The notes under the pieces were generated by a model. The model made no database searches. It was given only the letters and a program-made list of their open reading frames with translations, and was not told where the DNA came from. Position numbers and translations under genes: made by a program. Below are positions 1 to 55,680 of a stretch of DNA of 55,680 nucleotides, one piece after another. The DNA lies in assembly GCA_021787335.1 (NCBI GenBank), contig JAJYMC010000048.1:1-55680 (forward strand), written 5' to 3'. How positions within the stretch are numbered: position 1 is the first letter of the stretch; the number at the start of each line of letters is the position of its first letter. The stretch comes from Bacillota bacterium. GTDB taxonomy: Bacteria; Bacillota; Sulfobacillia; JAJYWN01; JAJZPE01.

Positions 1-50
1 AAGAAGCTCTCCAAACGGTCCCGGGCCTCTCGCAAAGCTTTCTTTTCCAT
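1..50 (-). CDS. N-terminal 16 codons of a gene running off the window edge, possibly a transposase
   Basis: Read on the minus strand, an ATG at 50 opens a frame MEKKALREARDRLESF that continues past base 1. Only a weak purine-rich site lies before it. The adjacent bases 71-127 hold two similar segments (around 78-95 and 112-127, TTTACAACCCACTTAAC-like and TTTGACACCCCATTTACG) that resemble the multiple terminal repeats of IS21-type elements. On that basis I guess, with low confidence, that this is the first gene of a mobile element. It could equally be an unrelated gene. Confidence 0.25.
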   Translation of the reverse strand, partial: MEKKALREARDRLESF

Positions 51-129
51 GCTCTCAACATAGCATATTTTGCCTCAATTTACAACCCACTTAACGGAGT
101 AGCACTAGTTTGACACCCCATTTACGTAA

Positions 130-157
130 ATCGATGCAGCCGAAGGGCTGCATCGAT
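130..157. repeat. Perfect 12-bp inverted repeat (hairpin)
   Basis: The arms at 130-141 (ATCGATGCAGCC) and 146-157 are exact reverse complements separated by the 4-base loop GAAG. No T-run follows on either strand, so this is not a typical intrinsic terminator. It lies between the putative mobile-element end and the truncated gene at 257-559. Confidence 0.6.
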
Positions 158-256
158 CAAGGGTAGGACGTACCACAACACGGGTCCCGCGGGTTGAATC
201 AGGCCCGTGGCATCTGCTCCACATGAGACTCACAAAACAGTGAGCGTGAACTTCGA

Positions 257-559
257 ATGTCAGAGGGATGTTTGGCGCGCCGGCCAGAAGTTGACGTTAC
301 CGGGGTTGTTCAGCATTCCATTGCTGCATTAGAGGGATTGGTTAAGGAGAAGACAGGAAGTACTGAGACCCTTGGTCAGGCCGTTAAGCTTCTCAAGGAT
401 GTGCCTCCCCCGCTAAGGGATATTGTGAGCAAGTTGTACGGATATAGCTCGAGCGACGAAGGTGGAGGCAGACACGGAAGCGAAAGGCTGCGTGTGGATC
501 GGAGCGAAGCACAGCTCGTTTTTCACCTGGCAACTGCACTTATCTCCTATCTCTCCTAG
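257..559 (+). pseudogene. C-terminal fragment of an abortive-infection (AbiJ-like) hypothetical protein
   Basis: The 100-residue frame contains a run recognisable from the C-terminal helical domain of AbiJ-type and related uncharacterised proteins: a QHSIAALE motif, then TLGQAVKLLK, then a KLYGYSS...RHG block and a final SEAQLVFHLATALISYL helix. Members of this group are normally 200-300 residues long with an N-terminal part that is missing here. The frame is open back to base 227, where a TGA closes it, and no ribosome site precedes the ATG at 257. The base composition is less G+C-rich than in the genes after 1000. I see it as a remnant, probably cut by the event that left the element end at bases 1-130. 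The family link is from memory. Confidence 0.5.
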
Positions 560-870
560 TAATGGCCTGGCAGCTTGCCGAAATTGCATGGGTGGCTCTT
601 GGTATTTCACTCAGGGAGGTCCAGCGCTGCCACTCTCCAGCTCTCTGACATACCCTTCGATGGCACTGACAGCTCACATGGTGAACTCCATCACCCCTAG
701 GCCTAGTTGCTGGTAAGATTGGAACTGACCGCAGTCACGCATTTGGAGCCCTGGGCATGGATTCGAGCCCAAGGCTTCTTCCTTTTCTTAAGCGGGTCGA
801 GGTTTTGGCCGCAATCGTATTTCTGGTCGCCCGGCGATCAGATTATGTCGGCTCACCGCCCTCCCCCGCC
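560..870. other. Gene-free stretch
   Basis: No supported gene, RNA or repeat is seen here. The short open frames overlapping it have no ribosome sites and no recognisable motifs. Confidence 0.5.
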
Positions 871-906
871 CCGCATATCATGCAACCGTCCCATGGCGGT
901 CTGGGC
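871..906 (+). repeat. 36-bp repeat A upstream of the ABC ATPase gene
   Basis: This segment matches 16032-16067 at 33 of 36 positions. It contains ATGCAACCGTCCCATG and ends GTCTGGGC. Both copies lie just upstream of a plus-strand gene of a taurine/nitrate-type ABC importer, 94 bp before the ATPase here and about 40 bp before the permease there. Both also have a CCCTCCCCCGCC run nearby. Further CCGTCCCA motifs follow at about 930-960. It could be a shared regulatory site or the footprint of an operon break. Confidence 0.6.
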
Positions 907-999
907 TGATGTCCCTGGCCCGCCTCTGGGGCGCCGTCCCATGGCCAACCGTCCCACGTCGTCGTCCCAAGACAACCTCCCCGGGAGGGCCAGAACACC

Positions 1000-1878
1000 G
1001 TGACCAGCCTCCCCGAAGGGCCCTACACGAACCCCGCCATCGCCCGCCCCCTCGACCCGTCCGCCACCCCTTCGTCCAAGATAAGCTGCCGGCGCCTGGC
1101 CAAGGTCTTCGAGAACGTCGGCCGGACGAGGGGCGGCTTCGCCGCGCTGTCCGACGTCAACCTGGAGGTCCGCGAGGCGGAGTTCCTGTCCATCGTCGGC
1201 CCGTCGGGGTGCGGCAAGTCCACGCTCCTGAACATCGTCGGCGGCCACGTCCGGCCGACCGCCGGCGTCGTCACCGTGGACGGCCAGCCGGTGTCGGGGC
1301 CGTCAAAGCGAGTGGGCATGGTCTTCCAGAGCTTCGGCCTCTTCCCGTGGCGCACCGTGGCCGGCAACGTCGAGTTCGGTCCGCGGGTGGCCGGGCTCCC
1401 CGTCGACGAGTGCCGCGAGATCTCCATCCGCTACATCCGCCTGGTCGGCCTGGAGCGGTTCGTCCACGCCTACCCGAAGCAGCTCTCCGGCGGGATGAAG
1501 CAGCGCGTGGCCCTGGCCCGGGCCCTGGCCAACGACCCCGAGATCCTGCTCATGGATGAGCCCCTGGGGTCACTTGACGCGCAGACCCGTGAGACCCTTC
1601 AGGACGAGGTCGCCCGCATCTGGGCCGACACCCGCAAGACCATCGTCTTCGTCACTCACAACATCGATGAGGCGGTCGTCCTCGGGGACCGGGTGGCCGT
1701 CATGACCGGGCCGCCCGGCCGGGTCATCGAGCTCATCGAGGTGGACCTGCCGGGGGCGCGGGAGCCGGCCGCCCGCCGCTACTCGCCGCGGCTCCTCGAG
1801 TACAAGTCGCACATCTGGGACCTCATCCGGCGAGCCGGCGCGACCCTGCCCGGCGCCGCTTATGGTGGAGTGGTCTAA
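1000..1878 (+). CDS. ABC importer ATPase, taurine/nitrate/sulfonate type (TauB/SsuB/NrtD-like)
   Basis: This is the energy-coupling subunit of a small-molecule importer in the cytoplasm. The 292-residue product has Walker [10 protein letters not shown] at 67-75, a Q-loop at 110, signature LSGGM at 162-166, Walker B ILLMDEP at 182-188 and the switch histidine at 220. The [10 protein letters not shown] segment is typical of the nitrate/taurine group. The start is GTG 1000 with GGGAGGG about 10 bases before it. A roughly 28-residue N-terminal tail before the domain is unusual. No permease or binding protein is next to it. The only matching ones are at 16106-17906, behind a similar upstream repeat, so I infer one transporter split by the operon between. 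Substrate unknown. Confidence 0.88.
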
Positions 1879-1947
1879 CGAAATGAAGAAGCGGCACGTC
1901 CCGGGCCAACCCCCGACGCGCCGCTCCTTTATTCGCTCACTCCGCCC

Positions 1948-2256
1948 TCATCCATCGACCAACCGCTTGGTGGCCACTGCAAGAACCCGGTCCAGGAAGC
2001 GGGCGATGTCCTCCTCGGTATCCAGGCCATAGTCTCTTTCCTTGTCGATTTCCTCGCCCAGGGCCTTTATCGGCTCATCGGCCAGCCCGCAACTCGCCAT
2101 GGCCGCCGCCAGGCGGCCGGCGGCGTCGATCAGGCGAAAGGGGCCGTACTCCTTGGGCTCCTTGGCGAGCAGCTTGGCCGAGGATAGCATGAAGACCATG
2201 ACCTTGAAGATTTCCCGGGCGACCTCGGCCCGGTCTTTGGTCGGATCGATGCTCAT
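1948..2256 (-). CDS. DUF6092-like small protein
   Basis: The 102-residue acidic, helix-rich protein has the pattern SSAKLLAKEPKEYGPFRLIDAA near its middle, which I recall from the DUF6092 family of unknown function. It has no signal peptide or membrane segment. Its start overlaps the stop of the nitroreductase gene by 4 bp (ATGA), and it is the last gene of the long minus-strand catabolic operon. This position suggests a minor accessory role. No function is assigned. Confidence 0.6.
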   Translation of the reverse strand: MSIDPTKDRAEVAREIFKVMVFMLSSAKLLAKEPKEYGPFRLIDAAGRLAAAMASCGLADEPIKALGEEIDKERDYGLDTEEDIARFLDRVLAVATKRLVDG

Positions 2257-2846
2257 GTCTGGTCATCCCCATCCCAAGCGGCCGCGCCTTCAGGCGGGCA
2301 GCCGAACCGGTTCTTGTGGGCGACCTGGGCCATGGTCCGGCGCCTCCGGGGCACCCGCACCGGGCCCGCCGGATAACCCAGAGCGATCAGAAGCTCCAGC
2401 CTGATCGCCTCAGGCAGTCCAAGCAGTCGCGACACGCTCGGCGAGTCGTAGGACAGCACGGGACATGACCCGATGCCCAGCGCGGTGGCCTCCAGGAGGA
2501 TGTTCTGGGCGGCCATGGCCGCGTCCATCGGCGGTAGTTCCTCGTCGCCATCGTCGCGGGCCTTTCCGGACAGATCGATGCAGACCGCGATGACGGCCGC
2601 CGGCCGGCCGATGATCCCGGGGGCGACCGCTTCCAGCGCCTCAAGGTACTTGGGATCGTCGACGATGACGAAGACCCACCCCTGCCGGTTCGACCCGCTC
2701 GGGGCCCAACGTCCGGCCTCGACCAACCGCAGCAGATCGTCCTCCGGGAGGCGCTGGGTGGTATACCGGCGCACGGACCGTCTGGTCTTGATCAAATCGA
2801 GCAATCCGCCGTCGGGTTTGTCCGGTCCGGGCTCGGCCGAATTCAT
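2253..2846 (-). CDS. Nitroreductase-family FMN oxidoreductase
   Basis: The 197-residue cytoplasmic protein has the family's N-terminal KTRRSVRRYT phosphate/FMN-binding motif near residues 20-29, then the WAPSGSNRQGW motif and the C-terminal LLIALGYP strand-turn motif. The family uses FMN and NAD(P)H to reduce nitro groups, quinones, enones or imines. The ATG start at 2846 follows a GGGGGA site. Coupled by 4-bp overlap to the downstream DUF6092 gene, it sits at the end of an operon with hydantoin-type and NicX-like enzymes, so it may reduce a ring or C=C/C=N intermediate of that pathway. This is inference. Confidence 0.85.
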   Translation of the reverse strand: MNSAEPGPDKPDGGLLDLIKTRRSVRRYTTQRLPEDDLLRLVEAGRWAPSGSNRQGWVFVIVDDPKYLEALEAVAPGIIGRPAAVIAVCIDLSGKARDDGDEELPPMDAAMAAQNILLEATALGIGSCPVLSYDSPSVSRLLGLPEAIRLELLIALGYPAGPVRVPRRRRTMAQVAHKNRFGCPPEGAAAWDGDDQT

Positions 2847-2859
2847 CGGCTTGTCCCCC

Positions 2860-3906
2860 TCATTTGGCTTTCAGCGACCCCGCCAAGGCGGCCAGGTCGG
2901 GGTGGACAATCCGACCCTGGTCCAGCAGGGCGACCCCATCCAGCCAGACCGAGGAGTTGAGGCAGATCCCGTCGGTGTGCGACTTGGCGGGAATGCCGTC
3001 CGGCGGGGCGTCGATGGCCTGCAGATAGCCAAGCCCCCACTCGGTGGCCCCCCAGACCCGCTCGTCTTCAAGGACGTTCCCGGTGAGCTTCGCTCCGGGG
3101 TTGAAGCCGTAGGCGATGTGCGCCAAGCGCAGCATGTTCGGGTCCTTGAAAGAGTCGAGCCAGACGCGGTAAGTCGCGGCGTCCTTCCCGCCGGCGATGT
3201 CCACCAATCGCCCCTCCCTGACGGTCAGGGACACGGGAGCGTCGACCAGCCGGTTGAGCGGCGGGCTGATGGTGCCGTCGAAGACGATGGTCCCTTCGAT
3301 GGTCGAGTGAATCGGGGCCCAACTGATTTGTCCGGTGAGGAAGTGGACGCCGGGGACGTTGGCGAGGCCCGTGTCGCAAGAGTAAAGCCGGGTTGGGTCG
3401 TTCTTGAAGCCGACGTCGGTCCCCGCGGGTGTGGTCACCCGTATCTCCCTGGCGTTCTTGGTCAGCTCCGTGACGCGGTTCAGGAACGAGCGAAGCCCGC
3501 CGTGGTTCACCCGGCCGACGCACCGGACCATCATGTCCACGTTCATCCCGACGAGGCACAGGTAGCGCAGGCGCGGGTTGGCCTCCCTGGCCAACTCGAA
3601 GGGGGTCGAGTAAAGGAGCCATTGGTTGTTGAACTCCACCCACGCGTCGACCTTGGCCAGGGCCGCCGCCAGGGCCTCGATGGGCAACCCCGGATCAGCC
3701 GCCTTGCCGACCCCGGTCGGGCTGGCCAGATTGATGACCATCGGTTTGCCGCCGGCCGCGTGAACGGCCCCGGCGGTGGCCGAGACCACCCGTTCGTCGG
3801 ATTCGGTATCGGCGGTGATGGCAATAACCTCTCCGGGCTTGACCCCCAGGATCTCGGTCACCAGGACGGAAGCGGAGAGCGGTAATTCATACTCGTAGAG
3901 CGCCAT
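2860..3906 (-). CDS. NicX-like / M29-related metalloenzyme
   Basis: The 348-residue protein aligns in length and overall pattern with aminopeptidase-T-like proteins and with NicX (2,5-dihydroxypyridine 5,6-dioxygenase), which share a fold. Visible motifs are IEGTIVFDG near 203-211, HIAYGFNPGA at 263-272 and SHTDGI at 309-314. The triad H263, H310, D312 has the same arrangement as the Fe(II) ligands recalled for NicX (His-His-Asp), whereas the glutamate and histidine expected for an M29 peptidase at the first and middle sites are replaced. This suggests a ring-opening dioxygenase or other non-peptidase activity, though a hydrolase is possible. ATG 3906 follows AGAGGGA. It lies in the hydantoin-type operon next to a true M29-like paralogue. 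Confidence 0.65.
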   Translation of the reverse strand: MALYEYELPLSASVLVTEILGVKPGEVIAITADTESDERVVSATAGAVHAAGGKPMVINLASPTGVGKAADPGLPIEALAAALAKVDAWVEFNNQWLLYSTPFELAREANPRLRYLCLVGMNVDMMVRCVGRVNHGGLRSFLNRVTELTKNAREIRVTTPAGTDVGFKNDPTRLYSCDTGLANVPGVHFLTGQISWAPIHSTIEGTIVFDGTISPPLNRLVDAPVSLTVREGRLVDIAGGKDAATYRVWLDSFKDPNMLRLAHIAYGFNPGAKLTGNVLEDERVWGATEWGLGYLQAIDAPPDGIPAKSHTDGICLNSSVWLDGVALLDQGRIVHPDLAALAGSLKAK

Positions 3907-3951
3907 GTCTGATCCCTCTTCTCGCGTGTGAATGCGGCCCGCGGTGATCCT

Positions 3952-4992
3952 CTAGGCGAGCGATCGACCGCCGGCGATGACCTTCTCCCCGTCAAAGTAG
4001 ACGTCCGGCTTGGGGATGACGAAGTCCTCGTGCAGGTCCGACTCGGTCAGGCCGCCCATGTGACTGGAGTCGCCGATGGCGATGTGGATGGTGCCGCGGA
4101 TCTTTTCGGCCTCAAGGACATTGTCCGGGGTCTTGGCGTTCGGGTTCGTTCCAATGCCGAGTTCGGCGCAGTTTCTCCGGGAACGCTCGGGGCCGTCGGC
4201 CGTCCCGAGGTTCAGTTTCTCAGCGAACCATCGGCCGACCTCGCCGCCGCCGGTGACCGCAGCCACAAGGCCACCCTTGAAGACGAAGGTCAGGTCCTCG
4301 AGAAGACCGGGATACCAGCCTTTCTGCACGACCAGGCGACCTTCGGCCGTGCCCTCGACAGGGGCCACGAACGCTTCGCCGGCGGGGAGGTTGCCCCAAG
4401 TCCCGGGAACGTTGAGGAAGCCGTCGTCGGCCCCGCCCTTGCGCCCCTCGAGAGAAAAAGTCAGGTCGGTGCCCCCCGGCGAGGTCACCCGGACGAGCTT
4501 GGTCCGGGTCATGAGCTCGGCCAGGAACCGCGTCTCTTTGCGCACGGCGGCGTAGTCGACGGCCATCGGCCCACTTGGCATGAACATCCTCGCCAAGATG
4601 CCGGGCATGCTGGCGATGCGCGCGCCGGTCCCGGCCGCCTCGGCCGTGGCCCGCGTGTGGGTCAGGGAGTAAGTGGTCATGGCCACGACCACGGAGGCCG
4701 CCTTCATTTTAGCGGCCACCGCCCGTGGCACCTCGGTCCCATGCTGACCAACCGAAGGATAGGGGAGAAACTCGATCCGCGTCCCCGGGAAGGCCTCGGC
4801 GGAGATGGCCGCAACCCCCCTGGCCAGGATGATGCGATCGAGGAAGTCTTCCGTGGCCTCGAAATCGAGCCTGGCCAGCTCGTCGGCGGACGGGACGTCG
4901 GCCAAGACGAGGAGGCTTTCCCCCACCTTAAGCCCCATGTTGTCCCGCAGCATGGCCGCCACGGCTGGGCCCAGAGCTTTGAGATCAAGCAA
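3952..4992 (-). CDS. M29-family aminopeptidase (aminopeptidase T/leucyl aminopeptidase-like)
   Basis: This 346-residue cytoplasmic enzyme shows the M29 ligand pattern: E206 in LPAGEAF, E277 in AELGIGTNPNA, H303 in GTIHIAIGD, and H321 and D323 in DLHEDF. M29 enzymes are dinuclear metalloaminopeptidases, and relatives act on amide bonds of small molecules. The start chosen is TTG 4992 because GGAGG lies 10 bases upstream. It sits between the racemase-like genes and the NicX-like paralogue, so a role in hydrolysing a carbamoyl- or peptide-like intermediate fits. Exact substrate unknown. Confidence 0.75.
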   Translation of the reverse strand: MLDLKALGPAVAAMLRDNMGLKVGESLLVLADVPSADELARLDFEATEDFLDRIILARGVAAISAEAFPGTRIEFLPYPSVGQHGTEVPRAVAAKMKAASVVVAMTTYSLTHTRATAEAAGTGARIASMPGILARMFMPSGPMAVDYAAVRKETRFLAELMTRTKLVRVTSPGGTDLTFSLEGRKGGADDGFLNVPGTWGNLPAGEAFVAPVEGTAEGRLVVQKGWYPGLLEDLTFVFKGGLVAAVTGGGEVGRWFAEKLNLGTADGPERSRRNCAELGIGTNPNAKTPDNVLEAEKIRGTIHIAIGDSSHMGGLTESDLHEDFVIPKPDVYFDGEKVIAGGRSLA

Positions 4993-4995
4993 GGC

Positions 4996-5709
4996 CTACG
5001 CACCTCCAGTTCCATGAAGTGGGTTCCTGTACACGCCGATCTTGCTGTGGGTCAGTCCCAGGTCGAGAAGGGCCTGAAGCATCCGCACCGCGGCGGCGGC
5101 CGGCTCGACCACCGGGACGCCGACCTCTTCCCGTACGGTTTTGGCCACTTCGGCCATGCAGGTGCAGCCGAGGACGATGACTTCGGCCCCATCCCGCGTG
5201 ACGGCCTCCCTGGCCGCCTCGGTGATGACCCGCGCCGTCAGGCCGGGATCGCGCCCGAGTTCGAGGACGGGAATCTCAACCCCGACCGCCGAGGCCAGCC
5301 TGGCCTCCAGCTCCAGGGCTCGGGCCTGCCTTTCCACCCAGGGGCCGGAATTCCTGAAGGTCGAGACGACCGAGAACTTGTGCCCCAGCGTGGTGGCCAG
5401 GCGCATGGAGGCCTCGGCCGGCCCGACCACCGGGATGTCCACCAACTCCCGGGCCGCCTCGACCCCTGGGTCGGCGAAGCAGTTGATCATGACCCCGTCG
5501 TACCTGCCGGCCGCCTCCGCGACCACGTCGAGGACCCCCTGAAGGGAGAACCCCTCGTCAAAATAGGTCTCGACCGACGCCGGCCCGGTCTTCAGATGGA
5601 CCGAATCGATGGCGAGGTCGTGACCGCGGGCCAGGCCGGCAAAGTAATCCCGGAACTTCTCCTCCAGGCCGGCCGTGGTCACCGGGTGGATGACGAGAAC
5701 CTTCTTCAT
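4996..5709 (-). CDS. Asp/Glu/hydantoin racemase-family protein (copy 1)
   Basis: The 237-residue protein begins MKKVLVIHPV and carries the two catalytic-type cysteines of the family, C77 in INCFADPG and C182 in VLGCTCM. Such enzymes invert the C5 of hydantoins or act as decarboxylases or maleate isomerases. It overlaps the upstream paralogue by 4 bp, showing translational coupling. The two racemase-like genes are clearly related but divergent, for example in the C-terminal 25 residues, so they may act on different stereocentres or form a heteromer. Substrate unproven. Confidence 0.85.
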   Translation of the reverse strand: MKKVLVIHPVTTAGLEEKFRDYFAGLARGHDLAIDSVHLKTGPASVETYFDEGFSLQGVLDVVAEAAGRYDGVMINCFADPGVEAARELVDIPVVGPAEASMRLATTLGHKFSVVSTFRNSGPWVERQARALELEARLASAVGVEIPVLELGRDPGLTARVITEAAREAVTRDGAEVIVLGCTCMAEVAKTVREEVGVPVVEPAAAAVRMLQALLDLGLTHSKIGVYRNPLHGTGGA

Positions 5710-6473
5710 CCCCTCGCCCCCTTCAAGGGTAACCCGTAACCGTGGATCTTGCGGGGGTCAGGGCGTCGGTACAAGCCTGCCCGGCTGTGGGTCAGCCCGA
5801 GGTCGATGGTTGACTCGAGGACCTTGAGCGCGGCGGCCAAAGGCTCGACCACGGGGACCTCAAGCCGCTTGCGGATGGCCTCAGCCAGCGCGGCCAGGCC
5901 TGTGCAACCCAGGACGATGACCTCGGCCCCGTCCCGCTCGATGGCCAATCTGGCCCGGTTCACGGCTACCTCGACGGTGCGGTCCGAGTTTTTTTGCAGA
6001 TCCAGGACGGGTATGCCCAGATCGACCACCGAGGCCAGGCGTTCGGAGAGGCCGAGGACGCGGGCGTGGGTCCTGTGGCGCGGGCCGAGGCTCTTCAACA
6101 CGGACAGGATCGAAAACCTTGATCCGAGCATGTTGGCCAAGTTCATCCCGCTCTCCGCGGGGCCGGCCACGGGGATGTCGAGGTATTCCCGCGCGGCCGT
6201 GACCCCCGGGTCCATGAAACAGTTGATCAGCACCCCGTCGTAACCGGTGCCCTTTTCGACGACCCGCCGGAGGATGCGCGGAATGGCCTGGGCCTCATTG
6301 ACCGCCGACTCAAGGGAATCCGGCCCGCCGTCAAGGTGGATGACGTCAATCGTCGTGCCCCGACGGGCCAACCCGCGGAGGTATTTGGTGTCGGACTCCT
6401 CCCAAGGGTCGACCCCCACGGGATTGATCACCAATACCCGTCGCGTCGTGCGGGAAACGGCTTCCGCCATCAT
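5706..6473 (-). CDS. Asp/Glu/hydantoin racemase-family protein (copy 2)
   Basis: The 255-residue product has cysteines C85 (INCFMDPG) and C190 (VLGCTG) in the positions expected for the two-base racemase mechanism. The start is placed at ATG 6473, which overlaps the upstream stop as ATGA and has GAGGAGGGG just before it. A longer open frame to 6557 lacks a site and runs into the upstream gene. It is a paralogue of the 4996-5709 protein and is translationally coupled on both sides. Its role is probably stereochemical preparation of a hydantoin-like substrate; this is inference from family and context. Confidence 0.85.
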   Translation of the reverse strand: MMAEAVSRTTRRVLVINPVGVDPWEESDTKYLRGLARRGTTIDVIHLDGGPDSLESAVNEAQAIPRILRRVVEKGTGYDGVLINCFMDPGVTAAREYLDIPVAGPAESGMNLANMLGSRFSILSVLKSLGPRHRTHARVLGLSERLASVVDLGIPVLDLQKNSDRTVEVAVNRARLAIERDGAEVIVLGCTGLAALAEAIRKRLEVPVVEPLAAALKVLESTIDLGLTHSRAGLYRRPDPRKIHGYGLPLKGARG

Positions 6474-7582
6474 TTCCCCTCCTCGAGCCGGCGGGGTTCG
6501 AAATCGAACCCAAAGAAGCGGGGCACCAGGATTTCCAGCCCGCGCGGGGTCAGCCATTCCTTCGGGGCCGAGAAGGCCAGAACGGTGACTTCCGCGCCCT
6601 TCTTGACGTGGGGGTTATTGACCGGCTTGGCCGTGGTCCTTTCCAAGACGCAGATCAAGTCCGGGGCGGTCACGTCCACCTGACCGTCGCGCCAGGCGAT
6701 GATGTTCTCGTTCTTGAACCAGATGCGATAGGCGCTTCCCGAATAGGAGCGGGTGCCGGCGATGGTCATCTCGCCATAGAGGAAACCCTCCCGGTCTTCC
6801 CACTTCGGGTCGGCGTTCAGGGTACCTTCGAACATCAGGCGGCCACGCCCGGCCTCCAGGATAGCCTTGATGGCGTCCCGGCCGGCCTCTTGAGCCTCGC
6901 GCCTCGCCCGGCCCACGGCTTGGGCATAGGACAGGGCCCCCCTGATCACCGCCCCGGCCTTCAGGTCACGGGCCCGGGTCGGGTGGTCGGCCGTGGCAAT
7001 CATCCCCCCGCTCACCACGGCTAGGGCCCGGACCATGTCTTCGGCCCGGAAGTCGTCGACCACCTTGGGCAGGACGGCGGTTTCACCGAACCGGGTGGCC
7101 AGGCCCAGCGGGTAGATGGGCAGGCCGCTCACGTAATAGGTCGAGAACTGCAGGTCCGGAACGGCCCGACCGGCCGCGTCGGCGTCGACGAACGGGATCC
7201 CGGCCCGAGCGGCGGTGGCCATGGCCACCGCCGTGTTCATGCCGCCGTATTCGATGGAGACCGTCGCCGCCATTTTCTCTCCGAGATAGGCTTCGAGGGC
7301 CCGCATGGCTAGGTAGGCCTCGGGCTCCCGAGCCTTGGGCAACCGGTCGAAGCGGGCCTCGCGTTCCGGCGGCACCGGGGCCGTCGAACCGGTGAAATAC
7401 GGTGAACAGGCGAGGGCCCTGTCGTCCAGTTCATCGAGGTCGATCATGAGGAACTTATGCCCGGCGCCGATTTCCTCCTTGACCAGGGCCAGGCCCCGCG
7501 CGGGATCCCCGCCGCCTCCCGTCCCCAGGATGGTGCAACCAGATAGGATGTCGGCGATGGCCTGAATATCCAGTTCCTTCAC
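6470..7582 (-). CDS. DUF917 protein (S-methyl-thiohydantoin desulfurase-like), copy 1
   Basis: The 370-residue protein opens with the family's glycine-rich segment ILGTGGGGDPARG and has the EYGGMNTA and DADAAGRAVP motifs of the N-terminal domain. A C-terminal domain has ENIIAWRDG and LICVLE. Pfam now names this family after a thiohydantoin desulfurase activity, and it is also found with hydantoinase-type genes. The start is GTG 7582, chosen because GGGAGGCGGAG precedes it; an in-frame ATG at 7669 would overlap the preceding gene. It is the second of two tandem paralogues in the operon. Confidence 0.85.
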   Translation of the reverse strand: MKELDIQAIADILSGCTILGTGGGGDPARGLALVKEEIGAGHKFLMIDLDELDDRALACSPYFTGSTAPVPPEREARFDRLPKAREPEAYLAMRALEAYLGEKMAATVSIEYGGMNTAVAMATAARAGIPFVDADAAGRAVPDLQFSTYYVSGLPIYPLGLATRFGETAVLPKVVDDFRAEDMVRALAVVSGGMIATADHPTRARDLKAGAVIRGALSYAQAVGRARREAQEAGRDAIKAILEAGRGRLMFEGTLNADPKWEDREGFLYGEMTIAGTRSYSGSAYRIWFKNENIIAWRDGQVDVTAPDLICVLERTTAKPVNNPHVKKGAEVTVLAFSAPKEWLTPRGLEILVPRFFGFDFEPRRLEEGK

Positions 7583-7598
7583 GGTTCTCCGCCTCCCG

Positions 7599-8732
7599 TC
7601 AACGGCCGTCCGGCCGGCTGTTTTCGATGGGCACGTACTCCCGGTCGACCCCGGCGTACTTGGGCCCAAAGATGGCCAGGCCGCGTTCGTTCCTCCAGGC
7701 CGCCGGGGCGGGGAAGCCGACGACGGCCACCGCCGCTCCCTCGGTCACCTCGGGGTTGATCAAGGGCTGGCCGTTCTTCGCGTCAAGCAGACAGATGAGA
7801 TCGGGTACGGTGGCGTCCGGGCGGCCGTCCCGCCACGAGGCCATGTGTTCGTTCTTGTACCAGACCAGGTACTCGGAGCCGGCCCACTCATCGGTCCCTT
7901 TCAATCGGACCTCGCCGAGGGTGAAGCCGGCTTCGTCTTTCCAAGTGGCCCGGGTGACGACCCCGCGGAATAACCGGAACCCGCCCCCAGCCTTACGGAC
8001 GGCCTCGACTGGGTCGGCCCCCTTCGCCCTGGCCTCATGAATGGCGGCACCGATCTTCTCGGCGTGGGAGATGGCCCCATCAACGACCGCGCCTTTAAGG
8101 CGACCAGCCCGGACAGGGTGATCGGCCACCCCCATCTTGTTTTGACTGGCCACGGCCATCGCTCGGACCAGGCTCTCGGCCCGGAAGTCGTTGACCACCT
8201 TCTTGATGATGGCCACGTCGCCAAACTGGTTAGCCACCGCCATCGGGGTGATGGACACGCCGCTCAGGTAGAAGGTCGAGTGGATGAGTTCCGGGACCGA
8301 GCGACCGGCCGGGTCGCCGTCGACGATGGGGACATCCAGGTTGGCCGCGGCCGTCAGGGCGCTGGCCGTATTTCCGCCGCCGAGTTCCGTAGAGATGACC
8401 GCGCCGACCTGCTGGCCGAGGTACTCGGCCAGGGCCCGGGCGGCGATGATCGACTCCAGCTCGGTCACCCTGGGCAGGTCCTTGTAGGCGGCGATCTGCT
8501 CGGGGCTGAGGGGCGAGATCGAGCCGGCGAAATACGGCGACAGCACCAGGGCGTCCGCCGGAAGCTCGTCGATGCTCGCCAGGCGGACCCGCTTGGCCGC
8601 GGCGGCGTCGGCCCGGACCATCTCCAGGCCCTTGGTCAGGCTTCCGCCTCCCCCCGTGCCCAGGACGGCGCATCCCAGAAGGATGTCCTCGAGCGTCTGC
8701 AACGTCAGTGTCCTCAACGCTTTTCCCTCCAT
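7599..8732 (-). CDS. DUF917 protein (S-methyl-thiohydantoin desulfurase-like), copy 2
   Basis: The 377-residue protein is paralogous to its downstream neighbour: it has the same AVLGTGGGGSLTKG start, the ELGGGNTA and DGDPAGRSVP motifs, and the closing KNEHMASWRDG...LICLLD block. Some members of this group occur as pairs, suggesting a two-subunit enzyme. It follows the importer ATPase gene by about 40 bp in the same operon, linking substrate uptake directly to the first processing step. That order supports a hydantoin-like or thiohydantoin-like substrate. Confidence 0.85.
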   Translation of the reverse strand: MEGKALRTLTLQTLEDILLGCAVLGTGGGGSLTKGLEMVRADAAAAKRVRLASIDELPADALVLSPYFAGSISPLSPEQIAAYKDLPRVTELESIIAARALAEYLGQQVGAVISTELGGGNTASALTAAANLDVPIVDGDPAGRSVPELIHSTFYLSGVSITPMAVANQFGDVAIIKKVVNDFRAESLVRAMAVASQNKMGVADHPVRAGRLKGAVVDGAISHAEKIGAAIHEARAKGADPVEAVRKAGGGFRLFRGVVTRATWKDEAGFTLGEVRLKGTDEWAGSEYLVWYKNEHMASWRDGRPDATVPDLICLLDAKNGQPLINPEVTEGAAVAVVGFPAPAAWRNERGLAIFGPKYAGVDREYVPIENSRPDGR

Positions 8733-8770
8733 CTTCGCGGATTATGATTGGGTACGGTTCGGCTGAAAGG

Positions 8771-9742
8771 TCAGTGGTTCAGGAGGTGACAAGCAACATA
8801 ATGGTCCTCCCCGGCGCCCATCAGAGAAGGTTCCTTAGCGCTACAGGAGGGCATGGCCGAACGGCAACGGGGATGGAAGCGGCAACCCGAAGGCGGATTG
8901 GCCGGGCTGGGCACGTTTCCCTCGAGGATGATCTCCTGCCCCTTCTGCCCCGGATCGGCGACCGGGACGGCCGACAGGAGCGCCTGGGAGTACGGGTGAA
9001 GGGGCCGTTGGAAGACCTCCTCGACCGGGCCGTGCTCGACGATCTTGCCCAGATACATGATGGCGACCCGATGGCTGAGGTGCTCGACGACGCTGAGATC
9101 ATGGGAGATGATCAGGTAACCCAGGCCAAGCCGCTCCTGTAAGGATTTGAGAAGGTTCAGGATCTGCGCCTGAACCGAGACGTCCAGGGCGGACGTGGGT
9201 TCGTCAAGGATGATGAACTTGGGGTTCAGGGCGAGGGCCCGGGCGATGACGACCCTCTGGCGCTGTCCGCCGCTGAACTCATGGGGATAGCGATGGAGGT
9301 GGCCCTCTTCCAGACCGACCTCATGAAGCAGCGCGCGCACGCGGTCCTCGATTTCCCGGGCGGTCGGGTGGAGATGGGTGACCAGCGGCTCGGCGACGAT
9401 GTCTCTTACCGTCATCCTCGGGTCAAGGGCTGAATAGGGGTCCTGGGACACGATCTGCATGTCCCGGCGGAGAAGCCGCATCTCCTCCCCGCGGAGGGCG
9501 GTGATGTCCTTGCCCTCAAAGAGAATCCTGCCGCTCGTCGGCTCGAGGAGCCGAAGGATGACCCGGCCGAAGGTGCTCTTGCCGCACCCCGATTCGCCGG
9601 CCAAGCCGAAGGTTTCACCCCGCCCGCCGACGGTCAGGTCGACCCCGTCGACGGCCCGGACCCAGCCGCCGACGCGGCCGAAGACGCCCCTCCGGAGGGG
9701 GAAGTATTTCTTAAGACCTCGGACTTCAAGGAGAGCGTCCAA
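8771..9742 (-). CDS. Oligopeptide-type ABC importer ATPase (OppF/DppF-like)
   Basis: This is the second nucleotide-binding subunit of a family-5 importer. The 323-residue product has Walker [10 protein letters not shown], signature FSGGQRQR, Walker B FIILDEP, and the C-terminal oligopeptide-transporter extension with cysteines in GCRFHPRC. The TTG at 9742 is chosen because AGGAGGAG precedes it and it removes a 40-residue N-terminal tail rich in Arg that overlaps the upstream gene. The segment before Walker A reads GRGETFGLAGES, a mild departure from the usual [10 protein letters not shown]. Confidence 0.9.
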   Translation of the reverse strand: MDALLEVRGLKKYFPLRRGVFGRVGGWVRAVDGVDLTVGGRGETFGLAGESGCGKSTFGRVILRLLEPTSGRILFEGKDITALRGEEMRLLRRDMQIVSQDPYSALDPRMTVRDIVAEPLVTHLHPTAREIEDRVRALLHEVGLEEGHLHRYPHEFSGGQRQRVVIARALALNPKFIILDEPTSALDVSVQAQILNLLKSLQERLGLGYLIISHDLSVVEHLSHRVAIMYLGKIVEHGPVEEVFQRPLHPYSQALLSAVPVADPGQKGQEIILEGNVPSPANPPSGCRFHPRCRSAMPSCSAKEPSLMGAGEDHYVACHLLNH

Positions 9743-9782
9743 CCCGTCTCCTCCTCGTGATCTGACCGTTCGCCTCGACCGT

Positions 9783-10760
9783 CTAGACCGGATTCCTGCA
9801 AGCCACGTAGTGACCGGCCCCGACGGGGGCGAGCACCGGACGCGCCTCCCGGCAAGCGTCACCCCGTCGCGGACAGCGTGAGTGGAAGTAGCAGACCGGC
9901 TCGGGCCGGCGGATGACCGGAACGGCTCCGTCGATGACCGGCAGCTTGTCCCTTCTCTCCCCCAGCCTGGGGATGGCTTTCAAGAGCAAATCGGTGTAGG
10001 GATGGGCGGGCCGGCGGAAGATCTCCGTGGTCGGCCCGATCTCGACGACGTTTCCGGCATACATCACGGCGACTCGGTCGGAGACCTTGGCGATGACCCC
10101 GAGGTTGTGGGTGATAAAGACGATCGAGGCCTTGATCTCGTGGCGGAGTTCGTTGATCAGCCTGAGGATCTGGGCCTGGATGGTCACGTCGAGGGCGGTC
10201 GTCGGTTCATCGGCCAAGAGCAGGTCGGGATTCGACGAGAGGGCCATGCCGATCATCACTCGCTGCCTCATCCCGCCGCTCAGCTCGTGAGGGTAACTGC
10301 CAAGGATCTTCTCGGGGTTCGGCAAGTGGACCCGCCCGAGGACGGCCAGGGCCCGTTCCCTAGCCTCCTTGAGCGACACCCCCTGATGGACGGCGATAAT
10401 CCTGGTGAGCGGCTCCCCGACCGGGAAGACCGGGTTGAGGGAGGACATGGGGTCTTGAAAGATCATGGAGATCTCGCGGCCGCGGATCTTCCGCATCTCA
10501 GTTTCCGGTTTCGTCAGGAGGTCCTGACCCTTGAAAAGGACCGGCCCCCCTTCGATGACGGCCTTCCTCTCGGGCAGCAGGCGGAGGACGGTCAAAGCGG
10601 TCACGCTCTTGCCCGAGCCCGTCTCGCCGACCAGCCCGAGGATTTCCTGAGGGAGGACGTCGAGCCTCTGGATGTCGACGGCTTGAACCGTCCCGCTGAA
10701 GGCCCGGAAGGAAACCTTCAGGTCCCTGATTTCCAAGACCGCTTCCGGCAAGCCCTTCAC
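9783..10760 (-). CDS. Oligopeptide-type ABC importer ATPase (OppD/DppD-like)
   Basis: The 325-residue subunit has Walker A GETGSGKS, Q-loop in SMIFQDPMSSLNP, signature LSGGMRQR and Walker B LLLADEPTTALD, followed by the family-specific C-terminal cysteine motif (CYFHSRCPRRGDAC). It pairs with the OppF-like protein to drive the two permeases upstream. Its start overlaps the upstream permease stop by 4 bp. Confidence 0.92.
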   Translation of the reverse strand: MKGLPEAVLEIRDLKVSFRAFSGTVQAVDIQRLDVLPQEILGLVGETGSGKSVTALTVLRLLPERKAVIEGGPVLFKGQDLLTKPETEMRKIRGREISMIFQDPMSSLNPVFPVGEPLTRIIAVHQGVSLKEARERALAVLGRVHLPNPEKILGSYPHELSGGMRQRVMIGMALSSNPDLLLADEPTTALDVTIQAQILRLINELRHEIKASIVFITHNLGVIAKVSDRVAVMYAGNVVEIGPTTEIFRRPAHPYTDLLLKAIPRLGERRDKLPVIDGAVPVIRRPEPVCYFHSRCPRRGDACREARPVLAPVGAGHYVACRNPV

Positions 10761-11650
10761 CCTTCTCTCGTTTTCGGATCGAGGAGTTCCCGTAGGCCGT
10801 CACCGACGAAGTTGAAGGCCAGGACGGCCAGGAAGATGGCCAGCCCGGGGAAGGTCACGTACCACCAGGAGGTCATGAAGAAATTACGGCCGATGCTGAC
10901 GACGAGCCCCCACTCCGGCTGCGGCGGCTGGGCTCCGAGCCCCAGGAAGCTAAGGGAAGCCGATTCGAGGATGATCGAACCGAAGTCCATTGACGCCTGA
11001 ACGACGATCGGGGCGACGGCGTTGGGCAGAATGTGCCGGAAGATGATCCGCGGCTTGGGAACACCGATGGCCCTGGCCGCCTCGACGAAACCCCTCTCCC
11101 GCAAGGAGACCGCCTGCCCCCGGATGAGGCGGGTGTACCAGGGCCACCAGGAGAGGGCGATGGCGATCATGGCGTTGGTCAAGCTCGGGCCGAGCATGGC
11201 CGCGATGGAAGTGGCCAGGAGCAGGGGTGGGAAGCTCAGGAAGATGTCGGTGACGCGCATGATCAGCTCATCGATGAAACCGCCGAAGTAACCGGCGAAG
11301 AGACCAAGCGGCACGCCGACCAAAAGGGCCAGGCCGATGGCGATGAGCCCGACGGTCAGGGAGATCCGAGCGCCGAAGACGACCCGGCTGAGCATATCCC
11401 GGCCCATCTCGTCGGTCCCAAAGAGATGGCTCCGGCTGGGCGCCTGGAGCCTCTGCTCGATATGGACGTCGGCGGAGGCGTCCTTAGGATACGGGGCCAC
11501 CAACGGGGCCAGGATGGCTACCAGTATCAGCACCAGGACGATGAGCAGGCCGATCATGGTGAGGACGTTCTTCCGCAACAGGTAAAAGCCGTAAGCCAAG
11601 CCGGGCAAGGCTGAGCGCCTTTTCTCGTGAGCGAGGTCGATTGCGGACAT
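10757..11650 (-). CDS. Oligopeptide-type ABC importer permease (OppC/DppC-like)
   Basis: The 297-residue membrane protein has an N-terminal transmembrane segment (LTMIGLLIVLVLILVAILAP), an external loop with HLFGTDEMGRDMLSRV, and five further helices. The EAA-type coupling loop EAARAIGVPKPRIIFRHILPN contacts the ATPases. It is in the inner membrane, coupled to the OppD-like gene by a 4-bp overlap and following the OppB-like gene by 82 bp. Confidence 0.92.
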   Translation of the reverse strand: MSAIDLAHEKRRSALPGLAYGFYLLRKNVLTMIGLLIVLVLILVAILAPLVAPYPKDASADVHIEQRLQAPSRSHLFGTDEMGRDMLSRVVFGARISLTVGLIAIGLALLVGVPLGLFAGYFGGFIDELIMRVTDIFLSFPPLLLATSIAAMLGPSLTNAMIAIALSWWPWYTRLIRGQAVSLRERGFVEAARAIGVPKPRIIFRHILPNAVAPIVVQASMDFGSIILESASLSFLGLGAQPPQPEWGLVVSIGRNFFMTSWWYVTFPGLAIFLAVLAFNFVGDGLRELLDPKTREG

Positions 11651-11732
11651 GAGCTTTCACCCCTCTTGGCTCTTGCCGGATCGGGTTTACGGGTGGACGG
11701 CCGGTCGGAGGCTGGTTTTCCCCGGGGCCTGT

Positions 11733-12749
11733 TCAGGCGGCCTTGATCCGGGGATCCAGAATCGCCTGGACGATGTCAACCGCCAGGTTCATGGCGATGT
11801 AGAAAATGGCCACCAGGATGGTCACGCCCATGATGGCCGGGTAATCGGCGGCCAGGACGGCGTCGGCCGCGTAATGTCCCAGACCCGGCCAGTTGAAGAC
11901 GGCTTCGATCAGGAAGGTGCCGGCGAGAGAGTAGGCGGTGGTCAGGGCGATGACCGTGACCGTCGGGCCGATGGCGTTCTTCAGCGCGTAAAGGTAGGTG
12001 ATTCGCCGTTCGGTCATCCCGTAGGCCCGGGCGACGCGGACGTAGTCCTCATTGAGGACCTCGAGCATCGACGACCTGGTCATCCTGGTGATCAGCCCGA
12101 GTGGATAGGCGGCCAGGGTCACCGCCGGCAGAATCAGGTGGGAGAAGGCGTTGGTGAAGACCACCCAATTGCCGGTGATGAGGGAATCGAAGAGGTAGGA
12201 GCCGGTGATCTGGTGCATGGGGTAAGCGAGCTTGATGGCCGGGTCGAGCTCACCGCTCAGTGGAAACAGTCGGAGGTACCCGAAGAAGACAAGCTGCAGG
12301 ATCATCGCCACCCAGAAGGTGGGCAAGGAGACCGCGCCGATGGAAAAGGCCCGGCTGAGGTGGTCGATGGCGCGGTCCTTGTGGGCCGCCGAGACGACCC
12401 CAAGGGGAATCCCGATGACGACGGCCAGGATCATGCCGCTGATGATCAGCTCGAGGGAGGCGGGTAAGTAGATCTTGATGTCCCTGAGGACGGGCTGGTG
12501 GGTGACAATGGAGGTGCCCCAGTTCCCGTGGACGAGGTCGGCCATGTACCGTAGGTATTGGACGTAGATCGGCTTGTCCAGGCCGAGCTGGACCCGGGCC
12601 CGGGCGATCTGATCCAGCGTCGCCCGTGGTCCGACCCAGCGGGCCGCAGGATCCGAGGGCACCACCCGGGCGATGAAGAAGGTCAGTAGGGTCAGCCCCA
12701 AAAGGACCAATACGCCTAAGAGGAGCCGCCTGATGATGTAGGTCCTCAA
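11733..12749 (-). CDS. Oligopeptide-type ABC importer permease (OppB/DppB-like)
   Basis: The 338-residue protein starts MRTYIIRRLLLGVLVLLGLTLLTFFIARVVPSDPA-like, the hallmark of this permease group, and has six predicted helices with the coupling loop RVARAYGMTERRITYLYALKNA. It forms the pore with the OppC-like partner. A terminator-like hairpin lies between it and the binding-protein gene upstream, which probably lowers its expression relative to that protein. Confidence 0.92.
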   Translation of the reverse strand: MRTYIIRRLLLGVLVLLGLTLLTFFIARVVPSDPAARWVGPRATLDQIARARVQLGLDKPIYVQYLRYMADLVHGNWGTSIVTHQPVLRDIKIYLPASLELIISGMILAVVIGIPLGVVSAAHKDRAIDHLSRAFSIGAVSLPTFWVAMILQLVFFGYLRLFPLSGELDPAIKLAYPMHQITGSYLFDSLITGNWVVFTNAFSHLILPAVTLAAYPLGLITRMTRSSMLEVLNEDYVRVARAYGMTERRITYLYALKNAIGPTVTVIALTTAYSLAGTFLIEAVFNWPGLGHYAADAVLAADYPAIMGVTILVAIFYIAMNLAVDIVQAILDPRIKAA

Positions 12750-12773
12750 CTGCCGTCACCTCACAACGCGGTG

Positions 12774-12830
12774 GAAAAAGAAAAGGTCTACTGCACTACG
12801 CTGGCGGTGCCGCGCGGGGCGCAGTAGACC
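12774..12830 (-). terminator. Terminator-like hairpin between binding-protein and permease genes
   Basis: Arms GGTCTACTGC at 12785-12794 and its complement at 12821-12830 form a 10-bp stem around a G+C-rich loop. On the minus strand it is followed by TTTTCTTTTTCC. It lies after the binding-protein stop and before oppB, so it probably acts as a partial terminator or RNA-stabilising element that sets subunit ratios. Confidence 0.7.
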
Positions 12831-12888
12831 ACTGGTCAGGGACGGGGCGCCCTAACCCGCAATCTTCCGCCGAAAACCCGCCCCGGGA

Positions 12889-14460
12889 TCACTTCGATCC
12901 GCGGTGGGTGTCGTAGAAGAAGACGACATGCGGGTAGGACGGGTTATCCTTATAACCCTGGAAGTCCGACCTGATCGCCCGGACGTACATCTGGTCAAAG
13001 AAATACAGCGACGCGGCATCGTCTACCAGCATCTTCTGGGCCTGACCGAAGAGGTCGACGGCCTTCTGGCGGTTGGCACCCGAGATCTTCTGTCCATCGT
13101 CGATCAGCTTGTCGTAATCGGCGTTGTTGTAGTAGGCCAGGTTGAAGTTGACCTTGTCCTCGGAGTGGAACATGTTGTAGAGGAAGCTGTAAGGCGTGGT
13201 ATAGTCAGGCCACCAGTACATGACGAAGATGTCTTGGCGGTCCTTGGGTTTGGTGGCCTTGCCGAGGTCCCATTGCGGCTCCCAGGGCATACCCCGGATC
13301 TCTAGGTTGACGTTCAACTTGGCGAAGGACGCCTTGGTCAGCTCGGCGATCTGGCGCTCGATCTCGTCGCCGGAAGCGTAGGTCAATAAGAGCTTGAATC
13401 CACCGTTCGGGTACCCGGCCTGCTTCAACAGGTCCTTGGCCTTGTCCAGGTCGAGCTTGTATTGGGGCAGGCTGTCGTCGTGTCCCCAGAGCCCCTTGGG
13501 CACGGGACCCTTCGCCTGCGTCGCGTAGCCCTTCATGATATCCTGGATGATCTGGTCGTAGGGCACGGCGTATGACAGGGCCTGGCGAACCAGTTTGTTG
13601 TCGAGCGGGGGCTTCTTCGTGTTGAAGAGGCCCAGGAGATTCTGGTAGGACGGCACTTGCGTGATGGTGACCTTGGGATCGCTCTTCAGCCGTTCAATCT
13701 GCTCAATGGGGAGATTATCGACGAAGTCGGCCTGTCCGGCCTGGACCATCTGGGCCCGGGTAGCCGCTTCGGACACTTCCTGGAAGACCACCTTGTCGAA
13801 GTGCTTTCCCTTCCAGCCGCCCCAGTACTGATCGAACTTCTTGAGGACGACTTCTTCCTTGCCCTTGAAGCTGTCGAGCTGATAAGGACCGGTGCCGGCT
13901 TCGTGGCCCTGGGAGAACCAGTCCTCGCCGTTTTGCTGAACGGCCTTGGGGTCGAAGATATGAGCGCCGTAGCCGGAAGCCACGATCAGGTCCAACGGGG
14001 CCGCGTATGACAGGTCGAACTCTATCTTGTATGGATCGAGAACCTTGATGTCTTTGACCGGGGCCCAGATGAACGAGGCGCCGTTGCCCCTCTTGATGGT
14101 CCTCTCAATAGACGCCTTGACCGCATCCGCGGTCAGTTCATTCCCGGTGTGGAACTTGACTCCCTTACGGATGTCGAAGGTCCAGGTGAGCCCGTCGTCA
14201 GAGGTTTTGTACCCCGTCGCCAGGACCGGGGTGAGCTTGTTCGCCTCCGGATCATAGCGAAGCAACGTCTCATAAACGTTGTTCATCATGATGATCTCAT
14301 TCGAGAAACTGTCGCTGGGATCCCAAAAGACAACAACCTGGTTGGCACTGACGTACACGGCCACCGGCGGGGTGTTGCCGCTCTCCGCACACCCCGTGAC
14401 GCCTACGACCAGCGCCAGAATGAGGGTGGCGATCACTACTCTAACGACGCCCCTCTTCAC
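12889..14460 (-). CDS. Oligopeptide-type solute-binding lipoprotein (family 5)
   Basis: The 523-residue protein has a lipoprotein signal (MKRGVVRVVIATLILALVVG with lipobox VTGC), so it is anchored outside the membrane. The mature part has the family-5 pattern: NVYETLLRYDPEANKLTPVLA, then LTWTFDIRKGVKFHTG, then the ADAVKASIER block. It captures the operon's substrate for the OppB/C pore. The start is GTG 14460 with GGGAGGGG ahead of it. It is the first gene of the long operon and follows an extended -10 promoter closely. Confidence 0.92.
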   Translation of the reverse strand: MKRGVVRVVIATLILALVVGVTGCAESGNTPPVAVYVSANQVVVFWDPSDSFSNEIIMMNNVYETLLRYDPEANKLTPVLATGYKTSDDGLTWTFDIRKGVKFHTGNELTADAVKASIERTIKRGNGASFIWAPVKDIKVLDPYKIEFDLSYAAPLDLIVASGYGAHIFDPKAVQQNGEDWFSQGHEAGTGPYQLDSFKGKEEVVLKKFDQYWGGWKGKHFDKVVFQEVSEAATRAQMVQAGQADFVDNLPIEQIERLKSDPKVTITQVPSYQNLLGLFNTKKPPLDNKLVRQALSYAVPYDQIIQDIMKGYATQAKGPVPKGLWGHDDSLPQYKLDLDKAKDLLKQAGYPNGGFKLLLTYASGDEIERQIAELTKASFAKLNVNLEIRGMPWEPQWDLGKATKPKDRQDIFVMYWWPDYTTPYSFLYNMFHSEDKVNFNLAYYNNADYDKLIDDGQKISGANRQKAVDLFGQAQKMLVDDAASLYFFDQMYVRAIRSDFQGYKDNPSYPHVVFFYDTHRGSK

Positions 14461-14494
14461 TTTGACCCCTCCCGCCCTGTCTTTTTATTTGTTG

Positions 14495-14503
14495 ATTATA
14501 CCA
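14495..14503 (-). promoter_or_regulatory. Extended -10 promoter of the catabolic/importer operon
   Basis: On the minus strand TGGTATAAT occurs with its perfect TATAAT at 14500-14495 and the extended TG at 14503-14502. No clear -35 is visible at the usual distance. The hexamer is 35 bp before the GTG start of the binding-protein gene, leaving a short leader with a strong ribosome site. Confidence 0.65.
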
Positions 14504-14536
14504 CCTCAACATAGCCCTGGGTTAGGTCATAATGGG

Positions 14537-14598
14537 CAAAAATACAGGACTGAGTCTGTCCACCTTGGACAAGGCCGGCTTCCCGACCGTGGTCAGTC
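14537..14598 (-). terminator. Possible terminator after the PucR-type regulator gene
   Basis: Seven-base arms GGACTGA (14547-14553) and TCAGTCC (14592-14598) enclose a second small hairpin (TGTCC/GGACA). On the minus strand the structure is followed by TGTATTTTTG. It lies immediately after the regulator's stop codon. Confidence 0.4.
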
Positions 14599-14599
14599 C

Positions 14600-15847
14600 T
14601 TACTCCGCCTCTTTCCGGTCCCGCCGTCCCTGGCTTTTCAGGTAACGGTGGGCCTTGAGGCCCAGGATCAGCATCCCCAGGCGGTCGCCCAGGAAGCTCT
14701 CGACCCCCAGGATCTCCTTGATGCGGGCCAACCTGTATTTCACGGAACTCCGGTGAATGAACAAGCGGGCGGCGGTCTGGGTGATGTCCTGGCCGCTGTC
14801 AAGGAAGACCTCGAGCGTTTCAACCAACTGAGTACCGTGGGTCCGGTCGTAATCCAGGGCGGGTCTGAGGGTCCGAAGGGCGAATTCCCGCAGCTTTTCG
14901 TTGGCGTTAAGCTCAAAGAGCAGTTGGTAGAGACCCAGGTCCTGATACCGGTAAACCCGTCCGGGGCCAAACACATCGCGGCCCACTGATAAGGCCAGGC
15001 TGGCCTCGCGGAAGCTACGCCACAGGTCGTCGGGCGCCGGGTACACGCCCCCAACTCCGGCGGAGATCGTTATCTCGTCAAGGGCCCGAGCGACCTCTAC
15101 CCTGATCTTCTCGGCCAGTTCCCACGTGCACTGCTTGACCTCGGCGACCGACAGTGATTTGCCGAAGGACGGTAGGATGATAAGGCTATCGCTCTTTTCT
15201 ACGATGATATCGTCCTGGGAATTCTCCCTTCGGGCGACCTTACTCACCAGACCGGACAGCTGGCTCTTGATCTCCTGCACACTATGCTCGCTCTTTTTCG
15301 TTCGTAGGACGAACTCCTCGAAGTCGTCGATGTCGATGATCAGGACTATCCGCTTATCGACGAGCCGCCACCCAAAAAACTCGGCCCGGAGAACGATGGC
15401 CTCGGGGGTCCGGAAATTGCCGACGAGGAGGTCGTCCATGAAATCGCTCTTCAAGTGGCGCCTGGAAACGACGGCCTCTACGAGGGGGGTGATGACCTCG
15501 ATGTAACCGCCCTCTTCGGGCAACTCGATGAGGGGGAGTCCCCGGCTTTCGGCGACCGTGACGGCCTCCCGGGGCACGCCCCGCAGGAAGCTTTGCCCGT
15601 CAACCGCCAGGGCCGCGGCGCCGCCGTCGTCAAGCAGCTTGACCAGGTCGACCTGGGCCTTGAGGTCGTCCTTTATCGCGTAAAAGCTGGTCAGGAAGAA
15701 GATGTTCGGCCGAACCCATTTCCTGATGTCGGGCATCTCGATCACGTCGACATGCTCGATCACCCGTGAAAGGCCCTTGTTGCCGGCCAGGAGCCGTGCC
15801 TTCTTCAAGAGCCCGATCGATAACGCCTCGCGAACGGTGATCCCCAT
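14600..15847 (-). CDS. PucR-family transcriptional regulator
   Basis: The 415-residue regulator has the N-terminal PucR/purine-catabolism domain (TVREALSIGLLKKARLLAGNKGLSRVI at the start), a central GGDEF-like PucR domain, and a C-terminal HTH_30 segment (QTAARLFIHRSSVKYRLARIKEILG). Family members control purine, allantoin, hydantoin or amino-acid catabolic genes in response to a pathway ligand. It lies just upstream of, and in the same direction as, the catabolic operon, which it probably controls. The start is ATG 15847 with GGGAGGCGG ahead; the frame continues 17 codons further without a site. Three tandem 19-bp repeats lie just upstream. Confidence 0.88.
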   Translation of the reverse strand: MGITVREALSIGLLKKARLLAGNKGLSRVIEHVDVIEMPDIRKWVRPNIFFLTSFYAIKDDLKAQVDLVKLLDDGGAAALAVDGQSFLRGVPREAVTVAESRGLPLIELPEEGGYIEVITPLVEAVVSRRHLKSDFMDDLLVGNFRTPEAIVLRAEFFGWRLVDKRIVLIIDIDDFEEFVLRTKKSEHSVQEIKSQLSGLVSKVARRENSQDDIIVEKSDSLIILPSFGKSLSVAEVKQCTWELAEKIRVEVARALDEITISAGVGGVYPAPDDLWRSFREASLALSVGRDVFGPGRVYRYQDLGLYQLLFELNANEKLREFALRTLRPALDYDRTHGTQLVETLEVFLDSGQDITQTAARLFIHRSSVKYRLARIKEILGVESFLGDRLGMLILGLKAHRYLKSQGRRDRKEAE

Positions 15848-15879
15848 GGCCGCCTCCCAGTGCAACTCCACTCTCGTGT

Positions 15880-15937
15880 TTTGGCCGCCAACCAGCACTT
15901 CGGCCGCTAACCAGTGCTTTGGCCGTTAATTCGGTGC
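15880..15937. promoter_or_regulatory. Three tandem 19-20 bp repeats upstream of the pucR-like gene
   Basis: Copies at 15880-15898, 15899-15917 and 15918-15937 share the pattern TTtGGCCGcyAAccaGtgC with no spacer between them. Two full helical turns per copy would place bound protein on one DNA face. They lie 33 bp upstream of the regulator start and within the divergent gap to the permease gene at 16106. They are candidate operators for autoregulation or for both directions. Confidence 0.55.
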
Positions 15938-16031
15938 GGCGAATGGCATTCCTGCAAGAGAGGACAGTCCTAGTAGTTACCAAGCCATGGCTCCAGCCCT
16001 CCCCCGCCGTGGTTCACCGCCGTCCCACAGC

Positions 16032-16067
16032 CCGCATATGATGCAACCGTCCCATGACCGTCTGGGC
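16032..16067 (+). repeat. 36-bp repeat B upstream of the ABC permease gene
   Basis: This is the second copy of the segment at 871-906, with three mismatches. It ends 38 bp before the ATG of the permease. A CCGTCCCA motif and a CCCTCCCCCGCC run lie just before it, as in copy A. Confidence 0.6.
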
Positions 16068-16105
16068 GCGCGTCCCGACCCGGAGGATGTGAAGAGGTGG
16101 TACCG

Positions 16106-16879
16106 ATGAACCCCAGGAACGGCCGCCACCCCTGGCGCCCGTGGCTGCTGCGCGGGGCGGCCCTCGTCATCTTCCTCGGCCTCTGGCAGGGCGCGGCCAG
16201 CCTGCGGCTGGTCAACCCGGTCTTCCTGCCGGCCCCGTCGAGCATCGTCTCGGCCTTCGTCACCACCCTCAAGGACGGGGCCATCGTCATCAATAGCCTC
16301 ATCAGCCTGCGCCGCGTCCTTCTGGGTTTCGCCGCCGGGGCCGCCCTGGGCGTCCCGCTGGGCCTGGCCATGGGCCTCTACCGTGACGTCGAGCACTTCT
16401 TCGACCCCCTGGTCGAGCTGCTCCGCCCCATCCCGCCCCTGGCCTGGATCCCCCTGTCCATCATCTGGCTGGGCATCGAGGAGAGCCCGAAGATCTTCAT
16501 CATCTTCCTCGGCGCCTTCTTCCCCATCCTCCTGGCCACGGTGGCCGCGGTCCGCAACGTCGACCCCTTGCTCATCCGGGCGGCGCGCAGCCTCGGGGCC
16601 ACGGACCGTGATATCTACCTGCGGGTGGTCCTGCCGGCCTCGGTGCCGGGCATCCTGACCGGCCTCCGCGTCGGCCTCGGCGTGGCCTGGACCTGCCTGG
16701 TGGCCGCCGAGCTCATCGCCGCGCGGGCCGGCCTGGGCTACATGATCGCCGCCGCCCGCCGCTTCCTCGTCACCGAGGTCGTCATCATGGGGATGGTCGT
16801 CATCGGCCTCCTCGGCGTTCTGATGGAAGCCGCCCTACGGACCATCGAGCGGCGGATAACGTTCTGGGTCGAGAAGTAA
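16106..16879 (+). CDS. ABC importer permease, taurine/nitrate/sulfonate type (TauC/SsuC-like)
   Basis: The 257-residue inner-membrane protein has about six hydrophobic segments and the coupling loop RAARSLGATDRDIYLRVVLPASVPGILTGLRVG, typical of this group. It should work with the binding protein just downstream and the ATPase at 1000-1878. ATG 16106 is chosen because AAGAGG lies 8 bases before it; GTG 16097 in frame is an alternative. No ATPase gene follows in this cluster, which is unusual and supports the split-transporter reading. Confidence 0.88.
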   Translation: MNPRNGRHPWRPWLLRGAALVIFLGLWQGAASLRLVNPVFLPAPSSIVSAFVTTLKDGAIVINSLISLRRVLLGFAAGAALGVPLGLAMGLYRDVEHFFDPLVELLRPIPPLAWIPLSIIWLGIEESPKIFIIFLGAFFPILLATVAAVRNVDPLLIRAARSLGATDRDIYLRVVLPASVPGILTGLRVGLGVAWTCLVAAELIAARAGLGYMIAAARRFLVTEVVIMGMVVIGLLGVLMEAALRTIERRITFWVEK

Positions 16880-16898
16880 GTCATCGGAGGTGCGGATC

Positions 16899-17906
16899 GT
16901 GTTTAGAAAACTGGGGCTCCCGGCGCTTGCCCTGGCCCTCGTGCTGTCACTGGCGGCCGCGACGGTCGCGGGCTGCGCGCCGAAGCCGGCGCCGAAAACG
17001 CTGGTGCGCGTGGGCATCCAGCCCGGCGTTTTCGTGACCCCCTACTTCATCGCCAAGGACCAGGGGTTCTTCGACTCCAAGGTCATCGAGATCAAGGAAG
17101 CCAGCTTCCTCTCGGGCGGGGCGATGAACGAAGGGATGCTCTCCGGGAACATCGACATCGGCTACCTCGGGGCGACGCCGGCCATCGTCGCGGCTTCCCG
17201 TGACCCTCGGGTGGCCATCATCGCCATCTGCGACCTGTCCGACGGCGGCGAGGGGATCCTGGTCCAGAAGGACAGCAAGATCAACACGCCGGCCGACCTC
17301 AGGGGCAAGAAGATCGCCGTGGCCAAGGGCTCGACGGTCCACCGCTTCCTCTATGAGGTCCTCAAGAACGCCGGGCTCGACCCCGACAAGGACGTCAGCA
17401 TCTACGACATGAGCGTCGAGGACCAGGTCACGGCCTTGCAGACGAAGAACGTCGACGCCGTGGCCAACTGGGAGCCATGGATGACCAAGGCCGAGAAGGC
17501 CGGCGGCCGCCGGCTCATCGACGACTCGAAGGCGGTCGTCCGGACCTACGACGTGGTTTATGTCAACAGTGACTTCGCCAAGAAGCATCCCGAGGCGGTC
17601 AAGGCCTTCCTGGCCGGCCACATGAAGGGGGCGGAGTTCAAGAACACCAAGACCGACGAGGCCGCGAAAATCGTGGCCAAGGTCCTGCCCTTGACGCCGG
17701 ACGAGATCCTGACGACGTTCAAGCTCTTCATCCACCCGGACCTCAAGGCTCAGCTGACGCCGGAGTTCTTCGGGGCGCCGAAGGAGAAGGCCCGCGCCGA
17801 CATCGGTTACGACGTGGACTTCCTCTTCAAGCAAGGGCTCATCAAGAGCCAGCCGGACCTCGGCAAGCTGGTCGACACGCAGTACATCCTGGGGCTGTCA
17901 AAATAA
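16899..17906 (+). CDS. Solute-binding lipoprotein of the NMT1/TauA type
   Basis: The 335-residue protein has a lipoprotein signal ending in lipobox VAGC. The mature part has the periplasmic-binding pattern of nitrate/taurine/thiamine-precursor binding proteins: RVGIQPGVFVTPYFIAKDQGFF, then MLSGNIDIGYLGATPAIVAAS, then VANWEPWMTKAE. The start is GTG 16899, 8 bases after GGAGG; the GTG at 16890 overlaps that site. It is coded 19 bp after the permease stop and is followed by a terminator, so it is the last gene of its unit. Substrate unknown. Confidence 0.88.
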   Translation: MFRKLGLPALALALVLSLAAATVAGCAPKPAPKTLVRVGIQPGVFVTPYFIAKDQGFFDSKVIEIKEASFLSGGAMNEGMLSGNIDIGYLGATPAIVAASRDPRVAIIAICDLSDGGEGILVQKDSKINTPADLRGKKIAVAKGSTVHRFLYEVLKNAGLDPDKDVSIYDMSVEDQVTALQTKNVDAVANWEPWMTKAEKAGGRRLIDDSKAVVRTYDVVYVNSDFAKKHPEAVKAFLAGHMKGAEFKNTKTDEAAKIVAKVLPLTPDEILTTFKLFIHPDLKAQLTPEFFGAPKEKARADIGYDVDFLFKQGLIKSQPDLGKLVDTQYILGLSK

Positions 17907-17921
17907 GGCGGGCGAAACTAA

Positions 17922-17957
17922 GACCCCGGAAGGCGCCAAGCGCGTCCGGGGTCTCTT
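17922..17957 (+). terminator. Intrinsic terminator after the binding-protein gene
   Basis: Arms GACCCCGGA (17922-17930) and TCCGGGGTC (17945-17953) form a 9-bp stem followed by TCTT. It closes the permease/binding-protein unit. Confidence 0.7.
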
Positions 17958-17960
17958 CAT

Positions 17961-18182
17961 GTTCACCCTCCAGAGGGTGAAACCGGCGGCTTCACCTCCA
18001 CGGGGGTGAGCCGCGGGTCATCGCCGCCTCACGGGGAGGAATGGGTCGGCCTGAGTCGAATACCGTTTACGTTCTGACCCGGATAGGGAAAACTGGCAAC
18101 TGAGGGAATTGGAGGGATAGGATAAGGCTGGCGTGAGAGACTAAGGCCGGATGAGTGTGGGCCGACCGCTTCGAAGATTCCA
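17961..18182 (+). other. Structured gap ahead of hppA
   Basis: A gene-free stretch with two successive hairpins that share TTCACC/GGTGAA arms (17962-17981 and 17988-18012), followed by about 170 bp of purine-rich sequence with no open frame. I could not match it to a known riboswitch class. Because a promoter-like sequence lies downstream at 18183, most of it may be untranscribed by hppA. Confidence 0.35.
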
Positions 18183-18212
18183 TTGACCCGTCAGGATAAC
18201 TGGCCTTATATT
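18183..18212 (+). promoter_or_regulatory. Sigma70-type promoter of hppA
   Basis: TTGACC at 18183-18188 is separated by 18 bases from TATATT at 18207-18212. It is the AT-rich spot of the region and lies 62 bp before the hppA start. Confidence 0.55.
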
Positions 18213-18274
18213 ATTGTAGTGGGCTCCGCCCCAAAACCTTTGACCAGCATCGAAAGGAAGGGATTCAAACCCCC

Positions 18275-20323
<2,049 letters not shown>

Positions 20324-20340
20324 GTGCGGGAAGACCAAGC

Positions 20341-20372
20341 CCCCCGGGGTCATCAGCCCCCGGGGGTCTCTT
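20341..20372 (+). terminator. Intrinsic terminator of hppA
   Basis: A 9-bp all-G+C stem (CCCCCGGGG at 20341-20349, complement at 20358-20366) with an 8-base loop is followed by TCTCTT. Confidence 0.75.
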
Positions 20373-20543
20373 GTTGTCGGCTGAGAAGCGCGGGCGGACC
20401 CGGCTGTCAGACGTCAGGCAGTCTAGATTCTACTAACAATATAGACAAAAATTCTGACCTCTTTGCGTCACTAACCTCGCTAACGCCCCAGGAATTGGAA
20501 TATCCGGTGGTGAATAGTGGCTTTGTCCCGGTTTTGTATGGGT

Positions 20544-21866
20544 ATGGAAAGGGGCGTTTGTTCCTTGGTCGATGGTTCTAAGAGCGGGTTCTTGAGCGTC
20601 CTGCGCCACCGCGACTTCCGCCTCATCTGGACCGCTCAGGCCGGCTCGTACGTCGGCGACCGCCTTGAAGAAGTGGCCTTCTGGCTCCTGGCCATGCGCC
20701 TGGCCAACGGCTCGGCGGTGGCCGTCTCCCTGGTCCTCATCGCTTCGCGCATCCCGCACATCATCTTCGGCCCCGTGGCCGGCGTCCTTGTCGACCGTTG
20801 GGATAAGCGCAGGGTCATGGTCGCGTGCGACGTCATCCGGGCAGGCATCATCCTGACCGCCCCGTTCATACCCCGGGCCGAGCTGGTCTACGTGCTGGCC
20901 TTCCTGATGGCCACGGTGTCGGCCTTCTTCGAACCGGCGATCTTCTCCGCCGTACCGGAGACCCTGGCCGGCAAGGAAGAGATCATCACCGCCAATTCCC
21001 TGTCCTACTCCACCAAGTTCATCACCGATCTCGCCGGCTACGCGGCGGCCTCGGTCATCGTCGGGGCCATCGGCCTCGGCCCGGCGTTCTTCATCGACTC
21101 CTTCAGCTTCGTCTTCTCCGCCGCCCTCATCTCGCGGGTCCTCACCCGGCTCGGCCCGGCGCCTGCCGCGACGGGGGCCGCGGAGGCCGCGGCGACCGCA
21201 GCCGCACCGGCTCGGCCGACGTTCCTGTCTGAGCTCCTCGATGGACTTCGGTATCACAGGGCCAACCCGACGGTCCTCTCCCTCCTCGTCTCGACCAGCA
21301 TGGGCCTGGTCGCCGTCGGCGGCATCAACACCCTACTGGTGGTGGCCGTTCCACATCTGCTCGGTGTGCCGGACCACTGGCTGGGGTACTTCGTCGCGGT
21401 CCAGGCGGTCGGGATGACTGTCGTCGCGTTGGCCCTGCAACCTTTGACCCGCATCTTCAACAAGGCCCGGCTCGTTGTCCTCGGCTTCCTGGTGGGTGGA
21501 CTGGCCATCGTCACCCTGGCCTTCACCCACGACCTCGCCACCGGCTTCGCCATCTACTTCGTCATGGGCCTGGCCAACACGGCCTTCATGGCCCCGACCA
21601 TCGCCTGGGCCCAGGAGATCGTGCCCTTCGAGTACCGCGGCCGGGTGATGGCCCTCCGCCTGACCGTCCTGAACCTCATCTTCGCCGTCTCCGCCTGGGG
21701 CTTCGGGATGGTGGCCGATCGCGTCGGCATCGTCCCGGTGCTGGCCGCGGCCGGCGGGGTGATGGCCGTGGCCGGGGTGGTCAGCGCCTTCCTGCCGGGC
21801 TTCCGCGCCCTCTGCTTCCAACCTGCGCCGCCCGAGCCGCACCAAAGTCTGCCGTATCAGCTCTGA
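20544..21866 (+). CDS. Major facilitator superfamily permease
   Basis: The roughly 440-residue membrane protein has about twelve hydrophobic segments and the MFS loop motif GPVAGVLVDRWDKRRVM after helix 2, like drug or macrolide efflux proteins of the MFS_3 type (RLIWTAQAGSYVGDRLEEVAFWLL at the start). Substrate cannot be inferred. The start is uncertain: ATG 20544 is taken, but GTG 20517, ATG 20538 and a TTG near 20592 are in frame and none has a strong site. The gene is single, between the hppA terminator and a shared terminator at its 3' end. Confidence 0.85.
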   Translation: MERGVCSLVDGSKSGFLSVLRHRDFRLIWTAQAGSYVGDRLEEVAFWLLAMRLANGSAVAVSLVLIASRIPHIIFGPVAGVLVDRWDKRRVMVACDVIRAGIILTAPFIPRAELVYVLAFLMATVSAFFEPAIFSAVPETLAGKEEIITANSLSYSTKFITDLAGYAAASVIVGAIGLGPAFFIDSFSFVFSAALISRVLTRLGPAPAATGAAEAAATAAAPARPTFLSELLDGLRYHRANPTVLSLLVSTSMGLVAVGGINTLLVVAVPHLLGVPDHWLGYFVAVQAVGMTVVALALQPLTRIFNKARLVVLGFLVGGLAIVTLAFTHDLATGFAIYFVMGLANTAFMAPTIAWAQEIVPFEYRGRVMALRLTVLNLIFAVSAWGFGMVADRVGIVPVLAAAGGVMAVAGVVSAFLPGFRALCFQPAPPEPHQSLPYQL

Positions 21867-21907
21867 CTGCGGTGGTGCCGGAACCCGCTCCCGCCGCAAG
21901 GACACAA

Positions 21908-21946
21908 AAGAGAGCCGCTCCCGGGAAGCCGGGGGGCGGCTCTCTT
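21908..21946. terminator. Bidirectional terminator between the MFS and TrkA-type genes
   Basis: AAGAGAGCCGC and its complement GCGGCTCTCTT form a long stem with a G+C-rich top. T-rich or A-rich sides occur on both strands, and the genes on both sides converge on it. Confidence 0.75.
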
Positions 21947-22022
21947 CCTTCATCGTCCGCAGATTCCAAAGGGTCGCGGAAGCCCAGGACGCGTTGGGGG
22001 CATCCCGGGCCCCAGGGCATGC

Positions 22023-22682
22023 TCAGCTGGCTCCGATGGCCTTCCGCAGGCTCTCCTGCCCGCCCTGGCGGACCAGGGCGACGATAGCGTCGCCGGCCTT
22101 GACGACAGTGTCGCCGCGCGGGACGATGATCTCGTCGCCGCGGATGACGCTCATCAGGATGCAGTCGACCGGCAGGCGCAGCTCTTTGACGGCCTTATTG
22201 GCCGCGGGGGACTCGTTGGACAATGAGACCTCGACGATCTCCAGCCGGCCGCGGGCCAACGCGGCCAGGCAGACGAGGGTGTTCGAGCCGACCTCCTCCT
22301 CGAGGAGGCTGTAGATGATCCGGGTGCTCGAGACGGTGGCGTCGATGCCGAGCATGCGGAAGGTGTCCTCGTTGAGTGGGTTGTTGACCCTGGCGACGAC
22401 GCGCTTGGTGCCGAACTTGCGCTTGGCCATCTGGCAGACGACCAGGTTGTCCTCGTCGTAGCCGGTCACGGCGACGACCACGTCGGCCCGGCCGATGCCG
22501 GAGCGTTCGAGGACGCGGACGTCGGCCCCGTTGCCATGCATGACCACGTCACCGAGACCTTCCTCCAGCCGGTGGGTGTGGTCGGCGTCCTTCTCGATGA
22601 GGAGCACCTCGTGGCCGTCATCGAGGAGGGTCCGAGCGAGGTAGAAGCCGATCTTACCGCCGCCGACGATGATGGCGTACAT
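22023..22682 (-). CDS. TrkA-type potassium-uptake regulatory protein (TrkA_N plus TrkA_C)
   Basis: The 219-residue cytoplasmic protein has an N-terminal Rossmann fold (MYAIIVGGGKIGFYLARTL with GGGKIG at 8-13) that binds NAD(H) or ATP/ADP, and a C-terminal TrkA_C (RCK_C) domain from about residue 135 (LEIVEVSLSNESPAANKAVKELRLP). Such proteins gate K+ channels or transporters. It is 3 bp downstream of a second TrkA_N protein. No TrkH/KtrB-type membrane partner is in the window. Confidence 0.88.
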   Translation of the reverse strand: MYAIIVGGGKIGFYLARTLLDDGHEVLLIEKDADHTHRLEEGLGDVVMHGNGADVRVLERSGIGRADVVVAVTGYDEDNLVVCQMAKRKFGTKRVVARVNNPLNEDTFRMLGIDATVSSTRIIYSLLEEEVGSNTLVCLAALARGRLEIVEVSLSNESPAANKAVKELRLPVDCILMSVIRGDEIIVPRGDTVVKAGDAIVALVRQGGQESLRKAIGAS

Positions 22683-22685
22683 CGC

Positions 22686-23105
22686 CTAGGCCCCCTTCCC
22701 CGAAGCCTTGGCGGGCAACGAGTCGTGGATAAGCTTGACCGTGATGTCAGTCGGGCAGATGGTCTCGAGCCCGAACTCGCGGTAGATCTCCTGCAGGCGC
22801 GGGTCGAAGGTCCGGGCCAGGACCGTCTTCACCTTGTACTTCTCCTTGGCGATCTGGGCGGCCACGACATTGGTGTTGTCCAAGTTGGTCACGGCGACCA
22901 CCGCGTCGGCGGTCTCGATACCTGCCCGTCGCAGGACGGCGTCGTCGATGCCGGTCCCAAGGATGATCCGGCCCTGGAAAGCTTCGGGCAGATGGACCAG
23001 GGCCAACCGGTCCTTCTCGACGACGGTGACCTCATGACCTTCGGATTCGAGGGTGGCCGCCAGGTCGGCGCCCACTCGGCCGCAGCCGATGATGATGACG
23101 CGCAT
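22686..23105 (-). CDS. Single-domain TrkA_N protein
   Basis: The 139-residue protein begins MRVIIIGCGRVGADLAATLE and ends soon after the Rossmann domain, so it lacks a TrkA_C domain. The start is ATG 23105 with GGGAGTGA before it; the longer open frame to 23216 lacks a site. It pairs with the neighbouring TrkA_N/TrkA_C protein, and the two probably form a mixed RCK assembly. Confidence 0.88.
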   Translation of the reverse strand: MRVIIIGCGRVGADLAATLESEGHEVTVVEKDRLALVHLPEAFQGRIILGTGIDDAVLRRAGIETADAVVAVTNLDNTNVVAAQIAKEKYKVKTVLARTFDPRLQEIYREFGLETICPTDITVKLIHDSLPAKASGKGA

Positions 23106-23161
23106 GGTCTCACTCCCTGCTGCTGCGATACCCGACCCGTGCCATCCCCGCCGCGGCTCCG

Positions 23162-23779
23162 TCACCGCGAGCTGGGCACGGCGACGAACGACGGACGTTC
23201 CAGGATGACGTCGCACGGGGCGTGACGAACGACGAAATCGGCGGTGCTGCCGAAGAAGCGGTCCTCGAAGTTCGGCCGCTCGCCCAGGCCGAGGACGATG
23301 AGCTGCGTCGGCGCGGCCTTGGCCTCGTCGACGATGGCCCGCCCGGCCTTGCGGGCCCTGGCGACCTGCTTGCGGAGGCTCACGTTGTGCTGCCTGGCGA
23401 CTTCCTCGGCTTCGGCCAGGACCTGCTCGGCCCGGCGCATCTCCTCTGGTACCGGGGCGTCGAGGGGTAGGGTCATCGGCAGCTCGACCACGTAGATGGC
23501 CGTCAACGAGGTCTTCTGGCTCTGGGCCAGATCACAGGCCAGGTTCAGAAGGCGCTGGGAGAGCCGGCCGCCGCGGGTCCCAACGAGGATCCGCCCGCCG
23601 ACCTCGGCCAGCCGTTCGGCGCCCTCCTTGACCTTCACCATGATGGCCTGGGCCTTGGGCGGGTGCATCATCCACCAGAGGATGGTGATGACGCTCGAAG
23701 CGAAGACGACACCAAGGACCACGCCCACCGGCGTGGTGTGGATGGGAACGGGGGTCGTGGCGGCGACGGCTAGAAACAA
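23162..23779 (-). CDS. Universal stress protein with an N-terminal membrane anchor
   Basis: The 205-residue protein has one membrane segment near residues 18-37 (VGVVLGVVFASSVITILWWM), then a UspA-type domain from about residue 62 (GGRILVGTRGGRLSQRLLNLA) ending with LIVLGLGERP...GSTADFVVRHAPCDVIL. The G-2x-G-9x-G ATP motif of UspA is recognisable as GLGERPNFEDRFFGST. Membrane anchoring is unusual for this family. It lies between the TrkA pair and a small membrane protein, so it may sense or relay K+-transport or envelope status. Start is TTG 23779 with GAGGGGGGAAG. Confidence 0.8.
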   Translation of the reverse strand: MFLAVAATTPVPIHTTPVGVVLGVVFASSVITILWWMMHPPKAQAIMVKVKEGAERLAEVGGRILVGTRGGRLSQRLLNLACDLAQSQKTSLTAIYVVELPMTLPLDAPVPEEMRRAEQVLAEAEEVARQHNVSLRKQVARARKAGRAIVDEAKAAPTQLIVLGLGERPNFEDRFFGSTADFVVRHAPCDVILERPSFVAVPSSR

Positions 23780-23792
23780 CGGACTTCCCCCC

Positions 23793-24020
23793 TCAGCGAC
23801 CGGTCGCGCGACCGGTCAGGAGCATGACCAGGATGCGCACGCGGACCACCCCGAGGCCGACGAAGGCCAACCCGAGGAGCCACCCGGTGACGGTGCCGCC
23901 GATCGCGGCCATCCGGTAGACCATGAGGAGCCCCAGGGCGAGGGCGACCGACCCGGTGAACAGCTTGTACCGGTCAAGCATGCGCTGCTGTCGATCGGTC
24001 AGGGGCGGGCGTGGGCTCAT
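23793..24020 (-). CDS. Small two-helix membrane protein
   Basis: The 75-residue protein has a polar N-terminus (MSPRPPLTDRQQRMLDRYKL), two hydrophobic segments (about 22-38 and 45-68) and a basic end. ATG 24020 follows AGGAGG by 11 bases. It is 13 bp before the membrane-anchored stress-protein gene. No family recognised. Confidence 0.7.
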   Translation of the reverse strand: MSPRPPLTDRQQRMLDRYKLFTGSVALALGLLMVYRMAAIGGTVTGWLLGLAFVGLGVVRVRILVMLLTGRATGR

Positions 24021-24171
24021 GTTTCACTTGCCTCCTGTGGACGGTGCGGCTACGGCCGGCTCTTGTAAGGCCGCGGCGAATACGATTCGCCAGAGCGTAG
24101 TTTCACCAGAGAAATCAACACCAACTCCCCGGGCCTCTGAACCAGCCGATAACAGCCGAAAAGCGATATGC

Positions 24172-24867
24172 TCAGAGCATTTCCGCCAACTTCGTCAGGG
24201 TACCGCGGTGATCCACGCGCGGCTCACCGGGCTCGCGGTGCAGGAGTTCCTCGTCGACGAGGAAGGTCTTCAGGCCCAGCCGGGCGGCGACCATGTCGTC
24301 CTGGACGTCGTTGCCGGCCATCATCGCCTCTTCTGGCTTGACCCCGATGACGTCACAGATCTCCTGATAGTACTGGAGGTGCGGCTTGCACGCGTGCATG
24401 ATCTCGTAAGAGGTGATGAGGTCGAAGGGGAAGTCGGCCACGCCGGCCCAGCGCATCCGCTCGACGATGGCGTAGACAGGGAACATCGGGTTGGTCGCGA
24501 CGACCACCTTGAGGCCGCGGTCGAGGGCCTTCTGAACGACCGCGCGGGCCTCGGGCTTGCGGCGCGTGTAGCCCTCCAGCTTGCGGAAGTCGGAGGCGTA
24601 GAAGCGGTCGAAGCGCGGGATGAGGTCCCCGGCCGAAAGCTGGAAGCGGGGCAGGAAGTCGGCCCAGAAGACTTCCTGGTTCGTCCGGGACGGGTCCGTG
24701 TCCCGCATCATCTTCTCGGTCGAGGCCATGATGTGGGCGACGAGCTCCTGTCGCGGGACGAGGCCGTTGAAGCTCTTGGCCAGCGCGCCGAAGTAGTACT
24801 TGAGGAACTGGTCCATGTCGTTCCCGAGCAGAGTTCCGTCGAGATCGAGCAGAAGGGCGCGAAGCAT
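24172..24867 (-). CDS. HAD-family hydrolase
   Basis: The 231-residue cytoplasmic phosphatase-type enzyme has motif I DLDGTLLGND at 7-16 with the nucleophile Asp, motif II with VVATNP near 105, and motif IV in AGNDVQDDMVAARLGLKT. The helical cap between motifs I and II (YFGALAKSFNGLVPRQELVAHIM) places it in the subfamily I group. The start is ATG 24867 with GGGAGG 8 bases upstream. Physiological substrate unknown. Confidence 0.88.
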   Translation of the reverse strand: MLRALLLDLDGTLLGNDMDQFLKYYFGALAKSFNGLVPRQELVAHIMASTEKMMRDTDPSRTNQEVFWADFLPRFQLSAGDLIPRFDRFYASDFRKLEGYTRRKPEARAVVQKALDRGLKVVVATNPMFPVYAIVERMRWAGVADFPFDLITSYEIMHACKPHLQYYQEICDVIGVKPEEAMMAGNDVQDDMVAARLGLKTFLVDEELLHREPGEPRVDHRGTLTKLAEML

Positions 24868-24976
24868 CGTCTGTACCTCCCTCGCGACAATGAGGAGATA
24901 GGTTCGACGATTCGCGCCCGGAATCCTGTCAGAGACGCCATCCGCGGCGGCCACCCCGTGCGGCCGCGCGTGGGCC

Positions 24977-26662
24977 CTATGCGTGGCGGTCGAGCCGGCG
25001 GCCGAGGGCCGTGGCCACGTTCGCGCCGGCCCGCCGCACCGGATAGGTCAGGCCGCGGTAGGCGGCGACGGCCGAGGCGCCCAGGATGGCCCCCCAACCC
25101 GCCCCGTGGAGCTGGTCGAGGACGAGGTCGACGGTGTTCCCGATGACCTTCACCGCCTGCCACTTCCCGGCCAGGCTGAGGTCCCGCCAGCCGCGGGGCC
25201 GCAGGTCCGCGACGGCGTACTCAGCCTCGGGGGCCGGGGTGTACGATGGGTCGTTGTGCAACAGCCAGTCCCGGGCCACCCGCCGCCCGACGCGAAAGTC
25301 ATGCTCGCGGAACTTCTCCTCGAAGAGACCGCCGAAGTGCCCCCAGAAGGCCCCCGCCAGCTCGCCGGGATCGGCCGGAGCCAGGTGGTGCAGGCGATAG
25401 CGGCGCTTACCGGCCAGGCCGCTGGCGCCCTCGAGGCGCAGGCGCAGGAGCAGGAAGAGGCGGCGATGAGTCGGCGCCACTGACGCCAGCGCCGCTGACT
25501 CCAGCGCCGCTGACTCCAGCGCCGCTGACTCCAGCGCCGGCGGCCAGCCGTTGGCCTCATGGCCGGCGGCCATCCGGGCGAGTCGATCATCGACGTCAGG
25601 CCAGTGTCGGCGACAGGCCGCGGTAAGGTCCAGAGCGGCCGCCTCGGCCGCTCCCGTGTCCAGGGCGATGACCACGCGAGCCCAATCGTCCCAGGCCTCT
25701 CCGAGGGCGGCCAGACGGGCGTTGGTCTTCTCGAACTGGACCATGTCCCGGCTGACCTGTTCGGTGATGGGGATGGTGGCCAGCCGGGCCAGGACCGACG
25801 CCGGCGAATAGCCTTCGGGACCCGGCGGGCCGGAGGCCTGGTCGCCGGGATCGCCGGGTTCGACGACGATGAATTCACGTCTCGACGGGTCCGAGGCATC
25901 GAGGTCGGCGATGGCGTCGATGGCCCGCCCGAGGGGCATCCCCTCGAGGACCCCGCCGTCCGAGCACCAGAAGCGGCGCTGGTCCCCGCCGATGTACCGG
26001 CCCGGGACCCAGGCCTCGAGTTCCTCCGGCGTGTGCTCGATGGGCACGGGCTCGAAGGCGACCGGAAAGGCCCCCGAGGCGACCACGGCCCGGCCGATGT
26101 CCGACCACCGGCCCGAATCATAGGGCGCCTTCGGATCCAGGTCGAAGGTCTTCAGGTCCTGGTGGGCGACCGTGTCTATGGACGGCGGGTCGCCCGACGT
26201 GCCGAAGCGGAACCGCAGGCCATCGAGGTTGGTCAGCGTGGCGACCAGCCTGACCGGCCCGGCGGCCAGGGGCGTCGCACCCGCCGCCGGCGGCCGGAGC
26301 CACTCATCGACCAGTTCGCCGACGGCCGCCCCGGACAGGATGGAGCGCCGCCGGCCGGCCACCGGCCCGGTGAGGCGGCCGGCACTGGCTCCCTTGACCC
26401 AAGCGTCGTGGACGTCCTCGATGGGCGACCCAGTCACCAGTGAGTGCACGACCAGCGACGACGTGAGGGCGCCGGCCGACGTCCCGACAAAGACGTCCGG
26501 GATGAGCGGCGGAGAAACCTCGTTCTTCTTGGCCTGTCTGATGGCGTAGAGGAACTCGTATACGGCCCCGCCCTCGTATGGTCCGAGGGCGGCCGCCCCG
26601 GAGATGACGAAAGCGACCTTCGGCGGGCTGCCGGAGGTCGCTTGTGACGCGGTGAAACGCAT
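24977..26662 (-). CDS. Patatin-like phospholipase
   Basis: The 561-residue protein has the patatin catalytic dyad: GTSAG at 60-64 with nucleophile S62, and DGG at 235-237. The oxyanion segment SGAAALGPYEGG precedes them. Patatins cleave acyl chains from phospholipids. The protein is larger than typical members; the C-terminal 200 residues contain a short repeat-coded stretch (ESAAL repeated) and a weakly hydrophobic tail that may associate with membranes. ATG 26662 is the first in-frame start. Physiological role unknown. Confidence 0.88.
   Translation of the reverse strand: MRFTASQATSGSPPKVAFVISGAAALGPYEGGAVYEFLYAIRQAKKNEVSPPLIPDVFVGTSAGALTSSLVVHSLVTGSPIEDVHDAWVKGASAGRLTGPVAGRRRSILSGAAVGELVDEWLRPPAAGATPLAAGPVRLVATLTNLDGLRFRFGTSGDPPSIDTVAHQDLKTFDLDPKAPYDSGRWSDIGRAVVASGAFPVAFEPVPIEHTPEELEAWVPGRYIGGDQRRFWCSDGGVLEGMPLGRAIDAIADLDASDPSRREFIVVEPGDPGDQASGPPGPEGYSPASVLARLATIPITEQVSRDMVQFEKTNARLAALGEAWDDWARVVIALDTGAAEAAALDLTAACRRHWPDVDDRLARMAAGHEANGWPPALESAALESAALESAALASVAPTHRRLFLLLRLRLEGASGLAGKRRYRLHHLAPADPGELAGAFWGHFGGLFEEKFREHDFRVGRRVARDWLLHNDPSYTPAPEAEYAVADLRPRGWRDLSLAGKWQAVKVIGNTVDLVLDQLHGAGWGAILGASAVAAYRGLTYPVRRAGANVATALGRRLDRHA
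25476..25535. repeat. Four tandem 15-bp repeats inside the patatin gene
   Basis: GCCGCTGACTCCAGC occurs three times exactly (25491-25535), preceded by one two-mismatch copy (25476-25490). In the gene's frame each unit encodes five residues, giving ESAAL repeats. The count keeps the frame, so variation would change length only. Confidence 0.9.
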
Positions 26663-26770
26663 CGTCCAGCCACCCCTTCCGTCCGGTCCCCGTTCAATAT
26701 ACTATTCGGGTGGCGGAAGATGCCTTTCGGGGCGGGCACGGATGGCCGGGGGGCTGGTCAGCGGCCGGTC

Positions 26771-26780
26771 GGGGGGGGGG
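26771..26780. repeat. Run of ten G
   Basis: A homopolymer of ten G lies just after the DUF1634 gene's stop in a non-coding gap. It may affect nothing, or be a sequencing weak spot. Confidence 0.8.
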
Positions 26781-26791
26781 TGGAGCGGGGC

Positions 26792-27169
26792 CTATTCGGC
26801 GGCGACGAAGATGCTGAAGGTCAGGACCAGGGCGACGGCGACGGCGATGGCCGTGTAGGCCCAGTCCCGCTCGACCAGAAAGCCGATGATGCAGGTGACC
26901 ACGCGGATGGCCGGGGTCATCATCAGGAGAAGGATGCCCACGGTGATGATGGCCATCGGGTTCCCATGGAACGCGGCGACCACCGTGGCCACGATGGGCC
27001 CGGTGTGGTGGGACGCGGCGCCCGGGTTGAAGAACAGGAGGACCAGCCCCAGCAGCATGACGGCGATGCTCGCCATCACGCCGACGAGCAGTACGTAATG
27101 GAGGATTTGATTCAGGTCGACGTCGACGCGTTTGCGCTCGGCGGCGGCCTTCGCGTTCTCGTTACTCAC
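26792..27169 (-). CDS. DUF1634 membrane protein
   Basis: The 125-residue protein has three hydrophobic segments (about 24-48, 68-96 and 105-123) and the family's pattern LNQILHYVLLVGVM near its start. DUF1634 genes often lie next to TauE/SafE-type exporters, as here, 27 bp downstream of one. It is probably an accessory subunit of that transporter, by association. Confidence 0.8.
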   Translation of the reverse strand: MSNENAKAAAERKRVDVDLNQILHYVLLVGVMASIAVMLLGLVLLFFNPGAASHHTGPIVATVVAAFHGNPMAIITVGILLLMMTPAIRVVTCIIGFLVERDWAYTAIAVAVALVLTFSIFVAAE

Positions 27170-27196
27170 CGCTATTCACCTCGTTTGTGGGGTCGC

Positions 27197-28030
27197 TCAT
27201 CGGACTTCGATGCCGAAGGCCTTGAGAATCATCTGCACGGCCATGGCCAGCATGACCACGACCAAGATGGAGAGCAGGTGACGCGTGTGGATCCGGGGAG
27301 CGACTCGCGCCCCCAGCCGGGCCCCCAGGAAGACCCCGATGGCCGTCGGCGCCGCGACGAGCGGGTCGATCATCCCGCGCGAGTAATAGATGAACGCGCT
27401 GGCGACGGCGGTCACGCCGATCATGAAGTTGCTGGTGGCCGTGGCCGCCTTGACCGGTATCCCCATGCCGAGGGTCATGGCCGGCACCTTGATGACCCCG
27501 CCGCCCACACCGAGGAGGCCCGAGAGGTTCCCGGCGAGGAACGACGCCACGAGGCCGATCGGGATGTTGCGGACCTTGTAGGTGACGTCCTTGTGCAGGT
27601 ACGGGTCATGGTAAGAACCGCCGAGCCGGTCATCCGGGTCCTTGGGGATGATCTTGCCCTCCGACTTGCGGCGGAACAGGGTGATGGCGACGAGGATCAT
27701 GACCGTGCCGAAGATGCCGCTCAGCACGTTCTTGCTGATGTAGCCGGCGACCAGCCCGCCGACGACGGCCCCGATGGTCGTGAAGGTCTCGAGGGTCATG
27801 CCGAGCCGGATGTTCGAGAAGCCCTCGCCGACGTAGGTGCTGGCGGCCGCCGAGGACGTGGCGATGACCGCGACGATGCTGGCCCCGATGGAGTTGTGGA
27901 TGGGCTCTCGGAAGACCAGGGTCAGGAGCGGCACGATGAGGATGCCGCCGCCCAATCCGACCATCGCCCCCAACAAGCCCGCGGCAACGCCCAGGACGGT
28001 GATGCCGAGAAAGGTAGCGAAGGAAACCAA
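27197..28030 (-). CDS. TauE/SafE-family anion exporter
   Basis: The 277-residue inner-membrane protein has two repeated halves, each with the family's pattern (GLLGAMVGLGGGILIVPLL at the N-terminus, and LSGLLGVGGGVIKVPAMTL in the second half) and about eight helices. The family exports sulfite, sulfoacetate or related organosulfur anions. The start is TTG 28030 (MVSFATFLG). A TGGTAGAAT extended -10 lies about 110 bp upstream. A link with sulfonate-type uptake elsewhere in the window is possible but unproven. Confidence 0.88.
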   Translation of the reverse strand: MVSFATFLGITVLGVAAGLLGAMVGLGGGILIVPLLTLVFREPIHNSIGASIVAVIATSSAAASTYVGEGFSNIRLGMTLETFTTIGAVVGGLVAGYISKNVLSGIFGTVMILVAITLFRRKSEGKIIPKDPDDRLGGSYHDPYLHKDVTYKVRNIPIGLVASFLAGNLSGLLGVGGGVIKVPAMTLGMGIPVKAATATSNFMIGVTAVASAFIYYSRGMIDPLVAAPTAIGVFLGARLGARVAPRIHTRHLLSILVVVMLAMAVQMILKAFGIEVR

Positions 28031-28126
28031 GTAAGCCTGCCTTCTTTCCCTGTGGTGTCGTCTTGAAGCTTCACGGCGCTCGGGCGGCGCTCAGGCGCCA
28101 CCGGAACCACCAATATCAGTATTCTA

Positions 28127-28137
28127 CCACAGGGACG
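28127..28137 (-). promoter_or_regulatory. Probable promoter of the TauE/DUF1634 pair
   Basis: On the minus strand TGTGGTAGAAT forms an extended -10 (TG-N-TAGAAT), about 100 bp upstream of the TauE start. No good -35 is visible. A G+C-rich leader hairpin (GGCGCC/GGCGC arms) follows. Confidence 0.4.
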
Positions 28138-28167
28138 GGAACGTGGCGTGTTTTTTGTCGAGGCCGG

Positions 28168-30768
28168 TCATTCGGTGCCGGCCGTGGCGCACACCTGGAC
28201 CTCGACCTTTTCCACGTATGTGTCGACGACGAAGACGGACCGTTCCGGGAACCGGTAACTGAGCCGCACCGTCACGGCCGCCGACACCTCGAAGGTACCT
28301 GGCCTGGCCCAGATGACGTAGAACACCGGCCCCGGGTCGATGCTGACGACCTTGTTCTCACTGTACGGCGGGTCGTCGACCTCGGCCGTGACCCGGAACT
28401 CGGCCGGTTTGCCGGTGACCCACATCTTTGGGCCGTCGATGACGCTCCTGACCCGAGGCTCACGGATGGTCTCGGCTTTGAACTCGCGGGGCCGCCCGGC
28501 CTCCTCCTCGGGAACGGTGAAGGCCCAGGTCAACTGACGGATGACGGCGCCGTTCTGGTCGATTGAGCGGGCCGCGGCCGTATACTCGCCCGGGGCGTAC
28601 GCGTGGCTCTGGGTCGCCGTCGTGTTGGCCGGGTCCGGGTCCTCGGCGGTGGTCCCATCGCCGAAGTCCCATTCCCACTTCTGATGGACGGTGCTCCGCG
28701 GGTCCCGATGGGTCGTGCGTTTGCTGCGCCGGATGACCCTGATGGTCGGCGCGGGACCCGCCGGCGCCTGCGTGGGCGGCCCCGGCGGCGATCCGTCGGC
28801 GCTGTCACCACCGTGCTTATCCGCGACGGTTTCCTCTTCCGGCACCCAGGTGACCCGGTAGTCCACCTGACCCGGCGCTTTACCGCCCGGCTCGACCACG
28901 CGCTCCAGGCCCGGCTCAGCCACGAACCGCAGGCCGACGAGCACCCGCCGGTACGACCCGCCGAAGCCGCCGAAATCGGCCGTCAGCGGCGAGGAGGGAC
29001 CATCCCCCTCGAGGTCGCGGCGCTCGGTCATGCCGTCCGCGCCCTCGGCGCGGGCCCAGGCAGTCAGGGTCAGCCCCGGCTCCCGCCGCGAGGGCGGGGA
29101 TAGCTCGACCACCAGCCGCCCCGGCCCGGTCAGGAATTCATCGCGAATCTCGAGGTAGGCCGGCCGGTTGGCGACGGCCTCGAGGCGTCCCTCGCTCTTC
29201 CACGGGCGAGACACATCCGCCGTCGAGCCGCGTGGGCGAACGACCCGCGACCTTTCACCGCCCAACTCGTCAAGGACGAGGTCCTGGATATCATACCGCT
29301 CCAGGAGCGACGCGGGGTCGCGGGAGGGCGCGCCGCGGACGACGATGAAAGCATCGTCCTCTCGTACGGGCAGGCTCATCGCCCTCAGCTCGGTCCGCAG
29401 GTCGTTGGCCGCCGGCTTGGCCTTTCCAACCAGGCCGGACAGGCCGGTCCAGAGGTTCGGCCAATTCGGCGCGATGGTGACGTAGCGCGGGTCAGGCGGG
29501 CCGTCACTGGTGGCGAAGGTGGCCTGATTCTCCAGGGTCTCGCGCCGCGCCGCCTCCCGCTCGTTCCAGAACTTGAGGAAGTAGTTGGCCAGGATTACGT
29601 CGCCGTCGCCGGGCGCGGCCCCGCCGCCCATCGGCAGGATGTAGTCCTCGGTGGTCAGGCGGGCCGCCGGGGCAGCCCAGGCGTCGAAGTCGAGGAGTTC
29701 GGCCACGGCCAGCCCTTCGGCCTGCGTCCGGCGCTCACTCAGGAGCCGTCCGCCCAGACTCGTCGCGAGCTTGGCGAGGAGGTCGAGGATGACCCGTTTC
29801 AACCCACCCGCCTTGGCTTTGGGAATGGCCTCGAGGAGGTCGAGGTCCTTCAGGCTGATCGGGCCCTTGTTCTGATACAACCGGGCGTAGTTGTACTCGG
29901 CCGCCCGCATGGCCTCGACCTCGAGGAAGGCAAGGGTCAGCGACTCGTCGACGTCGGGCGGGCGCTGCACCATCCGGGCCAACGCCGGGTAGCGCTCCAT
30001 GGCCGGCGGCGCCTGAGCCCCGGCGACGGTCCGGTCGAAGAGGGCCCTCTCCTTGTGGGCCAGCCAGGTCAGGAAGTCCGGATGTCCGCCGCCCTCCGAG
30101 GACAGCTTGTCCTCCCGGAAGTAGCGGACGACCAATGGCTCATAGACAGACAGGGCGCGGGCCGCCACATAGGCCGCCTCGTCGATGGGGTCGGGGTCGG
30201 ACGGCCTCTCGCCGGCCGGAAGGCGGCCGAGGGCGACGCGGAAGGCCACCTGGCGTTCGAGTTGAGCCGCCAGTCGCAGGGCGGTCGCGGCGAACGAGCC
30301 CCGGTTGGGTGGGGCGACCATGACCAGCGTCCGGACGGGGACGGGGTCCTCCCCCACCAACAGGGCCAACCGGGCGGCCAGCCCGGACGCGCCGACGGCG
30401 ATGACGTTGACCCGTCCCCCACCGCTATCCGCCGCCCGGCGGATGGCCTCGGCCACGTCGGCGGCCTCGAGGACGTAGTCCCGGTCCCCCCCGGCCAGGA
30501 TGACGAGGTCCCGGCCATCCTCGTAACCCTGCGCCCGCAGGCGGTCCAGCAACGCCCCGCCGGAGCCCTCGGGGCCGGCGTAGACCAGTGGCGGGCGGCC
30601 CCCGGCCGTGGTCTGTCCCCCGGCGGCCCGGCCCCCGTCTTCCCTCATTCCCGCCGCGGCCATCGTTCCGCCAGCCGTCACCAGCGCGCCGGCCAGCAGG
30701 GTCGCGACGCAACCCAGAGCCACCGTCCGAGCCCAGGCCGGGCCCATCCGTCGAGGACGCAACGTCAT
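28168..30768 (-). CDS. Exported alpha/beta-hydrolase-like protein with a PKD-like domain
   Basis: The 866-residue protein has an N-terminal signal (about residues 8-40, ARTVALGCVATLLAGALVTAGG), then a Rossmann/hydrolase-like region with LLDRLRAQGYEDGRDLVIL and VIAVGASGLAARLALL, whose GASGL resembles a lipase nucleophile elbow. Near residues 670-750 is a PKD-like fold with WEWDFGDGTT and SHAYAPGEYTAAARS. It is probably outside the cell. The start is ATG 30768 with GGAGGGG immediately before; an in-frame ATG at 30798 would overlap the upstream stop. The upstream gene encodes a single-anchor exported partner. Catalytic function is unproven. Confidence 0.7.
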   Translation of the reverse strand: MTLRPRRMGPAWARTVALGCVATLLAGALVTAGGTMAAAGMREDGGRAAGGQTTAGGRPPLVYAGPEGSGGALLDRLRAQGYEDGRDLVILAGGDRDYVLEAADVAEAIRRAADSGGGRVNVIAVGASGLAARLALLVGEDPVPVRTLVMVAPPNRGSFAATALRLAAQLERQVAFRVALGRLPAGERPSDPDPIDEAAYVAARALSVYEPLVVRYFREDKLSSEGGGHPDFLTWLAHKERALFDRTVAGAQAPPAMERYPALARMVQRPPDVDESLTLAFLEVEAMRAAEYNYARLYQNKGPISLKDLDLLEAIPKAKAGGLKRVILDLLAKLATSLGGRLLSERRTQAEGLAVAELLDFDAWAAPAARLTTEDYILPMGGGAAPGDGDVILANYFLKFWNEREAARRETLENQATFATSDGPPDPRYVTIAPNWPNLWTGLSGLVGKAKPAANDLRTELRAMSLPVREDDAFIVVRGAPSRDPASLLERYDIQDLVLDELGGERSRVVRPRGSTADVSRPWKSEGRLEAVANRPAYLEIRDEFLTGPGRLVVELSPPSRREPGLTLTAWARAEGADGMTERRDLEGDGPSSPLTADFGGFGGSYRRVLVGLRFVAEPGLERVVEPGGKAPGQVDYRVTWVPEEETVADKHGGDSADGSPPGPPTQAPAGPAPTIRVIRRSKRTTHRDPRSTVHQKWEWDFGDGTTAEDPDPANTTATQSHAYAPGEYTAAARSIDQNGAVIRQLTWAFTVPEEEAGRPREFKAETIREPRVRSVIDGPKMWVTGKPAEFRVTAEVDDPPYSENKVVSIDPGPVFYVIWARPGTFEVSAAVTVRLSYRFPERSVFVVDTYVEKVEVQVCATAGTE

Positions 30769-30778
30769 TCCCCTCCGC

Positions 30779-31495
30779 TCATCGGACTTGCAGTTCACTC
30801 CTGAGCCACCAGCCGTGATTGGTGACCATCAGCCGCGTGGCGCGGGCCCGACCGGCCAGGGTCTCATCGACGGCGAGCCGCCACTCCTCGCCTGGCTCGA
30901 GGTCGCGGACGGCACCCCCGACCTCCACCCATAGGTGGCCGTAACTCTCGCCCGGGCGCAGGGTGAAGCGGCGTCCGAGGTGCTCGAAGGTGGCCGCCCC
31001 ACCCTCATCCACCGAGACCAGGGCCAGCGGTCCGCGGGCGAGTCGCCCGGACGGATCGATCCGTTCCGCCCCGCCGATGGGCCGGCCCACGTCATACCGC
31101 CAGGGCAGCCGTCGCACGGGCAGGAGCGCCTCATCCAACGGCACGCTGAGGTCCTCGATCAGGAGGCGGACCAACGCCCGGTAGCGTCCGCGGGGCGCCA
31201 TATCCGGGCGGGCCACGGATAGCCTTCGCCCCTCCGGGTCGAGCGCCACCGCAAGGGCCGGCGCCAACCCGGGAACGACGGCCGTCCGCAGGACCCCACT
31301 GTCCGTCTCGGTCACCGAGATGAGCAGGAAACGCGAGTCTGGCCGAACGGCGCCGCACCCGCCGCCGGCCAGGGCCGCCACGCCCCAGGCGGCGGCCAGG
31401 CACACGCCGGCGATGAGCAACACCCCCATCGCCCGGCGGACCCCCGAAGGTCTTCGGCCAGCCTCGTCCGGTCCGAACGGGAACCAGAAACTCAA
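30779..31495 (-). CDS. Membrane-anchored extracellular protein of unknown function
   Basis: The 238-residue protein has an N-terminal hydrophobic segment (about 24-44) and a beta-rich outer part with proline- and glycine-rich turns. No family recognised. TTG 31495 is chosen because GAGAGGGGG lies upstream; the longer open frame to 32272 runs antisense through the MATE gene. It ends 10 bp before the start of the PKD-containing hydrolase and is probably in one unit with it, so the two may work together in the cell envelope. Confidence 0.65.
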   Translation of the reverse strand: MSFWFPFGPDEAGRRPSGVRRAMGVLLIAGVCLAAAWGVAALAGGGCGAVRPDSRFLLISVTETDSGVLRTAVVPGLAPALAVALDPEGRRLSVARPDMAPRGRYRALVRLLIEDLSVPLDEALLPVRRLPWRYDVGRPIGGAERIDPSGRLARGPLALVSVDEGGAATFEHLGRRFTLRPGESYGHLWVEVGGAVRDLEPGEEWRLAVDETLAGRARATRLMVTNHGWWLRSELQVR

Positions 31496-31624
31496 GTGGC
31501 CATCCCCCTCTCGCAAGGACGGCCGGCAGCTTTCGGTGACCCCCTCCGTTTCCCTTCCGCCGACCGGCCCTGTCGAACGAAAAACGCCCGCCACGGTTTC
31601 GCGGCTCGGGCCGGCCAACGTACA

Positions 31625-31659
31625 AAGCCCCGCGCGCCAACGTTCTGGCGGCGGGGCTT
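31625..31659. other. Strong hairpin in a divergent gap
   Basis: Arms AAGCCCCGC (31625-31633) and its complement (31651-31659) extend into inner arms CGCCA/TGGCG around ACGTTC. No T-run follows. It lies between divergent genes and 25 bp upstream of the MATE -10, so it may insulate or mark an old transcript end. Confidence 0.6.
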
Positions 31660-31680
31660 CTTCTCGCGCCCCTTCGGGCG

Positions 31681-31689
31681 TGGTATACT
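31681..31689 (+). promoter_or_regulatory. Extended -10 promoter of the MATE gene
   Basis: TGGTATACT has TG-N-TATACT, with the hexamer at 31684-31689. It is 34 bp before the GTG start of the MATE gene. Confidence 0.55.
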
Positions 31690-31723
31690 GGTCGTGGCTC
31701 ACGCCGGAAAAGAGGCACCACTC

Positions 31724-33082
31724 GTGGATTCGACGCAGCGACAAATGCGCCAGGGCATCTTCCGCATGGTCTGGCCGGCGACCATGGAAAGCGTCCTTCA
31801 GTTCACCGTAGGCATCGTCGCCACGGCCATGGTCGGCCGGCTCGGGGCGACCTCCATCGGCGCCGTCGGGTTGAGCCAGCGTCTCTTGCAGACGGTCTGG
31901 GCGCTGTCCCAAGCGGTCACGGTCGGCGCGACTGTCCTCGTCGCCCAGGCATACGGGGCCGGGCGCCAGGACGCGGCCGAGAAGTCGGCGCGGCAATCCT
32001 TGCTCGTCGCCCTCTTCGGCATCGTCGCCTTCACCGCCGCTGTGCTGGCCGCGCCGGCTCGATTGCTGAGCCTGTTCCACCCGACCGCCGACGTCCTCGG
32101 CCTGGCCGTCGGCTATCTCCGCGTCGTCGCCTGGGGCGTGCCCTTTACCATGCTCACCCTGGTCATCGGGAGCATCATGCGGGGCACCGGTGACACGCGC
32201 ACGCCCCTGGTCATCGCCATCCTCGTCAACATCGTCAACGTCATCGGCAACTACCTGCTGATCTTCGGCCACCTGGGCTTCCCGGCCCTCGGCGTGCGCG
32301 GCTCGGCCGCGGCCACCCTGATCGCCCAGGGCACCGGCATCGTCATCGCCGGTTACCTGCTCTTCACACCGGGTCCGCGCTTCGGCGTCAGGCCGTTCGC
32401 CTCATGGCGCCCCGACCTCGCCGAGTTCCGCCGCATCCTCGGGATCGGCGTCCCGGCCGCCGCCGAATCGCTGGCCTGGCAGTTCGCGGCCATCCTGCTG
32501 ACCATCCTCATCGTCAGCTTCGGCACGGTGGCCCTGGCCGCCCACACCCTCGGGCTGCAGGCCGAGGGCCTGTCCTACATGCCGGCCGCGGGCTTCGCCA
32601 TCGCCTCGACCACGCTGGTCGGCCAGAGCCTGGGGGCCGGAGACCCGAAGCTGGCCCGCCGCTACACGGCCGAGATCGCTCGCTGGGCGGTCTACATGAC
32701 CCTGGTCACGGCGGCCGTCCTGGTCTTCTTCCCCGCCGCGGTGATGGGCCTTCTGACCAACGACCGCGCGGTCGTCGCCCTCGGGGCCAAGTACCTGATG
32801 CTGATGGGCCTGGCCCAACTGCCGCAACAGGTTGGCGGCGTCCTCAACGGCGCCCTCCGCGGTTCAGGCGACACGCGCAGCCCGATGCTCATCGCCTTCG
32901 CCGGGTTATGGCTCGTCCGCCTGCCCCTCGCCTTCCTCCTCGGCCGTCACCTCGGCCTCGGCGTCATCGGCGTCTGGGCGGCCATGACCTTCGACCTTTT
33001 CGTCCGCTACGCCCTTATCCACACGACCTACGTCAGGCGGCAGCGACACTTCGCCTCACGGGCCGCCGAGCTGGTTCAGTAG
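31724..33082 (+). CDS. MATE-family efflux pump
   Basis: The 452-residue membrane protein has about twelve helices and the MATE patterns VWPATMESVLQF at the start and LIFGHLGFPALGVRGSAAATLIAQ before the second half. It exports cationic drugs or metabolites using an ion gradient. The start is GTG 31724, 8 bases after AAAGAGG; the frame upstream to 31496 lacks a site and overlaps the promoter. Its last 27 bp overlap the 3' end of the convergent rhomboid gene. Confidence 0.9.
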   Translation: MDSTQRQMRQGIFRMVWPATMESVLQFTVGIVATAMVGRLGATSIGAVGLSQRLLQTVWALSQAVTVGATVLVAQAYGAGRQDAAEKSARQSLLVALFGIVAFTAAVLAAPARLLSLFHPTADVLGLAVGYLRVVAWGVPFTMLTLVIGSIMRGTGDTRTPLVIAILVNIVNVIGNYLLIFGHLGFPALGVRGSAAATLIAQGTGIVIAGYLLFTPGPRFGVRPFASWRPDLAEFRRILGIGVPAAAESLAWQFAAILLTILIVSFGTVALAAHTLGLQAEGLSYMPAAGFAIASTTLVGQSLGAGDPKLARRYTAEIARWAVYMTLVTAAVLVFFPAAVMGLLTNDRAVVALGAKYLMLMGLAQLPQQVGGVLNGALRGSGDTRSPMLIAFAGLWLVRLPLAFLLGRHLGLGVIGVWAAMTFDLFVRYALIHTTYVRRQRHFASRAAELVQ

Positions 33083-33982
33083 GTCCTTGGCCGGCTGGTA
33101 ATCCGGGTTGACGGCCAAAGCCTGCTTCAGTGAGGCCTTGGCGAGGTCCGGCCGGCCCGTCCGGGCATAGACGATGGCCAGGTTGTAGTGGGCGGCCGCG
33201 TTCTCCGGGTTGGCCGCGGCCGAGGCCTTATAGAGCCCTTCGGCGGTCTGATAGTCGCCGGCCTCGGCGGCCTTGTTCCCGGCCATGAAGTCATAGAACC
33301 ACTTGGAGCGAGGCGGGTGCAGCGAGAAGGCGACCGCCCCGATGAAGGCGGCGGCGATGACCGCCGAGGTCAGGGCCTTGCGCCATGGCTTTTCGGCCGC
33401 CCGCGGGGCCACGATATAGCTCATTCCCAGCCCACCGAGGAGTCCTCCGACGTGGGCATAATTGTCGATGCCCGGGTTGACCAGTCCGAAGCCGAGGTTG
33501 ATCAGGAGCGGCGGGAGGATGGCCGACCATACGCCCGGCCCGATGCGCCGCCGGTTGACCAGGGCGAAGTAGACGAAGGCCCCGAAGAGGCCGAAGATGG
33601 CCCCCGAGGCCCCCACCGAAAGGCTCGAACTGAAGATGAGGCTGGTCACCGTGGAGATGAGCCCGGCGACGAGGTAGATGACCAGGAAACGGGTCCGGCC
33701 GTAGAGCAGCTCGACCCCGATGCCCAGGCTATAGAGGGCGTAGCTGTTCAGCAACAGGTGGATCAGGCCGGCGTGGAGAAAGATGGGCGTGATCAGCCGC
33801 CAGTATTGACCCGACCAGATGAGCACGTCGTACTTGGCCCCGAAACGAATGAGGGCGTTGGGGTCGCCGCGGCCGAGGATGTCCGTGACCGCCCAGACGA
33901 CGACGTTCACGGCGAGGATGGTGTAGGTCAGGTAGGGCCTGGGACGTGCGGGCGGCGCGCCGCCCTCGGTCAGTTCGCTCAT
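33056..33982 (-). CDS. Rhomboid-family intramembrane protease with C-terminal TPR
   Basis: The 308-residue membrane protease has the catalytic Ser126 in GASGAIFG and His177 in NYAHVGG, about seven helices, and after residue 220 two TPR-like units (AGDYQTAEGLYKASAAANPENAAAHYNL and TGRPDLAKASLKQALAVNPDYQPA). Rhomboids cleave membrane-protein helices, and the TPR tail probably recruits partners. It is translationally coupled by a 4-bp overlap to murB upstream, and its end overlaps the convergent MATE gene. Confidence 0.9.
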   Translation of the reverse strand: MSELTEGGAPPARPRPYLTYTILAVNVVVWAVTDILGRGDPNALIRFGAKYDVLIWSGQYWRLITPIFLHAGLIHLLLNSYALYSLGIGVELLYGRTRFLVIYLVAGLISTVTSLIFSSSLSVGASGAIFGLFGAFVYFALVNRRRIGPGVWSAILPPLLINLGFGLVNPGIDNYAHVGGLLGGLGMSYIVAPRAAEKPWRKALTSAVIAAAFIGAVAFSLHPPRSKWFYDFMAGNKAAEAGDYQTAEGLYKASAAANPENAAAHYNLAIVYARTGRPDLAKASLKQALAVNPDYQPAKDLLNQLGGP

Positions 33983-34914
33983 CCTTCACCGATTATCCTT
34001 ATCTCCTGGACGAGGTCCAGGTTGAACTTGGCCTTGACCTCCGCCCGGATGCGCTCGATCAGCTCCAGGACGTCGCCGGCCGTGGCCCCGCCGCGGTTGA
34101 CGATGAAGCCGGCGTGCTTCTCGGAGACCTGGGCCCCGCCGATCCGCGCCCCGCGCAGCCCGGCCTGGGTGATCGTCGGGCCGACGAAGTGATTCGGCGG
34201 GCGCCGGAAGACGCTGCCGGCGCTCGGCAGTTCGAGGGGCTGACTCCCGGCCCGCCGCCGATCGAACTCGGCCATCTCGGCTTCGATGGCCGACCGGTCG
34301 CCGGGTTTGAGCCCCAGTTCCGCGCGGAGGGCGACGAGGTCCGCGCCCTGCAGGGCGCTGTGGCGGTAGGCGAAGTCCAGGTCGGCCGCCGACAGCCAGG
34401 CCCGGGTGCCGTCCGGGCGCATGACCTCGACCCGCTTGACCACGTCCTTCATCTCACCGTCGTAAGCCCCGGCGTTCATCACCAGCGCGCCGCCCAGGGA
34501 ACCGGGGATGCCGCAGGCCCAGGCCAGTCCGGCCAGACCGCGGGCGGCCGCCAGCCGGGACAGTTCGGCCAGGGGCAGGCCCGCCCCGGCGCTGATGACC
34601 GAGTCGCTGACCTCGGTCCCGTCGAGGCCTTGGCCGACGCGGACGACGAGGCCGCGGACACCCCGGTCGCGGACCAGAAGGTTCGTCCCGCGCCCGATGA
34701 CCGTCAGGGGCACGCCGCCGTCGCGAGCCCAGAGGAGCAGCCGCCGCAGGGCTTCCTCGCCGGCCGGGGCGGCCAGGATGTCGGCCGGGCCGCCGATGTG
34801 GAACGAGGTGTGCTCACTCATCGGGGCGTCGACGACCAGCTCGAGCCCGGGGACCTTCTCCCTGAGCTGTTCGGCCAGCACCGCCCGACGTTCGCGACTG
34901 TATGCCTGAGCCAC
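33979..34914 (-). CDS. murB: UDP-N-acetylenolpyruvoylglucosamine reductase
   Basis: This enzyme makes UDP-MurNAc in the cytoplasm for peptidoglycan synthesis, using FAD and NADPH. The 311-residue protein has the FAD-binding segment GRGTNLLVRDRG at 74-85, GIPGSLGGALVMNAGAYDGEM at 135-155 and the catalytic S234 in PSAGSVFRRP. The start is GTG 34914 with GGGAGGGG upstream. It is coupled to a rhomboid gene, a pairing I do not recognise as common. Confidence 0.95.
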   Translation of the reverse strand: MAQAYSRERRAVLAEQLREKVPGLELVVDAPMSEHTSFHIGGPADILAAPAGEEALRRLLLWARDGGVPLTVIGRGTNLLVRDRGVRGLVVRVGQGLDGTEVSDSVISAGAGLPLAELSRLAAARGLAGLAWACGIPGSLGGALVMNAGAYDGEMKDVVKRVEVMRPDGTRAWLSAADLDFAYRHSALQGADLVALRAELGLKPGDRSAIEAEMAEFDRRRAGSQPLELPSAGSVFRRPPNHFVGPTITQAGLRGARIGGAQVSEKHAGFIVNRGGATAGDVLELIERIRAEVKAKFNLDLVQEIRIIGEG

Positions 34915-34999
34915 TGTCCGGTCCCCTCCCCGGCCGGGCCTCGACGGCCCGCGCCCGACTCATCATCCACGCGCCTCAACCATCACGGAGGCCACCGCC

Positions 35000-35545
35000 A
35001 TGCTCAGCAAGGAACAGTTCCGCCAGGTCTACGAGCTCCTCGACCAGGTCACCCCGCTCCCCGAGGACTGCGGTCGGCTGTGCGACCGCAAGTGCTGCAC
35101 CGAGTGGGAGAAAGGGGCCGGCATGTACCTCCTGCCCGGCGAGGAGGTCATGTTCACCCGCGACGAGGACTGGCTGCGCTGGGAGTCCCATTCCACCGAC
35201 GCTTACGAGTTCTGCCCGGCCTGGCACGGTGATTTCTTCTTCGTCGCCTGTACGAAGCCCTGCCCCCGCGACCGGCGGCCGTTCGCCTGCAGGACTTTCC
35301 CTCTCGCCCCATATCTTACTCCGGACGGGCGACTGACCATGCTCCTCGACGACAACGGCATCCTCATCTGTCCGTTCGTCCGCGAGGGGCACCTCGAACG
35401 CCTCGACCCGCGCTTCATCGTCTCCGCCCGCCGGGCCTGGGCGATCCTCCTGACCGATGACCTCATCCGAGCCGACGCCGAGTGGCAGTCGCGGCGCCGT
35501 GACGAGGCCGGCGGGGCCTGGACACGGCTCTTCCGCGGACGGTGA
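35000..35545 (+). CDS. Cysteine-rich YkgJ-like (zinc/iron-chelating) protein
   Basis: The 181-residue cytoplasmic protein has nine cysteines at 24, 28, 32, 33, 72, 84, 88, 97 and 124, with CTKPCPRDRRPFACRTFPL in the middle. This resembles the YkgJ/CxxCxxCC type, thought to bind Zn or an Fe-S cluster. The reaction is unknown. ATG 35000 follows GGAGG by 8 bases. It is followed by a strong terminator and divergent from murB. Confidence 0.8.
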   Translation: MLSKEQFRQVYELLDQVTPLPEDCGRLCDRKCCTEWEKGAGMYLLPGEEVMFTRDEDWLRWESHSTDAYEFCPAWHGDFFFVACTKPCPRDRRPFACRTFPLAPYLTPDGRLTMLLDDNGILICPFVREGHLERLDPRFIVSARRAWAILLTDDLIRADAEWQSRRRDEAGGAWTRLFRGR

Positions 35546-35552
35546 ACGACAA

Positions 35553-35586
35553 GGGCAGCCCCGATCCATCGGGGGCTGCCCTTTTC
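35553..35586 (+). terminator. Intrinsic terminator after the YkgJ-like gene
   Basis: Ten-base arms GGGCAGCCCC (35553-35562) and GGGGCTGCCC (35572-35581) are followed by TTTTC. The facing DUF2225 gene ends 36 bp further on. Confidence 0.85.
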
Positions 35587-35621
35587 ATGTTCTCACCGGA
35601 TCGTTTCCGGGCTCGCTCGGC

Positions 35622-36788
35622 TCAAGCCGTTCCTCCGGCCACCTTGCTCGCCTCGCGGGCTTGGGCCGCCGTCTTCGTGGCAATGGCCCCCCTGGCCGCT
35701 CCGGCCGGCTGGGCGGGCCGTCCGGCCTGGACCGCCTTGAACAGTCCGAGCATCTCCTCCTCGGTGTGTCCCTTGAGGAGCTTCGGCTCGACGTGGATGA
35801 CCGAGTCCAGGAGGGCCCGGACGATGGCCTGTGAATCGAGGCGCTTCTTGCCCACCCGCGTGGCGCTGGAGACCTTCTTCAGCCACTCGGCCTGGTCGGC
35901 GTAGATGGTCAGGACGGAGACGACCTTGGCCCGCAGTTTCGGGCCGCTCGGGACCGGCGCCGGCGGAGTCTGGGCGGGCTGGGTCGAGACGAAGGCGACG
36001 GCCGGCTTGGCGGCCGGCGGCGCCGTGACGGGCTTGGCCGCGCCCTCCTGTCCGGCCGCGCCGGCCTCCCCGGCGGCGGCTGTCCCCTTCGGCTCCGCGG
36101 GCTGCTTCTTGGCCGCGTCGCGCGAATCCTGCCACCCGTCCCGGGCCAGTTGTAGCATCTGTGGCTCCATCCGGGCCTTCGGGTTCGAGACCACCTGGCT
36201 GAACCACTGGACGGCCTTGGCCGGGTTGCCCACGCGGCGGTGGAGCTCGCCGATAAGGTAGGTCACGGCGACCTCGCTCATCTTGCCGATGGGCATCGGC
36301 TCGCTGTTGAAGGCCTTCTCGTAGGCCTCGAGGGCCTTCTTGACGAGCTCGGCTTCCTTCGGATCGTGTTCCGCTCGATAGAGCCAGGCCGTCCTCAGGT
36401 AGAGACTGGCGAAGACGCTGTTCTTGGAACCCCTGATCTCAGCGCACTTGACCGCCCGTTCGTAGGCGGCGACGGCCTTCTTCGCGTCCCGCTCGCCGCT
36501 GAAGTCGATGCCGGCGTAGCCCATCTCGGCCAGGCCCTTGGCCAGCTTCTGCTGGTCTCCCGGGGTGACCTCGGCGAAGGCGGCGTCGGAGGCGGCGTAC
36601 CCGCAGTGCGGGCAGACCCAGACGCTGTAGAGATTCGGGTTGACGTTCTGATAGGTCACGCAGAAGTCCGTGTCGCGTTTGCTGACCATGCACATGGACC
36701 GCCGGACCTTGCGTGCGTTGAACGTCTTCTGGCAGACGGGACAGGTCTCTTCCTGATCGTAAAAGATCTTATCGTTCGCCAAAGGCAT
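35622..36788 (-). CDS. DUF2225-family protein with TPR-like middle
   Basis: The 388-residue protein opens with a zinc-finger-like set C16, C19, C33, C43, C59 and C62 (CPVC and CPHCGY), as in DUF2225 (Pfam PF09986), followed by helices of TPR type (about 90-230). An Ala/Pro/Gly-rich linker follows, then a C-terminal domain near 285-350 (KVSSATRVGKKRLDSQAIVR) not usual for the family. Function unknown. ATG 36788 follows GGGGAGGGGAAGG. Confidence 0.85.
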   Translation of the reverse strand: MPLANDKIFYDQEETCPVCQKTFNARKVRRSMCMVSKRDTDFCVTYQNVNPNLYSVWVCPHCGYAASDAAFAEVTPGDQQKLAKGLAEMGYAGIDFSGERDAKKAVAAYERAVKCAEIRGSKNSVFASLYLRTAWLYRAEHDPKEAELVKKALEAYEKAFNSEPMPIGKMSEVAVTYLIGELHRRVGNPAKAVQWFSQVVSNPKARMEPQMLQLARDGWQDSRDAAKKQPAEPKGTAAAGEAGAAGQEGAAKPVTAPPAAKPAVAFVSTQPAQTPPAPVPSGPKLRAKVVSVLTIYADQAEWLKKVSSATRVGKKRLDSQAIVRALLDSVIHVEPKLLKGHTEEEMLGLFKAVQAGRPAQPAGAARGAIATKTAAQAREASKVAGGTA

Positions 36789-36896
36789 CCTTCCCCTCCC
36801 CCAAATGCCTGTCGACCGTGATATCGGTTGGGCGGGGGGACCTCTTTACATTTTGAGGAAAAGATGTTCAAAACTCGGACACCCCCCCAAGCGAAC

Positions 36897-36935
36897 CCCT
36901 CAAAAAGAGGAGCCGCCCCATCTTCGGGGGCGGCT
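36897..36935 (-). terminator. Terminator of the second oligopeptide importer operon
   Basis: GAGCCGCCCC and GGGGCGGCTC arms around ATCTTCG (36908-36934) are followed on the minus strand by CTCTTTTTG. It is 47 bp past the oppF stop. Confidence 0.85.
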
Positions 36936-36981
36936 CCGGTTAGACTGGCGTTCAGCGCGGCCGTCCGGCTGGTGCTTCTCC

Positions 36982-37980
36982 TCAGGCCACCCAGCAGGCG
37001 ACCTTGTGGCCGGCGCCGCGGTCGGTCAGCTCGGGTTCCTTCTCCGAGCAGGCCGGCTTGGCCAGACGGCACCTCGTCCGGAAGTGGCAGCCGCTGGGCG
37101 GGTTGATCGGGCTGGGCACGTCGCCTTCGAGGATGATCCGGCGGCGCTCCTCCTCGACCGTGGGGTCGGGGATGGGAATGGCCGACAGGAGGGCCGTCGT
37201 GTAGGGATGGGACGGGTGGGCGTAAAGCTCGAAACCATCGGCTATCTCGACGATCTTGCCGAGGTACATGACGGCCACGCGGTTGGAGATGTGCTTGACC
37301 ATGGCCAGGTCGTGGGCGATGAACAGGTAGGTCAGGCCCATCTTCTCCTGGAGGTCCTGGAGCTTGTTGACCACCTGGGCCTGGATCGACACGTCCAGGG
37401 CCGAGATGGGTTCGTCGCAGATGATGAAACTCGGGTCGGCGGCCAGGGACCGGGCCAGCCCGATGCGCTGCCGCTGCCCGCCCGAGAACTCATGGGGGAA
37501 GCGGCTGGCGTGCTCGCGGCTCAGGCCGACCGTCTCGAGGAGCTGATAGATGCGCTCCTTACGGGCGTCGCCCTTGGCCAGGCCATGGATGTCGAGGGGC
37601 TCCCCGACGATGTCGCCGACGGTCATGCGGGGGTTCAGCGAGGCGTACGGGTCCTGGAAGATCATCTGGATCTTCCGGCGCACCCGGCGCATCTCCTCGG
37701 CCGGCAAGTCGTAGATGGACTGCCCGTCGAAGACGACCTTGCCCGAGGTCGGCTCGTAGAGCCGGGCCACGGTCCGTCCGACGGTGGTCTTGCCGCAGCC
37801 GCTCTCGCCGACGAGGCCGAGGGTCTCACCCTTGGCGATCTCGAAGCTGATGTCGTCGACGGCCTGGACCCATTCGTGGGAGGCGCCGAACGACAGGCCG
37901 GCGGCGGCCACCGGGAACCACTTCTTGAGGTGCTCGACCCGGACGAGGGCCTGGCCGTTATGGCCGTTTCCGCCGCTCAT
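36982..37980 (-). CDS. Oligopeptide importer ATPase (OppF-like), second system
   Basis: The 332-residue subunit has Walker [10 protein letters not shown], signature FSGGQRQR, Walker [13 protein letters not shown] and the C-terminal CHFRTRC motif of family-5 importers. It overlaps the oppD-like gene by 4 bp and ends before a strong terminator, so it is the last gene of the operon. Confidence 0.92.
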
Positions 37981-39002
37981 GCCGGCACCCCCTTCTTGAA
38001 GCCGGCCACGGCGGGCGCGGCGGGGTGCTGCAGCCAGCAGGCCACGTGGTGCTGCCCGTTCCCGTTGACCGGGACGAAGGGTGGCTCCTGCTCACGGCAG
38101 ATCTTCATGGCGTGGTCGCACCGAGGGTTGAAGCGACAGCCCACGGGCGGCTTGAGGAGGTCCGGCGGCTGCCCGTAGATGGGCACCAAACGGCGCTTCT
38201 CGGCCGCGTCGAGGCGCGGCACCGACCTCAGCAACCCCCAGGTGTAGGGATGCTGCGGGATTCCGTAGATCTCGTTGACCGGACCGTACTCGACGATCTT
38301 CCCGGCGTACATGACGATGACCCGAGTCGCCAGGCCGGCCACCACGCCCAGGTTGTGGGTGATGAGGATGATCGACATCCCGGTGGCCTTCTTGAGGTCC
38401 TTGAGTAACTCGATGATCTGGGCCTGGATGGTCACGTCGAGGGAGGTCGTCGGCTCGTCGCAGATGACCAGCTTAGGGTGGCAGGAGAGGGCCATGGCGA
38501 TCATCACCCGCTGCCGCATGCCCCCGGAGAGCTGGTGCGGGTACTGGGCGAGCCGCTTGTCCGCGCTCGGGATCTTGACCATCTCCAGGGTCTCGATGGC
38601 CCGGGCCCGGGCCTTGTCCTTCTCGACCTTCTGGTGCTGCCGGATGGCCTCCATGAGCTGCGTGCCGATGGTCAGGACGGGGTTCAGCGAGGTCATCGGG
38701 TCCTGGAAGACCATGCTGATGTCGTTGCCCCGGACGTGCCGCATCTCGCGCTCCTTGAGCTTGACGAGGTCGCGGCCGGCCAGTTCGACCGAACCGGCGA
38801 GGACCTTGCCCGGTTCGGGGATCAGTCGCAGCAGGGACATGGCCGTGACGCTCTTGCCACAACCGGACTCGCCGACGATGGCCACGGCCTCACCGCCGGC
38901 CACATCGAAGTTGACCCCATCGACCGCCCTGACCTCGCCGGCGTAGGTGAAGAACGAGGTCTTCAGGTCGCGGACTCTGAGCAGATTGTCCAAGGCCGCC
39001 AC
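37977..39002 (-). CDS. Oligopeptide importer ATPase (OppD-like), second system
   Basis: The 341-residue subunit has Walker [22 protein letters not shown], signature LSGGMRQR and Walker [13 protein letters not shown], and the C-terminal [14 protein letters not shown] motif. A degenerate scrap resembling its segment around [19 protein letters not shown] is found at 50014-50093. Confidence 0.93.
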
Positions 39003-39005
39003 CCC

Positions 39006-39965
39006 CTAGCGCCGCAGGCGCGGGTCGAGGGCGTCCCGCAACCCGTCGCCGAGGAAGTTGAAGGCCAGCATGGTCAGGCTGATAGCGGCCGCCGGGAAGA
39101 ACGTCTGCCACGGGTACGAACGCAACCCGCCGACGCCCTCCGAGGCCAGCACGCCCCAGGAGGCCTGGGGAGCGGCCACGCCGAGGCCGATGAAGGACAG
39201 CCAGGCTTCGGTGAAGATAGCCTGGGGGATGGACAGGGTCAGGGTGACGATGATCGGGCCCATCGCGTTCGGGATCAGGTGCCTGAGGAGCAGGCGCCGC
39301 TGGTCGGCCCCGACCATCCGGGCCGCCAGGACGAACTCCTGCTCCTTGAGGGCCAGCACCTGGCCGCGGACGATGCGGGCCATCCCCAGCCAGTAGACCA
39401 GCCCCAGGGCGACGTAGATGTTGAGCAACCCCGAGCCCATGACCACCATCAGGAGGATGACCACGAGCTGGAGCGGGATGCCATAGATGATGTCGACGAT
39501 GCGCATCATGACATTGTCGGTGCGCCCGCCGACCAGCCCGGAGATGCCTCCGTAGAGGGCTCCGACGGCCAGGTTGATGACGCTGGCGACGATGCCGATG
39601 GACAGGGAGATGCGCGCCCCATAGAGGACCCTGGTCAACTCATCGCGGCCGAGGTGGTCGGTCCCGAACCAGTGGGCCAGGCTGGGCGCCTTGTTGGCGT
39701 CGGTTAGCACCTGGCCGAAATAGGTATAGCCGGTCAGCATCGGGCCGAAGATGGCCAGGGCGATGAAGAGGATGATGACGTACAGGCCGCACATGGCCAG
39801 AAAGTTCTTTTTCAGCCGGCGCCAGGCGTCCTGCCAATAGGTCGTCGGCGGCCGGACGATGAGGTTCTGCTCTTCAGGGGCCGGTCCGACGTGTTCGAAG
39901 GCGTTCTCCGGAACGGGCCCGAAGACCCCCGGGTTGACCCCGTTGGCTACGCTCATGGCCTTCAA
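39006..39965 (-). CDS. Oligopeptide importer permease (OppC-like), second system
   Basis: The 319-residue protein has a cytoplasmic N-terminus of about 50 residues, a first helix (LAMCGLYVIILFIALAIFGPML), the loop HWFGTDHLGRDELTRV, further helices and the coupling motif AARMVGADQRRLLLRHLIPN. It forms the import pore with OppB. Confidence 0.93.
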   Translation of the reverse strand: MKAMSVANGVNPGVFGPVPENAFEHVGPAPEEQNLIVRPPTTYWQDAWRRLKKNFLAMCGLYVIILFIALAIFGPMLTGYTYFGQVLTDANKAPSLAHWFGTDHLGRDELTRVLYGARISLSIGIVASVINLAVGALYGGISGLVGGRTDNVMMRIVDIIYGIPLQLVVILLMVVMGSGLLNIYVALGLVYWLGMARIVRGQVLALKEQEFVLAARMVGADQRRLLLRHLIPNAMGPIIVTLTLSIPQAIFTEAWLSFIGLGVAAPQASWGVLASEGVGGLRSYPWQTFFPAAAISLTMLAFNFLGDGLRDALDPRLRR

Positions 39966-40891
39966 TCCTTCCGCCCGGCAATCTGGATCCGCGGATCCAG
40001 GAAGCCGTAGATGATGTCGACGACGAGGTTCATGAGCAGAAGGAAGGCCCCGTAGAAGATGGTCAGCCCGAGGATGGTCGTGTAGTCACGGTTGTTGACG
40101 CTCCAGACGAACTGCCGGCCGAGGCCCGGGATGGCGAAGATCTGCTCGATGATGAAGGTGCCGGTGAGGATGGCGGCGATGAGCGGGCCGAGGTAGGTGA
40201 CGATGGGCATGACCGCGTTCTTGACCGCGTGCCGCCAGGTCACCGCGAGCTCAGAAAGGCCCTTGGCGCGGGCCGTCTTGATGTAGTCCTGGCTGATGAC
40301 GTCGAGCATCGATGAGCGCATCAGCCGGGAGAAGGTCGCCAGGGGCAGGAGGGCCAGGGCGACCGCGGGCATGATGACCTGCCGCCAGCTGCCCCACATG
40401 GCCGGCGGCAGCCAGCGCAGCTTCAGGGCAAAGACGTACATCAAGAGCGGGGCGATGATGAAGCTCGGCACGGACACGCCGATGATGGCCACCAGCATGG
40501 TCACATTATCCTGCCACTTGTTCTGGCGCAGGGCCGAGATGATCCCGACCGGGATGCCGATGGCCATGGACAGGATGATGGAGATGATGCCCAGTTCGGC
40601 GGAGACCGGAAAGCCGCGGCGGATGAAGTCGTTGACCGTCTGGCCCTGGAACTTGAAGGACGGACCCAGGTCGAACCGGACGACCCCACCGAGGTAATCG
40701 AGATACTGCTGCCACAGCGGGTCGTCCAGATGGTATTTGGCCTCGATGTTCCGCATTACAGCCTCGGGCACGTTCCGCTCCCGGGTGAATGGTCCCCCGG
40801 GAATGGCGTGCATGAGGACGAAGGTGACGGTGGTGAGGATCCAAAGAGCAACGAAGGCGGCGAACACTCGCTGCAGGATGTAACGGGCCAA
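39962..40891 (-). CDS. Oligopeptide importer permease (OppB-like), second system
   Basis: The 309-residue protein begins with the usual ARYILQRVFAAFVALWILTTVTF segment and has six helices with the coupling loop TARAKGLSELAVTWRHAVKNA. The start is TTG 40891, 7 bases after GGAGG; the longer frame to 40951 is Arg/Gly-rich without a site. It overlaps the OppC-like gene by 4 bp. Confidence 0.92.
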   Translation of the reverse strand: MARYILQRVFAAFVALWILTTVTFVLMHAIPGGPFTRERNVPEAVMRNIEAKYHLDDPLWQQYLDYLGGVVRFDLGPSFKFQGQTVNDFIRRGFPVSAELGIISIILSMAIGIPVGIISALRQNKWQDNVTMLVAIIGVSVPSFIIAPLLMYVFALKLRWLPPAMWGSWRQVIMPAVALALLPLATFSRLMRSSMLDVISQDYIKTARAKGLSELAVTWRHAVKNAVMPIVTYLGPLIAAILTGTFIIEQIFAIPGLGRQFVWSVNNRDYTTILGLTIFYGAFLLLMNLVVDIIYGFLDPRIQIAGRKD

Positions 40892-40977
40892 GAGCTTCCC
40901 TCCCCCACCCGCGTCAAGGGAGGCGGGCAGGCCCCTATGGCGGGCCCGCACCGCCTCCCCGACGCGATGTCCAGGTT

Positions 40978-42636
40978 CTAGTGCTTCTCAATCCAGGCGT
41001 TCTTGAAGTCCACGCCGCCGATGGTGTTGATGGCGAGCCCCTTGACATAGGGCTTCATCAGCCAGTTGCTGACGTAGTAATAGATGGGCGCGACGACCAT
41101 GTCATCGCCGATGAGGATCTTCTCGGCGTCGTGCATGGCCTGCATCCGGACCTTTGGGTCGGCCGACATCTTCGCCGTATTGATCAACTCATCGAATTTC
41201 GGGTTGGAGTACGTCGTGTCGTTATTGCCGCCGTTGGTGACGAACATGTCCATGAAGGTCATCGGGTCGACGTAGTCGCCGATCCAGCCGGCCCGCGCCA
41301 CCTGGAAGTTATGAGCGTCCCTGGTCTCCAGATAGACCTTCCACTCTTCCACATGGAGCTTGACCTTCTCCTTGGGGATGCCAAGGTTCTTGGACCACAT
41401 CTCCTGGATGGCCTCGGCGATGGCCTTGTGGCTGGCGCTGCTGTTATAGATGATCTCGAAGCTCGGGAACTTCTTCATGTCCTTGTATCCGGCGTCGGCC
41501 AGGAGCTTCTTGGCCGCCTCGATGTCTTCCTTGAAGTAGTCTCCGCCGACAGCTCGGAAGTCCTTGCCAGCCTCGGTATCCGGAATGCCGGGACAAACGA
41601 AGGCGTAGGCCGGTAACCGCCCGTCCTTGAGGATCTGGTCAGTGATGAGTTTGCGGTCGATGGCCATGGCGAAGGCCTTGCGAACCCGCGGGTCATCGAA
41701 GGGCTTCTTGGTGACGTTGAAGGAGTAGTAGTAGGTGCCCAGGTAGGGCAGCGTAGTGAGCTTGCCCTCTTTCTTCAACCGGTCGATCTCCTGCACAGGC
41801 ACGTTATTGTCGAGGTCGGTCTGGCCGCTCTCCCACATGGTCAGCCCGGTGTTCTGATCGTCGATCAGATAGATCATCAGCTTCTTGAGGGGAACATTCT
41901 TGGCGTCCCAGTAGGTCTTGCTCTTCTCCATCTCGATGACTTGGTTGTTGACCCACTTCGTCATCTTGAAGGGGCCGTTGGTGACGAACTGCTCCGGCTT
42001 GGTGGCCCACTTGTCGGCGAACTTCTCGACTTCCGCCCGGTGGACGGGATAGAGGGTCGGGAACGAGGTCAAGCCGAGGAAGTACGGGGTCGGGGCCTCG
42101 AGGGTAACCTCGAGGGTATAGTCATCCGTGGCCTTGACGCCGAGGGCGTCGGACAGCTGCTTGATCTTCGCCTCGTCCTTGGCGTCGACCTCGTTAAGGG
42201 TCTTGCCGCCCTTGATGTAATACAGCTGATAGGCATACTGAGACCCGGTCCGCGGATCGAGAGCCCTCTTCCAGGACCACTCGAAGTCCTTCGCGGTGAC
42301 CGGGTCGCCATTGGACCATTTTGCGTTTTTGCGCAGGTGGAACGTATACTTCAGATTGTCGGACGAAATATCCCACTTCTCAGCTACGCCGGCGTAAGGC
42401 TTGTTGTTCCCGTCCATTCTGGTCAAGCCTTCGTACATCTGGGATCCGATATTGAACTCTGGAATGCCTGTCTGGAGGGCCGGATCGAGGGTCTCCGGCT
42501 CGGCGCCGACGTTGAACCGGAGGGTCTGATCCTTGGCCAGGTCACCAACCCCGGCCGGCTTCTTGGCGCAGCCCGCCAATCCCAGCGAGAGGGCCACGGC
42601 CACAGTCAGCATGATGGCGATGAGTTTCTTAGACAA
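40978..42636 (-). CDS. Oligopeptide-binding lipoprotein (OppA-like), second system
   Basis: The 552-residue lipoprotein has signal and lipobox LAGC near residues 20-23. The mature part has the family-5 features TLRFNVGAEPETLDPALQTG, QMYEGLTRMDGNNKPYAGVAEKW and KFHLRKNAKWSNGDPVTAKDFEWSWKR-like pattern, closest to OppA rather than DppA. It should bind peptides of several residues. The start is TTG 42636 with GAAGGA. It heads the operon oppA-B-C-D-F. Confidence 0.93.
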   Translation of the reverse strand: MSKKLIAIMLTVAVALSLGLAGCAKKPAGVGDLAKDQTLRFNVGAEPETLDPALQTGIPEFNIGSQMYEGLTRMDGNNKPYAGVAEKWDISSDNLKYTFHLRKNAKWSNGDPVTAKDFEWSWKRALDPRTGSQYAYQLYYIKGGKTLNEVDAKDEAKIKQLSDALGVKATDDYTLEVTLEAPTPYFLGLTSFPTLYPVHRAEVEKFADKWATKPEQFVTNGPFKMTKWVNNQVIEMEKSKTYWDAKNVPLKKLMIYLIDDQNTGLTMWESGQTDLDNNVPVQEIDRLKKEGKLTTLPYLGTYYYSFNVTKKPFDDPRVRKAFAMAIDRKLITDQILKDGRLPAYAFVCPGIPDTEAGKDFRAVGGDYFKEDIEAAKKLLADAGYKDMKKFPSFEIIYNSSASHKAIAEAIQEMWSKNLGIPKEKVKLHVEEWKVYLETRDAHNFQVARAGWIGDYVDPMTFMDMFVTNGGNNDTTYSNPKFDELINTAKMSADPKVRMQAMHDAEKILIGDDMVVAPIYYYVSNWLMKPYVKGLAINTIGGVDFKNAWIEKH

Positions 42637-43008
42637 TGGTTCCTTCGACCTCCTTCGGAAGACCTTCTCCGAACGGAAGCCGTCGGGCCTTGCTTCGCTT
42701 GTCTTGCTTGCCTAAGAACGAGCCTCGCCTCACGGGCTTGCGCGCGTTTCAGACGGTCTTTGCGCTTCCGAGCTTTCCGGCGGTTCCGTCCCCAGGAAAC
42801 AAGGACTGGAAACGTGGGCAAAAGACCGAAACCTAACACACCCCGAATCGCGACGGAAACCAGGTCGCCCCACTCTCACCCCCTGTGAGCTTCCCGCCGG
42901 GCTGAAGCCCTGTAGAAATGCGGGTAATGGGCATAATTGGCACAAATTATCTAATTCGCTCCCAGGTTCCGGAATCCTGCGTTCTTTCTAATAGGTTGGA
43001 AGAGTTAA
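42637..43008. other. Upstream region of the second opp operon
   Basis: About 370 bp lacks a supported gene. It contains runs of short GCTT-type repeats (42680-42715) and an AT-rich spot at 42935-42962 that could hold the oppA promoter. A short basic open frame on the minus strand (42606-42839) overlaps the oppA start and has no support. Confidence 0.4.
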
Positions 43009-43033
43009 AAAACGCCCCGGTAACTGGGGCGTT
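43009..43033 (-). terminator. Terminator of the decayed two-component pair
   Basis: ACGCCCC and GGGGCGT arms around the loop AGTTACC (43009-43033) are followed on the minus strand by TTTTTAAC. It is about 50 bp past the TAG at 43081 and still looks intact. Confidence 0.8.
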
Positions 43034-43080
43034 TCAGGTGCGATGGCGGGCGTCGAACCGAGATCCGGGCGGCGGGCCGC

Positions 43081-44553
43081 CTAACCCGCCGGGAGCGAGA
43101 ACCAGAAGCGGGCTCCGTCGGCCGGGACGTTCTCGGCCCCGACCGCCCCGCCGTGGGCCTCGACGAAGCCCTTCACGATGGCCAGTCCCAGGCCGGTCCC
43201 CCCCTCGGCCCGCGTCCTGGTCGGCCCGGTAGAAGCGGTCGAACACGTGGGGCAGGTCCTCGGGCGGGACGCCGGGACCACTGTCGGTGACGCTGACGAC
43301 GGCCGCGGGGCCGCCTTCCGCGCCGTGCCCCCCTGGTCCTTGCCCGGGGACGACGTCGATGCTCACCCGGCCATCCTGGCCGGCGTGGCGCAGGGCATTG
43401 GTTAGCAGGTTGAGGAGGACCTGCTTGACCCGGTCGGGGTCGGCCTCGACCGGCGGGACGCCGGCCGCCTCCTCGACCTGAAGGTCGATGGCCAGCCGCT
43501 CGGCCTCGGGGCTGATCACCCCGACCACCGAATGGGCCAAGGCCGCCAGGTCGAGGCGCTCCTTCCGCAGGGGCAGCTGGCCGGCCTCGGCCAGGCTCAG
43601 TTCCCGAAGGTCGTTGACCAGACGGGTCATCCGCAGGACCTCGTCCTGCAGGGACAGCAGGACCTCCGGACGCAGCGCGGCCGCGTCCTCCTGGGCCGCT
43701 TCGAGCTGGCCGCGGAGAATGGCCAGGGGCGTCCGGAGCTCGTGGGCAATGTCGCCGACCATGTTCCGCCGCAGCTCCTCATTGCGCTGAAGGCTGCGGG
43801 CCAGGAAGTTGAAGGCCCGGGCGAGGTCCCCGATCTCGTCACTGCGGTCCTCCGGGACGCGGTGGGCCAGCTCTCCCCGGGCCAGCCGGTGGGCACCGGC
43901 GGCCAGGACGTCCAGCGGCCGGCTCAAGCGCCTTGCCAACCAGACGGCGACCAGCCCGGCGAGGACGGCCGACAAGAGGCCCCCCAGGACCGAGATGACC
44001 AGCGCCGAGTGGGAGAAGTCGCTGTCGAGCGCGCTCAGGCCAGCCCGGGGCCCGGTGACCAGGGTACCCGCTGCCCGTCGACGAGGATGGGACGCCCCGC
44101 GTTGATGACGGCTCGGCTGAGGACGGTTCCCACGGCCGGGGCGTCACCGCCCTCGGGGGATAGGGTCGCGACCACCCGGCCATCGCGGTCGGCCAGGGTC
44201 AGCGTCTCGGACCCGAGGAGACTATGCGGAGGCCCACCCGGCCAGCCGCCGTAGCGCCCAAAGCCCATCCGGCCCAGGCCTCCCCAACCCGGAGTCGACA
44301 TCATCGTCTGAACGCCTTCCCAGCTGCCGTTGGCGGCGTAGTAGCCGGCCAGGGTCGCCTGGACCTGCTCGAGGCGGGCGTCGCGCTGCCCGGCCAGGTA
44401 CCCGGCGAAGAGCCGCTGGGTGGCCAGGCTCGAGACCAGGCCGACGAGGGTGGCGCTGACCACGACGACGCCGATGAAGGACAGGGTCAGCCGCCGGGCG
44501 AGGTTCATCCGGCGCAGGAACAGTGAGTCGGAAAAAGGCCGTGGTGCCTTCAT
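43081..44553 (-). pseudogene. Decayed sensor histidine kinase (copy A)
   Basis: This region is a close paralogue of the intact kinase at 50138-51604 along its whole length, but it has at least two frame breaks. Near 44060-44080 a deletion joins GQRV to an unrelated tail, so the N-terminal frame ends at 44035. Near 43215 a 5-base loss (GCGTCCTGG against GCGTCCGGGCCTGG in copy B) shifts the frame within the ATP-binding domain, leaving the [13 protein letters not shown] block in another frame. The HAMP and HisKA ([15 protein letters not shown]) parts are still readable. The start overlaps the regulator's TGA exactly as in copy B. It is non-functional as a single protein. Confidence 0.85.
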
Positions 44554-44819
44554 CGTCCCTCACCTCCCCCGCCCTTAAACTTGTAGCCGACTCCGAAGAC
44601 GGTGCCGATGAACCTCGGCTCTGAGGGGTCGGTCTCGACCTTCTTGCGGAGGTTGCGGACACGGGTGTCGACCGAACGCTCGTAGCCCTCCTACGCGTAG
44701 CCGAAGGCTGCGTCCAGCAGCTGCAGGTGTGAGAAGACCATACCCGGGTGCCGGGCGAGGGCCCCGAGGATGGCGAACTCGGTCGGGGTCAGGCGACCGG
44801 CCGTCGACGGTCAGCGTCT
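44550..44819 (-). pseudogene. Truncated response regulator (copy A)
   Basis: Only the C-terminal winged-helix part remains (RSVDTRVRNLRKKVE and FIGTVFGVGYKF). Homology to the intact regulator at 51601-52311 stops near 44819 within the segment matching its GRPIDLTPTEF region, so the receiver domain is absent. A nonsense change is also present: the codon matching Tyr in the FGYAYEGYE run of copy B is TAG (near 44695). The break is immediately next to the AT-richer island, so insertion or deletion at the island edge probably removed the rest. Confidence 0.8.
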
Positions 44820-44978
44820 GCACATCTCTCACTGGCTGGCGGGAAGGAATGTGGGCTGTGTCGGATTTCAGCCCTTCCTGTCGAACTCTAATCGCTCTTC
44901 CCTTGAAGGAACTGGCACTGATGGTGTCGAAACCCTGGCATAAAATAGGCTCCGGCACAGATGTTGGGAGGCATTAGG

Positions 44979-47117
44979 ATGTTAGATTCTGGCCCGAATT
45001 ACGTATTTGGGACTCGACGACGTATGTTCGAAGACGGAGGAGCAAGATACCTAACCTTTGTCGTAACTCAGAACTGTAACCTTGCATGTAAATACTGCTA
45101 TGTAACTCACAAGAACGCTCATGGAAGGATGAGTTTTGACACCGCGCGAAGGGCAGTGGACTTTTTTCTCTCACAAGACTTCCCTCAAGACTCCGTGGTA
45201 TGGGACTTTATTGGAGGCGAACCGCTGTTAGAAATACAACTTATCGATCAAATCTGTGATTATATCAAGGTGGAATCGTACAGGCGGAACCACAAATGGA
45301 AAGACCGCTACCTCATTAACATGAGTACAAATGGAGTACTGTATGACAGCAAGCCAGTTCAGACGTTCATTGCAAAGAACCGCGAAAAGGTAAACTTTGG
45401 CTTGACCATTGACGGGATCAAAGCCAAACATGACGCGAACAGAGTATACCCGGACGGGTCCGGTTCCTATGAGGATGTTATTAGAAGCGTGAGGTTATGG
45501 TCCCAGCAATTCCCCGAAGCGGTCACCAAAGTAACCGTTGCCTCTGATGACTTGCCTTACCTTTACGAGAGCATCGTTCATCTTTGGAACCTCGGCTTAA
45601 GAGATGTACCCGCTAACGTCGTCTACGAAGACGTTTGGAAGCCGGGCGACGACCAGATACTAGAAGTACAGTTAAAGGAATTGGCGGATTACGTTATAGA
45701 CAATAAGCTTTGGAACAAGGTCAGATGTACTTTCTTCACTGATACGATTGGGTTCCCCAATAAGAGAGAGTATCTTTATTCTAATGCATGCGGAGCCGGA
45801 AGGTCCATTGCCGTCGACCATACCGGATCGCTGTACCCGTGCTTGAGGTTTATCGGTTACTCCCTGAATAACAAGAATGGATACACTGTCGGCCACATTG
45901 ATCGCGGCTTCGACCAGGACAAGATCAGGGCCTTTGAAGCCTTGACTCTCTTGGCCCAAAGCAAACAAGAATGTATTGAATGTCCAATAGCCTTTGGATG
46001 CACATGGTGTCAAGGGTGGAACTATGATTCTGCACCTTCCGAAACCATATACCATAGATCAACCGCAATATGCAGGATGCACAAAGCAAGAATAAGAGCG
46101 AACGAGTACTATTGGGGTAGACTGGCCAGAGAAACTGGAATGCGTCGCCCGCAGCAAGAACAGGGAAAATGGCTTAGGCATCTCTTCATTATGGCTTCAG
46201 ATGATGCAGTAGTTCATTGTTCCTATGAGAACAAGAGCACAGATTTCACTTTGATCGATGTTTCGCACCTTATAGCCGGACTCCGCTTCGCGGAGCGCGA
46301 GTTTTTCAGACCGGTCATCCTTCATTCAAAGTCTGGAGAGAGGTTATTAATCCCTTCGCCGTATGATCCTCTTCACATCGTGAGCGGTGATAAGGCCTGC
46401 GCCGATTCGGAAATCGCAGTTCATGAGAATACCGTCCAGGACTCAGTCTCAACAGACACAAGCATACTTATCGTCGACAATGGGTTGATTCCGGCCATTG
46501 GTGATCTGACAAGCAAGCTATTGGACCAATCCCGCAGAGTTAACCTTGTTCTCCGCGACCCTGGATCCCTCTCTCCGCATGACCTTGTCATGTACGAAGA
46601 ACAACTGAAACTTGTGGCGCGAAAACTCTTGTCGCTACGCTCCGCGGGGATAAAAAAGGAAGTTAGTGCTATAACCGACCGCTTTGAGCTTGGAGAACCA
46701 GAGGACTGCGGCGCCGGCGTGAGCAGTCTAACTCTCGCGCCCAATGGGCGTCTATATCTATGCCCTGCGTTTTATCTCGAAGATAAGGGGTCATTTGTTG
46801 GAACTCCAGTTGACGGGATAGACATGAACAAGGTCGAGATGTGCACGCGAAAGAAAGCTCCTTTGTGCCAAGATTGCCAAGCTTTCTCTTGTCGACGTTG
46901 CCTTTATCTCGGGAGAAAGTATACCTTGCAGATGAACGTCCCTTCGAAGGCACAGTGCACTACCGGATTGGTTGAACTCCGAGTTAGCGCTTGGATGGCA
47001 CGTCAGATAGAAAAGGTAGGTCCGGACTGGGTGAGCGTGGCTGAAAAGGATGAGCTTTTGGACCCTCTTGAACGGCTATTCTCGCGGACCCGCCTAGTGG
47101 GGGCGGGTGCGCTATGA
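44979..47117 (+). CDS. Radical SAM/SPASM peptide maturase with a second SPASM-like half (CXXX-repeat type fusion)
   Basis: This 712-residue enzyme should modify the Cys-rich peptides coded downstream. Residues 25-230 are a radical SAM core: C33, C37 and C40 in QNCNLACKYCY bind the SAM cluster, followed by WDFIGGEPLL. Residues 265-370 are a SPASM domain with C271 (CGAGRS), C288 (YPCLRF), C332, C335, C341, C344 and C365. From about 400 a second half lacks the SAM motif but repeats the ending: C577 (CGAG), C595 (LYLCPAFY), C622, C630, C633, C638, C641 and C660. From memory the halves correspond to TIGRFAM families for CXXX-repeat peptide maturation, usually separate genes. ATG 44979 lies 7 bases after GGGAGG. 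The coding sequence is AT-richer than its surroundings. Confidence 0.85.
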   Translation: MLDSGPNYVFGTRRRMFEDGGARYLTFVVTQNCNLACKYCYVTHKNAHGRMSFDTARRAVDFFLSQDFPQDSVVWDFIGGEPLLEIQLIDQICDYIKVESYRRNHKWKDRYLINMSTNGVLYDSKPVQTFIAKNREKVNFGLTIDGIKAKHDANRVYPDGSGSYEDVIRSVRLWSQQFPEAVTKVTVASDDLPYLYESIVHLWNLGLRDVPANVVYEDVWKPGDDQILEVQLKELADYVIDNKLWNKVRCTFFTDTIGFPNKREYLYSNACGAGRSIAVDHTGSLYPCLRFIGYSLNNKNGYTVGHIDRGFDQDKIRAFEALTLLAQSKQECIECPIAFGCTWCQGWNYDSAPSETIYHRSTAICRMHKARIRANEYYWGRLARETGMRRPQQEQGKWLRHLFIMASDDAVVHCSYENKSTDFTLIDVSHLIAGLRFAEREFFRPVILHSKSGERLLIPSPYDPLHIVSGDKACADSEIAVHENTVQDSVSTDTSILIVDNGLIPAIGDLTSKLLDQSRRVNLVLRDPGSLSPHDLVMYEEQLKLVARKLLSLRSAGIKKEVSAITDRFELGEPEDCGAGVSSLTLAPNGRLYLCPAFYLEDKGSFVGTPVDGIDMNKVEMCTRKKAPLCQDCQAFSCRRCLYLGRKYTLQMNVPSKAQCTTGLVELRVSAWMARQIEKVGPDWVSVAEKDELLDPLERLFSRTRLVGAGAL

Positions 47118-47135
47118 AAGGGGTTCTGAAGGAAC

Positions 47136-47453
47136 ATGGGAGAAGAGACCAGGGAATTGAGTTTGGGTTTTATAACTGAACCTGAAAACGAAGCTCTGAA
47201 GAGGATCTATGATCGAAGAATGGCATTGATGAGCTTGGCTAGAACATTGGCGACCCTGCCGGATAAGACATCTAATGACTTGTATAGCCGCCTAGTGGCT
47301 GACTCCACCTCAGTCGAGGGGGATATGCGGCACTGGTGGGAGGGTGTATGTCGTGACCACGGATGGGAAAACCCGGCTGTCGGGAGCTGGAGTGTGAACT
47401 TCCAAACGAAGGCAGTCACTGTCTATTTGCCTATCGCCGCAGGTGGGTCTTGA
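47136..47453 (+). CDS. Small accessory protein of the peptide-modification cluster
   Basis: The 105-residue acidic protein has no membrane segment or cysteine pair (one Cys, in EGVCRDHGW). It has a helical N-terminal part (EPENEALKRIYDRRMALMSLARTLATL) and a Trp-rich end (MRHWWEGVCRDHGWENPAVGSW). Size and position, between maturase and exporter, match a small protein found in CXXX-repeat systems (a TIGRFAM 'modification system protein', from memory). It may bind the leader peptide. ATG 47136 follows GAAGGA closely. The next gene begins 6 bp after its stop. Confidence 0.65.
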   Translation: MGEETRELSLGFITEPENEALKRIYDRRMALMSLARTLATLPDKTSNDLYSRLVADSTSVEGDMRHWWEGVCRDHGWENPAVGSWSVNFQTKAVTVYLPIAAGGS

Positions 47454-47458
47454 GTTGC

Positions 47459-49243
47459 ATGGCAAGATTGCGGACCAGAGCATGTTACTCTTCGAACGGT
47501 ACGACGAATAGGAGCAACGTACTTGTTCTCAGGTCTATTCGATATTGCAGCGATTTTTCTTGGTCAAGTGCGAGTATTGTCTTGATCGCAGCTTTAGGTA
47601 TGGTCTTGTCCGTTCTCTATCCCCGGCTTCTGGGACGAACACTTGATGCGGTCGTCGGCCGCAACTTGAAACTAGTCTATTCTCTGCTCCTCGCGGTCCT
47701 TGGTATTCTGTTGCTTCAAGCACTTCAAAGCCTAATGGAAACCTATCTTCTGGGAAGCATGACAGGTCGTATTGCGTGGCGGGCAAAAAAAGATCTTTAC
47801 ACCCGGGTCATTTCGCTGCCTGCCCGAAGATACGACACTACGCAGCAAGGTGAATTCCTGTCGCGAATCGAGAATGACGTAGGCGCACTTAACGCATTAT
47901 TGAGCAATCTGTTACGCCTAGTGCCTGAGTCCATACGGACGGTCGTTATCCTTGTCCTGATTTTCAGACTGTCATTTCTTCTTTCAGTCGTGCAGTTGGC
48001 CATAATCCCATTCCTCTATGCAACCTCATCTGTGTCTGGCAGGGCTCTCAAGAGGCTCAATCTGGCTTTAAGACAATTGTCTGACCGCTATTTTGGTTTC
48101 GTTCAAGAAACCTTGGCTGCAAACCGCGAGGTGAAAAGCCTACAACTAGAACAAGACCGGGTTCGGCGTTTTGCGGAATTGGCTAAGGACCTCTGGGCTG
48201 CGTCGATGTCAATAACCGTCACCCAAGCGTGTTCCGGCCTCAGCAACTTGGTTATTGGAGGTCTAGGTTCCGTTGCCATTCTGGGGTTCGCCGCACGGCA
48301 AATCGCGACCGGTGATCTCACTATCGGGGAACTGATAGCCTTTACAATGTACGCCGCGCAACTCTCCTCCGCGCTGAAGGATCTCACTGGGTTTGTCAGA
48401 CTGAAAGGCGAGCTCTCTCCGTCTCTAGAAAGGTTGTTCTCCCTGCTAGATGAGGATTCTGAGGATCCGTCGATGGTCACGGGGCATCCGATAAGGGTTC
48501 TTAGGGGCAGGGTTCTCCTTCGTAATGTGAGCTTCAGTTATGGCGATGGGGGGCCACGGGTCCTCGACGGAGTGACATGCGAGTTCGAACCCGGCCAAAT
48601 CACGGGGCTAATGGGCTCGAACGGGAGTGGTAAGACGACCCTCCTGAACCTTCTGTCCAGACTCTACACGCCACAGACCGGCATGATTCTTATTGATGGG
48701 CAGGATATACGAAACGTTGACCTTAAGAGCTTGCGGAGGGCCATATCTGTAGTCCACCAGGAACCTGCGTTCTTTCGCACGACGATCTTGGAGAACATGC
48801 TCTTGGCGAATCAAGAGGCGACTCCAGCTGAGGTCGAAAGAGCTTGTGAGCTCGCTGGAGCCGCCGCATTCATTAGAGATTTCCCAAAGCGGTACGAAAC
48901 AGTGTTGTCAGATCGGGGAGCCAGCCTGTCTGGTGGACAGCGGCAGCGGCTGGCTTTGGCAAGAGCGCTATTGAGGAGATCCCCTATCCTGCTATGCGAC
49001 GAGGCTACATCGGCTGTTGACGTCGAAACTGAGGCTCAGATCATGACGACTCTAAAGGAGTTAGCTCCTGGCCATAATATCATCCTTGTCTCCCACCGCC
49101 CCTCAGCCATCATGCATACCGACAAGGTGCTGGTTCTGGAACAAGGAAGAATTCGTCACATGGGTGTACCGCGCGAGATTCTTGACCCTAGTTTGCTGGA
49201 GCAACGGCCAAGTCTTGACTCTGCTCGTGCCAACCCCACATAG
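47459..49243 (+). CDS. ABC exporter (fused membrane and ATPase domains), probable peptide exporter
   Basis: The 594-residue half-transporter has six helices over about residues 35-290, then an ATPase with Walker A GSNGSGKTT, signature LSGGQRQR, Walker B ILLCDEAT and switch HRPS. It dimerises in the membrane to export a substrate, most likely the Cys-rich peptide. No C39 peptidase domain precedes it, so it does not itself cut the leader. Start ATG 47459 is uncertain: the site (AGGTGGG) is weak. The frame is open to 47363 but overlaps the small gene. It ends 17 bp before the tandem precursor cassettes. Confidence 0.85.
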   Translation: MARLRTRACYSSNGTTNRSNVLVLRSIRYCSDFSWSSASIVLIAALGMVLSVLYPRLLGRTLDAVVGRNLKLVYSLLLAVLGILLLQALQSLMETYLLGSMTGRIAWRAKKDLYTRVISLPARRYDTTQQGEFLSRIENDVGALNALLSNLLRLVPESIRTVVILVLIFRLSFLLSVVQLAIIPFLYATSSVSGRALKRLNLALRQLSDRYFGFVQETLAANREVKSLQLEQDRVRRFAELAKDLWAASMSITVTQACSGLSNLVIGGLGSVAILGFAARQIATGDLTIGELIAFTMYAAQLSSALKDLTGFVRLKGELSPSLERLFSLLDEDSEDPSMVTGHPIRVLRGRVLLRNVSFSYGDGGPRVLDGVTCEFEPGQITGLMGSNGSGKTTLLNLLSRLYTPQTGMILIDGQDIRNVDLKSLRRAISVVHQEPAFFRTTILENMLLANQEATPAEVERACELAGAAAFIRDFPKRYETVLSDRGASLSGGQRQRLALARALLRRSPILLCDEATSAVDVETEAQIMTTLKELAPGHNIILVSHRPSAIMHTDKVLVLEQGRIRHMGVPREILDPSLLEQRPSLDSARANPT

Positions 49244-49337
49244 CCGTGGCCATTCCTCCTGACTTTGCCTAATGCCTTTACAGTCATTGGCCTCGCAAGA
49301 ACCACTTGCTAGCTCAAGGTTGCCATGAAGGAGGTGA

Positions 49338-49499
49338 ATGACATGTATCTTATCTCCAAGACCATTGGTGCGTCCTTTGTACACATGCGAGGTCTCGACA
49401 AATGGCTGCACAACTTGTAGCGATACTTGCTACGGCGGATGCAGCGGTTCCTGCACTGCTACGTGCACTGGATTTGTGAAATTAGGGCCAAACCCTTGA
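49338..49499 (+). CDS. Cys-rich precursor peptide 1, leader frame shifted
   Basis: In the frame that keeps the cysteine core, ATG 49338 starts a 53-residue peptide whose core (CEVSTNGCTTCSDTC, then YGGCSGSCTATC) has spacing C-x6-C-x2-C-x3-C-x3-C-x3-C-x3-C, nearly the same as peptide 2. Its first 16 residues (MTCILSPRPLVRPLYT) differ from the leader MYLISKTG of peptide 2. That leader is instead coded from ATG 49343, 5 bases on in another frame, and stops after 25 codons at 49420. Compared with copy 2 there is a 5-base length difference in the leader. The ATG 49338 lies only 3 bases after GGAGG, so translation is doubtful. Probably a broken precursor; frameshifted or reinitiated expression is possible. 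Confidence 0.55.
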   Translation: MTCILSPRPLVRPLYTCEVSTNGCTTCSDTCYGGCSGSCTATCTGFVKLGPNP

Positions 49500-49563
49500 C
49501 CTTCTCTAACGCTCCGCAGTTGATTGGTCGTCGCAACAGCCACCTGCTAGGTCAATGGCGCCA

Positions 49564-49580
49564 TAAAGGAGGTGAATAAC
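49564..49580 (+). promoter_or_regulatory. Strong ribosome site deciding the peptide-2 start
   Basis: AAAGGAGGTGA with an 8-base gap leads to ATG 49581. This favours MYLISKTG as the N-terminus over the in-frame GTG at 49572, which lies inside the site. Confidence 0.8.
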
Positions 49581-49790
49581 ATGTACCTTATCTCCAAGAC
49601 TGGACCACAGGTGGGTCCGTTGTACACATGCGAGGTCTCGATATATGGCTGCACAACTTGTAGCGATACTTGCTACGGAGGGTGCAGCGGTTCCTGCTAT
49701 ACCAATGCTTGCACCGGCCAGTTAGGTGGTGGTGGCTGCGACCCGGCCATAACGAATCCAAGCGGTAGCGGCTGTGTCGCGTTGCCCTAG
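49581..49790 (+). CDS. Cys-rich RiPP precursor peptide 2 (CXXX-repeat type)
   Basis: The 69-residue peptide has a short leader (MYLISKTGPQVGPLYT) and a core with nine cysteines: spacing C-x6-C-x2-C-x3-C-x3-C-x3-C-x4-C, then C in GGGGCDP and C in SGSGC. Gly, Ser and Thr fill the gaps, and there is no Lys or Arg after the leader. This is typical of substrates of radical SAM/SPASM enzymes that make thioether or other cross-links; the radical SAM gene is in the same cluster. The x3 spacing matches CXXX-repeat families. It ends before a terminator. Whether the last two cysteines are modified is unknown. Confidence 0.8.
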   Translation: MYLISKTGPQVGPLYTCEVSIYGCTTCSDTCYGGCSGSCYTNACTGQLGGGGCDPAITNPSGSGCVALP

Positions 49791-49871
49791 CGGGAACCAT
49801 CCATCAAGAAGATCCTTTGCGAGCAGCAACCTCAATCGTGGGCGACCGCCTAGCTTGGTGGTGTAACAAAC

Positions 49872-49899
49872 TTGGGCCGAATTCTTCGGCCCATTTTTT
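49872..49899 (+). terminator. Intrinsic terminator of the peptide cluster
   Basis: GGGCCGAA and TTCGGCCC arms (49874-49881 and 49885-49892) with the loop TTC are followed by A and six T. It ends the island's transcript 82 bp after the precursor stop. Confidence 0.92.
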
Positions 49900-50013
49900 C
49901 TGGGGCGCAAATGGGGCAACAGGGTGGAGCTCTACGCTCTCGATCCTGGGTCACGCCAACTCTCCCCAGCACATCTCGGCCTATTAAGAGGGGGAAAGAA
50001 GTAATCTCCTTTT

Positions 50014-50093
50014 GACTGGGCCGCGTTCCACGATCCTACCGGCGTCCATGACGATGACCCGGTCGCCAGACCTGGTTGCTACGCCCGGGAGCA
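50014..50093 (-). pseudogene. Scrap of an OppD-type ATPase gene
   Basis: About 80 bp resemble 38277-38360, the part of the oppD-like gene coding [16 protein letters not shown]. Here the minus frame reads roughly GDRVIVMDAGRIVERGP and then degenerates. It lies downstream of the intact kinase, just after the island terminator. It is a relic of importer genes that once lay beside the two-component pair or were copied with it. Confidence 0.6.
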
Positions 50094-50137
50094 AACGAAC
50101 CTTGCCCGGCTTTCGGCGGCCCAACCTTCCGGGGGGC

Positions 50138-51604
50138 CTAGCTCACTGGGAGCGAGAACCAGAAGCAGGCCCCGCCGCCGGGGACGTTCTCGGCGCCGAC
50201 CGCCCCGCCGTGGGCCTCGACGAAGCCCTTGACGATGGCCAGGCCCAGGCCTGTCCCCCCCGCGGCCCGCGTCCGGGCCTGGTCGGCCCGGTAGAAGCGG
50301 TCGAAGATGTGGGGCAGGTCTTCGGTCGGGACGCCGGGACCGCTGTCGGTGACCCTGACGACGGCCGCGGGGCCGCCTTCCGCGCCGTGCCCCCCTGGTC
50401 CTTGCCCGGGGACGACGTCGATCGTCACCCGGCCATCCTGGCCGGCGTGGCGCAGGGCGTTGGTCAACAGGTTCAGGAGGACCTGCTTGACCCGGTCGGG
50501 GTCGGCCTCGACGGGTGGAACCCCGGCCGCTTCCTCCACCCGCAGGTCGATGGCCAGCCGCTCGGCCTCGGGGCCGATCACCCCGACCACCGCGCGGGCC
50601 AGCGCCGCCAGGTCGAGGCGCTCCTTCCGCAGGGGCAACTGGCCGGCCTCGGCCAGGCTCAGCTCCCGCAGGTCGTTGACCAGACGGGTCATCCGCAGGA
50701 CCTCGTCCTGCAGGGACAGCAGGACCTCGGGGCGAAGCGCGGCCGCGTCCTCCTGGGCCGCTTCGAGCTGACCGCGGAGGATGGCCAGGGGCGTCCGCAG
50801 TTCGTGGGCGATGTCCCCGACCATGTTCCGGCGCAACTCCTCGTTGCGCTGGAGGCTACGGGCCAGGGAGTTGAAGGCGCGGGCGAGGTCCCCGATCTCG
50901 TCACCCCGGTCTTCCGGGACGCGGTGGGCCAGGTCCCCTTGGGCCAGCCGGTGGGCCCCCGTGGCCAGGACATCCAGCGGCCGGGTCAGCCGCCTGGCCA
51001 GCCATACGGCGACCAGCCCGGCGACCACCGCCGAGAGCAGCCCGCCCAGCACCGAGATGATCAGCGCGGACCGGGCGAAGTCGCTGTCGACGGCGCTCAG
51101 GCCGGCCCGGGGTCCCGTCACCAGGGTGCCGACCCGTTGGCCGCCGACGACGATGGGCCGCCCACCGTCGACCGTGGCGCGGCTGAGGACGGTGCCCACG
51201 GCCGGGGCGCCGCTGCCCTCGGGGGCCAGCGTGGCGACCACCCGGCCGTCCTGGTCGGCCAGGGTCAGCGTCTGGGAACCGAAGGAGCCGAACGGGGGAC
51301 CCCCTGGCCAGCTCCGGTAGCGGCCGAAGCCCATCCGGCCCAGGCCGCCCCAGCCGGGCGTCGACATCATCGTCTGGACACCGTCCCAGCTGCCGTTGAC
51401 GGCGTAATAGCCGGCCAGGGTCGCCTGGACCTGCTCCAGGCGCGCGTCCCGCTGCCCGACCAGGTACCCGGCGAAGAGCCGCTGGGTGGCCAGGCTGGAG
51501 ACCAGACCGACGAGAGTGGCGCTGACCACGACGACGCCGATGAAGGACAACGTCAATCGCCTGGCCAGGGTCATCCGGCGGGGGAAGAGCCGGCGGGCGC
51601 TCAT
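50138..51604 (-). CDS. Sensor histidine kinase (intact copy B)
   Basis: The 488-residue membrane kinase has helix 1 at about 17-39, an outer sensor region 40-178 rich in Gly/Pro ([24 protein letters not shown]), helix 2 at about 180-202, a HAMP domain, HisKA with phosphorylated H267 in DIAHELRTP, and HATPase with the N box (LLTNALRHA), DSGPGVP and [13 protein letters not shown]. The signal is unknown. It overlaps the upstream regulator gene by 4 bp. It is the functional paralogue of the decayed copy at 43081-44553. Confidence 0.93.
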
Positions 51605-52311
51605 CGGACGTCACCCGTCCCGCCCGTGAACTTATAGCCGACCCCGAAGACCGTGCCGATGAACCGGGGCTCCGAGGGGTCGGCTTCGATCTTCTTGCGA
51701 AGGTTACGGACATGGGTGTCGACCGAGCGCTCATAACCCTCATAGGCGTAGCCGAAAGCCGCCTCCAGCAGTTGCAGGCGGGAGAAGACCTTCCCGGGAT
51801 GCCGGGCCAGGACCCCGAGGATGGCGAACTCCGTGGGGGTCAGATCGATCGGCCGGCCGTCGACGGCCACCGTGCGGGCGTCAAAGTCGATGGCCAGCGG
51901 GCCGCGCTCGAGGCGGTCCGGCCCGGCCTTTCCACCCGCCCCGCCGGCCCGCCGGAGGACAGCCCTGATCCTGGCCGTCAATTCGCGCAGGCTGAATGGC
52001 TTGGTGACATAATCGTCGGCCCCCAGTTCGAGGCCGACCACCCGGTCGACCTCGTCCGCTCGGGCGGTGATGACGATGATGGGGATGGTGGACCCGGGCC
52101 GAAGCCGCTTGATGACCTCGGTTCCACCGAGCCGCGGGAGCATCAGGTCCAGCAGGATGAGGTCCGGAGCCTGTTCCCTGGCCATCCTCAGGCCGGTGTC
52201 GCCGTCCGGCGCGGTAAGGGTGGCAAAACCCTCGCGCCCGAGATACTCGGCGACGGCTTCACGCAGCTTGGTCTCGTCTTCGACGATGAGGATGCGGGGC
52301 GCGGCAGCCAT
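51601..52311 (-). CDS. OmpR/PhoB-family response regulator (intact copy B)
   Basis: The 236-residue regulator has a receiver domain with E11/D12, phosphorylated D55 in LILLDLMLP, the conserved Thr in ITARADE and K104 in YVTKPF, then a winged-helix DNA-binding domain (ELTARIRAVLRR linker, RSVDTHVRNLRKKIE and FGVGYKF). It is probably paired with the kinase it overlaps. An 11-bp-period direct repeat lies upstream of its start, a spacing OmpR-type proteins prefer. Confidence 0.93.
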   Translation of the reverse strand: MAAAPRILIVEDETKLREAVAEYLGREGFATLTAPDGDTGLRMAREQAPDLILLDLMLPRLGGTEVIKRLRPGSTIPIIVITARADEVDRVVGLELGADDYVTKPFSLRELTARIRAVLRRAGGAGGKAGPDRLERGPLAIDFDARTVAVDGRPIDLTPTEFAILGVLARHPGKVFSRLQLLEAAFGYAYEGYERSVDTHVRNLRKKIEADPSEPRFIGTVFGVGYKFTGGTGDVR

Positions 52312-52393
52312 GGTTTTCCCTCGCGTCGTTGGCCGGGCGTCTTGCCCGGTACCTTCAATCTACCAGAAGGTGTTCAAGTAAATCTGGGCGCCC

Positions 52394-52416
52394 TGTCAAG
52401 ATTCGGTCAAGGTCAT
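52394..52416 (-). promoter_or_regulatory. Direct TTGAC repeats with 11-bp period upstream of the response regulator
   Basis: On the minus strand CTTGACC and CTTGACA start 11 bases apart, with TGACC before them. OmpR/PhoB regulators bind such repeats. They are about 85-100 bp before the regulator start, near the pfk stop codon, so autoregulation is plausible. Confidence 0.35.
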
Positions 52417-53522
52417 TCGCCGTCTCCAAAGCTCACGCCGACGGCCCTGGCCGTGGCGACGAGTTCGCTGTCGGAAGGCACCCGGCGGAGCGTCCCGACG
52501 GCCTCGTCGATGGGGGCCGAGACGATGCTCTGGCCCCGCAGGGCAACCATCTCGCCGAACCGCTCCTCCTGCACGAGGCGTACGGCGGCGGTGCCATAGC
52601 GGGTGGCCAGGATGCGGTCGAAGGGCGTCGGCGAACCGCCGCGCTGCAGGTGCCCGAGGACGATGACCCGGGTCTCGACCTTGGTCAGCTCCTCGAGTTC
52701 CGCCCCGACCTGCGCCCCGATGCCGCCCAGGCGGACGGGGTCCGGGCTGAGCGGGTCGATCTTGCGGACGACCATCTGCCCCCCGGCCGGGGCCGCCCCC
52801 TCGGCCACGACGATGATGCTGAAGCGCTTGCCGTAGGCCCGCCGCTCCTTTATCTTGTCGACGACCTTCCAGATCTTGAAGGGGATCTCGGGGATGAGGA
52901 TGACGTCGGCCCCGCCGGCCAGCCCGGCCTCCAGGGCGATCCAGCCGGCGTAACGCCCCATCACCTCGAGGACCATCACCCGGTGGTGCGATTCGGCCGT
53001 GCTGTGCAGTCGGTCGAGGGCCTCGGTCGCGGTCACCAGCGCGGTGTCGAAACCGAAGGTGACGTCGGTGGCCGAGAGGTCGTTGTCAATGGTCTTCGGG
53101 ACGCCGACGACCTTGACCCCCTTGCGGGAGAGGTCGCGGGCGATGGACAACGTGCCGTCGCCGCCGATGACGATGAGGGCCTCGACGCCGTGCTCGGTGA
53201 GGTTGGCGATGGCCCCGTTGGAGACGTCGCGGAAGTCGGTCTCCCCGGCGACTTCGACGGGAGACCGGAACGGGTTGTCACGGTTGCTCGTCCCGAGGAT
53301 CGTGCCACCCCGCGGGAGCAGGCCGGAGACGTCCTTGACGGCCAGCTTGCGCATGCGGTTCTCGATGAGGCCCTTGAAACCGTCCTCGATGCCGACGACG
53401 TCGAAGCCGGCCGAGACGGCCGACTTGACGACGGCCCGGATGACGGCGTTCAGGCCGGGGCAGTCGCCGCCGCCGGTGAGGACGCCGATGACCCGTTTCT
53501 TCTCTGGTCCTTGTCCGTTCAT
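52413..53522 (-). CDS. pfkA: 6-phosphofructokinase
   Basis: The 369-residue enzyme phosphorylates fructose 6-phosphate in glycolysis. It has the nucleotide motif GVLTGGGDCPGLNA at 13-26, GGDGT at 120-124, and the catalytic PKTIDND at 142-148. The G in GGDG is the ATP-type residue, whereas K143 before TIDND is the residue found in PPi-dependent and in mixed-clade (actinobacterial-type) enzymes, so the phosphoryl donor is not certain. The start is ATG 53522 with AGGAGG 6 bases upstream. It lies 10 bp downstream of the PHP gene stop, in the serS operon. Confidence 0.93.
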   Translation of the reverse strand: MNGQGPEKKRVIGVLTGGGDCPGLNAVIRAVVKSAVSAGFDVVGIEDGFKGLIENRMRKLAVKDVSGLLPRGGTILGTSNRDNPFRSPVEVAGETDFRDVSNGAIANLTEHGVEALIVIGGDGTLSIARDLSRKGVKVVGVPKTIDNDLSATDVTFGFDTALVTATEALDRLHSTAESHHRVMVLEVMGRYAGWIALEAGLAGGADVILIPEIPFKIWKVVDKIKERRAYGKRFSIIVVAEGAAPAGGQMVVRKIDPLSPDPVRLGGIGAQVGAELEELTKVETRVIVLGHLQRGGSPTPFDRILATRYGTAAVRLVQEERFGEMVALRGQSIVSAPIDEAVGTLRRVPSDSELVATARAVGVSFGDGE

Positions 53523-53532
53523 GTCGTGCCTC

Positions 53533-54318
53533 CTAGCGTCGGCGGTTGGGCTTCGGGATGAACAGGCGGCCGGCCGGGAGGTCGAGCCGCTCGGCCATCT
53601 CCCGGCAATAGCCGATCTCGCCGACGGTCCCGCGGGTATGCCCGTCGCTGCCAAAGGAGAAGGTCGCTCCGAGTTCGAGCGCCCGCCGCAGGAAGGACTC
53701 GTCCGGGACGTGCCACAGCCCGCTTATCTCGATGGCCGCCCCATGGTCCACGGCCAAACGGATGAGGGCGTCGACCCAGTCCGCCGGGAGGTCCCGCTCG
53801 ACCCCCGGGAGCAGCGTGCAGTGGCCGACGATGGTGATGGGCCAGTCGTCGAGGCCCTTCTTGAAGGCCGCGAGACAGGCGTCCAGGAAACGGGCGCGGT
53901 CGGCGAAGGCCGCCGGCAGCTCGTAGCGGTCCTGCAGGCCCAGCCGGTAGTTGAAGTATTCGATGAAGGGGTGGTCCCGGCCGTCGAGGGTCAGTCCGTG
54001 AAGGCTGCCGATGAGATAGTCGGCCTCCTGGAGGACGCGGACCGGCCAGGTCAGGGGGATGCCCAGGTCGACCTCGAGCCCGCGGAGGAGCAGGTTGCGG
54101 TCGGCGGCCGCGTAGTACATGGTGAAGTCGGCGGCCGACCGGAGCTTCCCGTGCATCAGGGCGTGGTCGGTCAGGCCCATGACCAACCCCTTGGCCTTGG
54201 CCACGGCGGCCACCCCGTCCGGGGTCAGCTGCCCATCGGAGAAGGTCGAGTGGTTGTGCAGATCGTAGGTGAAGGGCGACGCCTCCGGCGGGGTCGTGGA
54301 AGGCTCCCGCGCGCTCAT
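53533..54318 (-). CDS. PHP-domain phosphoesterase
   Basis: The 261-residue cytoplasmic protein has the PHP metal ligands H21 and H23 in DLHNHSTFSDG, H52 in GLTDHA, a middle IVGHCTLLPG and the C-terminal FSFGSDGHT. The group includes histidinol-phosphate phosphatase-like enzymes and nucleotide phosphatases. The start is ATG 54318, coupled to the serS stop (ATGA); the longer frame to 54549 is antisense-like sequence inside serS. Substrate unknown. Confidence 0.88.
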   Translation of the reverse strand: MSAREPSTTPPEASPFTYDLHNHSTFSDGQLTPDGVAAVAKAKGLVMGLTDHALMHGKLRSAADFTMYYAAADRNLLLRGLEVDLGIPLTWPVRVLQEADYLIGSLHGLTLDGRDHPFIEYFNYRLGLQDRYELPAAFADRARFLDACLAAFKKGLDDWPITIVGHCTLLPGVERDLPADWVDALIRLAVDHGAAIEISGLWHVPDESFLRRALELGATFSFGSDGHTRGTVGEIGYCREMAERLDLPAGRLFIPKPNRRR

Positions 54319-55595
54319 TCCTTGGCCCCCTTGGGCCGGATGACGTCCTGGCCGCCCATGTATGGGCGGAGCGTCTCGGGGATGGCCACGCTGCCGTCGG
54401 CCTGCTGGTAGTTCTCGAGGACCGGGATGAGGATGCGCGGGCTGGCCAGCGCGGTGTTGTTGAGGGTGTGGCAGTAGCGGACCTTGCCGTCCTTGTCCCG
54501 GTAGCGGATCATCGACCGCCGGGCCTGGAACTCGTGGATGGTCGAGCACGAATGGGTCTCGCCGTAGTTCTTGCGGCTGGGCATCCAGGTCTCGAGGTCA
54601 TGCTTGCGGACCTGCGGCCGCCCGAGGTCGCCGCCGCAGACGTAGACCACCCGGTAGGGCAGCCCGAGGGCCTGGACCAACTCCTCCGAGTTGCCGAGGA
54701 GCAGGTCGTGCTGGCGCCGCGACTCCTCGTCGTCGTTGCGGCAGATGACCACCTGCTCGATTTTGTAGAACTGGTGGACCCGGTAGAGGCCGCGGGTGTC
54801 CTTGCCGGCGGCCCCGGCCTCCCGGCGGAAGCAGGCCGAGAACCCGGCGTAGTGCTTGGGCAGCTCGGCCTCGTCGAGGATCTCGCCCGCGTGGTAGGCC
54901 ACCAGCGAGACCTCGGCCGTGCCGATGAGGTCCTGCCCGGTGTCGACGGTGTAGACGCTGTCCTCCCCGCCGGGGAGGAAGCCGCCGCCGAACATGGCCT
55001 CCGGCTTGACCAGCATCGGGACATCCATGGGGACGAAGCCCTTCTTGACCAGATGGTCCATGGCCCAGCGAAGGATGGCCGTCTCCAGGAGGGCCCCCTC
55101 GTTCTTCAGGTAGTAGCTGCGGCTGCCGCCGACCTTCGACCCGCGGGCGAAGTCGATGATGTCGAGCTTCTCGCCCAGGGCGACGTGGTCCAAGGGCTCG
55201 AAGTCGAACTTCCGCGGCTCGCCCCAGCGCCTGAGCTCGACGTTGTCCCGGTCGTCGGCCCCCTCAGGGACGTCCGGCGCGGGCACGTTGGGGATCTGGA
55301 GCATGAGCGAGTCGAACTCTTTCTCCAGCCGGGTCAGCTCCGGCTCCAGCTCCTTGAGGTCCTTGTCGACCTGGCGCATGGCGGTCACGGCCGCCTGCCG
55401 CTCCTCGGCGGCCAGGCCCGGGATCTCCTTGGACCGGCGGTTCTTCTCCGCCCTCAGGTCCTCGACCCGCCGCTGCGCCTCGCGCCGCCGGCGGTCGACG
55501 TCGAGGAGTTCGTCGACGGGCGCCTCGAAGTGCTTCTTGGCCGCCCCTCGCTTGACTTCCTCCGGATGCTCCCGGATGTAGTTGATGTCGAGCAC
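54315..55595 (-). CDS. serS: Seryl-tRNA synthetase
   Basis: The 426-residue class II synthetase charges tRNA-Ser and tRNA-Sec. It has the N-terminal coiled coil at about 30-105 (RRREAQRRVEDLRAEKNRRSKEI), motif 2 FSACFRREAGAAGKDTRGLYRVHQFYKIEQ and motif 3 with HTLNNTALASPRILIPVLENYQ. Length is normal. Start at 55595 follows GGAGGGG. A leader terminator upstream suggests control by tRNA charging. Confidence 0.97.
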   Translation of the reverse strand: MLDINYIREHPEEVKRGAAKKHFEAPVDELLDVDRRRREAQRRVEDLRAEKNRRSKEIPGLAAEERQAAVTAMRQVDKDLKELEPELTRLEKEFDSLMLQIPNVPAPDVPEGADDRDNVELRRWGEPRKFDFEPLDHVALGEKLDIIDFARGSKVGGSRSYYLKNEGALLETAILRWAMDHLVKKGFVPMDVPMLVKPEAMFGGGFLPGGEDSVYTVDTGQDLIGTAEVSLVAYHAGEILDEAELPKHYAGFSACFRREAGAAGKDTRGLYRVHQFYKIEQVVICRNDDEESRRQHDLLLGNSEELVQALGLPYRVVYVCGGDLGRPQVRKHDLETWMPSRKNYGETHSCSTIHEFQARRSMIRYRDKDGKVRYCHTLNNTALASPRILIPVLENYQQADGSVAIPETLRPYMGGQDVIRPKGAKE

Positions 55596-55632
55596 GTTAA
55601 CCCCTCCAATGAAAAGGCGTCACCCATGCAAC

Positions 55633-55672
55633 GAAAAGCCCGCCCCCACGACCTTTCGGCCGCTGGGGCGGG
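55633..55672 (-). terminator. Leader terminator of serS (possible T-box)
   Basis: CCCGCCCC-type arms (55665-55672 and 55639-55647) with a GCGGCCGAAAGGTCG top are followed on the minus strand by TTTTCG, 40 bp before serS. serS in Bacillota is commonly T-box controlled. The antiterminator and specifier would lie beyond base 55680, so the class cannot be confirmed here. Confidence 0.7.
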
Positions 55673-55680
55673 TTGTGTAC

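Follow-up and report, generated by a model that had tools for sequence, protein, structure and literature searches.

The window, i.e. the whole stretch of 55,680 nucleotides analyzed here, harbors a set of genes on the plus strand at 44979-49899 (coding for a radical SAM enzyme of the SPASM type, a protein of 105 aa, an exporter of the ABC class and peptides rich in cysteine, with a terminator at the end), which is a new, recognizable member of the known, largely unstudied CXXX-repeat peptide family. We consider it fairly probable that the set is a CXXX-repeat RiPP cluster gained by horizontal transfer, in which the second of two precursor genes provides the substrate, the radical SAM enzyme serves as a thioether-forming maturase and the product leaves the cell through the ABC protein. 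The maturase gene (44979-47117, 712 aa), with GGGAGG as its RBS, is followed by the genes for a CXXX repeat peptide modification system protein (47136-47453, 105 aa), the exporter (about 47459-49243, the start codon being uncertain), precursor 1 (49343-49499) and precursor 2 (49581-49790), all on the plus strand. The intrinsic terminator (49873-49899, plus strand) is claimed on the strength of one 9-bp stem (49873-49893) with T6 behind it; taken together, terminator-like sites do not rise above the level in shuffled sequences. All genes were found where the original prediction of a same-direction set ending in a terminator had placed them. A promoter scan gave no site exceeding chance, and Rfam gave no match in the window. 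PADLOC yielded generic hits only, i.e. viperin on the SAM core and ATPases on the exporter, and consequently no defence role is claimed.

The original prediction depended on the 712-residue protein being related to SPASM peptide maturases, and this kinship was borne out by the NCBIfam models: residues 23-378 match TIGR04115 (511.9 bits, cut-off 350, E 1e-153) and residues 496-700 match TIGR04119 (194.6 bits, cut-off 150, E 1e-57). Together with the TIGR04116 match of the 105-aa protein, likewise over its cut-off, this also upholds the predicted assignment of the gene set to the CXXX-repeat systems. The order along the chain is a radical SAM barrel, SPASM-1 (C271 to C365), an apparently decayed second barrel and SPASM-2 (C577 to C660). 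The radical SAM CxxxCxxC motif (C33, C37 and C40) is kept in all eight aligned maturases covering that stretch, while the seven cysteines of SPASM-1 (C271, C288, C332, C335, C341, C344, C365) and those of SPASM-2 (C577, C595, C630, C633, C638, C641, C660) are kept in nine out of nine aligned long maturases. When the N-terminal and C-terminal halves were aligned to each other by hhalign, a probability of 97.2 was obtained (E 4.6e-11), and SPASM-1 and SPASM-2 alone gave E 5.7e-8; judged from these alignments, the C-terminal half is homologous to the N-terminal half and has a second full seven-Cys SPASM. Since the halves align only over the SPASM and the last part of the barrel, it is by inference that we call the remainder of the C-terminal half a decayed barrel, with support from the alternating helices and strands in its predicted structure. 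Ahead of SPASM-2, this half has one invariant cysteine, C414, and no CxxxCxxC. From the ligand cysteines, about five [4Fe-4S] clusters are predicted for the enzyme.

The AlphaFold2 model of the maturase is fair (pLDDT 72.3), and its first 380 residues superimpose on CteB (PDB 5wgg) with a Z of 28.9 and an rmsd of 3.5 over 336 aligned residues; by sequence profile, the match to CteB has an E of 8.5e-43. As the match begins at CteB residue 90, the maturase has no counterpart to the N-terminal part of CteB. A more far-reaching idea, which we hold to be rather doubtful, is that the radical SAM enzyme is a pseudo-dimer within one chain and holds five [4Fe-4S] clusters; its second half, catalytically dead but with a complete SPASM, would act as a substrate ruler allowing the one active site to cross-link the CXXX run stepwise, and the resulting peptide topology would be a hitherto undescribed one. 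In any case, the double-SPASM maturase raises a concrete question, namely what role is played by a second half that has no SAM motif yet keeps its SPASM complete.

The 105-aa protein matches TIGR04116 marginally (51.9 bits, cut-off 50, E 6e-14), and a protein 44% identical to it (P0008) adjoins the maturase in another locus (L044). Its predicted structure (pLDDT 90.5) has a beta-alpha-alpha-beta-beta order, an arrangement apparently unlike that of the RRE, which is a winged-helix fold. A fold search with this model gave no significant match, the best row, at Z 7.6, being meaningless at such a low Z. In the exporter, both the membrane domain (PF00664) and the ATPase domain (PF00005) exceed their cut-offs, and the domain search found no C39 peptidase domain.

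Two Cys-rich peptides had been predicted from the window, and both Cys-rich stretches are indeed present, but an intact in-frame leader is found only in precursor 2. This peptide, MYLISKTGPQVGPLYTCEVSIYGCTTCSDTCYGGCSGSCYTNACTGQLGGGGCDPAITNPSGSGCVALP, has 69 residues, nine of them cysteines, with a MYLISK leader and a CXXX-spaced core in which the CXXX-type units run C-TT-C-SDT-C-YGG-C-SGS-C; the cluster thereby includes the small Cys-rich precursor, with CXXX units in succession, that the definition of the system calls for. The precursor 1 region is an upstream tandem duplicate of precursor 2, including about 50 bp of the 5' region. The alignment of the two leaves a 5-nt gap directly after the MYLISK codons of precursor 1, which thereby has its leader and its Cys-rich core in different frames. 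Translation from the well-spaced start at 49343 begins with MYLISKT but departs thereafter from the core's reading frame; the sole start that yields the core, the ATG at 49338, is spaced three bases from GGAGG, and its product is without the leader motif. We read this as a recent frameshift, with an assembly error as the alternative, and regard precursor 1 as a probable pseudogene. A whole-genome search revealed no further precursor copy.

Precursor 1 stayed below the cut-offs of TIGR04117, TIGR04118 and TIGR04114 (15.9 vs 50 for TIGR04117, and 10.1 vs 20), precursor 2 obtained no score with any of the three, and most precursors of the relatives also fall short of the curated models. Among 13 precursors compared, a short motif of about the form [YF]x(0-2)SK recurs in the N-terminal leader even in distant relatives, usually with S and then K, R or Q in about the first eight residues. 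Its forms include MYLISK, MFLTSK, MYSSK, NYSSK and YNSK, with the variants LFSAKK and YDNQ, and it is separated from the first cysteine by about 10-20 residues. No acceptor residue between the cysteines, D/E included, is conserved among the 13.

Out of 154 genomes of the class, two have the CXXX-repeat system, namely the genome of the window and G014, the latter with two copies (57 and 52% identity). The cluster is absent from the sampled genomes of the same genus and the same family, and in a broad phylum sample of 398 only the window itself passes the TIGR04119 cut-off. In the family to which a Blautia genome belongs, 9 out of 397 matched the maturase profile, and in the class of that genome 6 out of 391; some of these matches are shorter proteins that lack the second half. 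Around long maturases elsewhere, a TIGR04116-like protein, exporters and CXXX precursors are found, and similar gene sets with CXXX precursors occur in distant genomes (L043, L044, L047, L048, L063-L066 and L090-L093). Six peptide patterns detected no maturase relatives in viral contigs.

Various other genes were seen near such systems. In G014 (L043, 1-12000), one cluster has an IS21-like transposase gene on one side and apparent gas vesicle genes on the other, and in two other loci (L091:9134-9826 and L092:8926-9585) a subtilisin-like protease gene, a candidate for the leader protease, is situated upstream of the maturase. LanM-like lanthionine synthetase genes occur near CXXX systems at L047:10604-12055 and L068:855-3980, suggesting bacteriocin islands; all these gene identities were assigned by eye. 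Two genomes (L067 and L071) share a near-identical CXXX maturase region beside an IS110-like transposase, the maturase being shortened in both and more so in L071. Furthermore, tail regions resembling those of prophages, in gut Lachnospiraceae relatives (L070:5272-8103 and L069:5101-7991), include a radical SAM protein (phrog_1802) adjoining a protein of 228-365 aa whose C-terminal part is almost all CXX/CXXX repeats, a Cys-rich target similar in kind to that of the island; in L070, genes for baseplate, tail collar and endolysin lie alongside. We note as a lead a possible phage tail part modified by a radical SAM enzyme.

The composition of the island departs from that of its surroundings, with a G+C of 47-54% against 67-73% in the flanks and a GC3 of 0.46-0.61 for its genes against 0.84-0.96 for flanking genes. 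The original prediction had proposed a G+C plot of the region, and this displays a sharp drop to 0.47-0.54 followed by a return to 0.73; in 200-bp windows, G+C goes from 0.68 over 0.54 to 0.47 at the left edge (44600-45200) and from 0.56 over 0.67 to 0.77 at the right edge (49800-50400). On both sides lies a copy of a two-component system on the minus strand. The left copy (43073-44817) has a frameshifted histidine kinase and a response regulator cut at the island edge, while the right copy (50130-52311) is intact (histidine kinase 50138-51604, response regulator 51601-52311), the two being 86.5% identical over 1760 columns. At the right junction there is also a remnant of about 60 bp from the end of an opp-type ATPase gene (50012-50072, minus strand), 82% identical to window positions 38275-38336 and also matching L082 at 2747-2815.

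A genome of the same genus, G001, has the opp genes and then one two-component pair, with no cluster up to the contig end, which comes just past this pair; it is 85-89% identical to the window over 36107-42740 and 75-77% in the two-component pair. In G002, one two-component pair adjoins phosphofructokinase. The window's two copies have far more sites in common with each other than either has with G001, which places the duplication, or else the divergence from the second copy's donor, after the split from G001. At their outer borders, both copies agree with the native order. A Campbell-type event, in which a circular molecule bearing the cluster together with part of the pair integrates by one crossover, would explain this layout, and a tandem duplication followed by insertion would explain it as well. 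No integrase or transposase was recognized by eye among the larger ORFs of the window. Transfer, originally suggested from composition, gains further ground from the cluster-free G001 with its single pair and the distribution of 2 out of 154 in the class; horizontal acquisition is well supported by the composition, the flanking repeats, the cluster-free genus mate and the patchy distribution.

That the cluster is instead native, its low G+C arising from expression or function, seems very improbable to us. G014 of the same class does have two related clusters with a host-like GC3 of 0.89, but the absence from the sampled genomes of the same genus and family and from nearly the whole class, the sharp composition edges, and G001 with its one two-component system and no cluster all speak for acquisition. 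Somewhat more credible, yet still unlikely, is a cluster in decay that no longer functions, as could be imagined from the broken precursor 1, the foreign composition and the rearranged flanks. The 5-bp frameshift in precursor 1 and the broken left two-component copy fit such decay; against it, the maturase, the TIGR04116 protein, the exporter and precursor 2 are all open reading frames, every cluster-ligand cysteine is kept in the maturase and the terminator is intact.

In the reading that we prefer, i.e. the acquired and working CXXX-repeat cluster, precursor 2 with its MYLISK leader and 9-Cys core would be the working substrate. Its short leader would dock on the maturase, perhaps via the 105-aa TIGR04116 protein, given that the maturase lacks an N-terminal recognition domain. 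The radical SAM barrel would then generate a 5'-deoxyadenosyl radical that abstracts hydrogen from core residues, and the SPASM clusters may hold and oxidize the intermediate so that Cys sulfurs bond carbons to form thioether rings, as the kinship with CteB and PapB suggests, with the second half of the enzyme probably binding the Cys-rich chain or relaying electrons. The ABC protein would export the product, a host protease would have to remove the leader, as no protease is encoded in the island, and an antagonistic or signaling use may be envisaged. The chief competitor, to which we give a modest chance, is that the maturase performs non-thioether chemistry (C-C or C-O cross-linking, or epimerization), the cysteines forming disulfides or binding metal after export. 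Related SPASM maturases make cyclophanes, by NCBIfam family names, or ethers, according to PMC9055067, and the D/E acceptor is not conserved. However, the closest family and fold matches (PapB NF047865, E 2.7e-62, and CteB) form thioethers and the substrate is extremely Cys-rich, making thioether cross-linking of the peptide likely. Further points weighing against the preferred reading are the precursors falling below the curated models, the marginal TIGR04116 match, the maturase model pLDDT of 72 and an island without a protease or recognizable immunity gene.

Compared with known systems, the island shares with the NCBIfam CXXX-repeat system (TIGR04115, TIGR04119, TIGR04116) both maturase domains, the partner protein, a precursor and an ABC exporter. 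It differs in that its precursors reach none of the precursor models of that system (TIGR04114, TIGR04117, TIGR04118), in its fused maturase and in its G+C-rich lineage, where the system is rare; nor does it have the protease of the L091 and L092 CXXX systems. With the CteB/SCIFF thioether maturase (PDB 5wgg, 5why), the N-terminal 380 residues of the maturase have fold and SPASM in common, whereas the N-terminal recognition domain is missing, a second SPASM half is added and the SCIFF model TIGR03974 is failed (129 vs a cut-off of 425). The ranthipeptide maturase PapB (NF047865) is the second-best NCBIfam match by E-value, at 210.9 bits and below its cut-off of 340, and further maturase models likewise score far under theirs; PapB links Cys to Asp/Glu, as PMC9413430 states, whereas no Asp/Glu acceptor is conserved in precursors of the island type. 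A search of open-access text, with most subscription journals outside its range, returned no paper on the CXXX-repeat system. With three genes and one intact substrate, the island is compact and therefore a practical test case for this system.

Follow-up and report, generated by a model that had tools for sequence, protein, structure and literature searches.

Why should a single gene join a radical SAM/SPASM peptide maturase to a second cysteine-rich half that lacks a SAM site, and what might that half contribute? The question is raised by a gene in the 55,680-nucleotide stretch of a Bacillota contig (JAJYMC010000048.1) that was analyzed here and is called the window.

The fused gene and its cassette

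The features of the cassette, all on the forward strand, are as follows.

44979..47117, +: fused maturase gene, 712 aa from ATG 44979
45045..46112, +: radical SAM/SPASM domain, TIGR04115, residues 29-384 (NCBIfam and PF04055 model matches)
45075..45098, +: SAM-cluster motif C39xxxC43xxC46, the sole CxxxCxxC of the whole protein
45789..46073, +: first seven-Cys SPASM cluster region, C277-C371 (Cys pattern, alignment)
46113..46175, +: linker between the halves, about residues 385-405 (alignment, ends of split genes)
46176..46706, +: predicted degenerate radical SAM barrel without CxxxCxxC, residues 406-582 (model, CteB match, hhalign)
46464-47078, +: match to TIGR04119 (CXXX repeat peptide maturase), residues 502-706 (NCBIfam)
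46707..46958, +: second seven-Cys SPASM-like cluster region, C583-C666 (Cys pattern, alignment)
47136..47453, +: TIGR04116 CXXX repeat peptide modification system protein, 105 aa (51.9 bits against a cut-off of 50, a marginal match)
47459..49243, +: ABC exporter with membrane and ATPase domains (probable start 47459; ORF open from 47363)
49343..49499, +: precursor copy 1, leader MYLISKT from 49343, core frame 49338-49499
49581..49790, +: precursor copy 2, MYLISKTGPQVGPLYTCEVSIYGCTTCSDTCYGGCSGSCYTNACTGQLGGGGCDPAITNPSGSGCVALP, with GGAGG upstream

Residues are counted from ATG 44961 throughout. The ORF is also open from this codon (44961-47117, +; 718 aa); ATG 44979 is the better and probably the true start because GGGAGG (44967-44972) lies six bases upstream of it.

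In the NCBIfam scan, residues 29-384 matched TIGR04115 with 511.8 bits (cut-off, 350). When the two halves were searched separately, the first gave 500 bits with the same model and 40.7 bits with PF04055 (cut-off, 29.5). C39, C43, and C46 are invariant in 26 relatives. A sequence-only reading of this DNA had placed a seven-Cys SPASM cluster at the end of the first half, and this was confirmed (C277, C294, C338, C341, C347, C350, and C371). The nearest solved structure is CteB (E = 1e-38); the model of the first half was superimposed on 5wgg with Z = 31.4 over 334 residues, and the match starts at CteB residue 92. The half begins straight at the radical SAM core, without an N-terminal leader-binding domain. 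PapB was the second-best NCBIfam match after TIGR04115, but the half falls short of the PapB-type ranthipeptide maturase model NF047865 (210.9 bits versus a cut-off of 340). Cyclophane and sactipeptide SPASM maturase models also scored, but lower. The linker lies where the first protein of split relatives stops and the second begins. Since the TIGR04115 and TIGR04119 models are both typed "equivalog_domain," neither need be a stand-alone protein for NCBI.

Domain scans of the ABC exporter detected no C39 or other recognized peptidase domain. The two precursor copies lie in tandem downstream of the fusion. Both carry CX3C runs, yet they fall outside the families TIGR04114, TIGR04117, and TIGR04118: copy 1 stayed under the NCBIfam cut-offs (TIGR04117, 17.7 versus 50; TIGR04114, 10.3 versus 20; TIGR04118, 10.7 versus 35), and copy 2 matched none of the three. 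In copy 1, the leader is out of frame with the Cys core, with a 5-nt deletion relative to copy 2, which is either decay or a sequence error. Because of this frameshift, full function of this copy of the cluster is uncertain.

The GC content of the cassette is 51%, compared to 67% in the rest of the window, and a direct repeat (86.5% identical) of a histidine kinase/response regulator flanks it (43073-44817 and 50130-51873). The upstream copy of this repeat is broken. In a congener (genome G398), which gave no TIGR04119 match, about 350 bases separate the neighboring peptide ABC genes (matching 36988-42740) from a single kinase/regulator copy (matching 50106-52325), and the segment of about 43033-50105 (approximately 7 kb) is missing. 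Thus, the cassette and one kinase/regulator copy were either gained here or lost in the congener; the GC contrast favors a gain, as judged from base composition, over a loss in the other lineage.

The second half

As the sequence-only reading had stated, the second half has no CxxxCxxC motif; it also gave no match to PF04055 or to any other recognized catalytic domain in Pfam. It does belong to a maturase family, since TIGR04119 matched with 175 bits in the search of the half alone and with 194.6 bits on residues 502-706 (cut-off, 150). The general SPASM model TIGR04085 reached 18.2 bits on this half alone, under its cut-off of 27, and therefore we assign the half by TIGR04119 and by its fold.

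The same reading had counted eight Cys in the second cluster. All eight are present (C583, C601, C628, C636, C639, C644, C647, and C666). C628 recurs in just 3 of 63 relatives and is not a conserved residue, while the other seven, together with C420, are invariant in 63/63 second halves from several phyla (62 relatives were aligned). A CGAG...LYLCP opening had been described as common to both clusters; CGAG is found in both, but the first half reads LYPC and only the second LYLCP. The spacing C583x12Gx4C601x34C636x2C639x4C644x2C647x18C666 agrees with the published SPASM seven-Cys pattern Cx9-15Gx4C-xn-Cx2Cx5Cx3C-xn-C (PMC12093266), its x4 and x2 being slightly under the quoted x5 and x3. Exactly two such patterns occur in the protein (277-371 and 583-666). 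Their origin by chance was rejected, as none arose in 20,000 shuffles of either half and 63 homologues share them. Judged by alignment, this conservation of the SPASM Cys across phyla argues against decay of the second half. The conserved Cys would allow five clusters, namely, the radical SAM cluster, two auxiliary clusters (Aux) in the first half, and two (Aux') in the second.

Predicted alone, the second half gave a metal-free model (pLDDT, 85.6; pTM, 0.85). Foldseek matched this model to CteB with E = 2e-10, and in VIA, it aligned with CteB residues 92-450 at Z = 21.9 and an rmsd of 3.1 over 271 residues; the next matches were the radical SAM/SPASM maturases TigE, anSME, and ChlB (Z = 15-16). 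In an hhalign profile alignment, the final barrel strands and the SPASM region of the second half matched the radical SAM half (E = 4e-6). According to the model, the second half is a complete radical SAM plus SPASM fold minus the SAM site, i.e., a pseudo-radical SAM protein. An initial assignment as a SPASM-only domain was replaced after structure prediction had revealed this full fold. "Pseudo-dimer," the term used in the sequence-only reading, is apt in that what is predicted to be paired with the first half is a whole degenerate fold and not a SPASM half. The TIGR04119 model (210 residues) covers only the last 205 residues of the half and does not reach the region of C420. Strands were assigned at all six barrel positions, and the helices expected after barrel strands 2, 3, and 4 appear to be absent from the model.

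The codon of C420 (46218-46220, +) falls in the former SAM-cluster loop. Beyond the first strand, the two halves pair residue by residue with no gap (RYLTFVVTQNCNLACKYC above RHLFIMASDDAVVHCSYE). In this ungapped secondary-structure register, A416, C420, and E423 occupy the CxxxCxxC positions, with C420 on the middle Cys (C43). Among relatives of the second half, the old first position is S or A, and the third is mostly E or D and otherwise variable. The gapped hhalign alignment instead puts C420 on the third Cys (C46) and not on C43. Either way, the alignments place C420 within the former cluster loop. The points new here are the predicted pseudo-radical SAM nature of the second half over its whole length and this invariant leftover Cys.

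Fused and split relatives

A scan of 84,980 species genomes detected 269 relatives of the second half, the best 80 of which were kept. Together with places found otherwise, 83 places were examined; 7 were fused and 76 were not. Since relatives were picked by similarity to the window, these proportions are no census. They bear out the expectation of the sequence-only reading that related systems have two genes. The idea that the fusion is rare or special to this genome did not hold, because six further fused homologues were found: two clusters (L037 and L038) in one MAG of the same class; one on plasmid pAPRE01 of Anaerococcus prevotii, already annotated by NCBI as "radical SAM peptide maturase, CXXX-repeat target family"; and one each in Sporosalibacterium, Pseudobacteroides, and a Lachnospiraceae MAG. 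Fused ORFs in independent genomes and on the annotated plasmid also rule out an assembly artifact. The contigs of L037 and L038 are titled Acetobacteraceae bacterium HOT.MB2.46 but group in the window's class, so that the deposited name looks wrong; each of the two fused-maturase clusters in that genome has a distinct precursor.

In trees of 76 loci, the fused proteins formed one group, with support of 0.96 for the joined halves and 0.97 for the first half, but just 0.36 for the second half alone. The simplest reading of these trees is that there was one fusion or, with the root elsewhere, one fission. In even samples, the cut-off was exceeded by 1/398 genomes of the window's phylum (the window's own) and by 1/398 around Pseudobacteroides (the seed); around Bacteroides, it was exceeded by 6/395, all with frames too short for a fusion. 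The genes of split pairs are 3 to 5 nt apart in 53 of 72 cases and overlap in 11. Because split genes adjoin or overlap and the fused proteins form one clade, the two halves act as a unit. The sequence-only reading held that both work on the same peptide, and fusion indeed makes a shared substrate likely, as far as can be inferred from gene arrangement.

An ABC exporter was found near 6 of the 7 fused genes and TatC near none of them. At the split loci, a Cys-rich ORF with a Tat-type RRxFF signal was present in 67/76 and TatC was nearby in 48/76. The lone RRxFF match on the fused side (L070) lies upstream of the likely start. A strict rule, with fusion tied to ABC and splitting to Tat, was discarded: two split loci (L064 and L079) have ABC genes, and the fused locus L038 shows neither ABC nor Tat. 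The substrates of the fused clade seem to be short leader peptides that leave through ABC transporters, and those of the Bacteroidota split form seem to be longer repeat proteins secreted via Tat.

Several further observations were made among the relatives. A C-terminal Cys ends 61 of 72 split TIGR04115 proteins (L049-L126), and 40 of these 61 end in -Ile-Cys (e.g., ...KPKSNDVIC). These tails vary in length and sequence, and the linker of the fused clade has no counterpart of them. The terminal Cys is possibly a ligand offered to the partner protein. No relatives were found in viral contigs. One contig deposited as "Bacteriophage sp." from human feces (L046, 2222-6270) has a complete split CXXX cluster with a Tat-signal precursor, both maturases, a TIGR04116-like protein, TatA, and TatC; this contig looks like a bacterial fragment. 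In the window's phylum, another Cys-repeat RiPP-like locus was noted (L039), where a 326-aa ORF (7195-8175) with many Cys pairs of CxC spacing in SRT-rich repeats lies between a radical SAM/SPASM gene and a second radical SAM gene and adjoins phage-tail-like genes.

Candidate role of the second half and known systems

On balance, we consider it probable that the first half is a PapB/CteB-like thioether maker and that the second is its dedicated, nonradical partner for docking and electron return. The gene would encode in one chain the TIGR04115-TIGR04119 pair known from CXXX-repeat RiPP systems. Its first half would cleave SAM at C39/C43/C46 and most likely cross-link the Cys-rich core of the MYLISKT-led precursor (CTTCSDTCYGGCSGSC...) through Cys thioethers, with a substrate thiol binding the open Aux cluster, as with CteB and PapB. 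The second half would be a descendant of the same kind of enzyme that lost its SAM site and kept two predicted auxiliary [4Fe-4S] sites. Most likely, it would give the multi-Cys peptide a second cluster at which a thiol can dock and would also provide a route for the electron left on the auxiliary clusters when a thioether forms, so that no outside shuttle would be needed to bring this electron back to the SAM cluster. The adjacent ABC transporter would export the product. That C420 and the two auxiliary clusters of the second half are themselves the built-in return path and second docking site is a tentative suggestion that we regard as possible but doubtful.

We favor a docking and electron-return partner because of two precedents. 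In PapB, the substrate thiol binds to one auxiliary cluster, and the bond-forming step leaves the protein with an electron; re-reduction of the SAM cluster requires that this electron be passed on by intermolecular transfer, likely via the second auxiliary cluster (PMC10470005). In thuricin CD biosynthesis, TrnC and TrnD form a tight complex in which only the SAM cluster of TrnC is strictly needed (PMC12093266). In principle, the enzyme could do without a fused relay, since PapB gets by with FMN or flavodoxin as its shuttle.

It is somewhat unlikely that the second half serves only as a scaffold whose clusters, or another metal, are structural and which grips leader or core so that the first half can work along the Cys repeats. 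A holder for the leader may be needed, given that the first half has no leader-binding domain of its own; the apparent loss of barrel helices 2-4 in the model could open a groove; and leader binding is the main part played by TrnD in an AlphaFold 3 model of TrnC/TrnD (PMC12093266). However, a pure scaffold could swap its cluster Cys, and the seven are kept even in divergent homologues; moreover, TIGR04116 is an alternative leader binder. A pure relay, for its part, does not explain why C420 is invariant despite the lost SAM cluster. This Cys, kept while the other CxxxCxxC positions were replaced, could instead take part with a cluster in a different, SAM-independent step, e.g., thiol/disulfide chemistry, which would make the second half a second catalyst. 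NCBI calls the TIGR04119 family a maturase, and the barrel core is kept in the model, but with neither a SAM motif nor another recognized catalytic domain, and with no precedent in the literature searched, we regard such a catalyst as quite improbable.

Instead of a ranthipeptide-type thioether, the product of the first half could also be a sactionine alpha-thioether, a C-C cross-link, or an epimer. Regiochemistry cannot be fixed by sequence similarity, and the lower-scoring models mentioned above include cyclophane and sactipeptide maturases. Nevertheless, the nearest solved relative, CteB, and the nearest named NCBIfam group, PapB, are thioether formers, and the precursor core is rich in Cys with CX3C spacing, so that such a product seems unlikely. 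For the second half, docking combined with electron return remains our preferred role.

The locus bears on the role of auxiliary clusters in SPASM enzymes and on re-reduction of the SAM cluster between turnovers. Nature has separated the pieces, with the SAM cluster and two auxiliary sites in one half and auxiliary sites only in the other, and the same pair is found fused and unfused. Deleting the second half or its Cys would probe auxiliary clusters while leaving the catalytic domain untouched, and the fused form, with its fixed stoichiometry, should ease expression and crystallization of the pair. If the relay via C420 and the auxiliary clusters is true, one polypeptide does the electron transfer that PapB leaves to outside shuttles.

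A literature search that covered few subscription journals returned no text match for the TIGR accessions, for CXXX repeat peptides, or for a pseudo-radical SAM SPASM protein. The fusion is a member of a known, uncharacterized family that databases hold as neighboring genes and rarely as one gene. The Bacteroidota CXXX-repeat system (e.g., L046, L049, and L059) shares both enzyme families, and the members that were scored passed the cut-offs; a TIGR04116-type protein is near 73/76 split places, with the gene order of the window. In contrast to the one gene, short leader, and ABC exporter without Tat of the window, this system has separate maturase genes and longer CXXX-repeat precursors with a Tat-type RRxFF signal, often accompanied by TatAC. 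A close counterpart in architecture is APRE_RS08890 of A. prevotii (WP_012797095.1; 728 aa), with the same TIGR04115-TIGR04119 fusion, an ABC transporter downstream, and also an upstream small ORF with a CX3C core. However, its C-terminal half is 27% identical, it lies on a conjugative plasmid, and its NCBI name covers the first domain only.

CteB (5wgg/5why), a SCIFF thioether maturase, resembles both halves in fold and in the seven-Cys SPASM pattern, but it is a single radical SAM/SPASM unit, and its part before residue 92 has no counterpart here. PapB, a ranthipeptide maturase acting on CX3D motifs, likewise has a Cys-rich core as its target but no fused partner. TrnC/TrnD are alike in that two related radical SAM proteins form a complex with one essential SAM cluster; they differ in that TrnD has a Twitch cluster of three Cys and a SAM site that still works, the genes are separate, and the product is a sactipeptide. 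A partner without any SAM site and with two predicted auxiliary sites seems to go further along the path of TrnC/TrnD.

Follow-up and report, generated by a model that had tools for sequence, protein, structure and literature searches.

A gene cluster of the CXXX-repeat RiPP type lies on an apparently acquired low-GC island within the 55,680-nucleotide stretch of a Bacillota bacterium analysed here (contig JAJYMC010000048.1; hereafter the window), and it includes two precursor genes standing side by side. Very probably, the second of these genes (copy 2) is the working precursor, while the first (copy 1) is a recent pseudogene in which the loss of 5 bases separated the leader from the Cys core. 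The type of cluster is already known, and the frame split in copy 1 reveals no new mode of expression, most likely being a case of ordinary gene decay. It does mark the likely live substrate of the tandem pair, which matters for expressing the cluster. In addition, we point out a short common leader motif, M-x-x-x-S-K/R, for the CXXX-repeat RiPP family. The features of the locus are collected in Table 1.

Table 1. Features of the cluster and its borders (positions in the window)
Feature	Position (strand)	Description
Broken sensor kinase and C-terminal part of response regulator	43074..44817 (-)	Left island border; 4- and 5-base deletions, in-frame TAG
Radical SAM/SPASM peptide maturase	44961..47117 (+)	718 aa; TIGR04115 region fused to a TIGR04119 region
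CXXX repeat peptide modification system protein (TIGR04116)	47136..47453 (+)	105 aa
ABC exporter, fused permease and ATPase	47363..49243 (+)	ABC_membrane and ABC_tran domains
Precursor copy 1, core frame	49338..49499 (+)	+1 relative to leader frame; ATG 49338, Cys core, TGA 49497-49499
Precursor copy 1, leader frame	49343..49420 (+)	MYLISK leader followed by 19 residues out of frame; ends at TAG 49418-49420
Frame-break region of copy 1	49358..49377 (+)	Lacks 5 bases relative to copy 2, which has a GAC...GAC direct repeat here (49598-49605)
Precursor copy 2, intact	49581..49790 (+)	69 aa; CXXX-repeat core between the MYLISK leader and a C-terminal extension
Terminator-like hairpin with T run	49873..49901 (+)	3' of copy 2; hairpin itself at 49873-49893
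Intact sensor kinase and response regulator	50138..52311 (-)	Right island border

Enzymes of the cluster and its relatives

The maturase scored 511.8 bits against the TIGR04115 model (cut-off, 350 bits), and its residues 502-706 scored 194.6 bits against TIGR04119 (cut-off, 150 bits). The closest solved structure by sequence was PDB 5wgg (E value of 2.7e-26), an entry named 'Radical SAM domain protein' that we take to be the SCIFF maturase CteB. The PapB ranthipeptide and SCIFF maturases are radical SAM/SPASM relatives by sequence; however, the maturase in the window remained far below the cut-offs of both families (210.9 versus 340 bits for NF047865, PapB-type ranthipeptide, and 129 versus 425 bits for TIGR03974, SCIFF thioether peptide), and its second half corresponds to TIGR04119. 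The TIGR04116 protein exceeded its cut-off narrowly (51.9 versus 50 bits). Its structural model (pLDDT of 87.8) displays a strand-helix-helix-strand-strand order with two long helices; a Foldseek search of the PDB with this model returned no match at an E value of 0.001 or better, and VIA-align yielded Z scores of at most 7.2, within the range of common helical arrangements. The true start of the ABC exporter probably lies further inside the open reading frame, for example at ATG 47459, and no peptidase domain is present among its Pfam hits. A search against Rfam over positions 44500-50200 gave no match at the gathering thresholds.

The locus resembles the CXXX-repeat RiPP system (TIGR04115, TIGR04119, and TIGR04116) in that the maturase and the TIGR04116 protein score above the cut-offs and Cys-repeat precursors and an exporter are adjacent. 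It differs in its precursors, which have a short leader consisting of MYLISK and about ten residues and fall below the cut-offs of the target models: the copy 1 core reached 15.9 of 50 bits for TIGR04117 and 10.1 of 20 bits for TIGR04114, and copy 2 gave no hit. The Cys-Xaa3 spacing is nevertheless visible directly in the precursor sequence. Our literature search on CXXX repeat/radical SAM and on the TIGR accessions found no paper on the family.

The nearest relative is a 7,596-base contig (JAIMBG010000121.1 from the metagenome-assembled genome HOT.MB2.46, here called L007) that encodes, in the same order, a maturase (57% identical), a TIGR04116 protein (74.3 bits), and an ABC transporter. Its two Cys-repeat precursors, led by MYLTSR and MFLTSK (positions 338-484 and 5301-5462; 48 and 53 aa), each carry leader and core in one frame and likewise score below the cut-offs of the CXXX target models. 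In contrast to the window, however, one precursor lies upstream and one downstream, both are intact, and there is no tandem pair. The record of this contig (positions 1-7596) is titled Acetobacteraceae, yet it is identical to a contig of the window's own class (G433:C218), so the record name is doubtful. A more distant cluster on the Anaerococcus prevotii plasmid pAPRE01 (NC_013164.1) shares a 40% identical maturase that exceeds both cut-offs, an exporter, and a short Cys-rich peptide beginning with MNYFSK; it differs in having a precursor upstream only and a class III lanthionine synthetase gene after the cluster. The TIGR04116-like open reading frame of the plasmid (L033, 2392-2517) comprises just 41 aa and matches positions 2-36 of the 90-position profile with 32.9 bits; this cluster may have lost its TIGR04116 protein or be frameshifted.

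Among 398 genomes of the phylum, the TIGR04116 search yielded a single hit, the own genome, and the TIGR04119 search yielded one protein above the cut-off, again from the own genome, with 270 genomes having some match at an E value of 0.001. The 154 genomes of the class contained two TIGR04116 hits (G000 and G433, the own genome included), and the copy 2 precursor was found there in the own genome only. Genome contigs yielded L007 only, the plasmid search retrieved three records, of which one spanned 80% or more of the query, and viral contigs gave 0 matches by protein and 0 by core pattern. A second tandem precursor pair was not found in the phylum, class, genome-contig, viral-contig, or plasmid searches.

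The S-K/R motif at positions 5-6 of the leader is common to copies 1 and 2 (MYLISK), L007 (MYLTSR and MFLTSK), and the Anaerococcus plasmid (MNYFSK). We infer that the M-x-x-x-S-K/R start serves as the recognition leader and that radical SAM chemistry acts on the core, be it thioether formation or another reaction. In the proposed mechanism, the maturase, presumably aided by the TIGR04116 protein, would recognise this short N-terminal leader and then modify the Cys-repeat core, and the modified product would be exported by the ABC transporter.

An intact and a split precursor

The earlier note had described tandem precursor cassettes, the first with leader and core in different frames owing to a 5-base length difference, and our analysis bore out this description. 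Both copies are read directly from the sequence, the start of copy 2 lying 238 bases downstream of that of copy 1, and a search of the own genome with copy 2 returned two matches, solely copies 1 and 2. Copy 2 encodes MYLISKTGPQVGPLYTCEVSIYGCTTCSDTCYGGCSGSCYTNACTGQLGGGGCDPAITNPSGSGCVALP, a single frame running through leader and core; it ends with the TAG at 49790, beyond the position 49735 given previously as the end of the feature. Its C-terminal extension (49700-49790), which contains two extra Cys residues, is absent from copy 1 and from both L007 precursors. Five terminator-like sites were found versus 5.0 expected in shuffled sequences, so the hairpin that follows copy 2 is weak evidence by itself.

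In a functional RiPP precursor, leader and core are expected in one open reading frame, whereas in copy 1 the two frames differ by +1. The leader frame, whose ATG 49343 is preceded by AAGGAGGTGA, encodes MYLISKTIGASFVHMRGLDKWLHNL, while the core frame from ATG 49338 encodes 53 aa, including the seven-Cys core CEVSTNGCTTCSDTCYGGCSGSCTATC; the two frames overlap, both open, at 49343-49417. Alignment of the copies confirmed that copy 1 is 5 bases shorter and allowed four equivalent placements of the gap, all inside GACTGGAC of copy 2 between two GAC triplets, after which 5 mismatches are left in the compared stretch. Replication slippage would be expected to leave such a loss between closely spaced GAC triplets. 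Given the single frame of copy 2 and of both L007 precursors, it is simpler to assume a deletion in copy 1 than insertions in the others; the in-frame state is thus probably ancestral, a polarity that rests on distant relatives because the precursor pair was found in one genome only. It speaks against decay that all seven Cys codons of the copy 1 core are kept and that the core is open through to its stop codon; any decay must hence be very recent.

The coding sequences of the two copies (leader, linker, and core) are identical at 100 of 109 positions (92%), as opposed to 52 of 80 (65%) in the stretch 5' of the Shine-Dalgarno region (Fisher P value of 5.8e-6). By block, gap-free identity amounts to 16/18 over 49325-49342, 17/18 in the leader, 13/17 in the linker, and 70/74 in the core. 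This contrast supports the earlier proposal that both halves of copy 1 were under coding constraint: they appear to have stayed similar to copy 2 until recently while the intergenic sequence drifted, although a recent gene conversion would produce a similar picture. The synonymous count, on which that proposal had been based, does not carry it. The quoted TAT/TAC, GGC/GGA, and GGA/GGG differences are present, but "mostly synonymous" overstates the case, as only four of the eight differing codons among the 36 compared are synonymous (the fourth being CCT/CCG) and four are not (TTG/CAG, CGT/GGT, ACA/ATA, and AAT/TAT), an excess that is not significant (chance P value of 0.15 for all blocks and 0.09 for leader and core only).

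Under this reading, copy 1 would have been an equivalent precursor until the 5-base loss between the GAC triplets parted its frames. Ribosomes starting at ATG 49343 would now yield a 25-residue leader stub without the Cys core, and reaching the core would require a start such as ATG 49338, which is poorly placed and lacks the leader motif; it is for this reason that copy 1 would be a recent pseudogene. Copy 1 presumably gives no product and has lost its function.

Other accounts of the frame split

An assembly or sequencing error, or a mixed-strain consensus, would mean that the split is not real, with copy 1 reading through in a single frame and both precursors functional. The assembly is a draft of 65 contigs with 2.93% contamination, and the copy 1 core bears no other damage. 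However, the indel comprises 5 bases and lies away from homopolymers, which is atypical for a base-calling error, and multi-base deletions also occur in the second damaged gene at this locus. Furthermore, we hand-picked from the orthologue table 14 open reading frames (those taken to belong to the collinear flanks or to the right kinase/regulator pair) with collinear orthologues in a genome of the same genus (G001) or of the same family (G399). Each gave a single continuous alignment free of frame breaks, which in 13 cases spanned almost the whole length and in one (ORF 52413-53654) began at residue 51; this makes an assembly error in copy 1 less likely. We consider this explanation unlikely.

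A second possibility is that the overlap ATGACATG gives rise to two translation products, the leader stub (ATG 49343) and the core peptide (ATG 49338), with the leader acting in trans or the core being used leaderless. Both frames are open, the two ATGs closely overlap behind one strong Shine-Dalgarno sequence, and the core is without damage. ATG 49338 does open the core frame with a new N-terminus, as the earlier note had remarked, but the functional rescue that it had read into this start found no support, on several grounds. The Shine-Dalgarno GGAGG (49330-49334) is separated by 8 bases from ATG 49343, the same spacing as in copy 2, but by just 3 bases from ATG 49338, and the resulting N-terminus, MTCILSPRP, is devoid of S-K/R at positions 5-6. 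Moreover, in 20,000 dinucleotide-preserving shuffles of the stretch 49262-49377, an upstream ATG in the open core frame arose in 30.5% of cases (59% if ATG, GTG, or TTG was allowed), and in L007 similar out-of-frame ATGs (334 and 5294) lie between the Shine-Dalgarno sequence and the true start of the intact precursors. ATG 49338 needs no function to account for it, and no relative has a split precursor. With nothing in its support beyond the two overlapping ATGs, split expression is very improbable, and it is just as doubtful that copy 1 acts as a functional split precursor in which one Shine-Dalgarno sequence serves two overlapping starts and the maturase handles a free leader and a separate Cys core.

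Programmed +1 ribosomal frameshifting that fuses the copy 1 leader and core would suit the +1 frame of the core and the shared open stretch, but inspection by eye recognised no frameshift-prone sequence in copy 1 (no slippery motif, long homopolymer run, or stop codon at the shift region) and neither copy 2 nor the L007 precursors need such a mechanism, so that we regard it as extremely improbable. Of the two options left by the earlier note, recent decay or an alternative expression mode, decay is hence favoured, the alternative being without positive support.

The island and its kinase borders

The GC content is 47-54% across the cluster versus 67-75% in the flanking kinase copies, a contrast with the immediate neighbours, as GC is also just 57-59% farther left, at 41000-42999. 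The left kinase is 88% identical to the right copy, and the left regulator consists of the C-terminal third only. The 171 differences between the left and right copies fall at codon positions 1, 2, and 3 in numbers of 36, 24, and 111, and the 111 third-position differences indicate that the left kinase was also constrained until recently. The left kinase copy thus appears to be a fresh pseudogene showing the same kind of recent decay, through 4- and 5-base deletions, as copy 1. Both G001 and G399 have a single kinase/regulator pair at the corresponding place; the left flank of the island is common to G001 and the right flank to G399. Together with the direct copies on both sides, this arrangement suggests that the island arrived with or via the kinase/regulator duplication.

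At the right edge of the island, a short open reading frame (49984-50124) looks on inspection by eye like the final part of a peptide-transporter ATPase, and about 70 bases (50003-50072) are 82% identical to a stretch of G001 (L029, 6747-6815); this open reading frame is probably a gene remnant.
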